This document shows, one piece after another, positions 1 to 64,000 of a stretch of 64,000 bases of DNA. Every line of letters starts with the position of its first letter. Positions within the stretch are counted from its first letter, which is position 1. The stretch lies in the NCBI GenBank assembly GCA_028293825.1, contig JAQGNY010000019.1, positions 62,001 through 126,000 of the forward strand, written 5' to 3'. This stretch comes from Verrucomicrobiaceae bacterium. GTDB lineage: Bacteria; Pseudomonadota; Gammaproteobacteria; Pseudomonadales; CAMLJR01. The translations under genes were made by a program, and so were the position numbers. Below the pieces are notes generated by a model. It had not been told where the DNA came from, ran no database searches, and saw nothing but the letters and a program-made list of their open reading frames with translations.

Positions 1-858
1 ATTTTCCGCAGCGATATCACACTGCTGGTGTCGGATTTTGAAATCGAATTACTGACGCAATATTTTCAGGTTCCGTCATTTTTGCTAGCGTACTGTCCCT
101 TGTTACCCGATGCCCCAGATACAGCTGCATGGCGGAGTTTTGCCGAGCGTGCAAATTTTATTAGCATCGGTAATTTTTTGCACGCGCCAAACTGGGATGC
201 TGCGCTGTTATTAAAAGAAGCAGTGTGGCCGTTGATTCGCGCGCAATTGCCTGCAGCACAATTATTTGTTTACGGTGCATACACGCCGCAGAAAGCAGTG
301 AACCTGCACAATCCTGCGCAAGGTTTCAACGTGATGGGTTGGGCTGCAGATGCGTTCACGGTCATGCATAGCGCGCGTGTTTGTTTGGCGCCGCTGCGCT
401 TTGGTGCCGGCATCAAAGGCAAGCTTATCGATGCAATGTTATGCGGCACGGCCAGCGTAACAACGTCGATTGGCGTAGAGGGAATGGGGGCGAATGATCC
501 CGTCGAAATGAATAAGCCGGTATGGAGTGGCGCAGTGACGGATAGCGCTCAAGCGTTTGCCGATGCAGCGGTGCAGCTGCATGAAAACGCTGCGAGCTGG
601 CAGCGTGCGCAACAACAAGGGCTGCTAATTCTGCAGCAGCGTTTTGATAAAGCAGTATTTGGCGCGGCGCTGATTGAGCGGCTGCAGCAAGCGCTTGAAC
701 ATCGCGAACGCAATCGCCGCAATAATTTTATCGGCGCCATGTTGCAGCATCATCAACATAAGAGCACGCATTACATGGCGCGTTGGATAGAAGCTAAAAA
801 TATCGAAGCTAAAAATAACAAAGGCACCAACGTCGAAAAATCGCCCACAGTATCCTGA
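1..858 (+). CDS. Glycosyltransferase, GT4-like, C-terminal part (5' end outside window)
   Basis: The reading frame is open from the first base, so the start lies upstream and 285 residues are visible. The fold suggests the C-terminal nucleotide-sugar-binding domain of a GT-B glycosyltransferase. Seen: 'FISIGNFLHAPNWDA' (the usual first strand of that domain), then 'RFGAGIKGKLIDAM' and 'CGTASVTTSIGVEGM', which match the GT4 donor-binding region. The last 50 residues are basic and polar and look like an unstructured tail. Family knowledge predicts transfer of a sugar to a surface polysaccharide or lipid at the cytoplasmic membrane face; donor and acceptor cannot be read. The next gene is convergent, so it ends its transcription unit. 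Confidence 0.75.
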   Translation: MFRSDITLLVSDFEIELLTQYFQVPSFLLAYCPLLPDAPDTAAWRSFAERANFISIGNFLHAPNWDAALLLKEAVWPLIRAQLPAAQLFVYGAYTPQKAVNLHNPAQGFNVMGWAADAFTVMHSARVCLAPLRFGAGIKGKLIDAMLCGTASVTTSIGVEGMGANDPVEMNKPVWSGAVTDSAQAFADAAVQLHENAASWQRAQQQGLLILQQRFDKAVFGAALIERLQQALEHRERNRRNNFIGAMLQHHQHKSTHYMARWIEAKNIEAKNNKGTNVEKSPTVS

Positions 859-864
859 CGAGTT

Positions 865-1638
865 TTAAATGTGCATGCCGCCGTCGACAATAATTGTTTG
901 CCCATTGATATAGCGCGCGCGATTCGACGCTAAAAAAACCACCGCCTCAGCCACTTCCTCGCCGGTGCCGAAACGACGCAACGGCACACGCTTGCGCTGC
1001 GTTTCCCATATTTCCGGCGTGTACATGGTCTGCATAAATTGTTCGCCGAGGCCGGCGTTGATAATTCCCGGTGCCACCGAATTCGAACGAATATTGTAAC
1101 GGCCTTCCTCGCGCGCAATTGCTTTGCCGAGCATTTCGATACCGGCTTTCGGTACCGCCGACAAAGCATCGCCGGGTGGATAGCTGTACATCGCGAACGA
1201 AATGACATTGACGAAATTGCCGCCACCGTTGCGGCGCAAAATCGGAATCGCCGCGCGCGCAAGTTTGGTGTAACCGATCAATTCGGTTTGAAAGACATCG
1301 TCCCATTGCTCGTCGCTGATGTCGGAAACGAACGGTTGCGCAATGCTGGCGCCGCACGCAAAAACTACCGTGCCGATTGGGCCCAATTTTTCTTCGGCCT
1401 GCTGCAATGCCGTGCGAATCGATTGCTGATCGCGAATATCGAGCGGCGCATAAGCGCTATTGCACAGCGGCGCCAATTCTTCGCTCAGCGCGCTCGCCGC
1501 CGTTTGATTCGAGCGATAGGTAAAAAATACGTTGTCCCATTCCGCGGCTAACAATTTACATATGGCGCGACCGATACCGCCGGAGCCGCCGACAACAAAG
1601 GCCGTACCTGATTGGGATTTTGATTTTGATTCGGTCAT
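865..1638 (-). CDS. SDR-family oxidoreductase lacking the catalytic tyrosine
   Basis: A 257-residue protein of classical short-chain dehydrogenase length. Residues 17-23 (GGSGGIG) form the Rossmann dinucleotide motif, 'FACGASIAQP' resembles the NAG region, and 'VDGGMHI' is the usual C-terminus of FabG-like enzymes. The active site is odd: Ser lies in 'NVISFAM', but the YxxxK motif reads SAVPK (Ser160 to Lys164), so the tyrosine acid/base is replaced by serine. It may be a non-catalytic SDR or use another residue. It sits alone between a convergent glycosyltransferase gene and tRNA-Gly. A GAGA ribosome site lies about 8 nt before the ATG. Substrate unknown. Confidence 0.8.
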   Translation of the reverse strand: MTESKSKSQSGTAFVVGGSGGIGRAICKLLAAEWDNVFFTYRSNQTAASALSEELAPLCNSAYAPLDIRDQQSIRTALQQAEEKLGPIGTVVFACGASIAQPFVSDISDEQWDDVFQTELIGYTKLARAAIPILRRNGGGNFVNVISFAMYSYPPGDALSAVPKAGIEMLGKAIAREEGRYNIRSNSVAPGIINAGLGEQFMQTMYTPEIWETQRKRVPLRRFGTGEEVAEAVVFLASNRARYINGQTIIVDGGMHI

Positions 1639-1721
1639 CGCGGTCTCTTTTTTTAGGAGCCGTTGCGGTTGCGGGCAGCGTGCTAATTCGCAGAATTTAA
1701 ATTAATAAGAGGGCGCGAAAA

Positions 1722-1795
1722 TGGAGCGGGTGATGGGAATCGAACCCACACTAGTAGCTTGGGAAGCTACAGTTCTACCATTGAACTACACCCGC
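1722..1795 (-). tRNA. glyU: tRNA-Gly (anticodon CCC), prophage integration site
   Basis: A full cloverleaf reads on the minus strand. The 5' acceptor strand GCGGGTG pairs with CACCCGC, and TCCA follows with CCA encoded. The anticodon stem GTAGC/GCTAC encloses the loop TTCCCAA, giving anticodon CCC. The T arm contains GGTTCGATTCC. It closely resembles E. coli glyU from memory. The first 27 nt (1769-1795) recur at 41946-41972, marking it as the prophage attachment site. DNA immediately upstream of the tRNA is therefore prophage DNA. Confidence 0.95.
1769..1795. repeat. attL core (27-bp direct repeat, left copy)
   Basis: Identical to 41946-41972. It corresponds to tRNA-Gly nucleotides 1-27 (5' acceptor strand and D arm). 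Sequence left of it is the rest of the intact tRNA. Crossover within this block leaves the tRNA whole but supplies its 5' part and upstream region from the phage. Confidence 0.9.
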
Positions 1796-1838
1796 ATAGC
1801 CTAAGCTATTGAAATTAAATAGCTTTATCTCTTTGCTT

Positions 1839-1911
1839 TGTCTCACGCAATATTGCCGATTGCGCTCATAAGATGTTGATTTGCCTTAATAGCGGGCTGC
1901 ATTGTGAGACA
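1839..1911. promoter_or_regulatory. Candidate integrase arm-type sites, left arm
   Basis: Two copies of a 9-bp motif lie between attL and the integrase stop: TGTGAGACA at 1903-1911 and, inverted, TGTCTCACG at 1839-1847. The same motif occurs twice in the right arm at 41873 and 41892. Short repeated motifs flanking both core sites are typical of arm-type binding sites of the N-terminal domain of tyrosine recombinases. Binding is inferred. Confidence 0.5.
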
Positions 1912-1912
1912 G

Positions 1913-2947
1913 CTATTTCGTTGGGTCAATGACGCGAATGCCGCGTCGATAATGTTTGCGTGTCATCGATACATTGGAGTGTCCGAGAATTTCTTGGGCG
2001 CGTTGTTCGCTGGCGGCGTCCGATCCCACTTTTGCGCGCAGGTCATGGCGAGTGAACGGCACCTTCAACGGGTTTTCCGGATCGCTAATTGCGAGCTGCA
2101 TCGTGCGTCGCCAAGCTTTATCGAACGGCTGTGTGCGACCGTCCGAAGACACAAAGCAATTGCCATCGCGATTGGTGAAAAGAAACATGCTGTTGCCGTG
2201 GCGAATTGATCTTGCTAAGTCCACCGCTGCGCGTAGCGGCAGAGTCCATCGAAACGTCGTCGCTTTATCAGTCTTTCTATCAATAATGTGCAAGCCGGTC
2301 TCGCGGTCATCCTGCAACACCGTCTGCAATACATCTGATTTACGCGCGCCCGTGAGCATCACTACGGCCGCAAATGCGCGCTGTACAGGCGTCGCTTTTT
2401 CCTGCCACGCGGCTAGCTCCCAATCTTCGACATAGCGATCGCGCGTCAATACGAGGCCGTCGCGCTTGCCGAAGTAAGAAACCTCGCCCTTAATTAAATT
2501 CTTTGGCACAACACCCCACCGCACAGCGCAATCCAAAATAATATTTATCATTTTCAATTGCATGTTGGCGACGTTCATCGTGCGATTTTTTGCAATGACG
2601 TCGAGGTATTGGTAGACCGCCTGCGGCTGGATTGTGGCGCATTTATTTGCACCAACCGAAAGGTTTAAGAGTTCCAGCGCAGCGCCGTAACTGGTGCGCG
2701 TTTGCGGCTTTAGTTTTGGTAAACGATCAAGGCGATAGCGATCGATTACTGATGCGACCGTATCGCCGATCTCCAGTTCTTTACGGTCGGCGAACGCGCG
2801 CAACGCCTCGGGGTAGGAGGTGCCAAGACGAAACCAGCTTTTGTTGTCGAACAGGGCGCGATCATCATGTCGCGTCCGATAATAGTAAGCTCCGTGCTTG
2901 AAGTCCCACCGGGAAGGTAGCGGGTGGTCATGCGCTTTTTTTGGCAT
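1913..2947 (-). CDS. int: Phage tyrosine integrase
   Basis: A 344-residue site-specific recombinase catalysing integration and excision at the tRNA-Gly site. The catalytic set is visible: Arg202 in TGARKSD, His301/Arg304 in TRHDLR, His323 in LGHSNVSM and nucleophile Tyr333 in RKHYRRG. An N-terminal arm-binding region and a core-binding SAM-like domain (about residues 60-150) precede it. The stop lies 118 bp from the attL core, the normal position for an integrase. Its ATG lies inside the end of the DUF4224 gene (20-bp overlap), so the two are translationally linked. It is the last gene of the leftward block. Confidence 0.95.
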   Translation of the reverse strand: MPKKAHDHPLPSRWDFKHGAYYYRTRHDDRALFDNKSWFRLGTSYPEALRAFADRKELEIGDTVASVIDRYRLDRLPKLKPQTRTSYGAALELLNLSVGANKCATIQPQAVYQYLDVIAKNRTMNVANMQLKMINIILDCAVRWGVVPKNLIKGEVSYFGKRDGLVLTRDRYVEDWELAAWQEKATPVQRAFAAVVMLTGARKSDVLQTVLQDDRETGLHIIDRKTDKATTFRWTLPLRAAVDLARSIRHGNSMFLFTNRDGNCFVSSDGRTQPFDKAWRRTMQLAISDPENPLKVPFTRHDLRAKVGSDAASEQRAQEILGHSNVSMTRKHYRRGIRVIDPTK

Positions 2948-3158
2948 GTGATATCGCAGCCATATTTATTTTGAAAGTGTCCGGTTTCTCACGCGATGAT
3001 ACGCCGGTATATTCGTTCACGGCGTCACTGGTGACAATGGGGTGGCCATCCAATCGAACGCGGTGTGGTACGCCCATAACCTTCAGGCGCTTGCATTGCC
3101 GCGTCGGCTGCGTGGTCCCGGTTAACCGTTGAAGGTCCTCCGCATCGAGAATAAACAT
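2928..3158 (-). CDS. DUF4224 family small protein, possible excisionase/integrase partner
   Basis: A 76-residue protein with the DUF4224 pattern: 'DLQRLTGTTQPTRQCKRL' followed by 'GVPHRVRLDGHPIVT'. Members are usually found directly upstream of phage integrases and are thought to be small DNA-binding or excisionase-like proteins. Here it overlaps the integrase start by 20 bp and abuts the reverse transcriptase gene (its ATG at 3158, RT stop at 3159), so RT, this gene and int are probably co-transcribed. A direct role in excision is inferred from position. Confidence 0.7.
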   Translation of the reverse strand: MFILDAEDLQRLTGTTQPTRQCKRLKVMGVPHRVRLDGHPIVTSDAVNEYTGVSSREKPDTFKINMAAISHAKKSA

Positions 3159-4340
3159 CTATTCCTTCTCCTGAGCGGCGAATGTTTTCGTTAATCCAAA
3201 ATTCACCGCGCGTCCGCGCCGCAGAATAATTTTCGCTAGCCGCTGCCGATCGGTGTGGCTGTGACTCGCTTGGCCGAGCAGTCCAAAATAACTATTTGCT
3301 GTTTCGCGCAAATCACTCGCTGCGACAGAACTCACTCGCTTCAGCGCTTGATCAAATGAGCGTCGGCGGGTGGTGCGGCGCCACGGCTTAATCACATGGC
3401 CGACAAAATCAACGCCGCGGTTAATCGGCTGCAATATGGTTTTGCGTGGATTCAGTGCAACGTGCAACCGGTCATGCAAAAAACTATCGATGCGATCGCG
3501 CGCGGCGGTCAGCCATTGCGGCGATTCGTGCAGCAAAACGAAGTCGTCGACGTAGCGCACGTAATGCCGGCAAGGCACCTGGTGTTTTACGAATTGGTCC
3601 AGTGCATCGAGAAAGACATTCGCAAAGAATTGGCTACTCAGGTTGCCGATGGGCAAGCCGAGATGCGCCGCTTGATTGGTTAATCGTTTATGCGGTGGCA
3701 CACGAGTGATCAACGCCGGGTTGCCGCGTAACTCATAATCGGTGCGCGGATCGTGAAATAAGATCTGATGCGTGAGCGACAGCCACCATTGTTCCGGTAT
3801 GCGCGCTGTGAGTTGATCGATAAGAATATTTTTATCGATGCTGACAAAGAAGTTCGCCAAATCACACTTTAAATAGTGCGTCGGTTTGGACCAGTTTTGC
3901 GAAGCGCTGCGAATCTTCGATTCAAGTCGCGTGGCTGCATACAATGTGCCGCGCGTAGGAATACATGCGCAGCTGTCCGCGATAAAGCTCGCATAAAATC
4001 GCGGTGAAATTTTGTTGTATAGCAGGTGATGCACGATGCGATCGCGAAAATCTGCAGCCCATACTTCGCGGGGTTTCGGTCGAGTTACGACAAAGCAAAT
4101 CGAGCGGCCGGGCTTGTACGTGCCATCTATTAATTCATCATGCAGCTGCACCAGATTGCGTTCGAGATTGATTTCGAACGCAAGGGCGCTGCTACTGTTG
4201 CGCTTGCTGCGGCGACAATCAAAATACGCTTGCAGCAAGTCTTCAAATAAAAATCCAGCATGGTCAATATCGTTTGAATCTGCGGACTGCGCGAGCGCGA
4301 AACTCGTTGTTCTTGTCGTTGTTGTTCTGGTTGCCATCAT
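3159..4340 (-). CDS. DGR-type reverse transcriptase
   Basis: The retroelement reverse transcriptase, which copies the template-repeat RNA into adenine-mutagenised cDNA. From the ATG at 4340 it is 393 residues. Seen: 'AADFRDRIVHH' (motif 1 region), 'LKCDLANFFVSID' with a catalytic Asp (about 160), the DGR-like motif 4 'GLPIGNLSSQ' (231-237) and the active-site box YVDD (263-266), followed by the thumb. No maturase or endonuclease domain is present, which argues against a group II intron. The start is uncertain: the frame continues open through the template repeat to 4634, and the nearest ATGs (4340, 4337) lie inside that repeat with no clear ribosome site. Homology begins at about 'FLFEDLLQAYFDC'. 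Confidence 0.9.
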   Translation of the reverse strand: MMATRTTTTRTTSFALAQSADSNDIDHAGFLFEDLLQAYFDCRRSKRNSSSALAFEINLERNLVQLHDELIDGTYKPGRSICFVVTRPKPREVWAADFRDRIVHHLLYNKISPRFYASFIADSCACIPTRGTLYAATRLESKIRSASQNWSKPTHYLKCDLANFFVSIDKNILIDQLTARIPEQWWLSLTHQILFHDPRTDYELRGNPALITRVPPHKRLTNQAAHLGLPIGNLSSQFFANVFLDALDQFVKHQVPCRHYVRYVDDFVLLHESPQWLTAARDRIDSFLHDRLHVALNPRKTILQPINRGVDFVGHVIKPWRRTTRRRSFDQALKRVSSVAASDLRETANSYFGLLGQASHSHTDRQRLAKIILRRGRAVNFGLTKTFAAQEKE

Positions 4341-4379
4341 CGAAGTTCTGATACCACGCGTTGTTCGCTGAGTACTGCG
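4277..4379 (-). repeat. DGR template repeat (TR)
   Basis: A 103-bp block matching the 3' ends of three other genes (4973-5075, 5634-5736, 8892-8993). Read on the minus strand in the target frame it contains nine AAC codons plus TAT, GAT, GAT and GAC, so it is rich in mutable adenines. The 5' part (CGCAGTACTCAGCG) and the roughly 30 nt at the 3' end, with a GC-rich CGCGCTCGCGCAG core, are identical in all copies. The latter is the expected initiation-of-mutagenic-homology segment. It lies between avd and the RT homology, the classical position. Confidence 0.93.
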
Positions 4380-4551
4380 CATAGTCATGCTGTTCACGTC
4401 GCCGCACCGGAGGCTTGCGCCGATCAATGTGGAAACTGCGCGAGACCTGCACGGCGATTTGCCGGCGGTTTCCGTAATGCGCTTAGCCGTGGCCGGATAG
4501 GCCAGGGGCACGACCAGATTCAAAATCGCACGGGCATGAGCGCCGTAACGC

Positions 4552-4905
4552 TCATGCAGCAGGCGCGGTTGCATTTTTCTTCCACCCATTGGCTTGTTTG
4601 CCGATTGATGCGGTGAGCTGCATCGTCGCGGCATGCTGCTTAATGTTGATGAATTGTTTGTCCTTAAAAATTCGCGCCAGAAAATCCACCACTTGCACGC
4701 GCTCGACGATCTCCATCAAATGCGGAGTTTTATCGCGTGCGCCATTGGCTCTGGCGATTAGGACCAACAACTCAATACACTCGTCACGCATCTTTGCCCC
4801 GAGCCCGGCTTTCAAATCGCGTGGAATATTCCGCGTGATATCGGTGGCCAAGCTCAGCAAGTCGTAAGCGACTTTGTAAATGGGTAGTTGATGATGTAAT
4901 GCCAT
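4552..4905 (-). CDS. avd: DGR accessory variability determinant (Avd), four-helix bundle protein
   Basis: A 117-residue, helical, basic protein with the four-helix-bundle/S23-like signature of Avd: 'LPIYKVAYDLLSLATDITRNI' region, 'RDLKAGLGAKMRDECIELL', then 'QVVDFLARIFKDKQFINIKQ'. In the Bordetella phage DGR, Avd is a pentamer that binds the RT and template RNA and is essential for mutagenic retrohoming. It lies directly upstream of the template repeat and RT, and 46 bp after the second target gene. The C-terminus (last 12 residues) is low-complexity. Confidence 0.88.
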   Translation of the reverse strand: MALHHQLPIYKVAYDLLSLATDITRNIPRDLKAGLGAKMRDECIELLVLIARANGARDKTPHLMEIVERVQVVDFLARIFKDKQFINIKQHAATMQLTASIGKQANGWKKNATAPAA

Positions 4906-4923
4906 GCTGAAAAAAACTCGCGA

Positions 4924-4940
4924 AGGGCGCTGCGCGCCCT
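4924..4940 (-). repeat. GC hairpin downstream of variable target (4951-5559 gene)
   Basis: A perfect 7-bp inverted repeat AGGGCGC/GCGCCCT with a 3-nt loop, 32 bp beyond the VR boundary and just after the stop codon. On the minus strand a run of T follows a few bases later, so it could act as a weak terminator. Similar hairpins follow the other two targets, which fits the hairpin/cruciform element that helps target recognition in studied DGRs. Confidence 0.6.
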
Positions 4941-4950
4941 AAGAAAATAA

Positions 4951-5559
4951 TTAAATTACTGAATGACTAACGAATCTGCGGACTGCGCGAGCGCGAAACT
5001 CGTCGTCCTTGCAGTTGCTGCCCTGGAAGCCATCATCGAAGCCCTGACACCACGCGTTGTCCGCTGAGTACTGCGTGCTGGTCCAATGCCAGCCGGTCTC
5101 AAATAGCTCCGGCACGTTGACCCAGCACAGGCGCAGCTCGCGGCGCGAGGGCAGATAGAAATCGTTCAGGCCGTCGATGGTGAGGTTTGCTGCCCATTCG
5201 GCGGCCGGGTGATCGTGTTTCGATTCGCAGAGCGAGGTGGTATTCGCGAGGCCATCGAAATCAGATTTCGCGCCATCGATATCTTTTCCCCGGCCGCCCC
5301 ATTTGATCTCGGCTACGGCTGCCGCAGCGTTGGTCGGCACGATTAAGTGATAATCCGGCACGCCGTTTTCACCACGCATAGCGCCGGCATATACACCGCC
5401 TTGCTCGGGCCAGTGCGCACCAATCTTTGGAATGGCCGAAGTGGCAATTTCAGGCCGATCGAGAAACCGTCTTAAATAATCGTGAACAACGGCGCGGGCG
5501 GGCAATTGCACAATCGCATCGCCAATTTTCGTTGTGAATGTGTCGTGGGTTGGTCGCAT
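4951..5559 (-). CDS. DUF1566 lectin-like DGR target protein (variable protein 2)
   Basis: A 202-residue protein from the ATG at 5559 (GGAG 7 nt upstream). Its core resembles DUF1566/Lcl C-type-lectin-fold domains: 'GAHWPEQGGVYAG', 'WGGRGKDIDGAKSDFDGLANT', 'DFYLPSRRELRLCW', 'WHWTSTQYSA', with the variable segment and 'FRARAVRRF' at the end. The variable surface is AWCQGFDDGFQGSNCKDDEF. N-terminal to the lectin core is a 45-residue extension. No signal peptide or membrane segment is seen. Ligand unknown; DGR lectins normally display the variable residues on a binding face. It is paralogous to the products at 5618-6217 and 8875-9369 and lies directly upstream of avd. Confidence 0.88.
   Translation of the reverse strand: MRPTHDTFTTKIGDAIVQLPARAVVHDYLRRFLDRPEIATSAIPKIGAHWPEQGGVYAGAMRGENGVPDYHLIVPTNAAAAVAEIKWGGRGKDIDGAKSDFDGLANTTSLCESKHDHPAAEWAANLTIDGLNDFYLPSRRELRLCWVNVPELFETGWHWTSTQYSADNAWCQGFDDGFQGSNCKDDEFRARAVRRFVSHSVI
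4973..5075 (-). repeat. DGR variable repeat 2
   Basis: 103 bp aligned without gaps to the template repeat. Eleven template adenines are changed (for example TAT to TGT, AAC to GGC, AAC to TTC). One change is not at an adenine: GAC becomes TGC, including G to T. The 3' roughly 30 bp are identical to the template. Confidence 0.9.
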
Positions 5560-5583
5560 GGCGCTCTCCAAAATTTTGCGCGA

Positions 5584-5598
5584 GGGCGCTACGCGCCC
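5584..5598 (-). repeat. GC hairpin downstream of variable target (5618-6217 gene)
   Basis: Perfect 6-bp inverted repeat GGGCGC/GCGCCC with loop TAC, 35 bp beyond the VR boundary and 20 bp after the stop codon. No T-run follows closely on the minus strand, so termination is less likely than at the other copies. This favours a DGR-related role. Confidence 0.6.
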
Positions 5599-5617
5599 GA
5601 TAAATAAAATTATTGAA

Positions 5618-6217
5618 TTACTGAATAACTAATAATCTGCGGACTGCGCGAGCGCGAAACTCGTTGCCCTTGTCGAGGTTGCTCTGGAAGCCATCATCGA
5701 AGCCCTGATACCACGCGCTGTCCGCTGAGTACTGCGTGCTGCTCCAATACACCGTGTCGTCGAATGCTTCATCGCCGTCTGCTTTGAAAATTTCAACACC
5801 GGTCTGTGTCGGCAATTCCTCGGTGTATGCGTAAGTCGGTGGCACCGCGCTCACGTTTTCACCGTGGCGATAGGTGTAATTCTCTTCGTCGGTTGGCTTT
5901 AGGTTTCGATAAATAATTTCGAGCTCATCGCGGCTCGGCAAATACCAATCGGTAAAGCCGTTGATTTGCAGTTGATGTACCCATTCCGCTACCGGGCTTT
6001 TTGCAACAAGCAATGCGAGCGTGTTGCTGCGGCCATCCGCAAAGCTGCGGGCTTCGGGAATGTCTTTGCCGCGCTCGCCCCATGCGATGGCGGCGTGTTC
6101 GCCTTCAGCTTTTGGCGCAGCGATGATTGCGAATATTTCTTCGCCGACACGAATTTTACCGGCGTAAAAACCGCCTTCAAGTGGTGAGCCGATTACCGGC
6201 AAGTCTGCTGTTTGCAT
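5618..6217 (-). CDS. DUF1566 lectin-like DGR target protein (variable protein 1)
   Basis: A 199-residue protein starting at the ATG at 6217, which has TGAGG 8 nt upstream; a longer frame exists but lacks a ribosome site. Domain features: 'GGFYAGKIRVGEEIF', 'AWGERGKDIPEARSFADG', 'TDWYLPSRDELEIIYRNL', 'YWSSTQYSA', the variable segment 'WYQGFDDGFQSNLDKGNEF', then 'RARAVRRLL'. This is the DUF1566/Lcl C-type-lectin type. It differs from its two paralogues by an insert of about 30 residues before the variable strand. No secretion signal is visible. It is the middle of the target-target-avd-TR-RT run. Confidence 0.88.
   Translation of the reverse strand: MQTADLPVIGSPLEGGFYAGKIRVGEEIFAIIAAPKAEGEHAAIAWGERGKDIPEARSFADGRSNTLALLVAKSPVAEWVHQLQINGFTDWYLPSRDELEIIYRNLKPTDEENYTYRHGENVSAVPPTYAYTEELPTQTGVEIFKADGDEAFDDTVYWSSTQYSADSAWYQGFDDGFQSNLDKGNEFRARAVRRLLVIQ
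5634..5736 (-). repeat. DGR variable repeat 1
   Basis: 103 bp, ungapped against the template repeat. All differences inside the block fall on template adenines: AACAAC to GACAGC, AAC to GGC, AAC to TTC, AAC to AGC, AAC to CTC, AAC to GGC. The last roughly 30 bp are unchanged. Confidence 0.92.
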
Positions 6218-6243
6218 TTCGATTTCCTCAGTGTGGGGTTTGC

Positions 6244-6510
6244 TTAACGAGCCTTCCAAAGCCAAAATTTAAACCGTCGAATACCGCCACAGGCTGCGCG
6301 CATTTCGTCCATGCATTTTTCGATATGTTGTTCGCGCAGGTCGTGGTATTCGCATTTGCTTTTTAATTTCGTAAGCGATTCGTGCTTTTCGCCATTTGCG
6401 CCAAGTGCCCATAACTTCAATGCCCAAACTTGCGGACCTGCCGGCATTGGCCGATGAAAGCGCGGCTTCTCGCTGTGCACGGCGCTGTCATAGGTGGCGA
6501 TCAAAATCAT
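6244..6510 (-). CDS. Hypothetical phage protein
   Basis: An 88-residue basic protein rich in Arg, Lys, His and Trp, with four Cys/His-containing stretches ('CEYHDLREQHIEKC', 'AACGG'). No family is recognised. Its ATG overlaps the stop of the 35-codon gene upstream (ATGA), a sign of coupled translation. It is followed by the variable-protein 1 gene 27 bp later, so it belongs to the same leftward transcript. The 'C-x3-H..H-x3-C' spacing might bind a metal, but this is speculative. Confidence 0.6.
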   Translation of the reverse strand: MILIATYDSAVHSEKPRFHRPMPAGPQVWALKLWALGANGEKHESLTKLKSKCEYHDLREQHIEKCMDEMRAACGGIRRFKFWLWKAR

Positions 6511-6614
6511 TTAATTAAAAACAAAGCGAGCAGACCGCCGAGATACACAAGTGCTACGCAAAGGCTGGCTATTAACAATCCGCGTGGCGTGTGTTTTTTC
6601 AGTAGTGGATTCAT
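6507..6614 (-). CDS. Small single-pass membrane protein (35 aa)
   Basis: A short frame of 36 codons including the stop. The product begins MNPLLKKHTPRG and continues with about 20 hydrophobic residues ending in FLIK, giving one predicted transmembrane helix with a basic N-terminus. A GAGA-like ribosome site lies about 8 nt upstream. The stop TGA overlaps the ATG of the next gene, and the upstream gene ends 14 bp away, so the spacing fits a real gene in the operon. Function unknown; small membrane proteins in early phage regions often act on host envelope or exclusion. Confidence 0.55.
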   Translation of the reverse strand: MNPLLKKHTPRGLLIASLCVALVYLGGLLALFLIK

Positions 6615-6628
6615 TTAATTTTCTCGGT

Positions 6629-7081
6629 TCAGCTGGCTACGAAAATTATTCTTAATGGGCGATGGGCGATGGGCGGCTTCGGCTCGAATCGCAACAGCCA
6701 TGCATCTTTTATCCAGCCATGAAGCGTTAGGTCTGGTTCGATAATATTTCCGTCGGTGTCACACCAAATAGTCAGACGTTCGCTTCGTGCCCGCCGCGCA
6801 GCGTCTTCCGATAGCGAATGCGCATGCTCGGTCTCTCCGGTACCTTCACACCACGGACACTCCACATCTGTGGAAGCATTCGCAGCACTAACAAGCTCAA
6901 GCTCGCCTTCGCCTTCACAGTGTTTGCAATCGCCCGGCTGGACGCTGATGTCATCCGTATTGACCCACTCGAAAAACGGCCCGAAGGATGCGCGCTGAAA
7001 GCGCAAGCAGATCCAATTACCTTCGAGCGGGGGCTCGTTTTTAACAAACGCATTCATCGGCGGATTGGTAGAAAAATTCAT
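6629..7081 (-). CDS. Hypothetical phage protein with DnaJ-like zinc-finger motifs
   Basis: A 150-residue protein with an AAGGA ribosome site 8 nt before the ATG. Residues about 52-86 contain two DnaJ-type half-motifs, 'CKHCEGEGE' and 'CPWCEGTGE', that together could bind one zinc ion. Flanking regions contain 'PFFEWVNTDD' and a C-terminal strand-rich part ('LTIWCDTDGNIIEPD'). Such short CxxCxGxG proteins recur in phage early regions without a defined role. The motif alone does not make it a chaperone: there is no J domain. It lies in the leftward block between the 35-aa membrane gene and the gene at 7098. Confidence 0.65.
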   Translation of the reverse strand: MNFSTNPPMNAFVKNEPPLEGNWICLRFQRASFGPFFEWVNTDDISVQPGDCKHCEGEGELELVSAANASTDVECPWCEGTGETEHAHSLSEDAARRARSERLTIWCDTDGNIIEPDLTLHGWIKDAWLLRFEPKPPIAHRPLRIIFVAS

Positions 7082-7097
7082 TTGCGATTCCTTTTCG

Positions 7098-7394
7098 CTA
7101 GCTGGCGAGTGGTAACTGCTCAGTGCTGAAATGCAGATCGAGTGCTGCGCAGGTAATTAATTGCTTGGCCTCGCGATTCATCGGCTCTATTTTTAATTCG
7201 ATCACCACCAGCGACGCAGCGCGCACCGGGCACAGCGTGCGAAAGTAAGCAGCGCGAACGAGGGGTTGCAGCGCGAGCGTTTTTTCTAAATAAATTGACT
7301 CGCCGAGTGATTCACGTTTTTGGTCGCGCATTTCCAGCAACCGGTTCGCTTCGCGCAGCGGGGATTTCTTTATCTGTTTCGCTCGTTGCAGCAT
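7098..7394 (-). CDS. Hypothetical phage protein
   Basis: A 98-residue protein from the ATG at 7394 (GGAG 10 nt upstream). It overlaps the previous gene by 83 bp in another frame, which is long but seen in dense early phage regions. The sequence is helical and basic at the N-terminus ('MLQRAKQIKKSPLREANRLLE'), with a hydrophobic strand 'AASLVVIELKIEP' and a Leu-rich C-terminus. No family is recognised. The overlap lowers confidence that both frames are translated. Confidence 0.45.
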   Translation of the reverse strand: MLQRAKQIKKSPLREANRLLEMRDQKRESLGESIYLEKTLALQPLVRAAYFRTLCPVRAASLVVIELKIEPMNREAKQLITCAALDLHFSTEQLPLAS

Positions 7395-7521
7395 CGTCAA
7401 ACCACTCCACGTAAAGTTGATAACCAATATCGACAAACGCAGTCGTCTTACCCTGCGCGTGCAACTCGCGAATTCGTTGCATAGCCGCTTCGTAATTCGC
7501 GGCCAGCTCTAATTTCCGCAT
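7312..7521 (-). CDS. Hypothetical phage protein
   Basis: A 69-residue acidic/helical protein ('ELAANYEAAMQRIRELHAQGK', then 'AFVDIGYQLYVEWFDD'), with a disordered tail rich in Pro, Ala and Arg. AGGA lies 9 nt before the ATG. It starts inside the end of the KilAC-domain gene (74-bp overlap) and runs into the next gene. The coherent N-terminal half supports a real product. No family recognised. Confidence 0.5.
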   Translation of the reverse strand: MRKLELAANYEAAMQRIRELHAQGKTTAFVDIGYQLYVEWFDDAATSETDKEIPAARSEPVAGNARPKT

Positions 7522-7765
7522 CGATAATTTCCTGTAGCAGCGACATACCTTTTGCGGTAACGGTGCTCACCAAATATTGACGCGTGATATTGGTGCCGGG
7601 CTTTTTAAAGTCGCGCAGCTCGTTGATAAAATCGCCGGCTCTTTCGTATTTCGGCAGCGCGATATTCATGCTGCCGATGATTCGCTCGCGGCGAAGTGCC
7701 GCGTACAATTTGCGCGCGCAAACACCGAGCTGATGGGCAGCGTCAATAATCGTTGGCTTTTTCAT
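7448..7765 (-). CDS. KilAC-domain (phage antirepressor C-terminal) protein
   Basis: A 105-residue protein resembling the stand-alone KilAC/ANT domain: 'DAAHQLGVCARKLYAALRRERII', 'LPKYERAGDFINELRDFKKPG', 'YLVSTVTAKGMSLLQEII'. In longer proteins this winged-helix-like domain follows a Bro-N or Rha domain; here it stands alone. Possible roles are DNA binding and modulation of phage repressors, but family function is loosely known. Its start overlaps the stop of the upstream gene by 4 bp (ATGA), so they are coupled. The last 20 residues diverge from the family. Confidence 0.72.
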   Translation of the reverse strand: MKKPTIIDAAHQLGVCARKLYAALRRERIIGSMNIALPKYERAGDFINELRDFKKPGTNITRQYLVSTVTAKGMSLLQEIIDAEIRAGRELRSGYATNSRVARAG

Positions 7766-8049
7766 GCGGCTGGCCTCGTTGGATTTTGGCTACACAAAAT
7801 TGCGTTGAGTTTTGTTAACACTTCCTGCAGGCGGCGTTGCACGCGGCGCTTTACGAAATCAGATTCGCCGTCGTCATAAAGCTCAATGCATTCATTGATT
7901 ACCGGCTTTTCGTTCCATTTTTGTTTTGCAGTGACGCGTAGTTGATTAGCGATGCTGCTGAACTCGACCGCAACGGATGGCCCATTAACCGAGGCAATCT
8001 GCATTGCGATATCGATAATTTGACGGACCAGTTGCGGCAACGGATTCAT
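7762..8049 (-). CDS. Hypothetical phage protein
   Basis: A 95-residue protein starting at the ATG at 8049, which overlaps the stop of the dNMP kinase gene by 4 bp. It is almost entirely helical ('LVRQIIDIAMQIAS', 'FSSIANQLRVTAKQ', 'VKRRVQRRLQEVLTKLNAILC'). No known family is recognised. Overlaps at both ends place it firmly in the leftward operon. Confidence 0.6.
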   Translation of the reverse strand: MNPLPQLVRQIIDIAMQIASVNGPSVAVEFSSIANQLRVTAKQKWNEKPVINECIELYDDGESDFVKRRVQRRLQEVLTKLNAILCSQNPTRPAA

Positions 8050-8621
8050 GCGGCGTGCCTCCGCTGCAACTCGTTTACCCATGTATTTGCTTGGCGGTGC
8101 AGCAGCTCGATGCTGGCATTTAGAACGACATGGTCGCGATGGTTGATCGCTATCCCGGCTTCGCTTTCGTGATTGCCGATAGGCGTTAAATCGGGTCGCT
8201 CAATATGTAAAAGCTGACCTTTGCTGCGCACGAATTTCGCTTCGTTTTCCATGCGCACGTCGCTGATCACGATGCCGTTGTATTCGCGGTGCAGCGCTTG
8301 CTCGATAAAATCAATTCGCTCGCTGACCAGATTTACCCACAGGTCCGCGTCTATTAATTTGCGGCCCCACTCCGTGCCTAACGTTTGCATTAAGCGGCGC
8401 GGGCTCACGCCCAGCTCAGGTAATGGCGATTCTTTGGCCGCGCGATTGATAAGCATTGAATCCAAAATGCTGCGATCAATGCGCATGAGCGCAGCGATCA
8501 TGTCGCGAATCGGATCAGCAAAAGACACTTCAATAAATTGGTGCTGTTCAACCAAATATTTCGCCATCGTCGATTTGCCACTGCCGGCTGGGCCGGTGAG
8601 GCCGAGCAGGATCATTGGCAA
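8046..8621 (-). CDS. Deoxynucleoside monophosphate kinase-like protein
   Basis: A 191-residue P-loop kinase that probably phosphorylates dNMPs to feed phage DNA synthesis. The Walker A motif GPAGSGKST lies at residues 10-18. 'FADPIRDMIAALM' and 'LMQTLGTEWGRKLIDADLWVN' match the substrate-binding region of T4 gp1-like and other phage dNMP kinases. 'GIVISDVRMENEA' is the Walker-B-like strand with the Asp-Val-Arg motif common in that family. The start overlaps the upstream membrane-protein gene by 10 bp. Base specificity cannot be assigned. Confidence 0.8.
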   Translation of the reverse strand: MPMILLGLTGPAGSGKSTMAKYLVEQHQFIEVSFADPIRDMIAALMRIDRSILDSMLINRAAKESPLPELGVSPRRLMQTLGTEWGRKLIDADLWVNLVSERIDFIEQALHREYNGIVISDVRMENEAKFVRSKGQLLHIERPDLTPIGNHESEAGIAINHRDHVVLNASIELLHRQANTWVNELQRRHAA

Positions 8622-8818
8622 AACTCCGGCTTAGGTTGGTGACTGCACATCACGCGCTCTTGCATTTTTGCATCTTGATAATCGAGCGTGCCGGCGAGCG
8701 CGAGCGCGATAACAAAAATCGTCACTGCGTAAATGGTGCGTGCCTGATTGCGTGTAACCGCTCGGCGCACGTCGCGAAGCACGAGCAAGAAAAAAACGGA
8801 TATCTGTGAGGTTTGCAT
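8612..8818 (-). CDS. Small membrane protein
   Basis: A 68-residue protein from the ATG at 8818 (GAGG 10 nt upstream). The N-terminus is hydrophobic ('ISVFFLLVL'), followed by a basic stretch and a clear transmembrane segment 'TIYAVTIFVIALALAGTL', then a polar C-terminus with two Cys. No family is recognised. It lies between the frameshifted target gene and the dNMP kinase and overlaps the kinase start. Confidence 0.55.
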   Translation of the reverse strand: MQTSQISVFFLLVLRDVRRAVTRNQARTIYAVTIFVIALALAGTLDYQDAKMQERVMCSHQPKPEFCQ

Positions 8819-8844
8819 TTGCGGTGGCCTCAAAAAAAATTCCA

Positions 8845-8857
8845 GGCGCTGCGCGCC
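8845..8857 (-). repeat. GC hairpin downstream of variable target (8875-9369 gene)
   Basis: A 5-bp inverted repeat GGCGC/GCGCC with loop TGC, 34 bp beyond the VR boundary. On the minus strand it is followed by GGAA and eight T, so it also looks like a weak intrinsic terminator. The AT-rich spacer and hairpin repeat the arrangement at 4924 and 5584. Confidence 0.5.
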
Positions 8858-8874
8858 GAATAGAAATAATTAAA

Positions 8875-9369
8875 TTAATGAAGGACTGATGAATCTGCGG
8901 ACTGCGCGAGCGCGAAACTCGCCGCTCTTGACGATGATGAGCTGGCCGCCAACATCGAAGTTCTGAAACCACGCGGTGACGCTGAGTACTGCGTGCTGCT
9001 CCAATGCCAGTCATCGACGATTAATTGCGGAGCAACCAGCTTTATCAGTCGCAACTCGTGACGCGCAGGCAGATACAAATCGCGATGGCCATCGATGTCG
9101 AGCGCCATTATTTTTTGCGCCAAATCGCTGCCGTTTTCCGCCATGGCGTGGGTGTTGGCTACACCATCCCAATCGCTCCGAGCGCCCAAAATATCTTTGC
9201 CACGCTTGCCCCATTTCACATTGATAAGTAGCGCGCGCGGATCGGTAGGCGCTATCAGGTGGTAATCGGGCTGACCGTTTTGGCCCGGGCACAGCGCGAT
9301 AAAGATGCCGCCTTGTTCGGGCCAGTGTTCGCCAAGGCGCGGGGGTTTTGTTTGGGCTTGAGATGTCAT
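8875..9369 (-). CDS. DUF1566 lectin-like DGR target protein 3, frameshifted within its variable repeat
   Basis: The reading frame gives 164 residues. The first 130 match the other two targets: 'LGEHWPEQGGIFIALCPGQ', 'WGKRGKDILGARSDWDGVANT', 'HRDLYLPARHELRL', 'WHWSSTQYSA'. After that the product becomes Ser/Ala-rich. The VR is 102 bp instead of 103: one adenine of the template AACAAC is missing. Restoring it gives '..AWFQNFDVGGQLIIVKSGEF' and 'RARAVRRFISPS', with a stop at 8870. The gene is therefore out of frame at present but could be repaired by a further retrohoming event. No signal peptide. It lies away from the other two targets, early in the leftward transcript. Confidence 0.82.
   Translation of the reverse strand: MTSQAQTKPPRLGEHWPEQGGIFIALCPGQNGQPDYHLIAPTDPRALLINVKWGKRGKDILGARSDWDGVANTHAMAENGSDLAQKIMALDIDGHRDLYLPARHELRLIKLVAPQLIVDDWHWSSTQYSASPRGFRTSMLAASSSSSRAASFALAQSADSSVLH
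8892..8993 (-). repeat. DGR variable repeat 3 (one base shorter)
   Basis: 102 bp against 103 in the template. All substitutions fall on template adenines (TAT to TTT, GAT to GTT, AACAACAAC to CTCATCATC, GAC to GTC, AACAAC to AGCGGC). The single gap is best placed at the second adenine of the first AAC (AACAAC to TCACC). The 3' roughly 30 bp equal the template. Confidence 0.9.
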
Positions 9370-9380
9370 GGGCGGCTCCG

Positions 9381-9587
9381 TTAAATAATTTTTGCGGCAA
9401 TCAGCTTGCCGAGCTGTGCTTTGGTGAGTGCAACGACGTTGTCCGTGAGGGCGTTGACATCGATGGCTTGCTCGGCGGGTATGCGAGACGTGAGGCCCAC
9501 GGCAAATGCCTTGGCCAATTCCAGCGCCGCTTTTTTTCGATATCCGCGAGCTACTTGGTCGTCAATCTTCATTGCTTCTTCCTGCAT
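9381..9587 (-). CDS. Hypothetical phage protein, first gene of the leftward block
   Basis: A 68-residue helical protein from the ATG at 9587, which has AAGGA 7 nt upstream. It begins MQEEAMKIDDQVARGYRKKA and ends with 'NVVALTKAQLGKLIAAKII'. No family recognised. Operator-like boxes at 9604 and 9638 lie immediately upstream, making this the likely promoter-proximal gene of the transcript that continues through the DGR to the integrase. The third DGR target follows after 11 bp. Confidence 0.6.
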   Translation of the reverse strand: MQEEAMKIDDQVARGYRKKAALELAKAFAVGLTSRIPAEQAIDVNALTDNVVALTKAQLGKLIAAKII

Positions 9588-9603
9588 TGCGTGATCCTTG
9601 TGC

Positions 9604-9651
9604 AAACTGTAGCAATAGCTAATAAATAAAACAACAGCAAATGCTACAAAT
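9604..9651 (-). promoter_or_regulatory. Operator-like boxes upstream of the leftward block
   Basis: 9604-9615 on the minus strand reads TTGCTACAGTTT, identical over 12 bp to 13164-13175 between the divergent immunity genes. A second, weaker box (CAAATGCTACAAAT) lies at 9638-9651. They sit 16-60 bp upstream of the first leftward ATG, where a repressor would block a promoter. The promoter itself is not clear: T-rich sequence is present but no good -35/-10 pair. Confidence 0.5.
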
Positions 9652-9772
9652 TAGTAAATCTTTTTAAATCGTCCGGATAAGGGGATAGGCGCTCATTTGG
9701 TGCGCGAGTGGAGATGACAGAAAATTAAATGTTCGAGGAGGGCTTGCGGAGCGGTCTAAATCGGGTGCTATC

Positions 9773-9788
9773 CTGTATGCCTATACAG
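9773..9788 (+). promoter_or_regulatory. LexA (SOS) box
   Basis: CTGTATGCCTATACAG fits the CTGT-N8-ACAG consensus exactly, with an AT-rich centre and perfect 6-bp symmetry. It lies 15 bp before the ATG at 9804, so bound LexA would cover the promoter/start region of that gene. This predicts DNA-damage induction. LexA binding is inferred. Confidence 0.75.
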
Positions 9789-9803
9789 TGCTTGCCAGCT
9801 TTT

Positions 9804-10184
9804 ATGCCGACCTATTCCTTTCGAATTAGTACCCGCCCTCTGGAAGTGCTCACCGATGAGAGCGGGGGGAAGATCATTTTTCGAATGGCGAATGGTGAAA
9901 GCTGGGTTGGGGATTGGGCGGGAGTCATGGAGTCAGGTGTTGCGCGCAGCCTCAGACCTTGGGCTGAGCCGGTGAAGCTATTGATGGAGGCGTACCGGTT
10001 CGACAATCACCCATGGATCGATATAGAGACAGGCGGGCATATGTGGGGTTGTGTAATTCGAGGAGCGGCCCTAGGGCAAGCCGCCGTGTTCGCGCTGCTC
10101 AATAAAGGTTTGCCCGTCCTGAAGAAGCCGGCGCTAAACCTCAAACCGCAGGCGAAAAAAAGCCCGCACGGGGCGGGCTCCTGA
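9804..10184 (+). CDS. Hypothetical SOS-controlled phage protein, antirepressor candidate
   Basis: A 126-residue protein from the ATG at 9804; a longer frame to 9729 would run through the LexA box and is not preferred. The N-terminal half is strand-rich ('YSFRISTRPLEVLTDESGGKIIF', 'ANGESWVGDWAGV'), followed by a helical part ('EPVKLLMEAYRF', 'GAALGQAAVFALL') and a basic tail. No family is recognised. The LexA box just upstream, its solitary plus-strand position in the left arm, and a repressor without a visible peptidase domain suggest a role like the Tum antirepressor of phage 186, which is LexA-controlled and of similar size. No sequence similarity is claimed. Its 3' end overlaps a terminator. 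Confidence 0.55.
   Translation: MPTYSFRISTRPLEVLTDESGGKIIFRMANGESWVGDWAGVMESGVARSLRPWAEPVKLLMEAYRFDNHPWIDIETGGHMWGCVIRGAALGQAAVFALLNKGLPVLKKPALNLKPQAKKSPHGAGS
10155..10178 (-). terminator. Intrinsic terminator of the toxin-antitoxin operon
   Basis: On the minus strand GCCCGC and GCGGGC form a 6-bp GC stem followed by seven T. It lies 18 bp after the stop of the gene at 10196, in the right orientation to end that transcript. It is embedded in the last codons of the plus-strand gene. Confidence 0.75.
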
Positions 10185-10195
10185 TTGCTCTGGAA

Positions 10196-10648
10196 TTAGG
10201 CAGCAGCCACTTTCTTTTGCCACCCGTTTTCCGTTTCTACGAATTGGATCTGCATGGCGACATGTTCTTTCTTATCAAGCTGATTTAGTCGATCAACCAT
10301 ATCTTTGATTGAGCTTTTATCGTCGACGCAATCTTTGTAAATAAAGCGCAAAAGTCGATCAGCCGTCCCGCTAATAGCGTTATCGCCGCTCTCCCATTTA
10401 CGTACCGTAATCTCCTTTACATCAAGAAACTCAGCCAGTCTGCGCTGTGACATGTCCATCTCCTTTCTCAGGTAACGGATTTCGTCCGCAGATAATGCCT
10501 CCGCGCTTTCGATAACACAGAGACCAATTGCTTTGTGCAAGCCCTTTAAGTCCTGAATAGAAAACGCTTCGCCATAGGGCGTTTCCTCGATGGAGAAGCC
10601 GTTCTCTAAGTAGACATTGGGCAAACCGCATAGCTTGTAGTGAAACAT
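10196..10648 (-). CDS. MqsA-like HTH antitoxin
   Basis: A 150-residue protein with a central XRE/MqsA-type helix-turn-helix: 'SADEIRYLRKEMDMSQRRLAEFL' and 'VKEITVRKWESGDNAISG' (about residues 52-92). The N-terminal part (1-45) is strand-rich, with 'YKLCGLPNVYLENGFSIEETPYGE', and may hold the toxin-binding region. It has no CxxC zinc site like E. coli MqsA, so only the HTH half matches well. It starts 2 bp after the DUF4258 gene and is therefore the second gene of a toxin-first operon. Autoregulation through the palindrome at 10992-11010 is likely. Confidence 0.7.
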   Translation of the reverse strand: MFHYKLCGLPNVYLENGFSIEETPYGEAFSIQDLKGLHKAIGLCVIESAEALSADEIRYLRKEMDMSQRRLAEFLDVKEITVRKWESGDNAISGTADRLLRFIYKDCVDDKSSIKDMVDRLNQLDKKEHVAMQIQFVETENGWQKKVAAA

Positions 10649-10650
10649 GC

Positions 10651-10971
10651 TTAGCCCTCCGAAATATGCAACACGTGAATCTTCCTGTCATTAGCACTGC
10701 CAGCTTCTTCGACGGCAATTGCAATATGGATATCTTGACCGGCAGAGATGTAAGTGAGGTTGCACAAAGTATGCCCATGCTCACCAATTACCGGGGTGTA
10801 ACTCATATAGCCGCACTCCAAACATTTCCAAATCTGACTCATGGAAACATTGCCGGCGACACCTTTCTCAAATGCCAAGGCGAAAAAAACCCGCGAGGAA
10901 TCTTTTGCGATCTCGCGTATTGCGTTTAACAGCGCCCCAGAATTTGAAAGAAACGGCTTTATCTCAGCCAA
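10651..10971 (-). CDS. DUF4258-like protein, candidate toxin
   Basis: A 106-residue protein read from a TTG at 10971 with GGAG 8 nt upstream. 'MSQIWKCLECGYMSYTPVIGEHGH' followed by 'LTYISAGQDIHIAIAVEE' and 'KIHVLHI' fits the DUF4258 pattern, a fold related to BECR ribonuclease toxins. The companion HTH gene lies 2 bp downstream, and a strong promoter with a palindromic operator lies upstream, as in mqsRA or higBA operons. The toxic activity is inferred. It may serve prophage maintenance or defence. Confidence 0.6.
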   Translation of the reverse strand: MAEIKPFLSNSGALLNAIREIAKDSSRVFFALAFEKGVAGNVSMSQIWKCLECGYMSYTPVIGEHGHTLCNLTYISAGQDIHIAIAVEEAGSANDRKIHVLHISEG

Positions 10972-10991
10972 ATGGTTTTCTCCGTCCCTGC

Positions 10992-11026
10992 ACCGATATT
11001 TAATATCGGTATCGTGCGCATGTCAA
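10992..11026 (-). promoter_or_regulatory. Promoter with palindromic operator of the toxin-antitoxin pair
   Basis: On the minus strand TTGACA (11021-11026) and TTAAAT (10998-11003) are separated by exactly 17 bp. The -10 lies inside a perfect 9-bp inverted repeat with a 1-bp centre (ACCGATATT/AATATCGGT, 10992-11010). This is the classic arrangement for autorepression by the antitoxin's HTH domain. Confidence 0.75.
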
Positions 11027-11128
11027 GCCTTACCACATCTTAAAGTTTAATAAAAGCATCTAGATGATCGCCGCGACTTACTTCTCCGGCGCTTCGCCAC
11101 CGGCATCCTTATTCATTTCGCCCTGGAT

Positions 11129-11737
11129 TTAGCCGGCCTGCTTCCTGCGAGCGACCACAACGCCAACCAAGCCAGCCGCCAGCAAGCCTATCGAGCTCGG
11201 CTCAGGTACTTCCGTCAATCGATCAATAATGCCGCTGATATACCCGTAATAACCATTTCCATTCATGTACATCAGCCCAAATGTTCCGCCGATAAACTCA
11301 CCATTGGCGAAGTTAAAAGCAAAGTTTTGGATGGTAGATTCCAGCCCGCCAGAATAGCTAAGCCGTGGTCCTTCGACGTGCCACCCAATCACGTCTTCAT
11401 TAGCAAAGACTGAGTCCTCACAGCCCTGACCAGATTGCGCGTAATACGTCGCGCCTTCGGTCGCAATTTCATAGCTGAGATCACGACTATCGCAGGAATG
11501 CTCTGGCGGCAAAGTGGCGGCATCTAGAGTGAACTGCCCAAAGGCCGAAGATTTCCCGTTAAAGATGGCGCTTCCATCCTTGCCAATCAGTGGCAAGTTC
11601 GGATCGACAACGCCGATCGGGAAGTCTCCACTATGAACAAAGTTAAATTCGGTGACCTCGCCCGAAAATAAATAGGTGGCCGGGTAAGCGTGAGCCGTGG
11701 TCGAAACAATGGCAGTTAGTAGCAAGGCAGTGCGCAT
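11129..11737 (-). CDS. Secreted PEP-CTERM anchor protein carried by the prophage
   Basis: A 202-residue protein from the ATG at 11737 (AAGGA upstream). It has a short Sec signal peptide ending near 'TAHAYPA', a strand-rich body with four Cys, and a C-terminal PEP-CTERM sorting tail: 'VPEPSS', a hydrophobic helix and the basic end 'ARRKQAG'. Proteins of this kind are sorted and cleaved by EpsH/exosortase, often alongside exopolysaccharide genes. No exosortase lies in the window, so the host must supply it. It is the third gene of a small leftward cargo group after the lipoprotein and the small membrane protein. Body function unknown. Confidence 0.85.
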   Translation of the reverse strand: MRTALLLTAIVSTTAHAYPATYLFSGEVTEFNFVHSGDFPIGVVDPNLPLIGKDGSAIFNGKSSAFGQFTLDAATLPPEHSCDSRDLSYEIATEGATYYAQSGQGCEDSVFANEDVIGWHVEGPRLSYSGGLESTIQNFAFNFANGEFIGGTFGLMYMNGNGYYGYISGIIDRLTEVPEPSSIGLLAAGLVGVVVARRKQAG

Positions 11738-11752
11738 ATGATTCCTTTGCAT

Positions 11753-11962
11753 TCACGCGTCGGGCGGCGTTTCGTTTTTAAGCGCATTCTCTATCGCTTC
11801 CAGACGGCGGTTTGCGGTTTCGGCCAAACCGAGTGCGCGATCGATACGCCCCTTAATGCCGAACACTGCAAAAGGCAGAAAGAACCAAAGTGCAGCAGTT
11901 ATGAATAGAAAAATGATGAGAATGCCACCGAGGGTGCCGGTGAAAAGGGTGCTGTTATTCAT
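11753..11962 (-). CDS. Small membrane protein
   Basis: A 69-residue protein from the ATG at 11962. It has one long hydrophobic segment ('TLGGILIIFLFITAALWFFL', perhaps continuing) near the N-terminus and a charged helical tail 'RIDRALGLAETANRRLEAIENAL' likely to form a coiled coil in the cytoplasm. No family recognised. It lies 10 bp after the lipoprotein gene and 15 bp before the PEP-CTERM gene, so the three appear co-transcribed. Confidence 0.6.
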   Translation of the reverse strand: MNNSTLFTGTLGGILIIFLFITAALWFFLPFAVFGIKGRIDRALGLAETANRRLEAIENALKNETPPDA

Positions 11963-11972
11963 GGTTATTCCC

Positions 11973-12410
11973 TTATTTGGTGGAGACTGATCCAACTAAA
12001 AAATTAGCATCGTAAACAACGCCCGCCTGACCCTCTTTGGTCTTAAGCAATTGCGCGGTGATGTTCGTTAGGGTGCTGGTATTAGCGTAGGTTTGCCCGG
12101 CGCCGAATGAACCGAAATATCCGCCGCCGGTTGCGCCGACGGTATCTTTTGCGGTTTGAGCTTCAACCGTTTTGAAATAGGGGTAGCCCTCACGCAGTGC
12201 GATTTCGGCGGCTTTTTTCAGTACATATTTCTTAGTGGTATCGCGGTCGGTGTAATTGTTGCCGGTGAAGTCCACTTGCCATAAATCTGGGCCAAGCTGA
12301 GTTTCTGAAAACCCCATTCCGCCTGTCCAGCCGGATTTTTTGGTATCGTAAGGTGTGGCGCAAGCGGCAAGCAGCGTGATCAAAAGAACGGTAAATAGAT
12401 GCTTAATCAT
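11973..12410 (-). CDS. Lipoprotein, CC0125/CC1285-like
   Basis: A 145-residue lipoprotein from the ATG at 12410. The signal peptide 'MIKHLFTVLLITLLAAC' ends in an LAAC lipobox, with Cys17 the lipidated residue. The body, 'SGWTGGMGFSETQLGPDLW' and 'FTGNNYTDRDTTKKYVLKKAAEIAL', resembles the CC0125/CC1285 lipoprotein family, which has a conserved repeated-strand plus helix unit. Expected at the inner leaflet of the outer membrane (Ala at +2). It is the first gene of the cargo group and may alter the envelope of lysogens. Confidence 0.75.
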   Translation of the reverse strand: MIKHLFTVLLITLLAACATPYDTKKSGWTGGMGFSETQLGPDLWQVDFTGNNYTDRDTTKKYVLKKAAEIALREGYPYFKTVEAQTAKDTVGATGGGYFGSFGAGQTYANTSTLTNITAQLLKTKEGQAGVVYDANFLVGSVSTK

Positions 12411-12515
12411 GGTGTCTCCATTTCGATAAGCAGGAAGACACGACGCGCCCTCCATGGTGGTTTCAAATTATTGTAGTTGTTAATCCGGTATTGTCCCTTT
12501 TTCGTGGTGGCGCAC

Positions 12516-13151
12516 TCAGCTGGCTTTGGTCTTTTGTTCTCCCTGGGCGTTGTTCTTCCGGTCTCTAAATTCATCGAGAGCGGCCATTGCGCCTGCAAGA
12601 TACTCGCTTAAATTAACTAGTTCGGGTTCATCGTCCAATCCAAGATTTTGAGAGTCGGGCAGATTGATGAGTTCATTGCCGCTCAATTGTGTCGCCGGGG
12701 CGGATTGGCTGGCTAAGTCAATCACCGAATTAATAGTCCGCAGCAACGTACTGCTTAAGCGGCCGCGCGAATCTAAATCCACTAACCGTTTGATGGTTTT
12801 CTGCACGGCCAGCGATTGCGACGGCGCATACCTCTTGGGCGTTTCTTCGCTGACTCCATCGGGTTTTCCAGCGTCGACGACCAGCTTCCGTCCGAGAGCA
12901 TTTTCAAGCTTCCTTGTTGTTCTGTCGCCAATGTTGCGATTTCCGCTAAGCAGCTGCCGAAAGTAATTTTCTGTAATACCGATCTCACCAAGTCCATGGT
13001 CACGCCAAAAAGTGGCCACCTTAACTTCGCCAATGATGGCTTCGAGAGCTGTACGTCTCTCGTTGGCGAGCGGGTCCGTGGAGTCTTTTTTCATATTTTG
13101 GAGAATGGCATAACTGTTAGCATTTGATATAGACGCAAAAGCTGTAGACAT
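12516..13151 (-). CDS. Phage repressor-like HTH protein without a visible peptidase domain
   Basis: A 211-residue protein divergent from the small cro-like gene, the position of a CI-type repressor. A DNA-binding helix-turn-helix is likely at about residues 45-90 ('GITENYFRQLLSGNRNIGDRTTRKLENALG'). The C-terminal 120 residues are helical and hydrophilic. There is no S24/LexA peptidase signature (no Ala-Gly cleavage site followed by the Ser/Lys dyad), so RecA-stimulated self-cleavage is not expected. The start could instead be the ATG at 13094. Boxes at 13112-13175 probably are its operators. Repressor identity is inferred from position and fold. Confidence 0.7.
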   Translation of the reverse strand: MSTAFASISNANSYAILQNMKKDSTDPLANERRTALEAIIGEVKVATFWRDHGLGEIGITENYFRQLLSGNRNIGDRTTRKLENALGRKLVVDAGKPDGVSEETPKRYAPSQSLAVQKTIKRLVDLDSRGRLSSTLLRTINSVIDLASQSAPATQLSGNELINLPDSQNLGLDDEPELVNLSEYLAGAMAALDEFRDRKNNAQGEQKTKAS

Positions 13152-13175
13152 AAATTTGAGCGTTTGCTACAGTTT
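13112..13175. promoter_or_regulatory. Immunity-region operator-like boxes
   Basis: Related boxes: AACTGTTAGCA at 13112-13122, AAAGCTGTAGAC at 13138-13149 (inverted relative to the next) and TTGCTACAGTTT at 13164-13175. The last is identical over 12 bp to a box at 9604-9615. They span the divergent start region and the likely promoters of the repressor and the cro-like gene. Confidence 0.5.
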
Positions 13176-13196
13176 TCCACGGAGGACACCTGAACC

Positions 13197-13424
13197 ATGT
13201 TTAAAAACTACTTAAAAGGGCTGAGCCCAGAACAAAAAAGCGATCTCGCGAAGCGCTGCTCAACCACCGTTGGTCAACTTCGCCAAGTTGCATGTGGCGC
13301 GCGCCAAGCTGGTGAATCGCTTGCAATCAATATTGAGCGTGAGAGCGGCGGTGCGGTTACCTGCGAATCGCTGCGGCCTGACGTTGATTGGGCTTATCTG
13401 CGCGGCACCAAGAAGGCTGCTTGA
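13197..13424 (+). CDS. Cro/YdaS-like small DNA-binding protein
   Basis: A 75-residue protein beginning the rightward early operon. 'LSPEQKSDLAKRCSTTVGQLRQVACGARQAGESLAINIERESGG' has the spacing of YdaS/Cro-type helix-turn-helix proteins (helices at about 10-20 and 24-34). 'VTCESLRPDVDWAYLRG' is the usual C-terminal part of YdaS-like antitoxin/regulators. GGAGG lies 12 nt before the ATG. By position opposite the repressor it probably acts as the lytic switch regulator. Confidence 0.72.
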   Translation: MFKNYLKGLSPEQKSDLAKRCSTTVGQLRQVACGARQAGESLAINIERESGGAVTCESLRPDVDWAYLRGTKKAA

Positions 13425-13515
13425 GATAAAGCTTAAACACTGATGCGCCAAATCCAAATAGTGAACTCAACGCGCAGCCACTGACTGCATTGCTATAACA
13501 AAAAAGGCGGAACAA

Positions 13516-13986
13516 ATGGACAACAACGAGCGGGCGCAGTGGGCGCATTTGGATTTAAAGCAGGCGATACATCACGCGGCAAAACAATATCCTGGCGGCG
13601 TGGGCGCCATTGCTGGCGCGTACGGATATAACGCGCACACCTTTCAAAATAAATTAAATCCGACGCAGCCGAGCTGCATCAACGTCGATGAATTCGAATC
13701 GATTTTGCAATCGACGCGCAGCGCATTAATTCTTGATGCGATAGGGCGGTTGGTTTCGTGCGCATGGGTGGACCTCGGCCAGTTCGATGAAATTGGCGAT
13801 ATGGCGGTATTGGATACCGTGAATAAATTAGTGCAGAGCGTCGGGCAATTAACGGGCGATCTGCAAAAAGCGTTGCAAGACGGCAGCGTTTCAAAGCGTG
13901 AGCTGGATCGGCTCGAACAAGATTTCGCGATGTTAACTGCGGCGGGTCACGCGGTGATCGAGCGCGCCAAACAATTTTTGGAGTAG
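13516..13986 (+). CDS. Phage regulatory protein, CII/CP76 family
   Basis: A 156-residue protein. 'AIHHAAKQYPGGVGAIAGAYGYNAHTFQNKLNP' is the characteristic N-terminal HTH of the phage CP76/CII-type family, followed by 'CINVDEFESILQST' and a helical C-terminus (100-156) with a coiled-coil look. Related proteins regulate the lysis-lysogeny decision or early replication transcription. It follows the cro-like gene, consistent with a lambda-like cII position. Confidence 0.75.
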   Translation: MDNNERAQWAHLDLKQAIHHAAKQYPGGVGAIAGAYGYNAHTFQNKLNPTQPSCINVDEFESILQSTRSALILDAIGRLVSCAWVDLGQFDEIGDMAVLDTVNKLVQSVGQLTGDLQKALQDGSVSKRELDRLEQDFAMLTAAGHAVIERAKQFLE

Positions 13987-13993
13987 ATAATAA

Positions 13994-14188
13994 ATGCAAA
14001 AGTTAGAAGCACATGGCCACCCAAAAGATGTGCATTGGGCAGATGCGACGGTGTGTTGGTGTGAAAGGCGAGGCGGGTGGATATTGCCGGGCCGTGAGCT
14101 GACGCAGTTGCGCGTGCGTGCTGTTGAAGTGGCAAAACGCATTGCCGACATTCACGCGAAATCAAAACCGCTAAAAGCCGCCGCCTGA
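13994..14188 (+). CDS. Hypothetical phage protein
   Basis: A 64-residue protein 7 bp after the CII-like gene. It begins MQKLEAHGHPKDVHWADATVC and contains 'WCERRGGWILPGRELT' and a basic helical tail. No family recognised. Overlapping or near-touching spacing on both sides supports it as a real member of the replication operon. Confidence 0.55.
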   Translation: MQKLEAHGHPKDVHWADATVCWCERRGGWILPGRELTQLRVRAVEVAKRIADIHAKSKPLKAAA

Positions 14189-14203
14189 TCTGAGGGTTTC
14201 GCC

Positions 14204-15049
14204 ATGCAAGATGTACACGCGCAGCTTGAGGCTGCGGGGTTAATTGTCGACGGCAATCTGGAAATAGCTCGGCTGGTGCGGTGTAAAACTGATTCCGACA
14301 CGCACGCTAAAAAATCGGGCTGGTACGTGCTGCATGAATTTAGATTGCGCAATGGTGCGACGGTGATGACCGGTCGCTATGGCAATTGGAAAAAGTACGG
14401 CGATGAATCGTTCAAAATAGAATTTGAATTGCCACCCCTAAGCGATGAAGAGCGTGCCGAGTTTGCACAGCGCCAAGCAGATCAACGCGATCAGGCCGAG
14501 CAGGAAAAAAACCAAAGAGCCGATGACGCCGCGACGCGCGCGAATAAGATTTTTTCAAAGCTGCCGGACTCTGGCGCATCCGATTATTTAAAACGAAAAA
14601 AGGTGCGCGCATTCGGTTTGCGATTTTCACGCGGCTCAATTGTTGTGCCTGTGCAAACTATCGATGGCAATTTAATCGGCCTGCAATTTATCGCTGCGGA
14701 TGGCAGCAAAAAGTTTTTAACGGGCACGGCAAAGCGTGGCGCATTTCATTTGATTGGCGATATCCAAGCCGCTGCACCACTGGCAATCGCCGAAGGTTAT
14801 GCAACCGCCGCGAGCATTCATATGGCCGCCGGCTGGCCCGTTGTTGTGGCATTTGATGCCGGCAATTTAATGCCGGTGGCGCAAGCGCTGCGCGCGAAAT
14901 ATCCGGATCAATTAATGGTTGTCTGTGCGGATGATGATTCGCAAACGGTAGGTAATCCCGGCGTAACGAAAGCGACCGAGGTGGCGCGCGTTATCGAAGC
15001 AAAGCTGTGGGTGCCGGTGTTTTCAATTGATCAGCAGGCTGCCGCATGA
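14204..15049 (+). CDS. TOPRIM-domain primase-like protein
   Basis: A 281-residue protein. The C-terminal half is a phage TOPRIM domain: 'PLAIAEGYATAASIHMAAGW' with the catalytic Glu, then 'VVVAFDAGNLMPVAQALR' and 'LMVVCADDDSQTVGNPG' with the metal-binding DxD. The N-terminal part (1-90) resembles the DNA-binding region of stand-alone phage primases, and a Glu/Gln-rich linker lies around 85-110. It probably synthesises primers together with the helicase-like gene, which starts 4 bp before its stop (ATGA-type overlap). Confidence 0.82.
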   Translation: MQDVHAQLEAAGLIVDGNLEIARLVRCKTDSDTHAKKSGWYVLHEFRLRNGATVMTGRYGNWKKYGDESFKIEFELPPLSDEERAEFAQRQADQRDQAEQEKNQRADDAATRANKIFSKLPDSGASDYLKRKKVRAFGLRFSRGSIVVPVQTIDGNLIGLQFIAADGSKKFLTGTAKRGAFHLIGDIQAAAPLAIAEGYATAASIHMAAGWPVVVAFDAGNLMPVAQALRAKYPDQLMVVCADDDSQTVGNPGVTKATEVARVIEAKLWVPVFSIDQQAAA

Positions 15050-16731
15050 TGCTGACTGATGCGAACGATCTTCATGTGTCGGCCGGTTTATCTGTTCTAC
15101 GCGAGCAATTATTACGAGTTCTATCTACGGACTATTCGCCACCCGCTTTAATTGACGACTCCCCGCGCCCCTCTGCTAAGCCTGCGGTCCCCGAAGCGCC
15201 ATCAAAAAAAGATTCAAGCAATGACTCCTCGCACTCCTCCGATGGTGAAGCGGTTCGTTATTCAATGCCGCAATTATTGGAGCGGTTTTCACTTGCAATG
15301 CCGGACGGAAAGATTTGGGACGCCCGCGATTCACGATTTATTAAAAAGGGCGCGGCGCGCGATTGGTGGGGCGAAAAGTCTTTCAAAGAATGGATGTCCG
15401 ACGATAAGCGCGCGACCGTCATGCAGGACGATGTGCAGGCTTTTGCGGCCGCCGCGCAATTACGGGGGCGTGGGGGATTAGCGGACGCGCTCAATCGTTA
15501 TATTTATATTTATCCGAGCGATTCCGCGTGGGATGTAACGCTGCGGCAGCGGGTGCCGGTCTCGGCATTAAAGCTCGCGATTGCCGACGTGTTCGATGGC
15601 TGGCTTAAGCATCCGAGCCGGCGCGATATCAATGCCGATGCATTGGTGTTCGATCCGGGTGGTCCGCTCGATCAGACCGGACGCATCAATACGTTTCGTG
15701 GTTTGCCGTTTACGGAAATTGATGATTCGAAAAGCGCTGATCCGTGGGGCCGCTGTGAAAATATTCGCACGCTGATTTTTCATTTAACGAATAACGACGA
15801 ATCGGTTTACTGGTGGATCGTTAATTGGTTGGCTTATCCGCTGCAGCATGTCGGCGCCAAGATGGCCAGCGCGCTGTTGTTGCATTCGGATATTCAGGGC
15901 ACCGGCAAATCACTGCTGTTCGAAGAGGTGGTGAAACGTATTTATGGTGAGTACGGCGCAACGCTGGGCCAACATCAGTTGGAAAGCCAATACACCGATT
16001 GGCGCAGTCAGGTTTTATTTGCGCTATTCGAGGAAATATTTTCAGGCGCCACGAAGTTTGCGCACACCGGCCAGATGAAACAAATGATCACCGGTAAAAC
16101 GCAGCGAATCGAGAAAAAATATATGGCTGGCTGGGAAGAGGCCAACCATATGAATGCAGTTTTTCTTTCAAACGAAACGCAACCTTTCCCGCTCGATCCA
16201 TCGGATCGCCGCATGTTGGTGCTGTGGCCGCGCACGAAGCTGACGGAAGAATTGAAAGCCGCGGTTCTCGCGGAAGTCGCTAACGACGGCGTCGCGGTTT
16301 TCCTCGCATATCTGCGCGCGCTCGATCTCGGTGAATTTCACACGCACACCGAACCGCCGATGACCGACGCGAAACAAGACCTGATCGATTACAGCCGCTA
16401 CGGCTGGGATTTATTTCACCGAGATTGGCGTTCTGGCAATACCGACTGGCCCTATCAAACGTGTCTGCTCGCCGATTTGTACCAGTGCTACAAGCGATGG
16501 TGCTCAGCCAACGGCGAGCGTGACATCACGTTGAATAAATTCGGTTCCAACATTGGCAAGCGCGAGCGAAAGCGCGGCGATGTGGATTATGAAACGGGTT
16601 ATTCGACTGTTAAGAAAGCTGTTTTTATTTTTGTTGGCAAGCCACCGGAGGGCATGCCGCAAAAAAAATGGTTGGGCGATTGTGTAACTGAATTCAAAAA
16701 ATACATGACACCCGACCGTGACCCGGCCTGA
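15046..16731 (+). CDS. DUF5906-type phage replicative helicase/primase-helicase
   Basis: A 561-residue protein. The ATPase core has Walker A 'LHSDIQGTGKSLLFEEVV' near residue 285, 'QVLFALFEEIFSG' with the Walker B acidic pair, and sensor-like 'AVFLSNETQPFPLDPSDRR'. This arrangement is that of DUF5906/VirE-like superfamily 3 helicases paired with TOPRIM or archaeo-eukaryotic primases. The N-terminal 60 residues are Ser/Pro-rich and unstructured. Residues 75-200 likely form the primase-helicase linking domain. It is the replication ATPase of this phage; the iteron cluster begins 44 bp downstream. Confidence 0.82.
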   Translation: MMLTDANDLHVSAGLSVLREQLLRVLSTDYSPPALIDDSPRPSAKPAVPEAPSKKDSSNDSSHSSDGEAVRYSMPQLLERFSLAMPDGKIWDARDSRFIKKGAARDWWGEKSFKEWMSDDKRATVMQDDVQAFAAAAQLRGRGGLADALNRYIYIYPSDSAWDVTLRQRVPVSALKLAIADVFDGWLKHPSRRDINADALVFDPGGPLDQTGRINTFRGLPFTEIDDSKSADPWGRCENIRTLIFHLTNNDESVYWWIVNWLAYPLQHVGAKMASALLLHSDIQGTGKSLLFEEVVKRIYGEYGATLGQHQLESQYTDWRSQVLFALFEEIFSGATKFAHTGQMKQMITGKTQRIEKKYMAGWEEANHMNAVFLSNETQPFPLDPSDRRMLVLWPRTKLTEELKAAVLAEVANDGVAVFLAYLRALDLGEFHTHTEPPMTDAKQDLIDYSRYGWDLFHRDWRSGNTDWPYQTCLLADLYQCYKRWCSANGERDITLNKFGSNIGKRERKRGDVDYETGYSTVKKAVFIFVGKPPEGMPQKKWLGDCVTEFKKYMTPDRDPA

Positions 16732-16774
16732 TACCCGGAGTTTTATTTTTGCAGGTATTTGATTATGTGGAAAA

Positions 16775-16986
16775 ACCCGGTCACCCGGGCAACCCGGCCA
16801 TTTTTTTCTCGCGTACGCACATGCGCGCGCGGGCGTGTGTGCGTAATGAGTGGTGTAAGTCGATAACCTAAATTTTATTTCACGCGAGGTTTTAGTGAAC
16901 GGGTTGACCGGGTGACCGGGTATTTAAATCTTTTCAATCAGTTATAAAAATTAAACGCCGGGTAAGTGACCGGGTTGTGAACGGGT
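16775..16986. repeat. Iteron cluster with AT-rich core, candidate replication origin
   Basis: A 10-bp motif GTGACCGGGT or a one/two-base variant occurs five times direct (16895, 16904, 16912, 16966, 16977) and once inverted (16775-16784). Copies surround an AT-rich segment (16921-16957). An 8-bp inverted repeat TACGCACA/TGTGCGTA lies at 16814-16845. The position directly after the replicative helicase gene fits a phage origin. Binding and origin function are inferred. Confidence 0.55.
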
Positions 16987-17003
16987 TTTAATTGGAGATA
17001 AAA

Positions 17004-17348
17004 ATGGCGCTTAAAGAAACACAGGAAAAGCTTAAGCAGTGGGGAATGTGGTTGCGCGGTGGCACTGGTCTTGGCTATGGCCAGAATATTTTAGGTACGA
17101 TTCACGGCGGCGGCTTGCCGACAGCGCCGATAAGTGATGATCACGCGATGTCGATCGATAAAGCGGTTGCGGTACTGAAGCAAACAAATTATTCGCAATA
17201 CCGATGCATAAAACTTTCTTACGTCGATCAGAAAAGTAATCGAGCGATTGAACGCGAAACGGATATTTCTTATCGGGTAGTGCAAAGATTAATTGAAGCC
17301 GGTGAGCAATGGCTCGATGATGCATTCAATGAGTTGAAAATAATTTAA
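17004..17348 (+). CDS. Phage antitermination protein Q-like
   Basis: A 114-residue protein from the ATG at 17004 (GGAG 7 nt upstream; a TTG 12 nt earlier is less likely). 'LKQWGMWLRGGTGLGY' and 'ALVL'-type central helices are followed by 'CIKLSYVDQKSNRAIERETDISYRVVQRLIEAGEQWLDDAF', a sigma-region-4-like HTH. This matches the Phage_antitermQ family (phi-82/21-type Q). It would let RNA polymerase read through the tandem terminators just downstream and so switch on the late operon. It is the last gene before those terminators. Confidence 0.78.
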   Translation: MALKETQEKLKQWGMWLRGGTGLGYGQNILGTIHGGGLPTAPISDDHAMSIDKAVAVLKQTNYSQYRCIKLSYVDQKSNRAIERETDISYRVVQRLIEAGEQWLDDAFNELKII

Positions 17349-17420
17349 TCCAATCTGTTGACGCGTGTCCCACGATAGGGCTAAATGCGTGCAACCTGCG
17401 GTTCTCGCCGCACGATACAA

Positions 17421-17445
17421 AACCCGCTCGCAAGGCGGGTTTTTT
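17421..17445 (+). terminator. Intrinsic terminator 1 upstream of late genes
   Basis: Arms AACCCGC (17421-17427) and GCGGGTT (17435-17441) with a 7-nt loop, followed by T. It lies just after the Q-like gene, in the tR' position of lambdoid phages. Confidence 0.85.
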
Positions 17446-17462
17446 ATTGCTTCGATTTTATT

Positions 17463-17486
17463 GCCCGCCGCGTGCGGGCTTTTTTA
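17463..17486 (+). terminator. Intrinsic terminator 2 upstream of late genes
   Basis: GCCCGC/GCGGGC stem (17463-17468, 17474-17479) followed by seven T. The 24-bp element is repeated exactly at 23861-23884 inside the late operon. Confidence 0.85.
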
Positions 17487-17500
17487 TTTGTGAGTTGTGA

Positions 17501-17743
17501 ATGTCGCATCCGGCTGAGGTCACAGCAAAGATCGCAGAACAAGGTGGTGCAGCTGTGGCAGTTGGTTCTTATGTTGTGTGGGCTGGTGACATCACTCAAT
17601 GGCTCAATCACAACTCGGCTGCGGTCGTTGCAACGTGCGGCATTGTTGGCGCATTAGTGTCCGTAGTTGGTTTACTTACGAATCTTCACTATCAAGAAAA
17701 ACGTTTTCAATATCAGCTGCGGCAAAAGTCGCGGCGCGAATAG
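17501..17743 (+). CDS. HP1-type holin
   Basis: An 80-residue protein with an amphipathic N-terminus, a weak hydrophobic stretch ('AAVAVGSYVVWAGD'), and a clear transmembrane helix 'AAVVATCGIVGALVSVVGLLTNL', then a short basic tail 'QEKRFQYQLRQKSRRE'. This matches small class II holins of the HP1 group. It opens the late operon, separated from endolysin and spanins at the far end (39.9-41.1 kb), where another holin-like gene sits. So it may instead be a first-expressed membrane protein. The HNH gene overlaps its end. Confidence 0.7.
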   Translation: MSHPAEVTAKIAEQGGAAVAVGSYVVWAGDITQWLNHNSAAVVATCGIVGALVSVVGLLTNLHYQEKRFQYQLRQKSRRE

Positions 17744-17745
17744 TC

Positions 17746-18126
17746 GTGCCTGCCGCTGCACCACGTCCGTGTCGTGGTCCGCAATGCGGTGCATTAGTTC
17801 GTGATGGTTCAGGCTACTGCGCACAACATCAACACCTTCGCAGTAATTGGGCGCCCGATAAGGTGCGGGGTAATCGGCACCAGCGCGGCTACGGTCGTGA
17901 ATGGGAAAAGCTAAGACCGCGCATCATCGCTCGCGATAAAGGTTTGTGTCAGCCGTGCTTACAGGTTGGCCGCATTGTTCCCTTTGTGGCAGTGGATCAC
18001 ATCGTTGCGAAGGAGCTCGGTGGTAGCGATGACGATGACAACCTGCAATGCATTTGCGGTTTGTGCCACCGAGAGAAGACAAGGTTTGAGAGGGGGGGAG
18101 GAAAAGTCTGGCGGCCTTCGCCGTAG
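17746..18126 (+). CDS. HNH endonuclease
   Basis: A 126-residue protein most likely started from the GTG at 17746, two bases after the holin stop. An upstream zinc knuckle 'PCRGPQCGALVRDGSGYCAQH' is followed by the HNH domain: 'RDKGLCQPCLQVG', 'VAVDHIVAKELGG', 'DNLQCICGLCHREKT'. Phage HNH proteins beside terminases are needed with the terminase for genome packaging in HK97-like phages. Here it lies directly before the small terminase gene, consistent with that role. Confidence 0.85.
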   Translation: MPAAAPRPCRGPQCGALVRDGSGYCAQHQHLRSNWAPDKVRGNRHQRGYGREWEKLRPRIIARDKGLCQPCLQVGRIVPFVAVDHIVAKELGGSDDDDNLQCICGLCHREKTRFERGGGKVWRPSP

Positions 18127-18202
18127 GACCGCTGCCTTCCTCATTATTTCGTGATGGCAGAATTTAGGTAGGGGGGGTATCCGAGAGGATATCCCTTTTT
18201 TT

Positions 18203-18652
18203 ATGGGTCGAATTGCTGCACCGGCACAATCAAAAGTCATCGCGGGAAATTTTCGCGGCGACCGAGATTCGCACGGCGCGAAAATTGAAATCGGTTTGCC
18301 GCCCTGTCCTAAATGGCTAGGCCGTGCCGCAAAAAGACATTGGCAGGAAGTTGGTCCCGAGCTGGTTAAGGCTGGATTAATCGCGCTGATCGATGGCGAT
18401 GTGTTCGCCGTGCATTGCGACACCGCAGCAAAATTTGCTGAGGTCACACAAAAATTAAAAACCATCGACGACGCGTTGGTGGAAACGCCGCAAAAATTCA
18501 TCGTGCAATCGGCGCTTTTTACCGTTCGCTCGAAGCTGCTTGAACAGCTAGTGAAAACCGGTCGCGAATTTGGAATGACGCCTTCGGCGCGCTCCGGGAT
18601 CAAAACGCCTGAGCAGGGGCAGCTAGCGCTCGGTGGCTGGGACAATGTGTGA
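18203..18652 (+). CDS. terS: Terminase small subunit, P27 family
   Basis: A 149-residue protein with the P27-type signature 'PPCPKWLGRAAKRHWQEVGPELVKAGLI' and 'DGDVFAVHCDTAAKF', plus a C-terminal helical half ('FIVQSALFTVRSKLLEQLVK', 'GMTPSARSGI'). It recognises the packaging site and recruits the large subunit. The stop overlaps the GTG start of the large terminase by 4 bp. Confidence 0.88.
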   Translation: MGRIAAPAQSKVIAGNFRGDRDSHGAKIEIGLPPCPKWLGRAAKRHWQEVGPELVKAGLIALIDGDVFAVHCDTAAKFAEVTQKLKTIDDALVETPQKFIVQSALFTVRSKLLEQLVKTGREFGMTPSARSGIKTPEQGQLALGGWDNV

Positions 18653-20304
18653 GTCGCGACTATGTTGCGATCGCCAATCAATATGCGCGAGATATCGTTG
18701 GCGGGGTAATTCCCGCATGCAAGTGGGTACAGCTCGCCTGCGCGCGCCAGCTTCGCGATCTTGAGCGCGAGTGGCGCTATCGTTTTGACGATGATCGCGC
18801 TGCGCACGTCTGCCGCTTCATCGAATTACTGCCGCACATAAAGGGCGAGTGGGCTAAGCAACGGCGAGCAATTTTATTAGAGCCTTGGCAAATCTTCATG
18901 CTGACCACCGTATTCGGTTGGGTCGATGAGCAAGGTAATCGCCGCTACAAAAAAGTCTACGAAGAAATTCCGCGCAAGAACGCGAAATCGACAAAAGCAT
19001 CCGGCATCGGGCTTTATCTTTTAACTGCTGACGGTGAATCCGGCGCCGAGGTCTACAGCGCTGCGACAACGCGCGACCAAGCCAAGATTGTTTGGGGCGA
19101 TGCGCGCTCAATGGCCGAGCGCACCACGCCGTTTCGCCAGCGGTTCGGCGTAGAAGTATCAGCGCACGCGATCTATGTGCCGCACACCAGCAGCACATTT
19201 AAACCGTTGTCGCGCGATCAAGGCGGCAACCTCGACGGATTGAATTTACACGGCGGCATCGTCGATGAGTTTCACGGCCACAAAGAGCGCGCACTTTGGG
19301 ATGTACTTGTCACAGCGATGGGCGCCCGCTCGCAGCCGCTGATATGGGCGGTGACGACAGCAGGCTTTGATCGCGCCGGCATCTGCTATGAAGAGCGCGG
19401 CTATATTTGCAAAGTGCTCGATGGTGTTATCGACGACGAAGAATATTTCGGCATTATTTATACGATTGATACGGATGACGATTGGACCGATCCAATCAGC
19501 TGGCAGAAAGCAAATCCGAATTGGAATGTTTCAGTAAAGCCGGAAGCGATAGAGCGCGAAGCACGCAAGGCGATGCAGGTTGCCAGCGCCACGAATAATT
19601 TTTTAACCAAACATTTAAATGTTTGGGTGAATGCTGACACCGCATGGATGGATATGCGCGCGTGGGATGCTTGCGAAGATCGCACACTGCGGCTTGAAGA
19701 TTTCGAGGGCCGTGAATGTTTTGTAGCGCTCGATCTCGCGAGCAAAGTTGACATCGCGAGCAAGTTGCGGCTGTTCGAACGCGATGGCATTTATTATTTA
19801 TTTGCACAGCACTACTTACCGGAACGCGCCGTCGAGCAATCGCGCAACAGTCAATACGGCGGCTGGCGCCGCGATGGCTGGTTGACTGTCACCGATGGCG
19901 AGGTCACCGATTACGACGTAATCGAAGATGGCATACGCGATGACTGCACCCGCTTCGATGTTGTTGAGGTGCCGTTCGACCCGTTCCAGGCGACGCAGCT
20001 TTCTGGACACCTGCTTGCGGAGAGCGTACCGATGGTGGAAATGCGGCCAACCGTACTGAATTTTAGCGAGCCGATGAAGCAACTCGAAGCGCTGGTACTC
20101 TCTGGAAAAATTCGGCACAACGGCGATCCGGTATTGACGTGGATGGTGAGCAACGTCGTTTGCCACCGCGATGCAAAAGACAATATTTATCCCCGTAAAG
20201 AACGTGAAGAAAACAAAATCGATGGTGTCGTTGCAACGGTCATGGCCATAGGTCGCGCGATGCTGACGAAAACAATCGTCTCCGAAATATTTATCGAGCT
20301 TTAA
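18649..20304 (+). CDS. terL: Terminase large subunit
   Basis: A 551-residue packaging motor started at GTG 18649. N-terminal ATPase: 'EIPRKNAKSTKASGIGLYLL' (Walker-A-like), 'GGIVDEFHGH' (Walker B with the catalytic Glu) and 'ATTRDQAKIVWGDA'. C-terminal nuclease: 'FVALDLASKVDIASK' with the first metal Asp, and 'VEVPFDPFQATQLSG'. Overall length and domains match HK97-type Terminase_1. It cuts and pumps DNA into the prohead, acting with the adjacent P27-type small subunit and probably the HNH protein. Confidence 0.93.
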   Translation: MSRDYVAIANQYARDIVGGVIPACKWVQLACARQLRDLEREWRYRFDDDRAAHVCRFIELLPHIKGEWAKQRRAILLEPWQIFMLTTVFGWVDEQGNRRYKKVYEEIPRKNAKSTKASGIGLYLLTADGESGAEVYSAATTRDQAKIVWGDARSMAERTTPFRQRFGVEVSAHAIYVPHTSSTFKPLSRDQGGNLDGLNLHGGIVDEFHGHKERALWDVLVTAMGARSQPLIWAVTTAGFDRAGICYEERGYICKVLDGVIDDEEYFGIIYTIDTDDDWTDPISWQKANPNWNVSVKPEAIEREARKAMQVASATNNFLTKHLNVWVNADTAWMDMRAWDACEDRTLRLEDFEGRECFVALDLASKVDIASKLRLFERDGIYYLFAQHYLPERAVEQSRNSQYGGWRRDGWLTVTDGEVTDYDVIEDGIRDDCTRFDVVEVPFDPFQATQLSGHLLAESVPMVEMRPTVLNFSEPMKQLEALVLSGKIRHNGDPVLTWMVSNVVCHRDAKDNIYPRKEREENKIDGVVATVMAIGRAMLTKTIVSEIFIEL

Positions 20305-20307
20305 TTA

Positions 20308-21606
20308 ATGTTTGGATTTGGCAAGCGCAAACAACTCGAAAGCGAGTTGGCAGAGTTGCGCACGCAAATTGCCGATATCAACAATAAATCGATTGAGTTT
20401 GGTGGTCTAGATTGGTCAGAGTTTTACGGTGCAGTTGCGTCGTCGTCGGGTATCGCGGTCACAGCAGAAACGGCGAAGCGCTCAACGGCTGTTTACGCAT
20501 GTACTTCGTTAATCGCTGGTGCTGTCGCGCTGCTACCATTTCCGGTCTATCAGCGCATAGCGGATGCTCGCGAAGTAGTCGACAATCACCCTGTCTATTG
20601 GCTACTCAATGAACAGCCATTTGCGACGCTGACTAGCGCTGCATTTTGGGAATGGATGGTGGCGTCGATGCTGCTACGCGGTGATGGAATCGCTCGCATC
20701 GTTCGTAACGCACAATTTCAGCCTATTGGTTTCGAGCCTCTGCAGCGCAATTGGGTCGCGATTACTCGCGTGGGCGCGCAATTGCAGTATTACGTTAGCG
20801 ATGGCATTAACCCATCATATGGCCTCGATCAGTCTGACGTGCTGCATTTTCCCGGCTTTGGTTTTAATGGATGGCACGGCGAAAGCGTTATTCAGCATGC
20901 TGCAAAGCAGGCGATTGGTACTGCGCTGGCAGCAGACGAATACAGTGGTGAGTTTTTCGCAAACGGATCAAACCCTTCGTCAGTGATTGAATACCCTGCT
21001 GGTGTTGCACCAACGACGGAGCAGCAGGACCGATTGCGCGACAGTTACACCGAAAAATATACCGGCTCTGGCAATCGCCATAAACCATTGTTGCTCTTGA
21101 ATGGCGGGCAATTAAAAGCAGTCACAATGACTGCTGCCGATTCACAACTGCTTGAAACAAGAAAATTTCAAATCGTCGATATCGCGCGTGCATTCAAAGT
21201 GCCGCCGCACATGATTGGCGAAACCTCCGCGAGTACGTCATGGGGATCGGGCATCGAGCAAATGTCGCTCGGCTTTGTGCGCTACACGTTGGGTCCGCAT
21301 CTGCGCCGGATCGAGCAGGAATTAAATCGCAAGCTGTGGCCGCGTTCGACAAAATATTTCGTCGAATTTAATCGTGATGGATTGCTTGCCGGTGATTCGA
21401 AAGCCGAAGCCGAATATTTCGGTAAAGCGCTCGGTGGTCCCGGCTCGCAAGGTTGGATGACGATTAACGAAGCTCGCAAAATTAAAAATCTGCCGCCGGT
21501 TCTTGGTGGCGACAAACTCCGATTTGCTGCACAGCAACCTACTAAGCCGGGATCGCCAAATGAACCTGATTCAACTGTATCTGAACAATCAGAAAACGCC
21601 GCGTAA
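20308..21606 (+). CDS. Portal protein, HK97 family
   Basis: A 432-residue portal of the expected length. N-terminal coiled-coil start 'RKQLESELAELRTQIADI', then 'STAVYACTSLIAGAVALLPFPVY', 'NEQPFATLTSAAFWEWMVASML' and 'LDQSDVLHFPGFGFNGWHGES', the classic HK97 portal blocks. 'RAFKVPPHMIGE' is also family-typical. It forms the dodecameric DNA-entry ring at one capsid vertex. Its 3' end overlaps the protease start by 47 bp. Confidence 0.93.
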   Translation: MFGFGKRKQLESELAELRTQIADINNKSIEFGGLDWSEFYGAVASSSGIAVTAETAKRSTAVYACTSLIAGAVALLPFPVYQRIADAREVVDNHPVYWLLNEQPFATLTSAAFWEWMVASMLLRGDGIARIVRNAQFQPIGFEPLQRNWVAITRVGAQLQYYVSDGINPSYGLDQSDVLHFPGFGFNGWHGESVIQHAAKQAIGTALAADEYSGEFFANGSNPSSVIEYPAGVAPTTEQQDRLRDSYTEKYTGSGNRHKPLLLLNGGQLKAVTMTAADSQLLETRKFQIVDIARAFKVPPHMIGETSASTSWGSGIEQMSLGFVRYTLGPHLRRIEQELNRKLWPRSTKYFVEFNRDGLLAGDSKAEAEYFGKALGGPGSQGWMTINEARKIKNLPPVLGGDKLRFAAQQPTKPGSPNEPDSTVSEQSENAA

Positions 21607-22261
21607 TTTCCGCGTCGAAAACGCTGGCGATGAAGCGACGATTTATCTTTACGACGTAATCGGCGGCGATTGGTTTGGTGGTATTAGCGCGAAAGACTTT
21701 GCAGCCGAATTAACTGGCATCACAGCCAACACCATTCACCTGCGCATCAATTCACCCGGTGGCGATGTATTCGAAGGTCGCGCAATGGCGACAGCGCTGC
21801 AACAGCATCCGGCAAAAATAATCGCGCACGTCGACGCGCTTGCCGCGTCGTCAGCCAGTTGGATCGCGCTTGCGGCGGATGAAGTGGAAATTGCAGACGG
21901 TGCATTTTTCATGATCCACAACAGCTGGACGCTGGCGATGGGCGATAAAAAATCAATGTCCGATACGGCGGCGCTGCTTGAGCGCCTCGACGAAACTTTC
22001 GTTGCGGATTACGCCAAACGCACCGGCAAAACAGAAAACGAAATTCGCGCATGGATGGATGCGGAGACGTGGTTCGGAGCGCAGGAGTCTATTGAAAACG
22101 GCTTTGCTGATCGCATTGCGGAGTCGCCGAAGAAAACTAAAAATCATTGGAATTTAGCGGCGTATAAAAATGCGCCAAAGATTCAGCAATCCGAAGAATT
22201 ACAAGTCGATCGCGCCGGGCTCGAACGCCGGCTGTCGTTCTTGGAAAAAATCGCTGCGTAG
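21560..22261 (+). CDS. ClpP-like head maturation protease
   Basis: A 233-residue serine protease from the ATG at 21560 inside the portal gene end. 'LRINSPGGDVFEGRAMATAL' is the ClpP oxyanion region, the nucleophile Ser lies in 'ALAASSASWIALAADEV', and the His in 'FFMIHNSWTLAMG', followed by 'AQESIENGFADRI'. It would process the capsid N-terminal delta region and itself during head maturation. Portal-protease-capsid order is the standard HK97 arrangement. The C-terminal extension after residue 205 is variable. Confidence 0.9.
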   Translation: MNLIQLYLNNQKTPRNFRVENAGDEATIYLYDVIGGDWFGGISAKDFAAELTGITANTIHLRINSPGGDVFEGRAMATALQQHPAKIIAHVDALAASSASWIALAADEVEIADGAFFMIHNSWTLAMGDKKSMSDTAALLERLDETFVADYAKRTGKTENEIRAWMDAETWFGAQESIENGFADRIAESPKKTKNHWNLAAYKNAPKIQQSEELQVDRAGLERRLSFLEKIAA

Positions 22262-22280
22262 GCGCTCGCCTTCACACGAT

Positions 22281-22307
22281 AAAGGCTCGCATAAGCGGGC
22301 CTTTTTT
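22281..22307 (+). terminator. Intrinsic terminator between protease and capsid genes
   Basis: AAAGGCTCGC and GCGGGCCTTT form a 10-bp stem with one G-U pair and an ATAA loop, ending in a T run. It lies in a 68-bp gap in the middle of an operon that must be read through. Confidence 0.7.
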
Positions 22308-22329
22308 ATTTCTATCATGAGGAAATGTA

Positions 22330-23541
22330 ATGGACATTCAAGAAATGCGCGGGCGCCGCAATCATTTGATGGCGCAAACCAAAGAGCTATTGGACAAAAG
22401 CAAAGGCAATCAATGGACCGCCGAAAACCAAACGCAGTATGACGGCGCCGTAAATGAAATCAGCGATATCGATAGCCGGCTTGCTCGCCATCAACAAATG
22501 CTCGATCTCGCGGCAGAGAAAAATTTCGGCGATGCCGCGAAAAAGAATTTCGACGACAAAGACCCGAAAAATACGGTGAAGGTTCTACACAACAAATGGC
22601 TGCGCGGTGGCGATAACGCAATCACGGCTGAAGAGTGGCAAGTCATTCGCAACACGATGAGCACCACGACCACGACCGAAGGCGGCTACACAGTGCCGGT
22701 GGAATTATCTTCACTGTTAATCGAGAAGTTGAAAGGCTATGTCGGCGTGCGCCAAGTAGCGCAGTCATTGGTAACAGCCACGGGCGCACAATTGTCATAT
22801 CCCACCAGCGACGGCACTTCGGAAATCGGCGAAATCATCGCGGAAAATACTACCGCAACGGCTCAGGACCCTGTATTCGGTACTGTCGCGCTGAACGTTT
22901 GGAAATACAGTTCAAAAATTATCGCGGTGCCTTTCGAGTTGTTACAAGACACGACCATCGACATGGAAGCATTTATTAATAATCGCATCCGGGATCGTCT
23001 TGGCCGCATTCAAAATACGCATTTCACCGTTGGTGCTGGATCTGGCTCCAGCCAACCGAACGGCCTTATTACCGCTTCTTCGGTCGGCAAAGTCGGCGCT
23101 ACCACACAAACCACCACTATCACGTATGACGATTTGATCGATCTAATCGATTCGCTTGATTACATTTATCAAACCACTTCGTGCAAATGGATGTTTGCGC
23201 AGTCGAGTCGCAAAGTTCTTCGTAAGATTAAAGATACAACCGGCCGTCCAATTTGGGCGCCCGGCGAAGGCAATCTGATCGATGGCTTTTCGGAATCGCT
23301 GCTCGGCTTCGGTATTCAATTAAATAACGATGTTCCTGCGATGGCTGCAAATGCCAAGTCGGTTGCGTTCGGCGACTTCTCGAAATACATCGTGCGTGAC
23401 GCCGCGCCTGTCAGCCTGTTCCGCTTCACCGATTCTGCATACACAAAGCTCGGTCAAGTTGGTTTCTTAGCGTGGCAGCGTTCTGGCGGTAATTTGATTG
23501 ATGTCAACGCAGTGAAGCTCTACCAAAACGCCGCCTCTTAA
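22330..23541 (+). CDS. Major capsid protein, HK97 fold
   Basis: A 403-residue protein. The N-terminal about 90 residues are a charged coiled-coil delta (scaffold) domain ('IQEMRGRRNHLMAQTKELLDK', 'NEISDIDSRLARHQQML') expected to be cut off by the protease. Then 'TEGGYTVPVELSSLLIEKLKGY', 'VRQVAQSLVTATGAQLSYPT' and the E-loop/A-domain blocks, with 'DVNAVKLYQN' near the C-terminus. It assembles the icosahedral shell; no separate scaffold gene is seen. GAGG lies 7 nt before the ATG. Confidence 0.93.
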   Translation: MDIQEMRGRRNHLMAQTKELLDKSKGNQWTAENQTQYDGAVNEISDIDSRLARHQQMLDLAAEKNFGDAAKKNFDDKDPKNTVKVLHNKWLRGGDNAITAEEWQVIRNTMSTTTTTEGGYTVPVELSSLLIEKLKGYVGVRQVAQSLVTATGAQLSYPTSDGTSEIGEIIAENTTATAQDPVFGTVALNVWKYSSKIIAVPFELLQDTTIDMEAFINNRIRDRLGRIQNTHFTVGAGSGSSQPNGLITASSVGKVGATTQTTTITYDDLIDLIDSLDYIYQTTSCKWMFAQSSRKVLRKIKDTTGRPIWAPGEGNLIDGFSESLLGFGIQLNNDVPAMAANAKSVAFGDFSKYIVRDAAPVSLFRFTDSAYTKLGQVGFLAWQRSGGNLIDVNAVKLYQNAAS

Positions 23542-23561
23542 TTTCTCGTAATTGAAGCGTT

Positions 23562-23585
23562 AACCGGGTTCGCCCGGTTTTTTTA
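23562..23585 (+). terminator. Intrinsic terminator after the capsid gene
   Basis: AACCGGG/CCCGGTT stem with loop TTCG and a T run. It lies 20 bp after the capsid stop. Confidence 0.8.
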
Positions 23586-23614
23586 TTTAATCGCAAAAAC
23601 GATTGGAGACAATC

Positions 23615-23842
23615 ATGGCGAAGAAACAAGCACGCGTGCTGCGCGACGATGTCGGCAATGGTGTCGCTTTCGCAGTGGGTCAAGTGGTGGAAGGTTCGGC
23701 GAAATTAATTAAAGAGTTGGAAGCGAGCGGGGCGGTCGATAGCGCGGACGATGCTGTTGCCTATGCGCTTGAACAGGGTGGCAAGGTAATCACGCTCGAT
23801 ACGGTGGTTGAAGAGCCTCCGAAAGATCCGCCCGTAACGTAA
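23615..23842 (+). CDS. Small head-associated hypothetical protein
   Basis: A 75-residue acidic protein from the ATG at 23615 (GGAG upstream). 'MAKKQARVLRDDVGNGVAFAVGQVVEGSAKLIKELEASGAVDSADDA' reads as a small beta-rich unit followed by a Pro/Glu tail. The pattern of a short KOW-like strand followed by 'LIKELEASGAVD' recurs in small proteins next to phage capsid genes. It may decorate the head or join it to the tail. It stands between two terminators, so its expression could be tuned separately. Confidence 0.6.
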   Translation: MAKKQARVLRDDVGNGVAFAVGQVVEGSAKLIKELEASGAVDSADDAVAYALEQGGKVITLDTVVEEPPKDPPVT

Positions 23843-23860
23843 TTTAATTTAAATCTCTAA

Positions 23861-23884
23861 GCCCGCCGCGTGCGGGCTTTTTTA
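23861..23884 (+). terminator. Intrinsic terminator after the small head gene
   Basis: GCCCGC/GCGGGC stem and T run, identical over 24 bp to the terminator at 17463-17486. Confidence 0.8.
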
Positions 23885-23915
23885 TTTCTCAAATTTATTG
23901 CAGAGGAAATTAATC

Positions 23916-24440
23916 ATGAAAAAGTTTTTTAATTTTATGTCCGGCGCATTGCTCGCGCTGGTGGTCGCACTACCGGCAATCGTGCCATCGCAGGCGCAAG
24001 CCGGCGCTATGTCCGATTACCTCGAAAACAAATTGGTCGATGCGTTACTGCGCGCCCAAACTTACACCATGCCGACGACCACCTATGTTGCTCTCGCAAC
24101 GACTACTGGTTCAGACGCAGCGTGCGGCACTGAAGTTACTGGCGGTAGTTACGCGCGCGTCGCAATTACCAGCTCGCTTGCGAATTGGGCTGGCACTCAA
24201 TCGGCCAGTAGCACCGCTGCATCGAGCGGAACCAGCGGCACTACTAGCAATAACGCGGCAGTGACATTCGCAACACCAACGGCTAACTGGGGCACCGTCA
24301 CCGAGTTTTGCGTTTACGACGCGAGCACCAGCGGCAACTTGTTATTTCGCGCGGCGCTGACATCCAGCAAGACCGTTAATAACGGTGACGCTGCACCGTC
24401 CTTTGCCATCAGTGCGCTGACCTTCCAGATCGATAACTAA
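23916..24440 (+). CDS. Phage structural (tail-fibre-like) protein with an N-terminal Sec signal peptide
   Basis: A 174-residue protein from the ATG at 23916 (GAGGA upstream). Residues 1-30 look like a Sec signal peptide: MKKFF, hydrophobic core 'LLALVVALPAIV', cleavage near 'QAQA-GA'. The body 'MSDYLENKLVDALLRAQTY', 'PTTTYVALATTTGSD' and 'VTEFCVYDASTSGNLLFRAAL' matches a common small phage structural family whose members normally begin directly at MS(L/D)xYLENKL without a leader. The leader therefore appears to be an addition. Export to the periplasm or misreading of a hydrophobic virion segment are the two readings. Confidence 0.72.
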   Translation: MKKFFNFMSGALLALVVALPAIVPSQAQAGAMSDYLENKLVDALLRAQTYTMPTTTYVALATTTGSDAACGTEVTGGSYARVAITSSLANWAGTQSASSTAASSGTSGTTSNNAAVTFATPTANWGTVTEFCVYDASTSGNLLFRAALTSSKTVNNGDAAPSFAISALTFQIDN

Positions 24441-24463
24441 CACTCTGACTTAGGCGCGCACTT

Positions 24464-25426
24464 ATGTTTCGCTCACCGCTGGTCATGGGCATTCGCACCA
24501 CATGCTCCGATGGCAAATACCGCACGCGTTATCCCGACGGCATTTGGACGCCGCCGGGTGCGCAGCTGCAAGCGAATGCGGCGGATGTTGCGGCGGCCTC
24601 TGGCGTTTTCGCGACAGGAGGCGGTACGGACCTTTCACAAATACTGCTCCACAAAAGTTTTGAGGGCGGCACACTCGGAGCAAATATCAGCACCGTTGCG
24701 CCCGTTTCTTCAACGGGCGGCATTATAAGTGCGGACCGTGCGATGTTCGGCAGCCGCAGTGCGCGCGATGACATCGCTGCAGGCCAAGCGGGTGGCATGG
24801 GTTGGTATTGGGAGCCCGGGGATGGATTCCCGCGCATTGCGGAAGGTGAAGAGATTTGGATGCGTTTAGCTATCTGGATTCCAGTTGGCGCCAATCTCGC
24901 TGGCAATATCGGCACAGGGCTGAAGTTCTTCCGCTTTCGACAAAAAGACAGCGGAGGCACGATTCAGAATTATCAGGATTTGTACTACGTGTGTGGTGCG
25001 AACGGCGCGTTTGAGCGATGGCGCACAATCAACGAAAACAGCAGTCCGGCGCTTGATGTAACTCTGACCACAGATCCTGCGACCGCCCTTATTGGCGGTC
25101 AGTTTAATTTTGTGGAATTACACCTGAAGGCGCACTCGGTTGCAGCATCGGGGCGCATTCAATTGTGGGTTAACGGCGTATTGGTTGCCGACAATAATTC
25201 AAGGCAAACGCTAGCTGGCGCAGGTTGGTCGTACTTTCAGTTTTTGTTGCTTACCTACTGGAATCAACGGGTAGCTAATCCGCCTTCGGGCGCTGGCCCC
25301 GATGTGCCATACACTTTCTATTACGATCAGTGGTCGTGTGCAGTTAAAACCGCTTCGCGAGACGATACTGGCTCGCTTGCATTAGACCCTGCCGGGAATC
25401 GGTTCATCGGGACGGCAGTGTTATGA
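24464..25426 (+). CDS. Phage protein with a predicted lectin/lyase-like beta-sandwich
   Basis: A 320-residue protein. After a phage-type N-terminal segment (1-60), residues about 65-300 read like a jelly-roll: 'ILLHKSFEGGTLGANISTV', 'MRLAIWIPVGANLAGNIGTGLKFFRF', 'FNFVELHLKAHS', 'GRIQLWVNGVLVADN', 'TFYYDQWSCAVK'. The 'hxLWVNGxLVxD' block is typical of concanavalin-like folds and of some polysaccharide-lyase-like domains. It may bind or cut host surface polysaccharide. It overlaps the next gene by 4 bp. No catalytic residues are assigned. Confidence 0.6.
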   Translation: MFRSPLVMGIRTTCSDGKYRTRYPDGIWTPPGAQLQANAADVAAASGVFATGGGTDLSQILLHKSFEGGTLGANISTVAPVSSTGGIISADRAMFGSRSARDDIAAGQAGGMGWYWEPGDGFPRIAEGEEIWMRLAIWIPVGANLAGNIGTGLKFFRFRQKDSGGTIQNYQDLYYVCGANGAFERWRTINENSSPALDVTLTTDPATALIGGQFNFVELHLKAHSVAASGRIQLWVNGVLVADNNSRQTLAGAGWSYFQFLLLTYWNQRVANPPSGAGPDVPYTFYYDQWSCAVKTASRDDTGSLALDPAGNRFIGTAVL

Positions 25427-25899
25427 GTGTGTCCATTCTTTCCATTCCGCACACAGCATCCACGTTCGTGGCCGACCAGATATTCAAAACATTTCGGCGT
25501 GCTTGGAATGCGCATGAGTTTGGCGCGAACACCGTATTCGCTGAGCACATTGATTCGCCGCATTTGGAAAAGATCGCAGGAGCGATCGGCGATAGCGTGA
25601 TTGTGATCCCGATGCGCCACCCATCAGCGGTAACGACAAGCTGGCAGCGGCGCGGGTATGACCTGGCCGCGCTAGACAAATTATGGGGCCGGCTGCGCAA
25701 GTACGAATCAGCCTTATTTTTACCGGTCGATGCGATAGATCGCGACCAGCGATTAAACACGATTTCAAACGTTGTCGGGCAGCCATTGAGTACCGATTGG
25801 AAACCCTACAACGTGAATTTCGGTGGCGGGATTGAAATTGCGCACAGCGTGTACGCGCGGTGGATTGTTGAACGATTTTACGGAGCCGGCACGTTATGA
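25423..25899 (+). CDS. Sulfotransferase-like P-loop protein
   Basis: A 158-residue protein, short for the family. 'SIPHTASTFVADQIFKTF' at residues 7-24 resembles the PAPS-binding phosphate loop of sulfotransferases (PKxGTxW type). 'VIVIPMRHPSAVTTSWQRRG' resembles the 3'-phosphate-binding strand with its R-x-P/S. 'LFLPVDAIDRDQRLNTI' follows. An active sulfotransferase would need PAPS and a hydroxyl acceptor; the usual catalytic His is not evident. Embedded between two fibre/lectin-like genes with 4-bp overlaps on both sides, it may modify virion proteins or host glycans. Confidence 0.5.
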   Translation: MSVSILSIPHTASTFVADQIFKTFRRAWNAHEFGANTVFAEHIDSPHLEKIAGAIGDSVIVIPMRHPSAVTTSWQRRGYDLAALDKLWGRLRKYESALFLPVDAIDRDQRLNTISNVVGQPLSTDWKPYNVNFGGGIEIAHSVYARWIVERFYGAGTL

Positions 25900-26729
25900 C
25901 CGTCACTATTAATTTTACCGCTAGCCAAAACCCGTTTGTCGACGCGCGCATTACGCAGAGCAACCCCGCCAGCTCGCTGGTGGATTCGTCCAGCATCCTT
26001 AATCAGATTGCGGCAAGTACAGAAAACTTCCTTCTGTATAACGGGGCAACTGACAAAAATCAGTCCGTCACCGCAACCGTTAAATTAGCTGTTAACGAGT
26101 CCGATTATTACAATATCGGCGTTGAGGGCGGTCTGGATTTACGCGTGCTATACACGGACGCCAATAACTACTGCCGAACAGAAATAGAAAACAACGGCGC
26201 CGACGCGAAAACGATGTACATTTTGTCGGTCATCGCTGGCGTCGAAGCAGTGATTGCGACTTACAGCGGTTTAGCTGACGCGTTTTTTACCGATAATATT
26301 GCGTGGACTTTGGACGTTGCATGGACTGGCGCCAATGCCTCTTTCTCATTGAAGAAAAACGGCACTAACGTCGGCGCTCCCGTTACAAAAACATCTTTCG
26401 CTCTCACTGCAGGAAAGCCCGGGTACAACATTATTGCGGGCGCTGGCGGCGGTACGCCTCGCAGCGTTCGGGCAAGCCAAATTGTCATTACTGGCGATAG
26501 TGTCAGCGACACCACTGCGCCATCGGCCACCGCCGGACCAACAGTCTCAAATGCAAACGCCAGCGGTTTCGATATCGGCGCCACAGCGGACGAAGCTGGT
26601 ACCGCATTTTTAATTTATCTCTCGGACATTAATGCGGCGCAACCCAGCGACGCGACCTTCGACGCGAGCACTGAAAAAGCAACGATGGTTGCTTCTACTC
26701 CGTTTTCAATTCACCACACCGGCGGCTAA
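25896..26729 (+). CDS. Phage beta-sandwich structural protein
   Basis: A 277-residue protein rich in Thr, Ala, Asn and Asp. Residues 40-205 form a predicted lectin-like sandwich ('LLYNGATDKNQSVTATVKLA', 'LDLRVLYTDANNYCRTEIEN', 'FFTDNIAWTLDVAWTG', 'FSLKKNGTNVG'). Residues 215-277 look like a second small domain, 'SATAGPTVSNANASGFDIGATADEAGTAFLIYL', similar to Ig/FN3-like phage domains. Likely a virion surface component acting with its neighbours. Family not named. Confidence 0.55.
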   Translation: MTVTINFTASQNPFVDARITQSNPASSLVDSSSILNQIAASTENFLLYNGATDKNQSVTATVKLAVNESDYYNIGVEGGLDLRVLYTDANNYCRTEIENNGADAKTMYILSVIAGVEAVIATYSGLADAFFTDNIAWTLDVAWTGANASFSLKKNGTNVGAPVTKTSFALTAGKPGYNIIAGAGGGTPRSVRASQIVITGDSVSDTTAPSATAGPTVSNANASGFDIGATADEAGTAFLIYLSDINAAQPSDATFDASTEKATMVASTPFSIHHTGG

Positions 26730-26735
26730 TTAATT

Positions 26736-28148
26736 ATGGGCAAAGCGTGGCTGCAGCTTAAAGACGCTGCGGGGAACCGCCGCACGTATTCAGTTTTAGT
26801 CGGCGAGCGCTTGTCCGCAAATGCGGCTGCGCTTTCTGCAGCTACAGCGGCGTTAACAACGGTTGCGCGCTGGGCTAGTGATGCGCAGTCGCAAGCAACG
26901 GCTGCAGGCGCATTGGTAACCGCGATTCGATTAGCGGCAGGCCCGCAAGGTCGGGCGTGGTTACAGCTCAAAGACGCTGCAGGAAATCGCCGTACCTATT
27001 CAATGATCGTAACGCGACTCGGCGCGCAATCTGTTTCGACGGCAACTGGTGCGCTGTCCACTAATCCGCGCATGGCGGGTGCTGCCGTCGATGTTGCAGC
27101 CGCGACCGGCGGTCTAATTAATTGGCAAACCGTCACGCTCGCAGCGCCGCTATATACCGGTACCGGCTCAATACTCGATGCGCATTTTTGGCAGGGCTCG
27201 CCACCGGTGGTCGGTAACACGGTTGCATACGATCCGACGTACATGACGGTTTTGCCGAGCGGCGAAATTGAAGCGACCAGCAATAGTTTTACAGCGCTGG
27301 TGCAATTTAATAACGGTGCGGGCTGGCAGCTGGGCAGTGTCACGGTATTGCCGACGGCATTTGTTGGTTTTGCCGGCGATACCGCAACGGCATCGGCCAC
27401 ATTAAGCGGCGGATCGATTGCACTGTCTGCAGCAGCAATAGATGTTGCCAGCGCGGCCGGCGCGTTGATTACAGCAATTCTTTTGCGTGATACCGCCCAA
27501 GCTCAGGCGCAAGCGACCGGCGCGCTCACAGCATTGATTCAACTCGCTGGCGGTGCAACGGTTCAGTCGAGCGCCACAGCGGTTTTCGGCAATTCAATTG
27601 CGCTCTCCGGAAACGCGCAAGATCAAGCGAGCGCAACGGCCAGCATCACTGCACAAATTCAATTAGCCGCTGTAGCGGTCGTTAGCGCTGCTGCCTCTGC
27701 AGGTTTATTAACTGGAACATTGTTGGCCGGCAGTGCCGTTGACCAAGCGCAAGCATCTGCCGGGCTCGATGCATTAATTAAATTCGCGTCCATCGCATAT
27801 GCACAAGCGACTGCATCGGCAAATCTCTCGGTCGGCACCCTGTTCTATGGCGATGCAGTGGATGCAACTACCGCTAGCGCAATGCTCAGCACGTTAATTC
27901 AATTGCGTGCGGAAGCGACATCCGCATCGAGCGCGAGCGGCGCATTGGATGTAGGCGCTGGTTTGAAAGGCGATGCGCTTGCTTCCGCAAAAGCGTATGC
28001 GGATTTAATGGCGCAAATTTTATTAAGCAGCGACGCAACTAGCGAATCGAAATCGGATTCCGGATTGGTCGCACTCGGACCGGTTGTTCAGGCTCCACGT
28101 GGATCTGCAAATATTCATAACTCACGGCGCCCTCGCGTTTTGCACTGA
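26736..28148 (+). CDS. Alanine-rich repetitive phage fibre protein (20-residue repeats)
   Basis: A 470-residue protein with two internal repeat systems. The N-terminus carries a unit, 'WLQLKDAAGNRRTYS', at about residues 4-18 and again at 75-89. From about residue 225 there are roughly a dozen 20-residue repeats of consensus xxAxASAxLxxxIxLxGxAx, for example DQAQASAGLDALIKFASIAY, AQATASANLSVGTLFYGDAV and DATTASAMLSTLIQLRAEAT. The periodicity and small-residue face suggest a fibrous shaft or solenoid. A cysteine-free, Ala/Ser/Thr-rich composition fits a fibre. It ends 'NSRRPRVLH', a short basic tail. Function as a fibre is inferred. Confidence 0.65.
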   Translation: MGKAWLQLKDAAGNRRTYSVLVGERLSANAAALSAATAALTTVARWASDAQSQATAAGALVTAIRLAAGPQGRAWLQLKDAAGNRRTYSMIVTRLGAQSVSTATGALSTNPRMAGAAVDVAAATGGLINWQTVTLAAPLYTGTGSILDAHFWQGSPPVVGNTVAYDPTYMTVLPSGEIEATSNSFTALVQFNNGAGWQLGSVTVLPTAFVGFAGDTATASATLSGGSIALSAAAIDVASAAGALITAILLRDTAQAQAQATGALTALIQLAGGATVQSSATAVFGNSIALSGNAQDQASATASITAQIQLAAVAVVSAAASAGLLTGTLLAGSAVDQAQASAGLDALIKFASIAYAQATASANLSVGTLFYGDAVDATTASAMLSTLIQLRAEATSASSASGALDVGAGLKGDALASAKAYADLMAQILLSSDATSESKSDSGLVALGPVVQAPRGSANIHNSRRPRVLH

Positions 28149-28175
28149 GTCCGTTCTACTCATAGAGATTTAACG

Positions 28176-28763
28176 ATGACATTGCGCCGCTACATTGAGC
28201 CTGCGGAGCAACCGCTCTCGCTCGCCGAAATGAAAGTGCATTTAAAGGTCGACGACGACATCACCGAAGACGACGGATTAATTAATAGTTTGATCGTTGC
28301 CGCAACGCGGCACGTGGAACAAATTACCGGGCGCGTTTTAGTTAAACAGCAATGGCAAAAAAAGCTCGATGCTTTTCCGTGCAATGGCGGCGCGATTGAA
28401 ATTCGAAAGCCGCCCGTTATCGCTATCGATCAAATTGAGTTCACGGATCTCGACGGTGTAAGGCGCACGCTCGATCCGCAATGCTTCGAACTCGATGCGC
28501 AATCGGAAACGGCGTGGATTGTTCCTGCCTATGGCTTCATATGGCCAACCGCACGCGATCAAATCAACGCAATTACGATTACGTTCACCGCCGGTTACGG
28601 TGTCGCGGCGGTGGTGCCGGAAGATTTGAAAGCCGTAATTAAATTGCTTGTCGGCAATTGGTACGAAAACCGCGAAGCCACCACCGACAAATTGCATATC
28701 TACGTGGTGCCCTTCGCCGTTGAAGCGTTGTTGTCGACGTATATCGTGATGTCTTTCGTATGA
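28176..28763 (+). CDS. Head-tail connector protein, gp6-like
   Basis: A 195-residue protein. 'PLSLAEMKVHLKVDDDITEDDGLINSLIVAATRHVEQITGR' is the signature of HK97 gp6-like head-tail connectors (a helical ring under the portal). 'ITITFTAGYG' and 'PEDLKAVIKLLVGNWYENRE' complete the family pattern. It overlaps the closure gene by 4 bp. Confidence 0.9.
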   Translation: MTLRRYIEPAEQPLSLAEMKVHLKVDDDITEDDGLINSLIVAATRHVEQITGRVLVKQQWQKKLDAFPCNGGAIEIRKPPVIAIDQIEFTDLDGVRRTLDPQCFELDAQSETAWIVPAYGFIWPTARDQINAITITFTAGYGVAAVVPEDLKAVIKLLVGNWYENREATTDKLHIYVVPFAVEALLSTYIVMSFV

Positions 28764-29080
28764 GAGCAGGCGATTTAGATAAGCGCGCGCAGATTCAGCG
28801 GCGCTCGACTGCGCAGGACGATTTCGGTCAGCCGTTGGAAACATACACCGATGTGGTCACGCGCTGGATAAAGATCGAACCGCTGAGCGGGCGTGAGTTT
28901 ATTTCGCGCTCGGGTGAAGCCGCCGACTCCACACACAAAATTACGCTGCGCCCGTTTAACGGTTTAACACCGGCGCATCGCATCGTGTATCACGCCCGCA
29001 TTTTTGATATCCAGCATGTCGCCAATATTGCGGAGCGCGGCGTCGACATGATTTTGATTTGCAAAGAGCGCTTAGCATGA
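28760..29080 (+). CDS. Head closure protein (head-tail joining)
   Basis: A 106-residue protein of SPP1 gp16/HK97 gp7 type: 'MRAGDLDKRAQIQRRS', 'TWxKIEPLSGREF'-like segment 'RWIKIEPLSGREFI', 'THKITLRPFNGLTPAHRIVY' and 'RIFDIQHVANIAERG'. It plugs the connector to retain DNA and receives the tail. Coupled by overlap to neighbours on both sides. Confidence 0.9.
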   Translation: MRAGDLDKRAQIQRRSTAQDDFGQPLETYTDVVTRWIKIEPLSGREFISRSGEAADSTHKITLRPFNGLTPAHRIVYHARIFDIQHVANIAERGVDMILICKERLA

Positions 29081-29592
29081 GCAGCGATACAACGATTATC
29101 GGTCTTGCCGAATTAGAAAAAGCGCTCGACGAATTTCCTGAAAAATTACAGCGCAATGTTTTACGTGGAGCAATTCGCGCAGCGTGCAAAGTGATTGCCG
29201 ATGAGGCAAAAGCGCGCGTGCCAGTTTTAACAGGAACGCTGCGCGACACGATTCGTGTCAGTGTGCGCATCGTTGAAGGAGTCGTCGTCGGCTCAGTTAA
29301 AGCAGGTAGCCGCGTTAAAGGTGGTTCCGGTAAATCTGGCGCGGGGCGCGGTGCCTTCTACGCGCAAATGGTTGAGTTCGGCACCGCTGCGCATTTTATT
29401 CATGCCGCGAAAGGAAAAGCGTTGGCGATCGGTGCGGGCTTCTTCGCAAAAACAGTTGCTCATCCCGGCGCTGCGCAACATCCGTTTTTTCGTCCCGCGA
29501 TCAGTACGAAATTAACTGCTGCCGGGCAACGCTTCGCCGATTACATCAGCGCGCGTCTCGACAAATTAAATCAGGCCGACAATGAAAGCTGA
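29077..29592 (+). CDS. HK97 gp10-like tail component
   Basis: A 171-residue protein from the ATG at 29077 (ATGA overlap). 'IIGLAELEKALDEFPEKLQRNVLRGAIRAACKVIADEAKARVPVLTG' in parts matches the HK97-gp10_like family (minor tail or head-tail joining), followed by 'YAQMVEFGTAAHFI' and 'QHPFFRPAI', both conserved. A Gly/Ser-rich insert lies near residue 85-95. It overlaps the tail completion gene by 11 bp. Confidence 0.88.
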   Translation: MSSDTTIIGLAELEKALDEFPEKLQRNVLRGAIRAACKVIADEAKARVPVLTGTLRDTIRVSVRIVEGVVVGSVKAGSRVKGGSGKSGAGRGAFYAQMVEFGTAAHFIHAAKGKALAIGAGFFAKTVAHPGAAQHPFFRPAISTKLTAAGQRFADYISARLDKLNQADNES

Positions 29593-29983
29593 AAAAGCAA
29601 TTATCGCGATCATGCGCGCGAATGCGGCTGTAACCGATTTGGTGGGTTCGGGCATTTATCCGGTGCTCATTCCTGAGAATGCAGTTTATCCATGCATTAC
29701 CGTCGAACGTATCAGCGGGCAGCGCATTGTTGCACCGTTGTTCGCTGTTGCTGATCCGGGTGCTGTTGATGTGCGTTTACAGGTCACGGCTTGGGGTCGC
29801 ACTTATGAATCGGTAAAGACCGTTTCCGAAGCGGTGCGCGTTGCAGTTGAACGCTATCGCGGCGACATAGTGGAGGTCACCGTATGGGACATCGTGCCCG
29901 AAACGGACGGCCCCGATTTATACGACGGCGACTTGCAGCTTTACGGCGCGCCTGCCGACTACACGCTATCCCATCCGGAGTAA
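29582..29983 (+). CDS. Tail completion protein, gp17/DUF3168 type
   Basis: A 133-residue protein. 'AIIAIMRANAAVTDLVGSGIYPVLIPENAVYPCITVERISGQ' in parts and 'DVRLQVTAWGRTYESVKTVSEAVR' fit DUF3168/SPP1 gp17, which caps the tail tube at the head-proximal end. Its position after the gp10-like gene is standard for long-tailed phages. Confidence 0.85.
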   Translation: MKAEKAIIAIMRANAAVTDLVGSGIYPVLIPENAVYPCITVERISGQRIVAPLFAVADPGAVDVRLQVTAWGRTYESVKTVSEAVRVAVERYRGDIVEVTVWDIVPETDGPDLYDGDLQLYGAPADYTLSHPE

Positions 29984-29988
29984 TTGCA

Positions 29989-30138
29989 ATGTCAGACATT
30001 CCCAATCCCTATGCGGGGCAGGGCGGCTCGTACCTGCTTGATGAAAATACCGGCGAGGTCACGCTGATCCAGCGTACGCAATTGGAGGCGCCACCCGAAC
30101 CGGCGCAACCAAAAAACGAAATTCCCGAACCCGCCTAG
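29989..30138 (+). CDS. Small Pro/Glu-rich hypothetical protein
   Basis: A 49-residue protein from the ATG at 29989, 5 bp after the previous stop. It begins MSDIPNPYAGQGGSYLLDENTG and ends in Pro/Glu repeats. Similar short proteins often sit between the tail completion and tail tube genes in phages. The terminator at 30128 overlaps its 3' end. Confidence 0.5.
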   Translation: MSDIPNPYAGQGGSYLLDENTGEVTLIQRTQLEAPPEPAQPKNEIPEPA

Positions 30139-30150
30139 TGCGGGTTTTTT
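30128..30150 (+). terminator. Intrinsic terminator before the tail tube gene
   Basis: AACCCGC/GCGGGTT stem (30128-30134, 30140-30146) with a T run. It overlaps the end of the small Pro-rich gene and lies inside the late operon. Confidence 0.75.
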
Positions 30151-30172
30151 AATTAAAGCGGAGCAACTTTAA

Positions 30173-31105
30173 ATGTCATTACTCACGCGTAAGCGAGTGC
30201 TGCTCGCGAAAATCGAATCGGTTTACGGCACCGATCCAACGCCTACGGGAGCCGCCAATGCGGTATTAATTCGCGATCTCGATGTGTCGCCGATGGAAGC
30301 GAAAAACGTTTCGCGCGACGTCGTGCGTCCGTTCTTTGGTAACAGCGAAAACCTGCCGGGCACAGTGAGTTTGAAACTGTCTTTTGGTGTTGAAATTGCC
30401 GGTTCTGGCACACCGGGCACCGCACCGGCGTTTGGACCATTGCTGCGCGCATGCGGCTTTTCGGAAACGGTAGTCGCTTCCACTCGCGTTGAATATGCGC
30501 CGGTATCGACCACGCCCGAATCGGTGACGCTGTACGCAAACTATGATGGTGTGCTGCACAAAGGCACAGGTTGTCGCGGCACCGTGTCATTCGATTTCAG
30601 TGAGGGTGCTATTCCTGCATTTAAGTTCGAATTCACTGGCGTATTTAATCCCGTTGTCGATGGCGCGGCGCCGACGCCGACGTATACCGCATGGCAGCGG
30701 CCTTTACCGGCAAACCGCGTTAATACGCCGACATTCACTTTGCACAGCTTCGCTTCAGTCGTGGAAAAGCTCTCTCTCGATATCGCCAATGCCATTACGT
30801 TCCGCTCATTAATTGGCGGCGTTGAACAAGTGCTGCTCACCGATCGCAAACCAGCGGGCTCCGTCTCAATGGAAGCGACCACCGTCGCGACGAAAGATTG
30901 GTGGACCACGATTAAGAGCGCGACCACCGGCCCGATGCAACTGGTCCACGGATTGATCGCCGGTAATATCTTTCAGATCGATGCGCCGGCCGTGCAAATC
31001 ACATCTCCTAAATATGCCGATAAAGATGGCGTCGCCATGCTTAACGGCTCCCTGGTTGTCGTGCCGGTATCGGGCAACGACGAAATAAAAATCACGATTA
31101 AGTGA
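30173..31105 (+). CDS. Tail tube (major tail) protein
   Basis: A 310-residue protein. 'RKRVLLAKIESVYGTDPTPTGA' and 'VSRDVVRPFFGNSENLPGTVSLKLSFGVEIAGSG' in parts, then 'FGPLLRACGFSETV' are characteristic of the phage tail tube family. It polymerises into hexameric rings around the tape measure. A linker of small residues precedes the second half (200-310), which may be a surface domain. GGAG lies upstream. The tail chaperone genes follow directly. Confidence 0.85.
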   Translation: MSLLTRKRVLLAKIESVYGTDPTPTGAANAVLIRDLDVSPMEAKNVSRDVVRPFFGNSENLPGTVSLKLSFGVEIAGSGTPGTAPAFGPLLRACGFSETVVASTRVEYAPVSTTPESVTLYANYDGVLHKGTGCRGTVSFDFSEGAIPAFKFEFTGVFNPVVDGAAPTPTYTAWQRPLPANRVNTPTFTLHSFASVVEKLSLDIANAITFRSLIGGVEQVLLTDRKPAGSVSMEATTVATKDWWTTIKSATTGPMQLVHGLIAGNIFQIDAPAVQITSPKYADKDGVAMLNGSLVVVPVSGNDEIKITIK

Positions 31106-31112
31106 GGCTCAT

Positions 31113-31460
31113 ATGTTTGTATTAAAAAAACGTCCAGGCTATTTTTGGCCAGTAAAATTCCAAATTCCGCTGGCGAATGGAAAATTCGAAGAACACGAAT
31201 TCTCCGCAGAATTTGCGCGTATTCCGCAGCAGCGGCTCGATTCAATTGCAGCAGATTTACAAAATAAAAAATCGAAAATTACTGACGAAGATATCGTGAA
31301 AGAGGTTTTTATCGGTTGGAAAGATGTCACCGATGAGGTTGGCGATGCCATTTTATTCAACGAAGAAAACCGGGCAACGTTGTTGAACGTGCCCGGTGTA
31401 CGCACGGCAATTGTTAAAGCGTTTTACGAAAGCATCGCAGGCGCTGCGGAAAAAAACTAA
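31113..31460 (+). CDS. Tail assembly chaperone (gpG-like)
   Basis: A 115-residue protein. 'FQIPLANGKFEEHEFSAEF' and 'EVFIGWKDVTDEVGDAI' match the small phage tail assembly chaperone family. It ends 'GAAEKN' at a stop directly following the slippery A-AAA-AAC. With -1 frameshifting it is extended into the next frame to give a 228-residue gpG-T-type fusion. It binds the tape measure during tube assembly. Confidence 0.85.
   Translation: MFVLKKRPGYFWPVKFQIPLANGKFEEHEFSAEFARIPQQRLDSIAADLQNKKSKITDEDIVKEVFIGWKDVTDEVGDAILFNEENRATLLNVPGVRTAIVKAFYESIAGAAEKN
31451..31457 (+). promoter_or_regulatory. -1 ribosomal frameshift site (A-AAA-AAC)
   Basis: The heptamer AAAAAAC lies in the correct X-XXY-YYZ phase, with the zero-frame stop TAA immediately after. 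The -1 frame is open for 341 nt beyond. The arrangement is the same as the lambda G-T frameshift. Confidence 0.88.
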
Positions 31461-31798
31461 GAGAAGCCGCCGAATTTTGGGCAAGCGGCGGTGTTTCTGA
31501 TAAAGAAGCCGAAGAGGATTTAAAAGCATTCGGCTTTGCCCCAGAACAAATAAAAGAAATGCTCGGCGAGCGTGAAACTGGCATCTTCGAAATCGATGAA
31601 GAAAACTGGATTGCGCTACTGGTATTTATTGCGATGGAAACGCAATGGCGTCACTCCAATCACGGCGCTGTTTTCGGCCTCGACTACACGGCGCTAAGCG
31701 CTGTGATGCATCTGCAAAAAATCCGCGACAAACCTGAAGTCTTTCGACGCGTCCAGATCATGGAGCGCGCTGCACTTCCTTTGCTTAATAAACGGTGA
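31457..31798 (+). CDS. Tail assembly chaperone, frameshift extension (gpT-like, DUF1799)
   Basis: The -1 frame after the slippery site reads 'LREAAEFWASGGVSDKEAEED' in parts and 'FEIDEENWIALLVFIAMETQW', with 'GLDYTALSAVMHLQKI', matching DUF1799. It has no ribosome site near its first codon and lacks a plausible independent start before the ATG at 31559, so it is most likely made only as a fusion to the upstream chaperone. Together they recruit tail tube protein to the tape measure. Confidence 0.82.
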   Translation, partial: LREAAEFWASGGVSDKEAEEDLKAFGFAPEQIKEMLGERETGIFEIDEENWIALLVFIAMETQWRHSNHGAVFGLDYTALSAVMHLQKIRDKPEVFRRVQIMERAALPLLNKR

Positions 31799-31804
31799 AT
31801 TGAA

Positions 31805-33796
31805 ATGGCATTTAGCCTCGGCGAACTAGTTTTTAAAATGTCCGCCGACGTTGCATCGTTGCGCACCAATATGTCTGAAGCAAAAGATGCGGTGCATGAA
31901 GCGACGGAGCGCATGGCAGAAGGTGCTGAGTACGCAAAAAAAGCGCTTGAATTGCTGGGTGTTGCGCTCGGTACGCGCGAGGCAATCGAGTGGGTTAAAT
32001 CGTCCATTGAAATGGCCGACCAAGCGAATAAAACCGCGCAGAAAATCGGCACGACAACGGAAGCGCTGACCGGTTTGCAGTACGCCGCAAAACTTGCAGA
32101 TGTCGATAACGATGCATTGCAAACGTCGCTGATTAAGCTCGCCAAAAATATGGCTGCCGCTGCGTCGGGTACCGGTGAGCAGGCGCAGGCATTTAAAACA
32201 CTTGGCGTCTCCGTGGCTAATTCAGACGGCACATTGCGTAGCGTCGATTCTGTGTTGCTCGGCATCGCCGACAAATTTTCGCACCTTCAAGATGGCGCAT
32301 CGAAAGCGGCAGAGGCGCAGGAAATTTTCGGTAAAACAGGCGCTAATTTAATTCCGCTGTTGAACCAGGGGCGCGAAGGGATCAATGCGCTGCGCGAAGA
32401 AGCGGAGCATCTTGGCGTAGTAATCTCGACGGAAACCGCAGCGGCAGCGGAAGAGTTCAACGACAATTTGACTCGATTGAAATTTGCGGGCGCTGGTTTT
32501 ACTAATCTAATTACAGCAGAAATGGTGCCCGCTTTAATGAGCGTTACGCAGGCGCTTGTTGAGGTGAATAAAGATACGACATCCGCTGCGGCTATCGGGG
32601 ACGCGTTGGCTGTCTCAATCAAGGCGCTCGTATCTGCTGGCGCAACTGTTGTCACCACATTTCGCGATATCGGCGATGCCTTGGGCGCTTATGCCGCGTC
32701 TGCGGGCAGTGTGATTGACGGTATTGGCAATACCGGCAAATTAATCGGAAAGGCCGCGACGGGGCAGTACGAAGATGCCGTAACGGCTGCAAAAAATGCA
32801 GTGGGCGATTTTAAAAGTGCGTGGAATATTCTCGATGAAAGCTCACAACATTCGTCGGAACTGATCGCAGCCAATGATGATTTCATTGCGCAGGTTTGGC
32901 AGAAAAATGACAAGGTCGCAGATGAGTCTTCAAAGCATCGCATTGAATCGATAAACGCCGTTGCTGCCGCGTCGAGTGCTGCAGCTGAGCAAGCGCGTAA
33001 ACAATTCGAAAATGGATTAATGCACGGCGAAGGCCAAGCCGAACAAATTGTCGATCGCTTGGGCGATAAGTCCGCCGCCGATTTTAATAACACCACCGGT
33101 AAAGAGGCGACTAAAAATTCGCTAGAAGCGATCGGTAAAAATCCCGAAGCCGAGCGTAAAGCGCTACTCGATATTTATAAAAAGATCGAAGAAGACGACG
33201 AAAACCATCAGGCCGCGCTCGGTGATATTGAAGCGCAGTGGGCGGTGAAGCGTCGCGCGTTCGCTGAAATGAACGTGAAAATGCAGGCGAAAACTGTTCT
33301 GAGCGAACTCACGTCGCTCACTGCAGGCATGGCGCAAAATAATCGCACCGCCTTCGAAGTAAACAAAGCCGCATCAACCGCGACGGCAATCATCAACACG
33401 TACGAAATGGCGACAGGCGCCTATAACGCGATGGTCAATATTCCCTATGTTGGCCCCGCTTTGGCTGTGGCTGCGGCCGGTGCTGCAATTGCGTTTGGTA
33501 TGGCGCAAGTGTCAGCCATTCAATCCACTACTTTTTCCGGCACAGGCGGCGGCACCACGCCCAGCGCCGCTGGCGGTAGCGCTGTCGTTAACGGCACGCC
33601 GGTGGCTTCGTCGACGGGTCTTTCGTCAGCGACTCCGCAATCGAATCCATCTGGCCCAACTATTAATTTTTACGGTGATATTCACAGCAACGATGCCGAG
33701 CGATTGATGCACGACATTAAATCGCTGATCAACGACAGCGACTTTGTATTGATCGATTCAACCAGCCGACAAGCAGCGGAATTAAAAGCAGCATGA
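31805..33796 (+). CDS. Tail tape measure protein
   Basis: A 663-residue protein with the usual tape-measure character: 'LGELVFKMSADVASLRTNM' at the start, long helical and coiled-coil stretches (residues 20-520), a conserved 'AQEIFGKTGANLIPLLNQG' block around 160 and a hydrophobic region near 540-575 ('YVGPALAVAAAGAAIAFGMAQV'). The C-terminus is Gly/Thr-rich and ends with a small globular part. It sets tail length and may enter the host membrane on infection. It overlaps the next gene by 4 bp. Confidence 0.9.
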   Translation: MAFSLGELVFKMSADVASLRTNMSEAKDAVHEATERMAEGAEYAKKALELLGVALGTREAIEWVKSSIEMADQANKTAQKIGTTTEALTGLQYAAKLADVDNDALQTSLIKLAKNMAAAASGTGEQAQAFKTLGVSVANSDGTLRSVDSVLLGIADKFSHLQDGASKAAEAQEIFGKTGANLIPLLNQGREGINALREEAEHLGVVISTETAAAAEEFNDNLTRLKFAGAGFTNLITAEMVPALMSVTQALVEVNKDTTSAAAIGDALAVSIKALVSAGATVVTTFRDIGDALGAYAASAGSVIDGIGNTGKLIGKAATGQYEDAVTAAKNAVGDFKSAWNILDESSQHSSELIAANDDFIAQVWQKNDKVADESSKHRIESINAVAAASSAAAEQARKQFENGLMHGEGQAEQIVDRLGDKSAADFNNTTGKEATKNSLEAIGKNPEAERKALLDIYKKIEEDDENHQAALGDIEAQWAVKRRAFAEMNVKMQAKTVLSELTSLTAGMAQNNRTAFEVNKAASTATAIINTYEMATGAYNAMVNIPYVGPALAVAAAGAAIAFGMAQVSAIQSTTFSGTGGGTTPSAAGGSAVVNGTPVASSTGLSSATPQSNPSGPTINFYGDIHSNDAERLMHDIKSLINDSDFVLIDSTSRQAAELKAA

Positions 33797-34194
33797 CCGC
33801 CATCATTTACGAAGCCAGCCGCGCGTTGGCCAGCGGCCACACGTCCGGAATTTCATATTCGTTCGATATCGGTTTGCAGGCGTTGGATCGCAGCGACAAG
33901 CAATTGCGCACGCGCCACAAATCCATAGGCGGCCAAAGCGAAACATGGCTGCAAAATATCGAAATTTATTACGACATCGTGACTGAACCACTCGACCTCG
34001 CAGACGTACGCATTAATTACATGCGCGAGTTTTTGGCATCGACTGCCGATGGCTCTGAATTCCAGTTGGATTTTGACGGCACGGCCGCAGTGCCTGTGTC
34101 CGCGCTTTCGTACGAGCTCGATTCCGACACACACAAAGAATCGCGGCAGGGCGTTCGCTACCTTCAATTTTCGTTCAGAGTGAGAAAGCTGTAA
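33793..34194 (+). CDS. Minor tail protein
   Basis: A 133-residue strand-rich protein ('GISYSFDIGLQALDRSDKQ', 'IEIYYDIVTEPLDL', 'RQGVRYLQFSFRVRKL'). Placed between the tape measure and tip protein, the normal site of a distal tail protein or hub adaptor. No exact family is recognised. Coupled to the next gene through TAATG. Confidence 0.65.
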   Translation: MTAIIYEASRALASGHTSGISYSFDIGLQALDRSDKQLRTRHKSIGGQSETWLQNIEIYYDIVTEPLDLADVRINYMREFLASTADGSEFQLDFDGTAAVPVSALSYELDSDTHKESRQGVRYLQFSFRVRKL

Positions 34195-37100
34195 TGCGCG
34201 CGATGAGTACGCAGTTCGCGCCGTATCAATTCGCCGCGGCTAAAGAGCCGATGGTCGTTGTTGAAATTGCTTTCGATGCTGCATTCACCGATTTGGTTTA
34301 TATCAGCTCGCATGCTGATACACCGTTGCCGCCGGGCGCTGTTGCGGTGCCAAATTGTCTGGCGAAAGTAACCAGTACATCGCAGCAGATTCAGCCAGAT
34401 CAGGGCCGCAGCAGTATTGGCACTATTTCGCTTGAAGTTATCGATAAGGCCGGCGCTTTTTCCGCAATTCTGAAAGCACGCGACGATGCCGGCAAAGGGA
34501 TTCGCTACTCCCGCGTGCGTGTGTATCAAGGCTTTCGCGGCATGGATTGGACCGCGATTTCGAGCAATTTGATTCAAACGCAAATTGTCGATGATCTGGC
34601 GTACGGCGAAGGTGTTTATAAAATTTCGTGCGCCGATGTGCAGCGCCAAATTCGCGACGATATTTTCACGCTGGTAACAACTAGCCTGAGCCAGCCAATT
34701 ACGGCCGCTGCGATGTTGATTCCCGTTTTCAGCGTCGATGGCTTTCAGCGTGTGCAGCACGGCACCACGTATACCGATGCACCCAGCCAAAAAGTCGGTT
34801 ATATAAAAATCGATGATGAAGTTATTCGCTGGACCAGTACGACAACCGATGCGGATCTCGGTTTGTGCTTTGTTGTCGGTGAGCGCGGCGTGCTGGGCAG
34901 CAAAGCGGCCGATCACGATATCGATACCAGCGCGAGTGCGGATCGCAAAACCGAAATCAGCGAATTTGTTTATTTGGAATTGCCGGCGGTAAAACTCGCC
35001 TACGCATTATTGACAGGCAGTTTGTATGGCCAACCCGGCGAACATTTGCCCGACGGTTGGAATCTCGGCATCGCGGGCGCCTACGTGCGCACCACGGACT
35101 TTGTAAGCATCGGCAGCGATCTATGGAACACCGCGACCGATGACGGCCTGGTGGTGCGTTTCGCGGGCGAGGATGAGCAAGACGGTAAGCAATTTATCGA
35201 GCAGCAATTGTGTTTGCTGCTCGGTTGTTTCATGCCGGTGTATAGCAATGGCGAATTAGGTTTGCGTCGCTTCACCAGCATCCTGCACAACGCGCCGCAC
35301 GATTATCAAATCGATCATTCCAACGCCGTTAAATTATCCGATTTAAGTATCGATATTCGTTCGGTCTACAACGTGCTGTCGGTCGAGTGGAATTACGATT
35401 ATTTGCGCGACAAACTCACGCGGCAAAAAATTCTTATCGATGATGAGTCGCGCAGCAAATACAAAGCGACGCCGACAAAAGCGCTTCAGTTTCGGGGTTT
35501 GCATGGATCGCGTCATACGACCACGACGGTCGAAGGTTTATTTGATCGTTTACGCGATCGCTACGCGGCGCCGCCGCATCGCTTAAAAGTTCGCTGCCTG
35601 CCGCAATTAAATATTGTGGAAGTCGGCGATATCGTCCGCGTTAAATCGGATGGCATTCGCGATTATTTTACCGGCGGTACTATCGATCGCGCTTTCGAAG
35701 TGCAGCGCGCAACGATCGATTGGGTCAGTGGGCAAGTTGATCTTGAATTGTTCGGCTCGACATTGCCGGCCGGTCCCATCGCGCCTGCAAATCCAGGCAA
35801 TGGCAATCCCGATGCCGACAATGCGATTCTGCCCGATGCATATTACACCGGCAGTGGCACCAACATTGTTGGCTATGGCGGCGTAACCACAACGCTTGCA
35901 GGCGCAGTGCGCCACATCACCGCCGGCAGCGGTTTGGTAGGTGGCGACACGCTCAGCGCTGGCCGTTATTTTTGCAACGGTGATTTGGAATTAAATTCCG
36001 GCGTCACGCTGCCATTCACAAAAAATGTTTTGTTGGTGGTGAAAGGACACCTGCAAATTAACGGGAAATTTGACGGTAAAGCGCGCGGCTCCAATGGCGG
36101 CGCCGTCGCCACGTCATCCGGTGCGCCGCTCAATGGCGATGGTATTTACCGCGTAAATTACGGTGTGCCGGGTTACATCGGCCCGACCGTTTCCGGCGGC
36201 GGTACGAGTAACTATCTGCAATTCGGAAAAGACCGTTGGAACTGGACCGCGTGGGAGGGTTGGAAAACCGATGGCCAAGTGGCGAGCGTGCCGCGCCTTG
36301 ATCTTTCCGTGGATGCCAGTGGCAATCTGCAGGGTTTAATTCCGAACGGGCAGGGCACGTCGGGCGCGTCCGGTCGCAACTCGTTTAACGATGACACGCA
36401 CAACAATAATTATTATCAGGATGGCGGCGCCGGTGGCAAAGGCGGCGCGTGTCTTGTCATCGTCGCGCGCGGAATAAGTTTCGGTGCGGCGGGGCAAATC
36501 GATTCGTCGGGTGGTGATGGATTAATCGGCACGACGAATCATGTGCTGGTTGGTGGTGCCGGTGCGGGTGGCGCACCAGGTGCAGTGATTTTTGTTATTG
36601 ATGGTATCGGCAATGAAGTGCCGGATCTCGCCTCAGTCACGGCTAAGTTCGGCGCATCGCCGCTGCAAAGCAATACGCACATAATGGCCGGCACCACAGA
36701 GCAATACCATTTGCCGGATGGTGAATCGCTGACGTCGTACTTTGTCGGTTATGGTGCGACGCCGCCAGATTTATCGGCGTATGGCGGCGCATCGCGCATT
36801 TTGTTTGTGCCGCCGACTAATGTGCCGGTGGTTGATGTTCCCGATCAATCCCAAAAGCCGTTAGGCATTTCGCTCGCTGCGTTCGCAAATACACCGCGCA
36901 CGCCGGCAGGTGATCGCTCATCCATAGAAGTGACGGTGACGCCGCCAGCCGACACGAATTATTACTACGCAAATATTTACTACCGCAAAGACGGTGATGC
37001 GCTGGTTTATTCCGGCGCCGCCGATGATGAGTGGGTATTTGTCGTGCCGAGCGATGGCGCGGCGTATGAAGTTCGGGCGTACGCAGTCAGCAAAGCGGGC

Positions 37101-39074
37101 GTTGAGTCCACGGATTATGTGAGCGCAGAAATTTCGCTCGCAAACACGCAAGCCGCTGTACTCGCCACCGTCACCGGCCTCACGCTCGAGCAAGCATTTG
37201 TCGGCGCGAGTGCGCGCATTAAATGGGATGCGGTCGACGGTGCTGAAACGTATGTCGTATCGGTTTACGCCGGCTCGCCGACCCAAATATTAAAACGCAC
37301 CGTCGATGTCGGTAACGCGCTGCGCTTCGAATACACGTACGAAGATGCGATCGCCGATGGCGGGCCGTGGCGCGATATTCAATTTCAGGTGCGCGGTAAA
37401 AATCCTTCGCGCCTGTCGGGATTGTGGGCGGTAACGAGCGCCAGCAATCCGCAGATGGGCGCGCCGGTCGGCGTGCAAGTCGGTTCAATTGGTCGCACGA
37501 TTTCGGTAAGTGCCGCGCGACCCACCGCGACAGACTATGCCGGCACCAAGTTTGTTATGTCGTCGACATCGGGATTTAATCCGAGCACGACAACACCGTT
37601 TTATGATGGGCTTGAAACTGCGGCATTGAAGTCCGGCGTATCGCCCGGCACTTACTACGTTCGGCTCGCGCATTACGATACATTCGGTGTCGATTCGCTC
37701 ACCTGGTCGGCTGAATTCTCAGTAAGCGTCATCGATCTTGCTGGTGGCATTCCTACGGTGCCGAATGCATCGACGATTACGACTTTAGTTGATGAGCTGC
37801 ACTGGGCAGTGCTCTCGCTGCACGATAATAATTTATGGGTTTGGAACGGCGTTAACGCGTACCTGAACACAGCCGATGGCGCGAATTTAATTGCGAACAG
37901 CATCGGTGCCAGCAAGATTGCAGTCAGTATGTTGTCGGCAATTTCGGCAAATCTTGGGCTCGTAACAGCAGGGCTTTTTAAAACTGATCCTTCGAATGGA
38001 TTTCGAGTGGAGATTGAGGGCGGTAGTGCGCTGCCGTTTTGGCTTGGCACCGGCAGTAAAACTACGGGCAACGCAAAACTTTATATCGATACGAGCGGCA
38101 ATCTGGTCGCCAACGGATTGCAGATTGCGGCCGGTGTTGGCTACGCAAATATCAGCGATAAACCGACATCGCTTGCAGGGCTTAATTCCGGCGAAGGTTC
38201 AAAGCTCGCCGGCATAGCGGCCGGTGCTGACGCAACTCAATCGGCGTTGACGGCGGGCGTCACAATCACCGGTGGCGGCATCACCATCGGCAGCGGTGGT
38301 TCGATCAAGGGCGGCAAAACATCGTCGACCGCTGGCACCGGCTTTTTTATGGGTTATACCGGCTCGGCCTATGTGCTTTCGCTCGGTGGTTCTTCCGGTC
38401 CCGGCTTAACGTGGGACGGCCTCGCTCTCACGATTCGCGGCAGCGGCGGAGCCACAATTTTTGCCACCGGTACTGGCCTTGATTACTCGGTGATTACCGG
38501 CACAAAACCCGCCGCAAACGCAGATAACACGGCTTCAAATATTGCTGCTGGATTTGCCGGGCAGGGCGCGTTTGCGACGCTCAATGCACTCAACGCCGGC
38601 AATATCACGACATACATTGCTAGCGCTGCAATTCCACGCGCGCTAATTGGGGCGCTGAATGTTGGCACTGCTGACATTGTCGATTTGAATGTCACTACAT
38701 TAAAAATTGCGGGTGATGCGGTCAGTGTCACCATCGGCGCATCCGTCAGCTATTGGGGCACGGCATACGCAACTATCACGGTTACGTCGAATGATTTGCC
38801 GCCGGGCTCTTCTACGGTGCCGATCTTGGTAACGGGATCGGCCGACTCTGTTGCAGATATTTGGTTCGACATGGGAGTTAACCAATCTGGCAGCCTCACT
38901 TCCAGCGGCAATTTATTCGCAGCATTGCCGCCAGCAGGCGTTAGCGCATTCACCATTATTTATGCGGCAACACCGGGCACGTATCGATTCGACTGTTTTG
39001 ATCACGGTGCGGGCAATGCAGCTGACGCGAATTCACGTCGCCGCACGATCACTATCTCGCTGGGTAAGCGTTAA
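34194..39074 (+). CDS. Tail tip/host-specificity protein (gpJ-like)
   Basis: A 1626-residue protein, the largest of the phage. Residues 1-530 are baseplate-hub-like ('VVVEIAFDAAFTDLVYISS', 'FVVGERGVLGSKA', 'LLGCFMPVYSNGELGLRRF'). Residues about 560-830 hold a Gly/Ser/Asn-rich insert ('GGAGGKGGACLVIVARG', 'GGAGAGGAPGAV') likely to form a polyglycine-type domain. Two FN3-like domains follow (about 905-1110), with 'TVTGLTLEQAFVGASARIKWD'. The C-terminal part has repeated 'SKIAVSMLSAISANLG' and 'ADIVDLNVTTLKIAGDAV' segments typical of gpJ-type tip attachment domains. It binds the host receptor. No template-repeat match is seen in it. Confidence 0.82.
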   Translation: MRAMSTQFAPYQFAAAKEPMVVVEIAFDAAFTDLVYISSHADTPLPPGAVAVPNCLAKVTSTSQQIQPDQGRSSIGTISLEVIDKAGAFSAILKARDDAGKGIRYSRVRVYQGFRGMDWTAISSNLIQTQIVDDLAYGEGVYKISCADVQRQIRDDIFTLVTTSLSQPITAAAMLIPVFSVDGFQRVQHGTTYTDAPSQKVGYIKIDDEVIRWTSTTTDADLGLCFVVGERGVLGSKAADHDIDTSASADRKTEISEFVYLELPAVKLAYALLTGSLYGQPGEHLPDGWNLGIAGAYVRTTDFVSIGSDLWNTATDDGLVVRFAGEDEQDGKQFIEQQLCLLLGCFMPVYSNGELGLRRFTSILHNAPHDYQIDHSNAVKLSDLSIDIRSVYNVLSVEWNYDYLRDKLTRQKILIDDESRSKYKATPTKALQFRGLHGSRHTTTTVEGLFDRLRDRYAAPPHRLKVRCLPQLNIVEVGDIVRVKSDGIRDYFTGGTIDRAFEVQRATIDWVSGQVDLELFGSTLPAGPIAPANPGNGNPDADNAILPDAYYTGSGTNIVGYGGVTTTLAGAVRHITAGSGLVGGDTLSAGRYFCNGDLELNSGVTLPFTKNVLLVVKGHLQINGKFDGKARGSNGGAVATSSGAPLNGDGIYRVNYGVPGYIGPTVSGGGTSNYLQFGKDRWNWTAWEGWKTDGQVASVPRLDLSVDASGNLQGLIPNGQGTSGASGRNSFNDDTHNNNYYQDGGAGGKGGACLVIVARGISFGAAGQIDSSGGDGLIGTTNHVLVGGAGAGGAPGAVIFVIDGIGNEVPDLASVTAKFGASPLQSNTHIMAGTTEQYHLPDGESLTSYFVGYGATPPDLSAYGGASRILFVPPTNVPVVDVPDQSQKPLGISLAAFANTPRTPAGDRSSIEVTVTPPADTNYYYANIYYRKDGDALVYSGAADDEWVFVVPSDGAAYEVRAYAVSKAGVESTDYVSAEISLANTQAAVLATVTGLTLEQAFVGASARIKWDAVDGAETYVVSVYAGSPTQILKRTVDVGNALRFEYTYEDAIADGGPWRDIQFQVRGKNPSRLSGLWAVTSASNPQMGAPVGVQVGSIGRTISVSAARPTATDYAGTKFVMSSTSGFNPSTTTPFYDGLETAALKSGVSPGTYYVRLAHYDTFGVDSLTWSAEFSVSVIDLAGGIPTVPNASTITTLVDELHWAVLSLHDNNLWVWNGVNAYLNTADGANLIANSIGASKIAVSMLSAISANLGLVTAGLFKTDPSNGFRVEIEGGSALPFWLGTGSKTTGNAKLYIDTSGNLVANGLQIAAGVGYANISDKPTSLAGLNSGEGSKLAGIAAGADATQSALTAGVTITGGGITIGSGGSIKGGKTSSTAGTGFFMGYTGSAYVLSLGGSSGPGLTWDGLALTIRGSGGATIFATGTGLDYSVITGTKPAANADNTASNIAAGFAGQGAFATLNALNAGNITTYIASAAIPRALIGALNVGTADIVDLNVTTLKIAGDAVSVTIGASVSYWGTAYATITVTSNDLPPGSSTVPILVTGSADSVADIWFDMGVNQSGSLTSSGNLFAALPPAGVSAFTIIYAATPGTYRFDCFDHGAGNAADANSRRRTITISLGKR

Positions 39075-39451
39075 TGGAATACACACTCTATAGCTTAGCG
39101 ACAGGCGAGATTCGTCAACTTATAACCGCGCCGCAAAGCATGCTCGCGGCACAAGTTGAAGACGGATTTTCGATAATTGTTGATCATTGTCCAGGCGACA
39201 TTTATCGCGTCGATTTGGCAACACACACCGCAGTTTTGAAAACAACAATTCCCTATTCGATCGAAGACATTTCAGAGTTTAAAAAATTAATATCGATCTT
39301 GCCTGCAGATGTAATTGCAGTTTTTGACGGTGAAATTATTGCGTTACCGGATGGAAAAATTGAATTCGGCGTGGACCTGATCGGCGAGTACAAAATAATT
39401 TTACGTCATCCGCTGTACCTCGAAACCACCATAGAGATTTCCATAACGTGA
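39074..39451 (+). CDS. Tail-associated hypothetical protein
   Basis: A 125-residue strand-rich protein ('LYSLATGEIRQLITAPQSML', 'FDGEIIALPDGKIEFGVDLIGEYKIILRHPLYLETTIEISI' in parts). It overlaps the tip protein gene (TAATG) and the next gene by 4 bp. Proteins of this kind at this site are often fibre-linked or assembly factors. No exact family. Confidence 0.6.
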   Translation: MEYTLYSLATGEIRQLITAPQSMLAAQVEDGFSIIVDHCPGDIYRVDLATHTAVLKTTIPYSIEDISEFKKLISILPADVIAVFDGEIIALPDGKIEFGVDLIGEYKIILRHPLYLETTIEISIT

Positions 39452-39846
39452 CAGCGATTAATTCACAGCGGCGCGCCAAAAAAATTGCCGAGCAGTCTGC
39501 TCGCATCACTGCAATTCGCGATCAATTACGCGATGCAAATTTAACGGTAGCGGCAGGTTTTTCGGTTCAAGCCGATCCGGATTCCGTTTTGATGATGCAA
39601 GAAACAATCGATCAGTGGGATTCGATAACGCACATGCGCGACGCCGAAAGCAATCAACTTTGGAAAGATGCGACAAACGAAAAGCGCGCATTTTCGCGCG
39701 ATGAATTTATTGCGTTTGTTGCAGAGGTGCGCGCGCGTCGTGCCGCGCGGATGGATATTAATTTTGCGTTTGCAGAATTAAAACGCGCTGCACTGCCGTT
39801 GCCGGATGACGATGGCGTTTTCGATTCAACGCAGTGGCCCGGTTAA
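39448..39846 (+). CDS. DUF4376-like tail-fibre-associated protein
   Basis: A 132-residue protein started at GTG 39448. 'RRAKKIAEQSARITAIRDQLRDANLTV' and 'DPDSVLMMQETIDQWDSI' with 'SRDEFIAFVAEVRARRAARM' match the short DUF4376-type domain common at the end of phage tail operons. Probably a tail fibre assembly or minor tail protein. Confidence 0.65.
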   Translation: MTAINSQRRAKKIAEQSARITAIRDQLRDANLTVAAGFSVQADPDSVLMMQETIDQWDSITHMRDAESNQLWKDATNEKRAFSRDEFIAFVAEVRARRAARMDINFAFAELKRAALPLPDDDGVFDSTQWPG

Positions 39847-39873
39847 CAATGCTGCAAATTAAGGGGTTTTTAT

Positions 39874-40392
39874 ATGTCCGCGTCTTTCGATGCCGCCTAT
39901 CAGGCATCCATTCTCAGCAGTAACGAAGGTGGCTATCAGCTCTCGAATATTCCCGGCGATAAGGGCGGGCAGACATTCGCCGGCATCGCACGGAATTTTC
40001 ATTCGGATTGGTATGGCTGGCAGTTGATTGATAGCGGCGCCGCGCTTAACTCAACGGTATTAATCGATCTTGTTCGCGATTTCTATTGGAAGGAATTTTG
40101 GCTTCCGATCAATGGCGAAAATTTACCGCCGCGTATCGCACAGCAAGTTTTCGATATGGCCATTAACTCGGCGTGTGACGACGCAGCGAAATGTTTGCAG
40201 CTCGCGATCGGCACGTTGTTAGTTGACGGAAGCATCGGCGCAAAAACGTGTTGCGCGGTGAGTGGTGCTGATCCGATAAAACTTGCCGCTCGATTTAATG
40301 CGCAGCGTGCGCGGCATTTTGCGAAGTGCAAGCCGTTACAGCCGGGCTGGTTCAATCGATTGGCTGATCAAATCGAACGAGGAGTCGCGTGA
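39874..40392 (+). CDS. GH108 (ZliS-like) endolysin, N-acetylmuramidase
   Basis: A 172-residue peptidoglycan hydrolase. 'SSNEGGYQLSNIPGDKGGQTFAGIARNF' in parts holds the catalytic Glu (EGGY) and the typical D-x-GGxTxxGI motif of GH108. The C-terminal half is a peptidoglycan-binding-3-like unit ('CLQLAIGTLLVDGSIGAKTCCAVSG'). No signal peptide is seen, so it needs a holin. It is the first gene of the distal lysis cassette. Confidence 0.9.
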   Translation: MSASFDAAYQASILSSNEGGYQLSNIPGDKGGQTFAGIARNFHSDWYGWQLIDSGAALNSTVLIDLVRDFYWKEFWLPINGENLPPRIAQQVFDMAINSACDDAAKCLQLAIGTLLVDGSIGAKTCCAVSGADPIKLAARFNAQRARHFAKCKPLQPGWFNRLADQIERGVA

Positions 40393-40655
40393 TGATTATT
40401 GAGAATTGGCGCGATTTGCCGCGCCGTTGGAGCATGCGCTTGGGGCTGGCCGGAAGCCTTATTGCCAGTTACTTAATTGCATCGCCGGATGCTGCGATCA
40501 CAGCGTGGAATCTATTGCCGCCCGAGCTTCGCGGTGCCATACCGCAAAAATATATGCCGCTGATCGGCACTGCGTTATTTGGGCTGTCGCTGCTTGCGCA
40601 GTTGTTTAAACAAAAGAAATTAATTAAAGGGGCGCCCGACAATGCCGCCAGTTGA
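40389..40655 (+). CDS. Holin-like membrane protein
   Basis: An 88-residue protein with two hydrophobic segments ('MRLGLAGSLIASYLIASP', 'MPLIGTALFGLSLLAQLF') and a basic tail 'KQKKLIKG'. It overlaps the endolysin stop by 4 bp and the Rz gene start by 14 bp. This position between endolysin and spanin is classical for a holin; the family resembles putative two-helix holins (DUF7940-like). Confidence 0.7.
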   Translation: MMIIENWRDLPRRWSMRLGLAGSLIASYLIASPDAAITAWNLLPPELRGAIPQKYMPLIGTALFGLSLLAQLFKQKKLIKGAPDNAAS

Positions 40656-41139
40656 TTGGAAAATTGTTGCGGCGATTGTGTTCGCGCTCGTCTTGTTTTT
40701 CGCAGGCTGGGAAGTTAACGGATGGCGGCTCAACGCTGCATTGCAGACCGAAAAAACTGCACATGCGACAGATTTGAAACGTGTATCGGATGCGGCGGCG
40801 CAAGCTGCCGGCGAAGCGATTGCGCAGCACGATGAAGATGTAAAAAGAATTGGCGAAATCGCTAAAACCTACAACGAGGCACTTAACGATGCGAATGTTA
40901 AAAATGATCGGCAGCAGCGCGATATTGCTGCTGGCAATCGCCGGCTGTACGTCAGCACCATCCATGCAACCGTTGGCGATAACCTGTCCGCAACCAGTGC
41001 GGCCGCCAGCGGAGTTGCTGCAGAAACGCGAAGCCAACTCGACCCAGCGACTGGATCAGCTATTTACGCAATAGCCATTGATGGCGACAACGCCATCCGC
41101 CAACTCAATTCATTGATCGACGCCTGCTCACCAAACTGA
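40642..41139 (+). CDS. i-Spanin (Rz-like)
   Basis: A 165-residue protein with an N-terminal transmembrane anchor ('IVAAIVFALVLFFAGWEVNG') and a long periplasmic helix ('ALQTEKTAHATDLKRVSDAAAQAAGEAI'), matching Phage_lysis/Rz. It links to the outer-membrane lipoprotein encoded within it to fuse the membranes at lysis. Confidence 0.85.
   Translation: MPPVDWKIVAAIVFALVLFFAGWEVNGWRLNAALQTEKTAHATDLKRVSDAAAQAAGEAIAQHDEDVKRIGEIAKTYNEALNDANVKNDRQQRDIAAGNRRLYVSTIHATVGDNLSATSAAASGVAAETRSQLDPATGSAIYAIAIDGDNAIRQLNSLIDACSPN
40889..41074 (+). CDS. o-Spanin (Rz1-like lipoprotein) nested in Rz
   Basis: A 61-residue frame wholly inside the Rz gene. From the ATG at 40889 the product starts MRMLKMIGSSAILLLAIAGC, a lipobox (AIAGC), followed by a Pro-rich short body 'SMQPLAITCPQPVRPPAELL'. 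This is a textbook nested Rz1. Confidence 0.85.
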   Translation: MRMLKMIGSSAILLLAIAGCTSAPSMQPLAITCPQPVRPPAELLQKREANSTQRLDQLFTQ

Positions 41140-41149
41140 GGAAATAAAA

Positions 41150-41542
41150 TTGAAATCGATGCCGATATTTTTAATCGCGGCGGCTTTGCTGTGCGCGGCA
41201 GAAACGAAAGCAGCGGACGCAGTCGCTGTGAATATTCTTAAGTGTGTGCCGCCTACCGTGCGTGACAACGCTGCTAAAACGCCAATGCCTGCAAGCGAAT
41301 TTGCGGGTGCTGCCTTTTTACTTAATGGCACCGAGGTTGGCCGCAATACCACCTGCGACTTCACCTATGTGATTCCGAAAGACTCTCAACTGACGACTGC
41401 CGATATTTGGACCGCGCGCGCGATTGATACAGCTGGTCAGCTTTCGAAAGATTCGCTACCGGTCCAGGCGGTACCGGGTATCGGCCCAAAGTCGCCACCC
41501 GCTGCACCAAGTGGGCTAAAGATCACTACGGCAACACCATAG
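41150..41542 (+). CDS. Secreted hypothetical protein
   Basis: A 130-residue protein from TTG 41150 (GAGGA 7 nt upstream) or ATG 41159. A signal peptide ends near 'TKAADA'. The body holds 'NILKCVPPTVRDNAAKTPM' and 'GTEVGRNTTCDFTYVI' with two Cys, then a Pro-rich tail. It resembles small Ig/FN3-like phage proteins found after the spanins. It may be lysogenic cargo or a late accessory. Confidence 0.6.
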   Translation: MKSMPIFLIAAALLCAAETKAADAVAVNILKCVPPTVRDNAAKTPMPASEFAGAAFLLNGTEVGRNTTCDFTYVIPKDSQLTTADIWTARAIDTAGQLSKDSLPVQAVPGIGPKSPPAAPSGLKITTATP

Positions 41543-41611
41543 GCACCTATCCCAAAGGTTGCACTTACCCGTGGCCCGAATAGGCCCACTAACTTCAATA
41601 CGGAGAAACAA

Positions 41612-41830
41612 ATGACAACGCGCGCGAAATTTAAATGCCGTGCAATCAATCCGTCTGCGGATGGATTTGAAATCGATTTATATGCTGTGACCGGTGGCAG
41701 CGCGGAGAACGAAGAATTCTTCAAATACACACCGGCTGGAAGTATCAAGCTTGGGATTGTAAGCGCCGATATTGCCACTCAGTTTGAGCCAGGGCAAAGC
41801 TACTTTGTCGATTTCACCAACGCGGAATAA
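41612..41830 (+). CDS. Small hypothetical protein, last gene before attR
   Basis: A 72-residue acidic beta-rich protein ('TRAKFKCRAINPSADGFEIDLYAVTGGSAENEEFF', 'GSIKLGIVSADIATQFEPGQSYFVDF' in parts). GGAG lies upstream of the ATG. Similar small proteins occur next to phage lysis genes or as tail-fibre accessories; no function is assigned. Confidence 0.6.
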   Translation: MTTRAKFKCRAINPSADGFEIDLYAVTGGSAENEEFFKYTPAGSIKLGIVSADIATQFEPGQSYFVDFTNAE

Positions 41831-41872
41831 TTTTCATATTGCGCATCTTAATTGCGGCGCAATTAGCAATTT

Positions 41873-41900
41873 TGTGAGACAAATCAGGATTTATGAGACA
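41873..41900. promoter_or_regulatory. Candidate integrase arm-type sites, right arm
   Basis: TGTGAGACA at 41873-41881 and TATGAGACA at 41892-41900 are direct repeats 19 bp apart, 45-73 bp left of the attR core. They match the two left-arm boxes at 1839 and 1903. Confidence 0.5.
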
Positions 41901-41945
41901 GTGATGGCTTGAAAGCCATGCGGCACTAGGCTTGCGGAAGCGTCG

Positions 41946-41972
41946 ACAGTTCTACCATTGAACTACACCCGC
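41946..41972. repeat. attR core (27-bp direct repeat, right copy)
   Basis: Identical to the first 27 nt of tRNA-Gly at 1769-1795. Sequence just left of it (about 41921-41945) is a degenerate version of the adjacent anticodon-arm part of the tRNA, so similarity to the tRNA extends a little beyond the perfect block. Confidence 0.9.
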
Positions 41973-42082
41973 CGCGCAAGCTTGATTTGCAACCAATGAC
42001 AAGCTCAGTTTTTGCTTCGCAATGTTGTCGGCCTGTAAATTTTAAGGCGCTGATTTATCCGCATCGCGGCGCGCATTGTGGG

Positions 42083-42150
42083 TTACGTATTTCGCGCGGT
42101 CAATGACGTTCGCTTATAGCCGGGCATGTACGAGCGGTAATAAAAGTGTC
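42083..42150 (-). pseudogene. Possible remnant of a second integrase gene (3' end)
   Basis: The stretch from about 42068 to 42112 aligns with the DNA around the integrase stop codon (1894-1933): GCATTGTG, TATTTCG and GGTCAATGACG occur in the same order and spacing. It lies about 115 bp beyond the attR core, the same distance as the true integrase stop from attL. The upstream coding sequence is not recoverable in one frame. This suggests the left end of a related, decayed element in tandem. The match is short and could be chance. Confidence 0.35.
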
Positions 42151-42310
42151 TGCGGGGGAGGGGCAGTGGTATGAAGGTGCTGGCGATTGGCAAATTGGTT
42201 TCGCAATTAATAACAAAGTGGTCGAGCGATGCCGTTATGGTCGAGCGCGTCGACTAGAGCGTGCGATTAACGCGGTGTGCGAAGCATTTGGAGGTTTCGA
42301 CGAAAGGTAA
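42146..42310 (+). CDS. Short hypothetical reading frame outside attR
   Basis: A 54-codon frame starting at GTG 42146. The product contains 'QWYEGAGDWQIGFAINNKVV' and 'GRARRLERAINAVCEAFGG', which looks like genuine protein sequence rather than random translation. No ribosome site or family is recognised. It may be a leftover of a mobile element beyond attR. The rest of 41973-42375 shows nothing else. Confidence 0.35.
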   Translation: MSAGEGQWYEGAGDWQIGFAINNKVVERCRYGRARRLERAINAVCEAFGGFDER

Positions 42311-42375
42311 TTCGGCATTCCTGAAGCAGAACGCTGCTGTGCGAATCGACGCAGCAGCGTTCGATAATCTAGGTG

Positions 42376-44583
42376 TTACCAAGTGTATTTCGCTGACACG
42401 TCTACAGTGCGTTCATCGCCGTAAAAACACGAGAACGTACACGACGCGATGTAATCTTTATCGAAAACATTTTTCACATTCAGTGAAAGATGCAAGTGCT
42501 CGATCTGATAACGGATCGCCGCGTCGTACACGGTATTGCCCGGTGTGACGATGGCATTGTCGGTGCTGTAGGACTGGCCGGTGTAGCGCATACCTGCGCC
42601 GAAACCAAGACCATCAGCGACACCATTGCGCACGGTGTAATCGGCCCAGAGCGAGGCCATGCGATCTGGTGACGACCACAGTTTGCGGCCGAGATCGACG
42701 CCGTTACTCTTGGTAATTTCCGGATCGGTACGCGCCAACGCGACAATTAAATCGAGATTATTGCTGAGGCTGGCGCGCCCTTCGATTTCGACACCGCGCG
42801 AACGCACTTCACCGGTTTGCACCGAATAATTTCCGCACGGTGTTGGCGTCGGCACCGCAGAGCACAAATGATCGAGGTCGCTGGTCAATACGTTTTGTTG
42901 CGTCAACTGATAAGCCGACACGGTAATGGCGGCGTTGTAACCGACGGGTTCGTATTTAACGCCCACTTCATATTGTTGGCCTGTGGTCGGTTTGTAGGGC
43001 GCTAAGAAATAATCGGTACCGGTCTGCGGTTGAAACGACTCCGAGTAGCTGAAGTAGGGTGAAATACCGTTGTCGAATAAATACAACAAGCCGGTGCGCC
43101 ACGTGAATGCGTTGCTGTCGAATTCGGTTTTAGCATCGCTGGCGCGGTTGCGCGTGTCGTTGCTGGCATCGTCCCAGCGTCCGCCCAGCAATAACACCCA
43201 ATGCCCATCGATCTTGATGTGATCTTGCACATAACCGCCGAGTTGTTTCGCGGTGCTCAGCGAATTGCTGACGGGGTTGGGATTTATTGCTACCGGCGAT
43301 CCATACACCGGATTGAATAAATTAAGCGCGCCCAGCTGTGCGCCGGAGCGTTGCACGCGCACAAAAGCGCGATCGACGTAGTCGACGCCGAGCAGAATGG
43401 TTTGCTCGACGACGCCGGTGCTGAGCTTCAATTGCAGTTGGTTGTCGACGCTAAAACCTTTGTCGCTGTCGTTACGGGTGTACGCCGAGCGGCTGATCGA
43501 ATCCTTGGTTGCATTCAATGCGCCGGTACTGACATCGGCGTAGTAGGTTTCGTAGTCGAAATACAGTGCGTTCTGGCGAAAGGTAATGTTGTCGGTGAAG
43601 TTGTGCTCGAACAGATAACCGCCGGTGGTGCCCTCGGTATCGAAATCGTTGAAACCCGGCTCGCCGATAAAGCGGTGTTTCGGAATCGTGCCGTTCGGAT
43701 TAAACCGCAGCGAGCCATCCACCGGTTTGCCGTAATCGTAAACCGTGCTGTTTTTGTAGTAGGTGCCGAGCAATGTCAGCGTGGTGTCGTCGGTGCGTTT
43801 CCACACCACGGTTGGTGCGATGAACTGCCGGTCGTCATCGATGTAATCGATGGCGGTGTCGCTTTTTCGCACCAGGCCGCTGACGCGGTAGCCCCATTTG
43901 CCGGTGTCGTCGATTGGGCCTGCAAAATCCGCTGCTAATTGTTTTTTATCGTAGCTTCCCGCCTGCACTTCGATTTCACGCAGCGGTTCCGCGGTTGGTC
44001 GTTTGCTCACGACATTGATAATGCCGCCGGGCGCGGCTTGTCCGTAGAGAATCGATGCAGGTCCTTTTAATACTTCAAGGCGTTCGTAGCCGTAGGGCTC
44101 GATGGCGCCGCTCAACGAATTGATCGGAAATTTGCTGCCGTTGACATACAGCGGTGCGGAACCCGTAACGTTAAAGCCGCGAATGGTAAAGCCGGTCGAA
44201 CCGCGCCGATTGGCGCCGCCGCCCAGCGAGAAAACGCCGGCGGTATATTCGAAAGCTTGATCGAGTGAGTCGGCTTTTTGATGGTCGATTTGCTCGCGTG
44301 TGATGACCGAAATCGACATCGGCGTTTCGCGCAGCGGCGTGTCGGTTTTGGTGCCGGTGGCGCTGCGTTTGGCAACTACGCTGCCGACAGGTCCAGCGGC
44401 GGATTCAAGCGCAGAATCGACGACCTTCACCGTTTTCAAGGTCAAGGCGTTGTCCGCATTGGTCGGGTCGGATGGAGTGGCTGGTAAAGGATTGCCGGTG
44501 GTCTGCGCGAGGGCAAAACAAGCGCTCATGCTGGCAGATAACGCGCACAGGCGAACGCCGCCGCGGACGGAAAACAAAGACAT
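42376..44583 (-). CDS. TonB-dependent siderophore receptor
   Basis: A 735-residue outer-membrane receptor from the ATG at 44583 (GGAG upstream). Signal peptide ends near 'ALAQ'. The plug has 'RETPMSISVITREQI', 'TIRGFNVTGSAPLYVNGS' and 'RLEVLKGPASILYGQAAPGGIINVVSKRP', all family-typical of FhuA/FoxA-like siderophore receptors. The last strand ends 'VDVSAKYTW' with terminal aromatic. It imports ferric siderophores using TonB-ExbBD. A Fur-box-like site lies about 87 bp upstream. It lies downstream of a kinase-like gene pair but with its own likely promoter. Confidence 0.9.
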   Translation of the reverse strand: MSLFSVRGGVRLCALSASMSACFALAQTTGNPLPATPSDPTNADNALTLKTVKVVDSALESAAGPVGSVVAKRSATGTKTDTPLRETPMSISVITREQIDHQKADSLDQAFEYTAGVFSLGGGANRRGSTGFTIRGFNVTGSAPLYVNGSKFPINSLSGAIEPYGYERLEVLKGPASILYGQAAPGGIINVVSKRPTAEPLREIEVQAGSYDKKQLAADFAGPIDDTGKWGYRVSGLVRKSDTAIDYIDDDRQFIAPTVVWKRTDDTTLTLLGTYYKNSTVYDYGKPVDGSLRFNPNGTIPKHRFIGEPGFNDFDTEGTTGGYLFEHNFTDNITFRQNALYFDYETYYADVSTGALNATKDSISRSAYTRNDSDKGFSVDNQLQLKLSTGVVEQTILLGVDYVDRAFVRVQRSGAQLGALNLFNPVYGSPVAINPNPVSNSLSTAKQLGGYVQDHIKIDGHWVLLLGGRWDDASNDTRNRASDAKTEFDSNAFTWRTGLLYLFDNGISPYFSYSESFQPQTGTDYFLAPYKPTTGQQYEVGVKYEPVGYNAAITVSAYQLTQQNVLTSDLDHLCSAVPTPTPCGNYSVQTGEVRSRGVEIEGRASLSNNLDLIVALARTDPEITKSNGVDLGRKLWSSPDRMASLWADYTVRNGVADGLGFGAGMRYTGQSYSTDNAIVTPGNTVYDAAIRYQIEHLHLSLNVKNVFDKDYIASCTFSCFYGDERTVDVSAKYTW

Positions 44584-44669
44584 AACTTTCTCCAAGGAAT
44601 TTTAAAATTCGCTCGGGTTTAGCTGTCTTTCGTCCTGATGGATGGCTGACCGGTGCGGCAGCCATTTAA

Positions 44670-44684
44670 TAGGAATTATTCTCA
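44670..44684 (-). promoter_or_regulatory. Fur-box-like site
   Basis: On the minus strand TGAGAATAATTCCTA resembles the 7-1-7 Fur core (TGATAAT-A-ATTATCA) with about 10-11 of 14 symmetric positions matching. It lies 87 bp upstream of the siderophore receptor ATG. Confidence 0.45.
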
Positions 44685-44831
44685 TCAAGTCAAGCGCCGC
44701 CCGTTTGAACGACCGCGAGAAATAAAGAATCGAACTGCCGTTAGCGCTATCGCTCTTTTGATCTGAGTGTCGCCAAGGAGTGACGAATTGAGCGACTGCG
44801 GACCGAAATCGCGCAGTCGCAATTGCCGGCA

Positions 44832-46169
44832 TTAAAGTTTGATCGGCTCCAGCGCGTAGCCTGCCAGGCGCGATTGGATCGGCACGGCGATGGCAATCTG
44901 ATCCTCCAGCTGACGTGCAAAATAATTCAGCAGTGCGATGTCGTGCTCCGGCCCGGCTTCCAACACGAAGCGCTCCAATTCTTTTTCGCCGTCCTGCCAA
45001 TCGCGCGGTACACGGCCGGTAAATTCGGCAATGCGCGCCAGATCGTTGTCGTCGGCGCTGCGGTTGCCGGCGTCGGCATCGCGCAGCCATTGCGCCAGCA
45101 CTTTGGCCGATTCGAGCTGGAATTTATCGAGATCGGATTTCGGCTCGATGCGCGTAATGGTTTGCTCCAGCACATCGATAATGACGCTGTTGCGACTCGG
45201 CAAACCGGCCGGGGGTGCGCTCGGTGCAATCTTGACGTTCATGCATTCGGCCAGCGCCCACAGCACCGACCGGCGCGACATTAAATTCCAAATTAAATAT
45301 TCGGTTTGCAGCACGTGCTTGTCCGGCTCGCACAATAATCCGGCCAACGCCATAACGGCGGTGAGCATAAACGCAGCGGTGTGATAGCTCAGTGCGAACG
45401 AATCGATCGGCTCGCCGGTGATCTTGGCGTAATGCTTCAACAGATGCGCCATATCCGCGCCGAGCGGCTCGAAACCATTGCGACCGCGCAGCGAGGCGAG
45501 ATCGGCCAGCGGATCGCCAATATGCGATGCCTCGAAATCGTAGAGCGCGGTCACTTTTGCGTTCTGAAATAAAAATTGTCCGGCATCGCCGTGAATAAAC
45601 GCGGCGTGTGTGCGTTGCTGCGGCACGTTACGGCGCAGCCAGCGCAACGCGAATTCGATCATCGGCTCGGGGCGGCGCTTGGTGCGATCGTAGAGCGGCT
45701 GATTCGCATCGATATACGCCAACACGGTTTGCGCGGCGCCTTGCGGACGGGTAATGCCAGCGGCAACAAACGGTTCGAGATCGAGGCTGTGCATCTTCGC
45801 CAGCGCTTCGATGTATTGCTCGGCAATCGAGCGCCGTTCGTCGTCGTTCGCGGCCTTACTAACATCGCGGTCGCCCGGCGCCATATCCATGACGATGGCA
45901 ATCGGGTCCGGGCACACGCCGTACACATGCGGCACTACAACGCCGCCGGCTTCGAGCAGTTGCAGAATCGACGCTTCACGCCCAAGTCCGGGATAGGGTT
46001 CGGCATCCAGTTGTTTATCACCGCGAATATACAAAGGCAGTTTTTTGCCAGCGCGCTCGATTTCACAGAACCACGCTTTGCGCCAGCGCGCCTGACGCTG
46101 CAACGAAACCACGCGGCCGTCGGTGACGGATTCGATAAATACTTTCAGGCGATCTTCTTCGGTTTGCAT
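44832..46169 (-). CDS. APH/ChoK-fold phosphotransferase family protein, second paralogue
   Basis: A 445-residue protein. N-lobe: 'VVSLQRQARWRKAWFCEIERAGKKLPLYIRGD' in parts, with Glu-containing 'GLGREASILQLLEAGGVVVP'. C-lobe: 'AFIHGDAGQFLFQNAKVTALYDFEASHIGDPLADLAS', where HGD and the DFE metal site are present but the Asn of the HGDxxxxN motif is replaced. The last 130 residues are a helical extension. Paralogous to 46229-47584. Substrate unknown; the family phosphorylates alcohols such as aminoglycosides, choline or homoserine. Transcribed after the first paralogue (59-bp gap). Confidence 0.8.
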   Translation of the reverse strand: MQTEEDRLKVFIESVTDGRVVSLQRQARWRKAWFCEIERAGKKLPLYIRGDKQLDAEPYPGLGREASILQLLEAGGVVVPHVYGVCPDPIAIVMDMAPGDRDVSKAANDDERRSIAEQYIEALAKMHSLDLEPFVAAGITRPQGAAQTVLAYIDANQPLYDRTKRRPEPMIEFALRWLRRNVPQQRTHAAFIHGDAGQFLFQNAKVTALYDFEASHIGDPLADLASLRGRNGFEPLGADMAHLLKHYAKITGEPIDSFALSYHTAAFMLTAVMALAGLLCEPDKHVLQTEYLIWNLMSRRSVLWALAECMNVKIAPSAPPAGLPSRNSVIIDVLEQTITRIEPKSDLDKFQLESAKVLAQWLRDADAGNRSADDNDLARIAEFTGRVPRDWQDGEKELERFVLEAGPEHDIALLNYFARQLEDQIAIAVPIQSRLAGYALEPIKL

Positions 46170-46228
46170 CGGTTTTTCCTTTATTAAATTTATTGGTGTG
46201 ACGTGCGGGCTTTCGCTAAGGAATTTAG

Positions 46229-47584
46229 CTAAGAAGCAAATTGACTGCGATCGATAACGAACGGTCTGCGCGCAACAATCGGAGCGGGATAATCCTGAAT
46301 CAATTGCAGCCGGCGTCCGATCTGGCGATGAAACAAACGCGTCAGCGCGGGTCGATGCAGTGCGCCGTGTTCGATGACGAATTTTTCCAGTTCGGCTTCT
46401 GCCTCGGCCAATGTAGCGAACGAGCGGTCGAGAAATTGAGAGATATCCGCGAGCGTCAGCCGCTCGATTTCTGTGCCGATTTCATCGACGCGTTGTAGAT
46501 AATTGGCCAGCGACAGTGCCGGTTGTTCGCGCATGCGACCGCCGGCGGGTGGCAATTCGCGACAGGCGGCGACCAGATTTTTCAGCGCGATGGCGTTGTC
46601 GGATGGCGTCGGCGCAATCGTCGGCACCGGCTCCAGTTCGATATCGAGCATGCGTGCGAACGTTTCCAGCATCGCGCGCGAACACGACAAATCCCACGAC
46701 AGGTATTCGGTGTAGGCCGGCAAAATCGCCTCGCCTTTTAACAGCGGTCGCACCCGCATCGCCGCGCCGATGTGATAAATCAACGCGTGAAAATCGAAGG
46801 TCGGCCAGTCGATGGTGTTGCCGCTCTCGGCGACGTAACGCAGCAGAATCTCGGTCAGCCCGCCGATCGGTTCGTTGATATCGCGGCCCCACACCGACAC
46901 CAGATCGGCGATTGGATCGCCGACATGCACCAGTTCCAGGTCGAAGATATGCGTAACGTGTTCGCCATCGTGGAAGAACTGCGGTGCATCACCGATCAGC
47001 AGCGCTTGCTCGGTGCGGTACAGCGGCGCGTGGTCGAGAATCCAGCGTCGCACCAACTCGACCATTGGCTCCGGTCCGGTCTTGCTGGCGAGATACGCTT
47101 CCTCGTGACCTTTGTAATAGGCGAATTCGGTGTCGGCCGGCGTCGCCGGAATCGGCAGGCCCGCCGCCCGCGCGTGAGTCAAATCGATTTTATGCACACG
47201 CGCCATGATGCCCATGTACTCGGCGACCAATGCGTGCAGCTTTGGATCTTGGTCAGCGCCGCCGTGATAAGGAATGTTATCGACGCGCTGCATCACGATG
47301 GCTTCGGGCTCATCGCACCAGCCGTAGATTTTCGGCACCGGAATACCTTCCGCTTCGAACAGCTTGAACACGCGGTATTCCTGATGCAGCGGTGTGATTT
47401 CCTGGCCGGCCAGACGATTGCCGCGCACGTGCAAATGCAGTGGACCGGACGCGGTATTCACCGTCACATTCCAGGCCGGTCGCCAACCCGGCATCACGTC
47501 AAACGCGGCAATATCTGCGCCGATGTTAGCCGTCAACCAGCGGCGAATGCCGGCCTCGGCGTTACTCCAATCCTGCGCGTCCAT
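46229..47584 (-). CDS. APH/ChoK-fold phosphotransferase family protein, first paralogue
   Basis: A 451-residue protein from the ATG at 47584, which overlaps the stop of the redoxin gene by one base (TAATG). 'RPAWNVTVNTASGPLHLHVRGN', 'PLHQEYRVFKLFEAEGIPVPKI' and 'VEYMGIMARVHKID'-type segments match the family. The catalytic loop reads 'LLIGDAPQFFHDGEHVTHIFDLELVHVGDPIADL': the His of HGD is Ile and the Asn is missing, while the DLE metal acid remains. Activity is therefore doubtful. It shares the long helical C-terminus of its paralogue. Confidence 0.78.
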   Translation of the reverse strand: MDAQDWSNAEAGIRRWLTANIGADIAAFDVMPGWRPAWNVTVNTASGPLHLHVRGNRLAGQEITPLHQEYRVFKLFEAEGIPVPKIYGWCDEPEAIVMQRVDNIPYHGGADQDPKLHALVAEYMGIMARVHKIDLTHARAAGLPIPATPADTEFAYYKGHEEAYLASKTGPEPMVELVRRWILDHAPLYRTEQALLIGDAPQFFHDGEHVTHIFDLELVHVGDPIADLVSVWGRDINEPIGGLTEILLRYVAESGNTIDWPTFDFHALIYHIGAAMRVRPLLKGEAILPAYTEYLSWDLSCSRAMLETFARMLDIELEPVPTIAPTPSDNAIALKNLVAACRELPPAGGRMREQPALSLANYLQRVDEIGTEIERLTLADISQFLDRSFATLAEAEAELEKFVIEHGALHRPALTRLFHRQIGRRLQLIQDYPAPIVARRPFVIDRSQFAS

Positions 47585-48672
47585 TAAACGACGATCTTCG
47601 GATAGTAATTTTCCGCGCCGTATTTGCGCACTTCGCTGAGCATGGTGCCGTCGTAAACGGTTGGGGCTGACTGTGTCATCGGGTCCTCGATATTCCAGGC
47701 CTGGCGTTTGTAGGTCCAGTTCAGTGGTTGCAGCCGATGTGCTTCGCGCCAATGCTGGACCGCCAGCTCGTGCTGGCCGTTGCGATGCAGAAATTCGCCG
47801 AGTTCGAAATGCGCGGCGGCGCTGGCGATATCCGGCGAGCGCGGTTGCGAGCGCTCGATCACTTCTTCCGGGCTCAGCACATAGCGGCTGTTGGCGCCGT
47901 TCTTAACCCAATCTTCCAGCATCTCGAGGTAGAGATCGGTTTCGAACAGCATTTTACCGACCTCGTCGAGTAAGGCGAGCTGCGTTGCCTCAACATCCTG
48001 CGACATGCCGGCCTGGGCGATATCGGCTGGTTTCATGTCGGTCACCGGCGTGCGTCCCGGCCAGGATGGCTCGGCCGGGCGCACGATCATGCCCTGTTCG
48101 TCGATCCAGATGCCGTTGGGCACGTTCACCACGCCGAACAGTTCGCCGACGCTGTGCGCCGCATCGATCAACGCCGGGTGTTTCGGTTTGGCCATCTCCA
48201 GCCACGGGCGTGCAGCTTCGGCGCCGCCGGTATCCATCGCGATGGTGACGATCTCAAGGCCTTGCGGATAAAAGCGCTCGCGCAATTCAGCCCAGATCGC
48301 GCCGTCGAGGCGGCAACCGCACCAGGAAGCCCACGTGGTCAGCAGCACTTTTTTGCCGCGCAAACTGGCGATATCGAACAGATTGCCGTTCAGGTCCGGC
48401 AACACTAGCCGCGGCGCCTGCGCGGTAGTTAATGCGCGCCCGTTGATGCCGGCTTCCGGGCCAATCGCCCAATGTTTGTCGTCGGCGCAGCGGATCAGCG
48501 GCATGCCGAGCCGGTCGGCCACCACTTCGATATTCAAGGTGCCATCGCTATTGCGCGCGGTCGCCGGCATCGGCACGCAGGCCTCGCCTTTACACGCGCC
48601 CTGCGGTTTGAGTGCCCAGCCGGTGCGCTGTTCAAAGTCGGACGGATTTACTGCCAGCGAATCGAGAATCAT
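47584..48672 (-). CDS. TlpA/peroxiredoxin-like thioredoxin-fold protein
   Basis: A 362-residue protein. The thioredoxin-like domain (about 105-240) holds 'APRLVLPDLNGNLFDIASLRGKKVLLTTWASWCGCRLDG', with an active-site CxC (WCGC) instead of CxxC, then 'GLEIVTIAMDTGG' and 'GVVNVPNGIWIDEQG'. An N-terminal 90-residue domain with three Cys ('GACKGEACVPM') precedes it, and a TPR-like helical C-terminus follows. No signal peptide is seen, so cytoplasmic. It is the first gene of the operon with the two phosphotransferase-like genes. Role unknown. Confidence 0.75.
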   Translation of the reverse strand: MILDSLAVNPSDFEQRTGWALKPQGACKGEACVPMPATARNSDGTLNIEVVADRLGMPLIRCADDKHWAIGPEAGINGRALTTAQAPRLVLPDLNGNLFDIASLRGKKVLLTTWASWCGCRLDGAIWAELRERFYPQGLEIVTIAMDTGGAEAARPWLEMAKPKHPALIDAAHSVGELFGVVNVPNGIWIDEQGMIVRPAEPSWPGRTPVTDMKPADIAQAGMSQDVEATQLALLDEVGKMLFETDLYLEMLEDWVKNGANSRYVLSPEEVIERSQPRSPDIASAAAHFELGEFLHRNGQHELAVQHWREAHRLQPLNWTYKRQAWNIEDPMTQSAPTVYDGTMLSEVRKYGAENYYPKIVV

Positions 48673-49056
48673 AAATTGGGTCTCCGGGGAAAAAGGGTTG
48701 GCTGCAGATTAAAGAGGACGAGCTCGCGAGCCAGCTGCGCGTATTGATCTGATACGGCGCGTTGCTCGACGAGTGCGAGGGTTTCGATTCTCACGGTTCG
48801 CGCGAGTGCCGACAAGACTGGGCGGATATCGCTGAAATACGCGCGATAGCTTTGAAATGCATCCGTGCCTTTGGTTCGCGCCACTGCATTTCGGAGATAT
48901 CGGCAGCGTTTGGGCGATATCGTTCACCCGACTGGTGGCTTTCACTCCGTGTTTAGAATGTTTCGCGAATAAATTCGGCCGTTCGCCAGAACCGAGCCGA
49001 ACTCCAACCCCTCATTCCAATAACGACAATCATTGGAGCAATCCAAGGGAGATAAC
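48673..49056. promoter_or_regulatory. Divergent regulatory region
   Basis: A 384-bp gap between the leftward redoxin operon and the rightward TonB receptor. GAAATGCA (48854-48861) and TGCATTTC (48885-48892) form an inverted repeat within a larger imperfect one that includes GGATATCGC and GAGATATCGGC segments. These could be binding sites for a shared regulator such as the nearby AraC-type protein. No clear promoter pair was picked out. Confidence 0.35.
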
Positions 49057-51462
49057 ATGTCCAACACTAAGGCATTTGCCTTAATCGGCAGTATCGGTGT
49101 TCTTTCCGGCTTATCGGCGACCGCCATCGCGCAGACCGGCGTTACCGCGCCAAATCCCAACGCCGACGTGGCTAAAACAGCGCCGCACGCGCCGGTTATT
49201 GAGGAGATGGTCGTCACCGCTCGCCGCCGTGACGAAAGTTTGCAGACCGTGCCGGTCGCTATCGCCGCACTCAATAGCGAAGCGTTGCAGAATGCTTCGG
49301 TGCAGGAAATGGAAAACCTGACGGCGGTGGTGCCGGGTTTCCGTTTCACCTACGAGGGCGGCGGCAACAATATTTCGATGTCGTTGCGCGGCCTCAGCGT
49401 GGTGCCGCTCGGCGAAGGTATTCCGGCCGTCGTGATTTACAGCTCCGACGTGCCATTGCCGAAAGTAGGTGGCAATTTGCCGACCTATGACTTGGCCAGC
49501 GTGCAGGTATTGAAAGGGCCGCAAGGCACCTTGTTCGGACGCAATACCATCGGCGGCGCTGTGCTGCTAACGCCGAATGCGCCGAGCTATCACCAGGATG
49601 GTTACTTTCGCGTCGGACTTGGCAATTACAACGGTCGCACTTTTGAAGGCGCCGCCAATATTCCACTGGTGGAAGATAAGGCCGCCCTCAGGGTTGCCGC
49701 GCAAATTCGCAAGCGCGATGGCCGCACCGAAAACCTGACACCGGGCGCACCCGATCTCGATAGCGTCGACCAGAAAAGTTATCGCGTGTCGCTATTGCTC
49801 GACCCGAGCGAAAACCTCACCAACAGACTGGTCGCCGATTATTCGCGCGTTGATCAGGCGCCGAACGGGCAGCATATTTTCGGCTACAACCCCGGCATTA
49901 TTCAGGGCGCATTTACACCATCGCTCGGCCCGACCATCGCTGCCGCGTATGAACAGGCGGTAAAGACTGCCATTGAACAGGGCATGGCGGTGGCGCCGTT
50001 TCGCGTCTACGACAACACCAATACCTCCGGCGCCGGCAAGCTCGGTTACACCACCGATTTGTGGGGTATCGCCAACACCACCGAATACAAAATGGGCGAC
50101 ACCACCATTCGCAATATTCTCGGCTACCGCAACGTGTCGAGCGCCATTTCCGCCAACACCCAGGGCTTTGGCGATGTGACCGGTCCGCTCGGCCCGCTGG
50201 TGGTTTACAAGCTGGCATCGCTGGACGAAAAAGAATATTTCACCGAGGAATTTCAAGTGCTCGGCAAAGCCGATCGATTGGACTGGATCGGCGGCGCGTT
50301 CTACTCGAAGGATCGCCCGACCGGCGGCATGGGCACCTCGTCGCAGGCGTTCAACTTGACCGCGTTCGGTGTGGTCAACTCGCACTCGACTTCGCTGACC
50401 ACCAACGAAAACTATGCGCTGTTCGGCCAGCTCGGCTATCAGCTTACCGATGCGTTGAAACTGAACGCCGGCGCGCGTTACAGCTGGGACAAAATCGAAA
50501 CCTGCGGCGCCAGCGGCCGGCCGGCTTATCTGTCGCCTTCCGAGTGCGACGATCTTGGCTCGACGGTGAAAAACAGCGGCAAGGCGCCGACCTGGACTCT
50601 CGGTCTGGATTACAAGCTGAGCGATTCGGTGTTTACCTACATCACGCATCGGCGCGGCTATCGCAGCGTCAACGTCAACGCGCCGCTGTTTTACACCGCG
50701 CGTACCACCGGCGGCAGCGATCCGGCCTGTATCGTTGGCGGCGGTATTTGTCCGGATCTGCGACCGTTCCAAAAAGTCGATGAGGAGAAAATCAACGATC
50801 TCGAAGTGGGCGTCAAATCGGATTGGACGCTGGGCGAAGTCGCCGGTCGGACCAACCTTGCGCTGTTCCACACCAAGTACACCAATGCGGTGCAGTTCGC
50901 GAGTATTGCCGGCGTAATTCCACCATCAACGCCCGACGCGCCGAATCGCTCGTCGGTGGCAATTAACGCAGCCGATATCACCATCAACGGCGCCGAATTG
51001 GAGCTGACGATTTCGCCGGTTTCCGATCTAACGTTTACGCTGAGCGGCGCTTATATCGAGCAGAAAATCGATAGCTTGAACGCACCGGCAATTACCGGCA
51101 TTGCGTTGAACGAAAAAACCGTGACGTTGCCGACACCGCGTTTCACCGGTACCGCAGCGGTACGTTACGTGTTGCCGTTTACGCCGCTCGGTGCGCCGAT
51201 CGCCTTCAACGCGGATTATTACTATTCGTCGAAATGGGATGCGCAATCGGGTATCGCCCTGCCCAGTTACGATGTGGTTAATACGCGTCTGGATTGGAGT
51301 GGTTTGATGTCGGGTGCAGTGGATGTATCGCTGTGGTGCCGCAATTTGCTGGATAAGGATTACTGGGCGGCGGCGGGTGCATTGCAGCCTTCGTTACCGG
51401 CGCAATCGGCATTTCTGGGCGATCCGCGTACTTACGGTGTCGAGCTGACTTACCACTTTTAA
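49057..51462 (+). CDS. TonB-dependent receptor
   Basis: An 801-residue outer-membrane receptor from the ATG at 49057 (GGGAG 6 nt upstream). Signal peptide ends near 'ATAIAQ'. TonB box-like 'IEEMVVTARRRDESLQTVPVAI', plug 'LASVQVLKGPQGTLFGRNTIGGAVLL', and a C-terminal strand 'YGVELTYHF' with terminal Phe. The type resembles sphingomonad and gammaproteobacterial receptors for plant or aromatic substrates rather than siderophores. Divergent to the redoxin/phosphotransferase operon and next to an AraC regulator, suggesting a substrate-uptake locus. Confidence 0.9.
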   Translation: MSNTKAFALIGSIGVLSGLSATAIAQTGVTAPNPNADVAKTAPHAPVIEEMVVTARRRDESLQTVPVAIAALNSEALQNASVQEMENLTAVVPGFRFTYEGGGNNISMSLRGLSVVPLGEGIPAVVIYSSDVPLPKVGGNLPTYDLASVQVLKGPQGTLFGRNTIGGAVLLTPNAPSYHQDGYFRVGLGNYNGRTFEGAANIPLVEDKAALRVAAQIRKRDGRTENLTPGAPDLDSVDQKSYRVSLLLDPSENLTNRLVADYSRVDQAPNGQHIFGYNPGIIQGAFTPSLGPTIAAAYEQAVKTAIEQGMAVAPFRVYDNTNTSGAGKLGYTTDLWGIANTTEYKMGDTTIRNILGYRNVSSAISANTQGFGDVTGPLGPLVVYKLASLDEKEYFTEEFQVLGKADRLDWIGGAFYSKDRPTGGMGTSSQAFNLTAFGVVNSHSTSLTTNENYALFGQLGYQLTDALKLNAGARYSWDKIETCGASGRPAYLSPSECDDLGSTVKNSGKAPTWTLGLDYKLSDSVFTYITHRRGYRSVNVNAPLFYTARTTGGSDPACIVGGGICPDLRPFQKVDEEKINDLEVGVKSDWTLGEVAGRTNLALFHTKYTNAVQFASIAGVIPPSTPDAPNRSSVAINAADITINGAELELTISPVSDLTFTLSGAYIEQKIDSLNAPAITGIALNEKTVTLPTPRFTGTAAVRYVLPFTPLGAPIAFNADYYYSSKWDAQSGIALPSYDVVNTRLDWSGLMSGAVDVSLWCRNLLDKDYWAAAGALQPSLPAQSAFLGDPRTYGVELTYHF

Positions 51463-51481
51463 GAATGCTGTGTTGTCGTTT

Positions 51482-51511
51482 ACGGCGGTGCAATTTGCCG
51501 CCGTTTTTTTT
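51482..51511 (+). terminator. Intrinsic terminator after the TonB receptor gene
   Basis: ACGGCGG/CCGCCGT stem (51482-51488, 51498-51504) with a 9-nt loop and eight T. It lies between convergent genes. Confidence 0.85.
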
Positions 51512-51517
51512 CTCAAA

Positions 51518-52462
51518 TTAAGAACACGATTGATGCCGCTGCCGGTATTCCTGCGGTGTCATGCCCAGTGCTTTGCGAAACGCGGCACCAAACGCCGCAG
51601 TCCCTTTAAATCCGCAGCGATACGCCACTTGTTTAACCAATCCGTCTTCCTGCGCAAGCAGTAATTTGGCGCGCTCCAGGCGCGCAACCGCTGCGTAACT
51701 GCGCAAGGTCATGCCGACATTTTTTACCAGCAGCAACGACAGCGAACGCGGCGACATGCGGCAGACTTCGGCCAATCGCTGCGGGCTTAAATCGATGTCT
51801 TCTTCACGCGCGATGTAGGCGCGCAATTGCTGCAATTTCTGCGCGTCGTTATCCGAGTTCCAGATTTCTTGATCGCTGTTGTCCGCAAGAAAGTGCGGAT
51901 TCGAAATAAATTTACGGCCCAATTCCAGTGCCAGCAATGTCACCAGGCTGCTGGCTTTAATTGCGCTGCCGTAACCGGGCGAGCAGGCTTCGTCGGAGAG
52001 CGTCGCCATCATCGATTCCAGATACGGGCTATCGATGTTGAAGGTGTCGTCAAGATTTATTGAATTCCAGTCGAAGTCGAGCGCTGCCAACCCGGCGAGC
52101 CGATTGGTGTCGAACGCCAGCGCTACCGCGCGCTGTTGTCCGGCCGGCCAGTGCCAGCGCAGCGTCATGCCGCGCGGCACGAAAATCAGTTTGCCAACGG
52201 GGCGCTCGGTTACGGCCTCGGGGTAACTCGCATTGATCGTGGTTTCCGGCAGCTCGACATATTCGAGAAAGCAATGCGTGGAGGATTGATAAATACCGTT
52301 GCCGGGCTGCGGCAGGCGCAATTCGTTGGTTTGTACCTCAAAACCGCCGTCCGCAATCATGCCGGTCATACAGCTGTGAAAGTGTGAATCGGTTTTAAAG
52401 GAGCTCAAGATTACGGATCGCAAATTGTCCTCCCCGCGCAACTGGCCGCTGCTATCGCTCAA
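51518..52462 (-). CDS. AraC-family transcriptional regulator
   Basis: A 314-residue regulator. The C-terminal two-HTH AraC domain reads 'SPQRLAEVCRMSPRSLSLLLV' and 'LVKQVAYRCGFKGTAAFGAAFRKALGMTPQEYRQ'. The N-terminal 200 residues form a cupin-like effector domain ('VTERPVGKLIFVPRGMTLRWHWPAG' in parts). It resembles AraC proteins of the OruR/ArgR-like group. Convergent with the TonB receptor; likely controls that receptor or the neighbouring operon. Effector unknown. Confidence 0.88.
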   Translation of the reverse strand: MSDSSGQLRGEDNLRSVILSSFKTDSHFHSCMTGMIADGGFEVQTNELRLPQPGNGIYQSSTHCFLEYVELPETTINASYPEAVTERPVGKLIFVPRGMTLRWHWPAGQQRAVALAFDTNRLAGLAALDFDWNSINLDDTFNIDSPYLESMMATLSDEACSPGYGSAIKASSLVTLLALELGRKFISNPHFLADNSDQEIWNSDNDAQKLQQLRAYIAREEDIDLSPQRLAEVCRMSPRSLSLLLVKNVGMTLRSYAAVARLERAKLLLAQEDGLVKQVAYRCGFKGTAAFGAAFRKALGMTPQEYRQRHQSCS

Positions 52463-52713
52463 TTGAGCGCTGAACAGCTGCAGTGCGTTTTGGCTTATTG
52501 ATTGAAACGACTTTATCTAAACGACGCCGATTATTCGGTGCTTATTTTAATAGTGGTCAGTCTAACTGGCGCAGTGCGGCGATACCAATGTTTGACGATG
52601 CCGGGGTAAAGCCGGCCCGGTTATTCGCAGCGAAATCATCGTAATTACAGAGACTGCGTCGCCCGATAATTCGATATCGAAGTGCGGTTTAGCCGTTTTG
52701 CTGCAACCGGCAT

Positions 52714-52742
52714 TGATCTAAACCGTATTGCGCTGCGTAACC
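52714..52742 (+). promoter_or_regulatory. Candidate ECF sigma autoregulated promoter
   Basis: TGATCT (52714-52719) and GTAACC (52737-52742) with a 17-bp spacer resemble the -35/-10 of RpoE-ChrR-type ECF promoters (TGATCC and GTAAGA in Rhodobacter). It lies 40 bp upstream of the sigma gene start. The rest of 52463-52713 shows nothing clear. Confidence 0.45.
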
Positions 52743-52781
52743 TTCCTACTTGATTTCCGTATTCTGTGCAGAGGTTCTAAC

Positions 52782-53408
52782 ATGGCCCTTCCGCGTGCTT
52801 TTACCGCCGCCAGCACCCGAGCCACTGTGACCAGCATTTACGACGCCAAAAATAGCGATACCGATCCATGGGGTGCAGTGCTGCACTGCGTGGCCAAGCA
52901 GGATCGCGCGGCGTTTGGGCAATTGTTCGCGCACTTCGCCCCGCAAATTAAAGCGTTCGGATTGAGCACTGTGTTGCCGGATCGCTCCGGCCAGTTCGCC
53001 GACGAACTGGTGCAGGAAACGATGATCACGGTCTGGAACAAAGCCAGCAGTTATGACGCGATGAAAGCGGGCGCGTCGACCTGGATATTCACCATCGCGC
53101 GCAACAAACGCATCGATTTACTGCGTAAATTAAAGCGCCACAGCGGCATGCTCGATATCGACGATATTTGGCCGATTGAAGATGAAGCGGCCGGTCCGTT
53201 CCAGAATTTGCAGCAGCGCCTCACCGAGCGGCGGGTGCGTGAATCCTTGAAAACCTTGCCGCCGGCGCAGCGTGAAGTGTTGTTGATGGCGTTTATGGAG
53301 GGAAAATCCCACAGCGAAATTGCTACCGATCTGGCGTTGCCGCTCGGTACTGTTAAATCGCGAATACGGTTGGCGATGCAGCGCCTGCAATTAATTTTGG
53401 AGAAATAA
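52782..53408 (+). CDS. ECF RNA polymerase sigma factor (RpoE/ChrR type)
   Basis: A 208-residue sigma factor from the ATG at 52782 (GAGG upstream). Region 2: 'AFGQLFAHFAPQIKAFG' and 'ADELVQETMITVWNKASSYD', 'ASTWIFTIARNKRIDLLRKL'. Region 4: 'LPPAQREVLLMAFMEGKSHSEIATDLALPLGTVKSRI'. It belongs with the ECF11-like group that responds to singlet oxygen or similar stress, because the downstream gene encodes a ChrR-type anti-sigma. The two genes lie 9 bp apart. Confidence 0.9.
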   Translation: MALPRAFTAASTRATVTSIYDAKNSDTDPWGAVLHCVAKQDRAAFGQLFAHFAPQIKAFGLSTVLPDRSGQFADELVQETMITVWNKASSYDAMKAGASTWIFTIARNKRIDLLRKLKRHSGMLDIDDIWPIEDEAAGPFQNLQQRLTERRVRESLKTLPPAQREVLLMAFMEGKSHSEIATDLALPLGTVKSRIRLAMQRLQLILEK

Positions 53409-53417
53409 GGGGCGCGC

Positions 53418-54113
53418 ATGAATTATCACCCAGGGCATGATTTGTTAGAGCAGTATGCCGCCGGCACGTTACCGATGCCGGTTGCGTTGTGCGTGTCCGT
53501 GCATATGGGTTTTTGCGCCCAATGCAGCGCCGAAGTGAACGCGTTGCAGGCGCTTAGCGGCATGTTGTTGGAGGAGTTACCCGGCGTACCGGTCGCGGAT
53601 GCCGCGTTGCATCATGTGTTTGCGCGCATTGATCGCGTGGATTCAAATACGCAAATTGCCGATGCGCGAATAACCCGCGCTGATGATGTTCTTCCGGCAG
53701 CGACGGGTGCTGAAAGGAGTTCGACGGCCGCAGCGAAGGTGCCGAAAGCGCTGCGCAAATTGGTCCCCGGCGGTTTCAGCAAGTTGAATTGGCTGCGTGT
53801 GTTGCCAAGCTTGCGCATCGCCACGCTCGATGCCGGTTGCGACGATTACTCGGTGATGCTGCATCGCGTCAGTCCAGGTGGCAGCGTCGCCATGCACGAT
53901 CATCGCGGCCTTGAATTTACGCTGGTATTGAGCGGCTCATTCTCGGATGAAAAAGGCGTTTATACCGACGGCGATTTTCTGCTGCGCGAACCGCAGCAAC
54001 CGCATCGACCATTCGCGGCGCAGCATGAAGAATGTCTGTGCCTCGCGGTGCAACAAGCGCCAGTGCGCTTTACCGGTTTTTTCTGGCGCTTGCTGAATCC
54101 CTTCCTGCGTTAG
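53418..54113 (+). CDS. ChrR-family anti-sigma factor with cupin domain
   Basis: A 231-residue protein. The N-terminal anti-sigma domain contains the zinc-binding 'HMGFCAQC' (HxxxCxxC) motif. Residues about 115-225 form a cupin: 'GCDDYSVMLHRVSPGGSVAMHDHRGLEFTLVLSGSFSDEKG' with metal-binding His/His/Glu, and 'DFLLREPQQPHRPFA' with the last His. In Rhodobacter ChrR releases its sigma on singlet oxygen exposure. Directly downstream of its sigma partner. Confidence 0.88.
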   Translation: MNYHPGHDLLEQYAAGTLPMPVALCVSVHMGFCAQCSAEVNALQALSGMLLEELPGVPVADAALHHVFARIDRVDSNTQIADARITRADDVLPAATGAERSSTAAAKVPKALRKLVPGGFSKLNWLRVLPSLRIATLDAGCDDYSVMLHRVSPGGSVAMHDHRGLEFTLVLSGSFSDEKGVYTDGDFLLREPQQPHRPFAAQHEECLCLAVQQAPVRFTGFFWRLLNPFLR

Positions 54114-54147
54114 TGGTCTTAATCGCAGTGCATATTTACGCATTACT

Positions 54148-54172
54148 AACCGCAGCGATCGCTGCGGTTTTT
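54148..54172 (+). terminator. Intrinsic terminator after the sigma/anti-sigma operon
   Basis: A perfect palindrome AACCGCAGCGA/TCGCTGCGGTT (54148-54169) followed by T. Confidence 0.8.
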
Positions 54173-54322
54173 ATTTGTGCGCTGCAGTTAATGGCGCATG
54201 TGCAAAACCTCAATAAAAAAATCGATTAATTGTCGCCATGTGCGTGCACAGTGGTTTAAATAGCGGGTAGCTCGCGGCTCGTAAAAACTCACTGCATCGC
54301 GAATAAAAAGAGGAGATCGACA

Positions 54323-56764
54323 ATGCTGTTTCTGCTGAGTGTGATTGTGTGGCTGTTCGTCATCGCGGTGGTTATTTATCGCGAACTGCCGTTGTGGCTC
54401 GGCTCGATCATTGTGCTCGTTGCAGGATGGGCGCTTGGATTTATCAGTCCGGCGCTGCACTCCGTATTTCTATGGCTGCCGGTGGTCGCAATATTAATTG
54501 TGCTGAATGTGCCGCCGCTGCGCAGCGTGTTGATCAGTGCGCGCGTGAAAACAAAACTCGCCACCTTATTACCGCCGATGAGCATCACCGAGCGCGAAGC
54601 GCTCGAAGCTGGCACTGCGTGGTGGGATAAAGAATTATTTTCCGGCAAGCCCGATTGGAAGTGGTTCGAACAAACCGCATTGCCGACGCTGACTGAGCGC
54701 GAACAAAGTTTTCTCGACAATGAAGTCGAAGATTTATGTGCGATGCTCGATGAGTGGGAGATTCAACACGAGCGCAAAGATCTGCCGCCGCATGTGTGGC
54801 AATTTTTAAAGGAGAAAGGCTTTTTCGCGCTGATTATTCCGACCGAATACGGCGGTCTCGGTTTCAGCGCATACGCGCAAAGTTCGGCGATGACCAAGCT
54901 GGCGACGCGTTCGATCACTGCCGGCGTGACCGCGATGGTGCCGAATTCGCTCGGCCCCGGCGAATTGCTGATGCATTTCGGCACCGACGCGCAGAAGCAG
55001 CATTGGTTGCCGCGTCTGGCTAGCGGCGAGGAAATTCCGTGTTTTGGTCTGACCGGGCCGGAAGCTGGTTCCGATGCCGGCTCGATTCCCGATCGCGGCG
55101 TCGTTTGTTATGGCGAGCATGAAGGTCAGCAAGTGCTCGGCATTCGCATGAGTTTCGCCAAACGCTGGATCACGCTCGCGCCGGTCGCCACCGTTATCGG
55201 CCTCGCCTTCAAATTATTCGATCCCGAACATCTGCTCGGCGACGCTAGCAAAAACGAATACGGCATTACCTGCGTGCTATTGCCGGCGACGCATCCGGGG
55301 GTGGAAATCGGTCTGCGCCACAATCCGAGCGCGCCGTTTATGAACGGCCCGGTCAGCGGCACCGATATTTTTATTCCGCTCGATTGGATCATCGGCGGCG
55401 CGCAAATGGCCGGCAAAGGCTGGCGTATGTTGATGCATTGTCTCGGCGCCGGACGCGGCATTTCGCTGCCGGCGGTTTCCACCGCGAGCAGTAAAGTGTG
55501 CTACCGCGCGGTCGGTGCGTTCGCGCGTATTCGCGAACAATTTCATTCGCCGGTCGGCCGTTTTGAAGGTGTGCAGGAAGCCACAGCCGATATTGCCGCG
55601 ACCGCGTATACGCTCGAAGCAATGCGGCATTGGGTCACGCGCGGTTTGGTCGAAGGTTCGCCGTCGGTGGTCACCGCAATTGCGAAATACCACTCGACTG
55701 AAATGATGCGCACGGCGGTCGATCACGCGATGGATGTGATGGGCGGTCGCGGTGTGCAAATGGGCCCGCGCAATCCAATCGTGCTCGCCTATCAGGCGGT
55801 GCCGATCGGCATCACTGTCGAGGGCGCGAATATCATGACGCGCTCGCTGATGATTTTTGGGCAGGGTGCGATGCGCTGTCATCCGTATTTATTCGACGAA
55901 TACACGCTGCTCGCGCAACCGGATAACGCCGACACGCGCGCACGTTTCGATAAGATTTTTTTCAAACATGTCGGCTTTACTAGTAGCCGTTTTCTGCGCA
56001 TGTTTGTACTCGGTTTATTCGGCAATATTTTCGCTGCAGCGCCACCGAATGCATCGCCATTTGCGCGCAAATGGTGTCAACAAATCGATCGTTTTAGTTC
56101 GACGCTGGCTGTCACCGCCGATGTCGGGTTAGTCATCATGGGCGGCAGTTTAAAAGTGCGCGAAATGTTGTCGGCGCGGCTGGGCGATGTGCTCAGTCAA
56201 TTATTTATTGCCAGCAGCATTATTAAATTCCACGCGTCGCTGCCGGCCGATCCGATCAACGATTTACACGCCGAATACGCATTGCGGCGCGCCTTTGTCG
56301 AAGCGCAGCGCGCGTTGATTGGATTTTACGAAAACTTTCCGGTGCGGTTTTTTGGCTGGTTTTTAAAGCATCTGGCATTTCCATTGCGGATGCCGGTGAA
56401 GCACGCAACCGATCAGATGACGCGCGATCTCGGCATGGCAATTATGCAGCCGGGCAGCGTGCGCGATGCAATCAGCGAATGCGCGTATCGCACCTTCGAC
56501 GAAAACGATGCACAAGGGCGTCTCGAATTAACGTTCCAATTGCTGCATGAAGTGGAGCCGCAATTAATCGTCATGCGCAAAGCACATCGCAAAGGTGAAA
56601 TTGTCGGTAGCAATTTCGACCAGCAATTAATCGATGCGATTCAAAAAGGGGTGATACCAGCAATCGATCATCACAAACTGAGCGAGTACGAACGTCTGCG
56701 TCGCGAATGTCTGTACACCGATGTATTCGATTTTGAATTGAAGGAATTGCGCGGGCGGGCGTGA
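54323..56764 (+). CDS. fadE: Acyl-CoA dehydrogenase FadE
   Basis: An 813-residue protein, matching the about 814 residues of E. coli FadE. Two N-terminal membrane helices ('LFLLSVIVWLFVIAVVIY', 'WLGSIIVLVAGWALGFI') are followed by the dehydrogenase core with 'LTGPEAGSDAGSIPDRG' and 'DHAMDVMGGRGVQMGP', then the C-terminal DUF1974-type domain (about 500-810, 'FSSTLAVTADVGLVIMGGSL'). It catalyses the first, FAD-dependent step of fatty-acid beta-oxidation at the inner membrane. GAGGAG lies upstream of the ATG. Stands alone. Confidence 0.93.
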   Translation: MLFLLSVIVWLFVIAVVIYRELPLWLGSIIVLVAGWALGFISPALHSVFLWLPVVAILIVLNVPPLRSVLISARVKTKLATLLPPMSITEREALEAGTAWWDKELFSGKPDWKWFEQTALPTLTEREQSFLDNEVEDLCAMLDEWEIQHERKDLPPHVWQFLKEKGFFALIIPTEYGGLGFSAYAQSSAMTKLATRSITAGVTAMVPNSLGPGELLMHFGTDAQKQHWLPRLASGEEIPCFGLTGPEAGSDAGSIPDRGVVCYGEHEGQQVLGIRMSFAKRWITLAPVATVIGLAFKLFDPEHLLGDASKNEYGITCVLLPATHPGVEIGLRHNPSAPFMNGPVSGTDIFIPLDWIIGGAQMAGKGWRMLMHCLGAGRGISLPAVSTASSKVCYRAVGAFARIREQFHSPVGRFEGVQEATADIAATAYTLEAMRHWVTRGLVEGSPSVVTAIAKYHSTEMMRTAVDHAMDVMGGRGVQMGPRNPIVLAYQAVPIGITVEGANIMTRSLMIFGQGAMRCHPYLFDEYTLLAQPDNADTRARFDKIFFKHVGFTSSRFLRMFVLGLFGNIFAAAPPNASPFARKWCQQIDRFSSTLAVTADVGLVIMGGSLKVREMLSARLGDVLSQLFIASSIIKFHASLPADPINDLHAEYALRRAFVEAQRALIGFYENFPVRFFGWFLKHLAFPLRMPVKHATDQMTRDLGMAIMQPGSVRDAISECAYRTFDENDAQGRLELTFQLLHEVEPQLIVMRKAHRKGEIVGSNFDQQLIDAIQKGVIPAIDHHKLSEYERLRRECLYTDVFDFELKELRGRA

Positions 56765-56882
56765 GTGAATTTCTGATTGAAATTTAGGGGCGCGATTGTT
56801 GTGCTGCTGCGCGGCAAAATTATCGGGTTGCAAAAAAGGGCGCGGCAAGCAGCGCCCCTACAATCAATTTCGAATGAATCAA

Positions 56883-57293
56883 TTATTTATTTTTGGTCGA
56901 ATTTAATTGGCGAATTTCGCTGATCTGACATTGGCGCGGAATGCCGCCGGGACCGCGCACCACGACCTTATCGAATTTAGTCAGGTTGCGCGCCGTGGTG
57001 CTGAAGCCGAGGTTTTCCGCCCCGGATAATTCGTAGCAACTGGTCTGCAGGGTGATGAGTGTGCGGCTCGATGCGCCGCTATAAATCATGATGTGTTTGT
57101 CGTCGAGATAATTCCAGCCGTCGATGCGATAGTCGCGAATGTTATCCACCACGTCGCCCTGCGCGTAACCCAGCTTGGTAAGCTTGGTGTCCAGCGTGCT
57201 GGCCTCGTCCGCCAGCGCAACGCTGCCTGCAATGACATCGCCCAGCAAAATGGCTGAAGTAAATAGTCCTAATATTGCAAAACGGCGCAGCAT
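56883..57293 (-). CDS. Secreted DUF6491 family protein
   Basis: A 136-residue protein with a signal peptide ('LGLFTSAILLGDVIAGSVALA', cleavage near ADE). The body 'NIRDYRIDGWNYLDDKHIMIYSG' and 'YLITLQTSCYEL'-like segment 'TLITLQTSCYELSGAENLGF' with two Cys and 'CQISEIRQLN' matches DUF6491, small periplasmic proteins of unknown role in gammaproteobacteria. Monocistronic. Confidence 0.75.
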   Translation of the reverse strand: MLRRFAILGLFTSAILLGDVIAGSVALADEASTLDTKLTKLGYAQGDVVDNIRDYRIDGWNYLDDKHIMIYSGASSRTLITLQTSCYELSGAENLGFSTTARNLTKFDKVVVRGPGGIPRQCQISEIRQLNSTKNK

Positions 57294-57487
57294 GGTGCGA
57301 TCCTCGATTTAATTAATCTTTATACAATGCGCTGTAGCGCCGAGTTATTGAGCGATGCGCTGAACTGATTGATTGCCGCGCTGACTTGGAACTGGCTTGG
57401 TAGCGGCCAGAGTTTGATCGCCCGGTGTGGCAAATTGTTCCGGCGTTGCCGAGCTATTTAAATTTGCTGAAATTCTAAGGTGGTTCG

Positions 57488-58276
57488 ATGAATCAGACGT
57501 CCGCGTCGCAATCGTATAAGCCGCTTATCGGCGTAACGGCCGAGCGCAAGTTTGCACACGATTATTACTGGCATCAGGTCGAGGAGCATTATTTGACGGC
57601 GACCGTCGATGCCATCGGTGGGGTGCCGGTGATTATTCCGGCGCTGGCCAATCGCCTCGATATTCCCGCACTGTTACATCATCTCGACGGTTTATTGCTG
57701 ACCGGTGGCGCCTCCAACATCGAGCCGCATTTTTATGGTCGCGCGTCCGAGCAGGACGATTGCGGTCGCGATCCCGAGCGCGACGCCACCACGCTCGCAT
57801 TAATTCCCGCCGCGATCGCAATGGGTTTGCCGGTGTTCGGTATTTGTCGCGGCCTGCAAGAAATGAATGTCGCGCTCGGCGGCACATTGCATCAACGCGT
57901 GCATGTAGTACCTGGCAAAAACGATCACCGCGAAGACGAAAGCCAGCCGGTCGAGCAGCAATATGCGCCAGTGCATGCGGTGGCGCTTCAACCGGGCGGC
58001 GTTTTAGTCGGACTAGCCGCGGCGCGCGAAGTGATGGTTAATTCGGTCCACGGTCAAGGCATCGATCAGTTGGCGCCGGGATTGCGCATCGAGGCATTGG
58101 CACCCGATGGTTTGATCGAAGCGATATCGGTGCCGAGCGCAGCATCGTTTGCCTGCGCCGTGCAATGGCATCCCGAATGGTATCGGCAGGACACACCGTT
58201 CTGGCGCGAGTTGCTGGCGGCATTTGGCGCCGATTGCCGCCGTTACGCAGCGGCAAGACACGCGCACAACGGCTGA
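57488..58276 (+). CDS. puuD: Gamma-glutamyl-gamma-aminobutyrate hydrolase-like (PuuD type)
   Basis: A 262-residue class I glutamine amidotransferase. 'PLIGVTAERKF' at the start, 'GLLLTGGASNIEPHFYG', nucleophile Cys in 'LPVFGICRGLQEMNVALGGTLHQ', and the His-x-Glu of the triad in 'VQWHPEW'. The PuuD family hydrolyses gamma-glutamyl-GABA in putrescine breakdown. No other puu gene is nearby, so substrate assignment is from family resemblance only. A ribosome site AGGTGG precedes the ATG. Confidence 0.85.
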   Translation: MNQTSASQSYKPLIGVTAERKFAHDYYWHQVEEHYLTATVDAIGGVPVIIPALANRLDIPALLHHLDGLLLTGGASNIEPHFYGRASEQDDCGRDPERDATTLALIPAAIAMGLPVFGICRGLQEMNVALGGTLHQRVHVVPGKNDHREDESQPVEQQYAPVHAVALQPGGVLVGLAAAREVMVNSVHGQGIDQLAPGLRIEALAPDGLIEAISVPSAASFACAVQWHPEWYRQDTPFWRELLAAFGADCRRYAAARHAHNG

Positions 58277-58495
58277 GTTTGTAGCGTAACGGCGAGCGCA
58301 TCACCATCAGTTCCAGACCTCAGTGCAGCGTTACGCGCTGTATTCCGGTTAAGATTTGAGTTGGATGAAGTGAGTACGAGGCGGTGCCGTGAATGTACAT
58401 AACATGACAACCGCATTGTCAATAATTCGCGCCAGTAAATCGGATTTCGATTTGTTATTGCACGGTTAAACCGCTGTGCGAAGAGGATGTTTTCC

Positions 58496-59860
58496 ATGAA
58501 TCAAGATTCACCGCAGCAACACGTACCACGTTCGCAATTTTTAGCTGAGAGAGCGTTTCAAACCCTCGAGCGTTTTCTTCACATCGAAGCGGTCAGCGGT
58601 ATTGCATTGCTGGTTGCGGCTGCGGCAGCGCTTATCTGGGCCAACTCGCCAGTTGCCGATAGTTATCATCATCTCTGGCACACGCCACTTTCGATCGGGG
58701 TCGGTAGTTTTATTTATTCGCAATCGCTGCATTTCTGGATCAACGATGCGCTGATGACGGTGTTTTTCCTGGTGGTCGGCATGGAGATTCGCCGGGAAAT
58801 TCATGAGGGCGCACTGTCTGATCTGCGCCAGGCAGCGTTGCCGTTGATGGCTGCGCTGGGAGGCGTGGTTGCGCCGGCGCTGATTTATCTGGCTTTCAAT
58901 GCGCACTCCGATTTACAGCGCGGCTGGGCGATACCGACCGCAACCGATATCGCATTTGCGGTCGGTGTGCTGGCGCTGCTCGGTAAATCGATTCCGGCAA
59001 ATATTCGTATTTTTCTGTTGGCTCTGGCGATCATCGACGACATCGTGGCAGTGCTGATCATTGCGCTGTTCTATTCCGATGGCCTCGATATCAGTGGCCT
59101 GCTGATTGCGGGATTTGGCGTTCTGATGGTGCTGGGGTTCCAGAAAATTGGAATCGGCTCGGCGTACGGATATGTATTGCCCGGCGCCATCTTGTGGGTG
59201 GGAATGCTAAAGAGCGGCGCGCATCCGACGCTTGCTGGTGTCGTGCTCGGATTGCTGACGCCGGTTACGTCCATGCGCACGCGCGAGCAGCCGCTGGCGA
59301 TCCTCACGCGAACGGCGAGTGAGCTCTCGGAGAAAGTGTTGGGGTCGAATACCGAGCCGAATCAGTTGGTGTCGCCGCTGAAACAGCTGCGCTTTGCCCA
59401 GCGCGAAATACTGGCGCCGGTAACGCGCGTGCAGATGGCTCTGCATCCGTGGGTTGCCTATGGCGTCATGCCATTGTTTGCGCTGGCCAACGCGGGCGTC
59501 ACACTCGACGGTATCGATCTCAGTCTGAACAGCGCACAGCGAGTCATGTTCGGGATAGTGGCAGCGCTCGTCATTGGCAAACCGCTCGGCGTAGTCGGCG
59601 CAAGTTGGATTGCGGTGAAGCTGCGCATTTGCCGGTTGCCTCCCAACACGGATTGGTCGGGGATTTTGCTGGTAGGTCTGCTCGCGGGGATTGGTTTCAC
59701 GATGTCAATTTTCATCGCGATGCTTGCGTTCAGCGACGAAGCATTACTGGGCGCCGCCAAGATGGGGGTGTTGATTGCATCGGTTGTTGCCGGCGTGATT
59801 GGCCTGCTTTGGGGTTCGGTTTACACGCGCCGGCGCAAGGCGAAAATAGCCTCGGTGTAG
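58496..59860 (+). CDS. nhaA: Na+/H+ antiporter NhaA
   Basis: A 454-residue membrane protein from the ATG at 58496 (GAGG 9 nt upstream; an ATG 9 nt earlier is less well placed). About 12 hydrophobic segments. '[18 protein letters not shown]' and '[21 protein letters not shown]', with the paired Asp of the ion-binding site, are NhaA hallmarks; '[15 protein letters not shown]' near the C-terminus also matches. It exchanges sodium for protons for pH and salt homeostasis. Longer than E. coli NhaA (388) because of N- and C-terminal extensions and a loop around residues 260-300. Confidence 0.92.
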
Positions 59861-59917
59861 GCCGGCTTCAGGTTCTTGTTGTTTCCGATCTACCCGCGTT
59901 GCAACGGTTTGTCGCGC

Positions 59918-61855
59918 TTATCGATTCAAGCGGTTGTCGATCAATTGCTGCACGACGCCGGGATCGGCCAGCGTGGATGTATCGCCGAGACTTTCCAATT
60001 CGTTCACGGCGATCTTGCGCAAAATACGGCGCATGATTTTGCCGGAACGCGTTTTTGGTAAACCCGGCGCCCATTGAATTAAATCCGGCCGTGCGATCGG
60101 TCCGATTTCCTTGGAGCAGATGTCGAGCAATTCCTTGCGCAAGGCGTCGGAGGTTTCGACGCCGACCATCAACGTCACGTACGCGTATATACCCTGGCCT
60201 TTGATGCCGTGCGGATAGCCGACTACGGCAGCTTCAGCCACGGCTTTGTGCAATACCAGCGCGCTCTCAACTTCTGCCGTGCCCATGCGATGTCCCGAGA
60301 CATTCAATACGTCGTCGACGCGGCCGGTAATCCAGTAATAACCATCCTCATCGCGCCGCGCGCCATCGCCGGTAAAGTAATAGCCGGGATACGGTTTGAA
60401 ATAGGTGTCGGTCATGCGTTGGTGATCGCCGTAGATCGAACGTATCTGGCTGGGCCATGACGCTTTGATCGCCAGATTACCTTCGCCGGCACCTGCGATT
60501 TCCTGGCCTTCGCTATCAAGCAATACGGGTTCGACGCCAAAAAATGGCAGCGTGGCGGAGCCCGGTTTCAAGTCGGTAGCGCCGGGCAGGGGCGTCAACA
60601 TATGCGCGCCGGTTTCGGTCTGCCACCAAGTATCGACGATGGGGCAGCGGCCTTCGCCGACGATATGAAAATACCACTCCCACGCCTCCGGGTTGATCGG
60701 CTCGCCAACGGTACCGAGCAGGCGCAGCGATTGGCGCGAGGTGCGCGTAACGAAGTCGTTACCCAATCCCATCAATGCCCGCAGTGCGGTCGGCGCGGTG
60801 TAAAAAGTGTTGACTTGATGTTTGTCGATCACCTGCCAGAAGCGCGAGGCGTCGGGGTAGTTCGGAATGCCTTCAAACATCAACGAGGTCGCGCCGTTGG
60901 CAAGCGGGCCGTAGACGATGTAGGTGTGGCCGGTGACCCAGCCAACATCGGCGGTGCACCAGAAAACTTCGCCTTCGCGGTAATCGAAGGTGTATTTGTG
61001 CGTCATCGCGGCCATCAATAAATAGCCGCCGGTGGTATGCATCACGCCTTTGGGTTTTCCGGTCGAGCCGGAGGTGTAAAGGATAAACAGCGGATCTTCC
61101 GCGTCCATCGGTTCCGGCGCGCAATCGTCGGCGATATTTTCCACCGCGCTGTGGTACCAAATGTCCCGGCCTTCTTGCCACGGCACATCGGCGCCGGTGC
61201 GCCGTATGGTAAGCAATGTGTGTACGTTCGGGCAGTGCGTCAGCGCGACATCGGCATTGGCCTTGAGCGGTACATGCTTGCCGCCACGCAGGCCTTCATC
61301 GGCGGTGATGACGACACGGCAGTCGGAATCGAGAATGCGGTCCTTCAGTGCTTCAGGCGAAAAGCCGCCGAACACCACCGAATGGATCGCACCGATGCGC
61401 GTGCAGGCGAGCATGGCGTAGGCGGCTTCGGGAATCATCGGCATGTAAATGCAAACGCGGTCGCCTTTTTTGACGCCGCGTTGCCGCAATACATTGGCGA
61501 GACGGCACACCGCCAAATGCAACTGGTTGTATGTGATGTGGGTGTCGATAGCGGGGTCGTCGCTTTCCCATATGAATGCGGTTTGATCGCCGCGCGCAGC
61601 CAGATGGCGGTCGATGCAGTTAGCGCTGACATTTAATTTGCCGCCGCTGAACCAACTTGCATCGCCAGTTTGAAAATCGAATTCGCGCACGCTGTGCCAG
61701 CGTTTGTCCCAGTCGAGAAATTGCTCGGCCTGCTCGCTCCAGAATTGATCCGGCTGTTCGACGGAGGCGCGATACATCGCGTCGTAACGTTCGCGATCGA
61801 TATGGGAAGAGGCGGCGAGGGCGGGCGGAACCGCATATTTTTTAATGTCTGACAT
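59918..61855 (-). CDS. acsA: Acetyl-CoA synthetase
   Basis: A 645-residue AMP-forming enzyme of normal length. P-loop '[12 protein letters not shown]', '[16 protein letters not shown]', hinge-side '[22 protein letters not shown]', and the C-terminal acetylation motif '[13 protein letters not shown]' with its conserved Lys. It makes acetyl-CoA from acetate, CoA and ATP. In Pseudomonas an acs gene lies near panBCD as here. Convergent with nhaA with a 57-bp gap. Confidence 0.95.
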
Positions 61856-62074
61856 GGCGCGACCTGTTTTATTGGCTGAAAAAATCCCGCAGGCATGCGG
61901 CGCAAAAGATAAAACTGCGGTGTTAAAAGTACGCTAATTGTGCCGCAAACTAAATCCCGAGTCGCGCCTGTTAGTTATCGAGCCATATTTGCGGAAAGCA
62001 CTCAGAGTGCGCATGAAAATGGCCGAGGCAGGTTTTTAACGTCACTTCGGTGGCGAACGGAAATCGTGGCATAA

Positions 62075-62098
62075 AAAAAGGGGCTTTCGCCCCTTTTT
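62075..62098. terminator. Bidirectional intrinsic terminator
   Basis: AAAAAGGGGC/GCCCCTTTTT with loop TTTC, a perfect stem with A- and T-runs at the ends. It lies about 30 bp after the panD stop on the minus strand, so it most likely ends the pan operon. Confidence 0.85.
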
Positions 62099-62127
62099 AA
62101 ATTGTTTGAAGTCAAGTCGCCTGAGTA

Positions 62128-62508
62128 TTAAGCCACTTGCAACGGCATCGCGTTGGCGGCGTGGCTCACGCTGTTATCTTCATTCAGATAAATCAGACGC
62201 GGCTTGAAGTTAATCAGTTCGGCTTCCGAATAGTTGCCGTAGGCGCAGATGATGATGACATCGCCGACATTGGCTTTATGTGCAGCCGCGCCGTTGATCG
62301 AGATGATGCGTGAGTCTTCCTCGCCGCGAATTGCGTACGTGGTGAAACGCTCGCCATTGGTGATATTGTAAATCTGAATCTGTTCATATTCGCGGATGCC
62401 AGCCATATCCAGCAGGCGGCCATCGATGGCGCACGAGCCTTCGTAATGCAGCACGGCGTGAGTGACGCGCGCTTTGTGGAGTTTGGCTTTGAGCATGGTC
62501 GATTGCAT
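62128..62508 (-). CDS. panD: Aspartate 1-decarboxylase
   Basis: A 126-residue proenzyme. '[22 protein letters not shown]' in parts contains the self-cleavage Gly-Ser (EGSC); the Ser becomes the pyruvoyl group. 'GVGRSxISING'-equivalent '[28 protein letters not shown]' matches the family. It makes beta-alanine from aspartate for pantothenate. It starts 33 bp after the panC stop. Confidence 0.95.
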
Positions 62509-62541
62509 GAAGGTTCCTCGAATACTAAGGCAAGCCCGGCA

Positions 62542-63426
62542 TCAGCCGGCGGCCAGCATGCCCCAGTCTTGACTGGGATTGAGATTGAGCGTGACGTTGT
62601 CGATCAACCGGGTGCGCCCCAGATAAGCGGCGGCAAGAATAACCAGTTTCTCGGTCTCGACGGTCGCGGCGGCCAGAGTATAGGCGTCGCGCACGGAAAA
62701 ATAATCAGGTCGAAAGCCAGCCTTGGCCAACGCATCGCGCCCGTGTTGTTCGAGATCAGTGTAGCTATCAAATCCGCAGGCAATGGCTTCGCGACATTCC
62801 TGTAATGCCATATGCAGCGCCGGCGCCAGTGCGCGTTCGGCGTCGTTTAAATAGCCGTTGCGCGAACTCAGCGCCAGGCCATCAACGGTGCGCGCAGTTT
62901 GTACGCCTAACACCTGCACTGGCATGCACAGATCAACCGTCATTTTGCGGATGATGGCGAGTTGCTGAAAGTCTTTTTCACCGAACAGCGCGACATCGGG
63001 CTGGACGATTTGAAACAGCTTGGTCACGACTGTTGCGACACCGGTGAAGTGGCCGGGACGACTAGCGCCGCACAGGGTGTCGGATAATTCGGGAACTGAA
63101 ATCTTGGTTTCGGCTTGCAAGCCGTTGGGATATATCTCTTCCACGGTCGGCGTCAGTAAATATTGGACGCCTTCGCCGAACAGCTTCTCTTTATCTGCCG
63201 CGAGTGTGCGCGGGTATTTGTCGAGATCTTCGGTGGGGCCGAATTGCAATGGATTGACGAAAATACTGACGACCACAATATCGGCTTCGCGCTGAGCGCG
63301 GCGCACCAGTTGCAAATGGCCTTCGTGCAGATTGCCCATCGTCGGCACGAAAGCTATGCGTTTGCCGGCCCGTTTATCGGCGGCGATCGCTGCGCGCAAC
63401 ATGGCAGTTTTGGCGAATATCTTCAT
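62542..63426 (-). CDS. panC: Pantoate-beta-alanine ligase
   Basis: A 294-residue ATP-dependent ligase from the ATG at 63426; the frame is open further upstream but homology begins here. '[19 protein letters not shown]' (HxGH), '[23 protein letters not shown]', '[15 protein letters not shown]' and 'ALSSRNGYL' (KMSKS-like) are all family motifs. It joins pantoate and beta-alanine. Its neighbours panD and panB encode the enzymes that supply both substrates. Confidence 0.95.
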
Positions 63427-63690
63427 ATCACCCAACACTCCGCCAACTCTTGGTGGCGATTCCGAAACCGGTTGCAGAGAGGTCGCGTCCATGACATCGG
63501 TAAGAATATGGAGGCTTCTTACCCCAAAACAATTGCACATATTCTGTGCAGCTGCCTCAGTGGCGGCAGAGTATGCCGCAATCAAATAGGGCGATCAACG
63601 GTTTTTGGTAACAAATTCTTCACGGGTTTGTTACCTAAAGAAGCACAGAAAGGTGATGCAGTTAATGGCTGCGCCAAAAGTGTGGTCCAT

Positions 63691-64000
63691 TTACTCGAAA
63701 GTGTGTTCCGCGCCCGGAAAACTGCCATTTAAGACCGCTGCATGGTAAGCCGCAATCGCTGCACTTATGCCATCAGCGCCTTGCATAAAGTTACGCACGA
63801 ATTTCGGCGGCCGTGAATTTAGCCCCAGCATGTCGTGCAGCACAAGTACTTGAGCATCCGTTCCGGGGCCTGCGCCGATGCCGATGACAGGGATTTTTAG
63901 CGCGGCGCTGACCTGCGCACCCAGCGCGCGGGGCACACATTCCAGCACCAATAAAGTGGCTCCGGCCGCTTCGACAGCTTTGGCATCTTCGATGATGCGG
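63691..64000 (-). CDS. panB: 3-Methyl-2-oxobutanoate hydroxymethyltransferase, C-terminal part (5' end outside window)
   Basis: About 102 residues are visible, running off the right edge. '[24 protein letters not shown]' is the PanB signature, with '[19 protein letters not shown]' before it and '[25 protein letters not shown]' after. It forms ketopantoate from 2-oxoisovalerate and methylene-tetrahydrofolate. A 264-bp gap separates it from panC; nothing else is recognised there. Confidence 0.93.

Follow-up and report, generated by a model that had tools for sequence, protein, structure and literature searches.

The locus lies in a prophage of about 40.2 kb within the window, by which we mean the whole 64,000-nt stretch of DNA that was analysed. 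The prophage is bounded by exact 27-bp repeats, attL (1769..1795) in the 5' half of a tRNA-Gly(CCC) gene (1722-1795) and attR (41946..41972), and integrase, primase, terminase, capsid, tape measure and endolysin genes are found inside. The tyrosine integrase (1913..2947, minus strand; Pfam Phage_integrase, 34.8 bits) is adjoined by a DUF4224 protein (2928..3158, minus strand; PF13986, E 3e-12), a probable excisionase judging from its position. The cassette of the diversity-generating retroelement (DGR) shares the minus strand with these two genes; the structural genes occupy the plus strand, and the tail tape-measure gene, at 31805, is more than 20 kb from the cassette. The initial annotation had described a prophage-borne DGR in the early/integrase block, more than 20 kb from the tail genes, and its coordinates and layout were borne out.

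The reverse transcriptase (RT; 3159..4238, minus strand) matches PHROG 1423 (E 2.6e-116), and its best solved relative is PDB 8ub7 (E 4.6e-37), an entry named 'Reverse transcriptase' that we take to be the RT of the BPP-1 DGR. The catalytic motifs IGxxxSQ and YVDD can be read intact in the translation. The start of the protein is uncertain, being either the TTG at 4238 or the ATG at 4337/4340 within the template repeat (TR), and, followed backwards across the TR, the frame stays open as far as 4634. In PADLOC, this RT matched only RT models of other classes, with modest scores. The accessory variability determinant (Avd; 4552..4905, minus strand) was detected by bAvd PF22296 (57 bits) and PHROG 3206 (E 2e-32); its score with the NCBIfam Avd model is below the cut-off (56 of 80 bits). 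Avd and RT flank the TR and both frames are open, in keeping with the earlier reading of an Avd and a DGR-type RT alongside the repeats.

The 191 nt that lie directly 5' of the TR and reach back to the end of avd were recognized as the structured RNA RT-15 (RF03018; 4378..4568, minus strand), with 166.6 bits against an Rfam gathering threshold of 82. RT-15 was found directly 5' of the TR also in six relatives, namely Cruim01, Haboob, Magia and three other loci. Because it takes the same place in the window and in these relatives, RT-15 seems to serve as the leader of a DGR template, heading the TR transcript in the DGR subfamily to which the window RT belongs. Among 274 class members, RT-15 was detected in the window's own genome only. 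A search of the available literature for a connection between RT-15 and DGRs returned no paper. On the present analysis, this Rfam RNA would be the leader on the 5' side of a DGR template.

The TR (4277-4377, minus strand) has 101 nt, of which 33 are adenines, and its codons include nine AAC in addition to TAT, GAT and GAC, exactly as had been annotated. Three variable repeats (VRs) on the same strand align with it. VR1 (4973-5073) differs from the TR by 12 changes at template adenines and one elsewhere, VR2 (5634-5734) by 11 changes, all at template adenines, and VR3 (8892-8991) by 14 changes, again all at template adenines, with one further template adenine deleted. When the three VRs were pooled, a template adenine was the site of 37 of the 38 substitutions (Fisher p = 1.3e-19), so that the concentration of differences at adenines claimed earlier was upheld by a test of A-specificity. 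TR and VRs share a 29-nt identity at the 3' end. The locus is a genuine DGR.

All three VRs in the window are followed by a GC-rich inverted repeat with a 3-nt loop: a stem of 7 bp lies 3' of VR1 (4924-4940), one of 6 bp 3' of VR2 (5584-5598) and one of 5 bp 3' of VR3 (8845-8857). Stems of at least 6 bp follow 51% of 341 VRs in relatives, whereas they occur after 8% of TRs and in 5% of shuffled sequences. An inverted repeat after the VR is also known from BPP-1, where, in contrast to the 3-nt loops of the window, it carries a GRNA tetraloop (PMC3240598).

The first two targets are open genes with the VR at the 3' end and a predicted C-lectin-like fold. Target 1 (T1; 4951..5571, minus strand, likely ATG start at 5559) stays below the cut-off of the Pfam family Lcl_C/DUF1566 (PF07603; 26.0 against 34.9 bits), whereas target 2 (T2; 5618..6265, minus strand) exceeds it with 44.3 bits. 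AlphaFold models of T1 (pLDDT 86.8) and T2 (pLDDT 90.9) both found, as the best solved match in Foldseek, the C-terminal domain of Legionella Lcl (8q4e; E 1.6e-4 and 1.4e-4, respectively), and an Lcl-C/C-lectin-like fold is thus predicted for both from the models. A sequence search of the PDB with T2 gave no match. An AbrB/VapB-like motif at the N-terminus of T1 was considered and dropped, its Foldseek E value above 2 being not significant. Target 3 (T3; 8875..9369, minus strand), a type A paralogue like T1 but without the N-terminal extension, had no match in Pfam, PF07603 included, and was assigned by PHROG 4245 (E 1.7e-21). In agreement with the initial annotation, hydropathy, the only measure used, revealed nothing resembling a signal peptide or a transmembrane segment in T1-T3, nor in most relatives. 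A PADLOC search with the targets matched no defence family, PADLOC listing known families only.

In the four-repeat alignment, VR3 is one nucleotide short, the template adenine at TR position 13 or 14 having no counterpart in it. T3 is therefore frame-shifted through its variable region: it reads ...STQYSASPRGFRTSMLAASSSSS... in place of the lectin frame ...VTAWFQNFDVGGQLIIVKSGEFRARAVRRF.... Of the earlier description of one template with three paralogous lectin-fold targets, the template, the paralogy and the fold stand, but the number of targets has to be qualified because of this frameshift, only T1 and T2 being in frame and intact. Among the 341 VRs of relatives, about 4 (loci L007, L036, L045 and L132) carry an internal frame-breaking indel comparable to that of T3. 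Target frames in relatives were assigned by an HMM-based test. An assembly or sequencing error in VR3, which would leave all three targets intact and is compatible with the reading we prefer below, is suggested by the draft state of the genome (56 contigs) and by a gap of a single base; however, the gap falls exactly at a template adenine in an otherwise normal-looking hypermutated VR, and we regard an error as rather unlikely though well worth keeping in mind.

Relatives of the RT, with 66-76% identity, are plentiful in genomes of Pseudomonas and Burkholderiales and also in IMG/VR. At the 128 loci where 9.5 kb or more was available upstream of the RT, two VRs were counted in 78, three in 45, four in 1, one in 1 and none in 3, and at least two VRs were present in 63 of 66 RT clusters (160 relatives). 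These loci were drawn as the best matches to one RT, and therefore the VR counts describe the RT family of the window, not DGRs generally. The VRs occupy stereotyped places: one lies about 850 nt and another about 1.2-1.6 kb upstream of the RT, and a minority of loci have a third at a greater distance. The multi-target layout, whose rarity the initial annotation had implied, is thus not peculiar to the window but the rule in its RT family. The implied rarity is further contradicted by the literature: multi-VR DGRs with paralogous targets were reported in 2012 by DiGReF, in P. fluorescens WH6, Burkholderia and Collimonas (PMC3521204), and again by Yan 2019, with a frequency of 28.6%, together with DUF1566 as the commonest target domain and an enrichment in Pseudomonas and Burkholderia (PMC6642488). 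In the parts of these two papers that we consulted, the DGRs resemble that of the window in having one template and several paralogous targets; the early-operon location and the pairing of target types described below are not singled out there.

The targets fall into two paralogue types, A (T1 and T3 in the window) and B (T2), with 99% tree agreement and a clade support of 0.79; typing was by motif and left out 65 of 353 genes that have no constant-part motif, some of which resemble a shorter third type. In annotated phages, the cassette is located between the repressor and the integrase. In the relatives where homologues were detected (repressor in 32 of 128, integrase in 19 of 67), the repressor was always upstream and the integrase always downstream, and a terminase was never present within 10 kb. 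The distal target lay 0.9-3.3 kb after the repressor in 9 of 9 loci where both were seen. Phages D3 and Aurca01 carry a target homologue at the same place after the repressor. That of D3 (L166 6710-7387) resides in a phage without a visible DGR, the whole record having yielded no RT of the window family. A target homologue without a visible DGR was also observed in the jumbo phage Paride (L165, about 6001-6332). A search for sister prophages in the genus and family (two genomes) found the RT only in the window's own genome.

Among named phages, the Burkholderia phage Magia (MT701587) and the Pseudomonas phages Cruim01, Haboob, LPPA56 and SC_8_H2H8_2017 have RTs with 64-73% identity to that of the window. 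Those examined have, like the window, an Avd, an RT-15 leader, one TR and two or three small lectin-fold targets with VRs, in an early operon between repressor and integrase. Two lectin genes of Magia were already annotated as 'possible/potential DGR target', which also speaks against the supposed rarity. The order outward from the RT is A then B in the window but mostly B then A in Pseudomonas, and a frame-shifted third target sets the window apart from the DGRs of Magia and the Pseudomonas phages.

The diversification activity of the family can be seen by comparing closely related loci. Loci L005 and L097 are identical in the RT and its flank as well as in VR2, but VR1 shows 19 differences, all at template adenines. 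Nine such comparisons gave a total of 123 VR differences at template adenines and 5 elsewhere, although they are not independent because the loci overlap. Between the distal targets of Cruim01 and Aurca01, 13 of 486 constant positions differ, and the VR has 15 differences, all at template adenines. Since VRs differ almost only at template adenines despite identical flanks, the RT family of the window is active. Homing in the window strain itself is presumed. In Aurca01 we found no full-length RT of the window family; its VR-type diversified target (L167 6010-6609) is present all the same, and its DGR may have been lost or may act in trans.

We consider it probable (roughly 65%) that the window carries the multi-target DGR of a temperate phage, complete and probably functional, and that its targets are variable non-virion binders of the early or lysogenic phase. 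The mutagenic mechanism is borrowed from BPP-1 (mtd/avd/brt), and all features tested fit with it. The TR transcript, headed by the RT-15 RNA, would be copied by RT and Avd with errors at adenines, and the cDNA would replace the VR of any of the three target genes. Homing would be guided by the 29-nt 3' identity of TR and VR, perhaps with help from the GC-rich inverted repeats that follow the VRs, and the ligand face of the small Lcl_C/C-lectin-like proteins would thereby be rewritten. The lesion of T3 is flanked by blocks identical to the TR, and it should therefore be replaced the next time that homing covers the full length of the VR. The window shares with BPP-1 the RT/Avd/TR/VR mechanism and the adenine specificity, whereas its RT is only about 30% identical to that of BPP-1, its TR is preceded on the 5' side by RT-15 and its RT frame extends backwards into the TR.

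The targets are encoded on one strand between the repressor side and the integrase, far from the late operon, and have no signal peptides, so that they seem most likely to work as variable binders inside the cell, during infection or lysogeny, and not as tail fibres. Candidate partners, on which we can only speculate, would be proteins of competing phages, as in superinfection exclusion, or host defence proteins. There are published precedents for viral DGR targets that were not assigned to structural proteins (PMC8144416), and in bacteria a DGR-based immunity via cytosolic variable proteins has been hypothesized (PMC10053308).

Alternatively, the targets could be minor virion proteins, e.g. 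tail-tip adhesins made early, through which the DGR alters host range as in BPP-1. Host-range change is the classical role of phage DGRs (PMC8144416), the same domain is recognized at structure level in some long phage proteins, one of which is annotated as a tail fibre, and an early position may be compatible with packaging into virions. However, the target of BPP-1 is a tail fibre whereas those of the window are small, stand-alone proteins without a tail-attachment domain; the window targets do not fit the BPP-1 type of a tail adhesin in a late operon, being encoded in an early operon, and this layout, more than 20 kb from the tail genes, is conserved in relatives. A role in the virion is thus unlikely. 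Less likely still, the targets may be lysogenic-conversion proteins that reach the cell surface by a non-classical route and alter adhesion or phage receptors. The relative with the Lcl C-terminal domain is a surface adhesin (NCBIfam adhesin_Lcl), and bacterial DGR targets are mostly envelope proteins (PMC8144416). Legionella Lcl (8Q4E) is a collagen-like surface adhesin; the window targets are short phage proteins. Against display on the surface, hydropathy gave no sign of export in them or in most relatives. Finally, decay of the cassette, with the T3 frameshift marking lost function and RT activity having ceased, would account for a deletion with so few counterparts in relatives, but is improbable given the open RT and Avd frames with intact motifs, the intact T1 and T2, and a single mismatch outside template adenines over about 300 VR positions, which is what continuing homing would give.

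Retaining the interpretation of non-virion binders, we would extend it more tentatively, at clearly less than even odds, to a widespread group of temperate phages that diversifies conserved A/B pairs of intracellular early or lysogenic proteins, for instance anti-defence or superinfection-exclusion binders, and not a virion adhesin. The window instance is ordinary for its family; its importance lies in the comparison, which shows that many phages of Pseudomonas and Burkholderiales share a stereotyped DGR layout whose paired non-tail targets are conserved, and that near-identical phages have diversified recently. Because isolated phages carry this layout, roles of phage DGRs beyond tail-fibre change are directly testable.

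Several other genes of the prophage were observed in passing. The early region contains a PEP-CTERM protein gene (11129-11752; PF07589, 28.3 bits) and a lipoprotein-like gene (11973-12455), both possible lysogenic-conversion genes. At 10196-10971, an HTH gene immediately follows a small partner gene of the same strand, in a toxin-antitoxin-like arrangement. A further group (24464-28148) separates the gene of the major head protein from the head-tail genes; one member (24464-25426) has no PHROG or Pfam match, and one gene of the group has alanine-rich repeats.

Follow-up and report, generated by a model that had tools for sequence, protein, structure and literature searches.

It is through LexA-controlled genes that prophages and conjugative elements sense damage to the DNA of their host, and only a few of the effectors under such control are known. 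The locus described here, in which a LexA box precedes a small prophage gene, raises two questions: whether LexA controls the gene, and what its product does for the element that carries it.

A motif scan of the window, i.e., the whole 64-kb stretch of DNA that was analyzed, detected a single exact CTGT-N8-ACAG sequence, CTGTATGCCTATACAG. The end of this box is separated by a gap of 15 bp from the ATG at 9804 of a gene that we call P0001, whose translation on the plus strand comprises 126 codons. Motif scan and translation thus confirmed the first-pass annotation of this DNA, which had reported an exact LexA-consensus box 15 bp ahead of a 126-codon gene. That annotation had also recognized no family for the gene. 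Searches of Pfam, PHROGs, and NCBIfam (E up to 0.1) and of PADLOC (E up to 0.01) likewise assigned P0001 to no family, yet profiles found relatives, as described below, so it is not an orphan. The gene lies in a 40-kb prophage, probably bounded by two 27-bp direct repeats and containing an integrase, a terminase, Rz, a Glyco_hydro_108 gene, and an HK97-type portal. No phage record close to positions 2000-16800 of the window was found. The features of the locus are as follows:

1769..1795: probable left att site, a 27-bp direct repeat at the tRNA-Gly 5' end
1913..2947, minus strand: prophage integrase (PF00589, E 2e-8; phrog_1)
9773..9788: LexA (SOS) box CTGTATGCCTATACAG, the only exact match in the window; motif shared by host SOS genes and most relatives
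9804..10184, plus strand: P0001, candidate SRAP-like SOS gene, 126 aa (translation; family-profile score)
12516..13151, minus strand: probable repressor without S24 peptidase, no Pfam family, divergent to the YdaS-like and CII-like genes
13197..13424, plus strand: YdaS-like regulator in the Cro position (PF15943, E 7e-8)
13516..13986, plus strand: CII-like regulator, Phage_CP76 (PF06892, E 2e-21; phrog_101)
41946..41972: probable right att site, the partner of the 27-bp direct repeat at 1769..1795

Exact CTGT-N8-ACAG motifs are expected 0.18 times per window, and at least one was present in 18 of 100 shuffled sequences. In the host genome, the bare motif occurred at 17 places, compared with 22 for a reversed-pattern control. 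Because it showed no genome-wide enrichment, the motif of CTGTATGCCTATACAG is by itself weak evidence. We read the neighboring genes at 15 of the 17 places, among which were sites ahead of lexA (C41), recA (C7), and imuA (C52), the genes being assigned by NCBIfam. Similarly, the box C27, CTGTATGCGTATACAG, which is one base off CTGTATGCCTATACAG, precedes a short gene adjoining DNA polymerase IV. Since these sites precede lexA, recA, imuA, and a neighbor of DNA polymerase IV, it appears from sequence that the host LexA very probably reads the CTGT-N8-ACAG motif.

Relatives of P0001 and their boxes

Used alone as a query, P0001 retrieved no relative from viral contigs, genome contigs, phages, or plasmids. 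A search of 293 related genomes yielded three weak matches that rose above the rest (L018-L020, E 5e-5 to 3e-3); 21 of these genomes, including the window's own, gave matches at E 0.1, and the other 17 (16.7 bits or less) were left out. A profile built from L018-L020 and P0001 (A2) had matches in 12 of 292 genomes, including the three seed genomes and a stretch with stops (L074) in genome G255. Within the class, the same profile matched in 6 of 369 genomes, namely the window's own and those with L061-L063, which are like the mini-SRAPs described below, with the fragment L064, and with L065 (E 0.009). Two carriers were Zhongshania marina and Litorivivens lipolytica, each recognized by an identical protein. 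With the Zhongshania protein as query, the virus contigs L079-L082 were obtained, and an alignment search then added L087.

P0001 was then scored against a profile of 12 relatives from which it had been left out, although several of the 12 had come from profiles containing P0001. It reached 21.1 bits (E 2.5e-5), compared with at most 10.7 bits for 1000 shuffled versions of P0001 and at most 5.6 for the other 488 frames of the window. More distant relatives were found in phrog_15882, a family of 186-like Vibrio phages. All seven tested relatives of P0001 matched phrog_15882 (E 1.6e-5 to 0.15), neither of the two mini-SRAPs did, and each of the five tested phrog_15882 proteins scored 15.8-19.7 bits against the family profile. 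P0001 itself did not match phrog_15882 at E 0.1, and the Vibrio-type profile did not recover P0001 at E 10. The contigs L088-L112 are called Vibrio-type because all nine named phage records that matched are Vibrio phages. A genome search with phrog_15882 gave matches in 2 of 398 genomes, L083 (box present) and L084 (box absent), the latter retrieving no relatives from viral contigs when used as a query.

Further searches added little: alignment A1 retrieved nothing from viral contigs, profile A11 yielded no additional intact member in 274 further genomes, the L039 protein had no match in phages, the L038 protein had none in plasmids, and L069 had a single plasmid match, in Marinobacter (E 0.03). 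Two sets of candidates were taken as chance, namely L045, a viral-contig match of the L039-type search that was portal-like by eye, and the matches of L070 to Salmonella and Escherichia phages (E 0.9). The profile links place P0001 in a dispersed family linked to mobile elements.

These relatives were found by protein similarity alone, the LexA box having played no part in the search. To survey the boxes, we used 23 upstream regions of 150 bp each, including that of P0001 and six of the phrog_15882 Vibrio type. An exact box was present in 17 of the 23 regions, and a box with one mismatch in three (L069, L037, and the truncated copy L066); no box was found within 150 bp of the mini-SRAPs L076 and L077 or of L084. 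In 2000 mononucleotide shuffles of the same 23 regions, the mean was 0.031 boxes and the maximum 2. Seven relatives (L073, L079-L082, L087, and, with its one mismatch, L069) have a box whose end is only 1-2 bp away from the ATG, and in L037 and L039 it sits ahead of a small upstream gene in the same apparent operon. In the phrog_15882 contigs L088-L112, an exact box was located 98-118 bp upstream in 25 of 25. These proteins thus resemble P0001 in having a box ahead, in their similar size, and in their weak profile similarity, whereas their box is about 100 bp from the gene and adjoins the integrase start. Considered by whole record, exact boxes numbered one in G1011, one in G1013, and three in G1010.

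Omitted from the 23 regions as duplicates were L070 and L085, whose protein is that of L079, L086 (protein of L073), L067 and L068 (identical to L066), and L046-L048 (loci L037-L039). Also omitted were L075, which is of the L039 type with an internal stop and has an exact box, a second partial copy on L037, L064, L065, L074, which has internal stops, and L078, which lies at a contig end. Of the 25 contigs L088-L112, 20 were likewise omitted.

The box evidence is strong because of the host sites at lexA, recA, imuA, and polymerase IV and the retention of the box before most relatives. LexA control of P0001, as proposed in the first-pass annotation, is well supported at the sequence level by its exact box, by the motif of the host SOS genes, and by these retained boxes. 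A chance box ahead of an unrelated or dead reading frame would agree with the 0.18 bare motifs expected per window, with the lack of genome-wide enrichment, and with a promoter scan that detected no sigma-70-like promoter on the plus strand at 9300-10700. This explanation is, however, very improbable, as the box is conserved ahead of relatives found independently of it and P0001 lies well above its own shuffles in family-profile score.

The relatives occupy different genomic settings. L069 and L070 lie at prophage edges adjoining tail-like genes (by eye), L038 lies in an ICE-like stretch with TraG_N, and L039 and L037 adjoin integrases (a tyrosine integrase by Pfam and an integrase by eye, respectively). 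L066 adjoins HipAB-like genes, L072 and L073 are in stretches without evident phage genes (by eye), and the phrog_15882 relatives adjoin the integrase of 186-like Vibrio phages. Because these settings are so varied, the family resembles an SOS cassette that moves between elements more than a component of a single phage's regulatory block.

As a separate observation, the family gene occurs twice at positions 5461-9016 of L037, once complete and once partial, on either side of a 940-aa ORF beside an integrase-like gene. L039 holds a very similar pair of gene and integrase, possibly a small mobile unit.

Probable likeness to the SRAP fold

Two short proteins, which we term mini-SRAPs, bridge the family and the SRAP proteins:

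L076, 7194-7610, plus strand: mini-SRAP of 138 aa, MC start, no PF02586 match
L077, 6094-6510, minus strand: mini-SRAP of 138 aa, MC start, PF02586 match below cut-off

L077 (MCGG...HDRWP) also ends in HDRWP, and we take this combination of an MC start and an HDRWP end to resemble SRAP proteins. L077 matched PF02586 with E 5e-4 and 20.1 bits, against a curated cut-off of 27.1; P0001, seven relatives, and L076 had no match to this family. When the family profile was compared with an alignment of the two mini-SRAPs, the probability was 96.5 and E was 1e-9. The comparison between the mini-SRAPs and the SRAP profile was weak and colinear. Nothing was found when the family profile was compared directly with the SRAP alignment, and YedK was not found in PDB sequence searches with the family profile or with L077. 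The host genome itself had no SRAP match at E 0.001.

Predicted structures provided a second line. The AlphaFold model of P0001 (pLDDT 69.7) matched nothing at Z of at least 2 among 998 chains. For the L079 protein, which is 23% identical to P0001, a model with pLDDT 76.0 and pTM 0.70 was obtained, and 9 of the 998 chains reached Z 2 against it. Each of the seven entries listed was YedK, with Z 6.0-6.1 and rmsd 3.1-3.5 over 99-102 residues, a Z of 6 being a value that can reflect a common structural arrangement. Foldseek searches of the PDB and of viral models gave no significant match. With no match for the P0001 model, it is the L079 relative that carries the case for an SRAP-like fold. The sequence and model lines were obtained separately and are in agreement.

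We then considered the catalytic residues. Cys2 is missing in all eight family rows and present in both mini-SRAPs. In alignment A4, which was made via the mini-SRAP L077, the His160 position falls in a gap in all eight rows, and an equivalent of Glu105 is found in two of the eight, with Phe in P0001. In one study, crosslinking by YedK is driven by Glu105 and His160 (PMC9436759), so the usual SRAP chemistry is not expected here. Taken together, the profile comparisons and the model of the L079 relative suggest that the family has a shortened SRAP (YedK/HMCES)-like fold without Cys2 and His160. Such a fold would make DNA damage the likely sphere of action.

Like SRAP proteins (YedK/HMCES, PF02586), the family is linked to SOS and likely has a related beta-rich core, with L076 and L077 as the bridge. 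Unlike them, its members have 102-126 aa, compared with 210-227 in YedK chains, lack an equivalent of Cys2 and His160, and are not recognized by Pfam. SRAP genes have been described in phages and prophages: in one study, an Acinetobacter prophage SRAP gene is among the genes depending on the damage-response regulators DdrR and UmuDAb (PMC7273328), and in another the full SRAP of Marinobacter phage PS3 is read as possibly protecting phage replication (PMC8424206). What appears to be new is a shortened, catalytically degenerate, LexA-boxed SRAP-like branch that spans several kinds of element; in the open-licence literature, no paper on such an SRAP-like mobile-element family was found by title.

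The reading that we favor, and to which we give about an even chance, is that P0001 encodes an SOS effector derived from an SRAP-like protein and put to a new use, with damaged or single-stranded DNA, or else an SOS or repair protein of the host, as its target. For P0001 we infer LexA binding, induction, and molecular action as follows. The box and the gene would constitute a self-contained LexA-repressed cassette carried by the prophage, in which LexA on the box would silence P0001. Upon DNA damage, RecA-stimulated cleavage of LexA would release P0001 independently of the prophage repressor. The non-crosslinking SRAP-like product would then act during SOS, to the benefit of the element, on such DNA or on such a host protein, instead of serving as an antirepressor specific to a single type of repressor.

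Repressors of the carriers and possible roles

The ORF at 12516-13151 is taken as the probable prophage repressor because it is divergent to the YdaS-like and CII-like genes, the usual layout of an immunity region. In the host genome (96% complete), the Peptidase_S24 profile matched LexA and nothing else. Because the only genomic S24 match is LexA, the likely repressor is without S24 self-cleavage, and the absence of a peptidase signature reported in the first-pass annotation agrees with this result and with the lack of a Pfam family. Relatives of the repressor were limited to one weak match beyond its own in 293 genomes, and none was found in phage records or viral contigs.

From the box and this repressor, the first-pass annotation had proposed a candidate SOS antirepressor. 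Such an SOS-induced protein would bind an uncleavable prophage repressor and lift immunity; the relatives might act alike in their own elements or in trans on the repressors of neighboring elements. LexA control, at the level of sequence, and a likely repressor without S24 have both held, and the antirepressor role itself is possible. It draws support from the other carriers as well. Among the virus records with relatives, two of seven had an S24 match and five, fragments among them, had none; the genome of the L069 prophage had a single S24 match, which is taken for LexA. Vibrio phage PQ189377.1 (37,360 bp) has a CI of the 186 type (Phage_CI_repr and Phage_CI_C) with no S24 match, and its one exact LexA box is located between int and a distant relative of P0001:

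PQ189377.1 (L131), 1421-1436: LexA box, 17 bp before the integrase start codon

In this phage the integrase starts at 1403 and the small gene at 1537. Because the integrase start is the nearer one, the box may serve int, the small gene, or both. As a side observation, the integrase of this 186-like phage may itself be SOS-controlled.

Aravind et al. are also cited in support of an antirepressor, and there are precedents. In the 186 Tum, N15 AntC, and Gifsy GftA/GfoA systems, as probably in the window, LexA controls a small prophage gene and the repressor does not cleave itself. Unlike these genes, members of the P0001 family are also seen alongside S24 repressors and away from evident prophages, and P0001, as compared through Pfam, PHROGs, and NCBIfam, shares no match with them. 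By contrast with the window, the carrier prophages G1010 (L079) and G1013 (L087) have S24 repressors, in which, by eye, Ala-Gly precedes the peptidase part and Ser and Lys are in the expected places. The gene needs no uncleavable repressor in these two carriers. With S24 repressors in these carriers and with some copies located away from evident prophages, the presence of the gene is not strictly tied to the type of repressor. Those copies that adjoin integrases or lie in chromosomal or ICE-like regions likewise argue against an antirepressor, as does a window repressor nearly without relatives beside a dispersed gene family. The S24 carriers are not decisive, because Salmonella Fels-1 has a cleavable repressor and an antirepressor is made nonetheless (PMC3121763). 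Overall, we consider an antirepressor, the main rival of the effector reading, rather unlikely for P0001, with the best support among 186-like phages.

Alternatively, like DinI or GIL01 gp7, the protein could modulate the SOS response through binding to RecA, LexA, or some other SOS protein. The presence of a lone gene with a LexA box in mobile elements of several kinds would be in keeping with such a modulator. GIL01 gp7 is reported to bind LexA and inhibit its cleavage (PMC4551915), and in Acinetobacter, DdrR acts as a corepressor for genes of the damage response (PMC7273328). P0001, however, has no Pfam match to any SOS modulator, and we regard this role as quite improbable.

The repurposed SRAP-like effector, which remains our preferred reading, may be extended one step further: the SRAP fold minus its abasic-site chemistry could have become a LexA-controlled switch by which prophages and conjugative elements leave a damaged host, via either the removal of various kinds of repressor or the direct sensing of damaged DNA. 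We put this extension forward as speculation that is more probably wrong than right by a wide measure. The family would tie several kinds of element together through one switch and one likely fold. A 2013 proposal that phage-encoded SRAP is an induction switch becomes testable in a form without known SRAP chemistry, and a candidate can be named for the damage response of 186-like Vibrio phages whose CI has no S24.

Other features of the prophage

Several further features of the prophage were observed. On the minus strand at about 10155-10179, within the P0001 3' end, inspection by eye showed a hairpin with T after it, which the promoter scan did not list. This hairpin may terminate the minus-strand genes of 10196-10971, namely an HTH gene that weakly resembles the MqsA family (below cut-off) and its small partner, which matches phrog_5393. 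Together the two look like a toxin-antitoxin pair. Near the immunity region, the prophage also encodes a PEP-CTERM-motif protein (11129-11752, minus strand), an unusual cargo.

Positions 3159-9369 of the window contain a diversity-generating retroelement, with its reverse transcriptase at 3159-4634 on the minus strand, one template repeat, and three variable repeats (4926-5059, 5587-5720, and 8845-8978). In the first 88 nt, 11 of 12, 10 of 11, and 13 of 13 differences of the variable repeats fell on template adenines. Two of the retroelement targets match Lcl_C, one of them below cut-off, and the third has an apparent frame shift at its own repeat (by eye).
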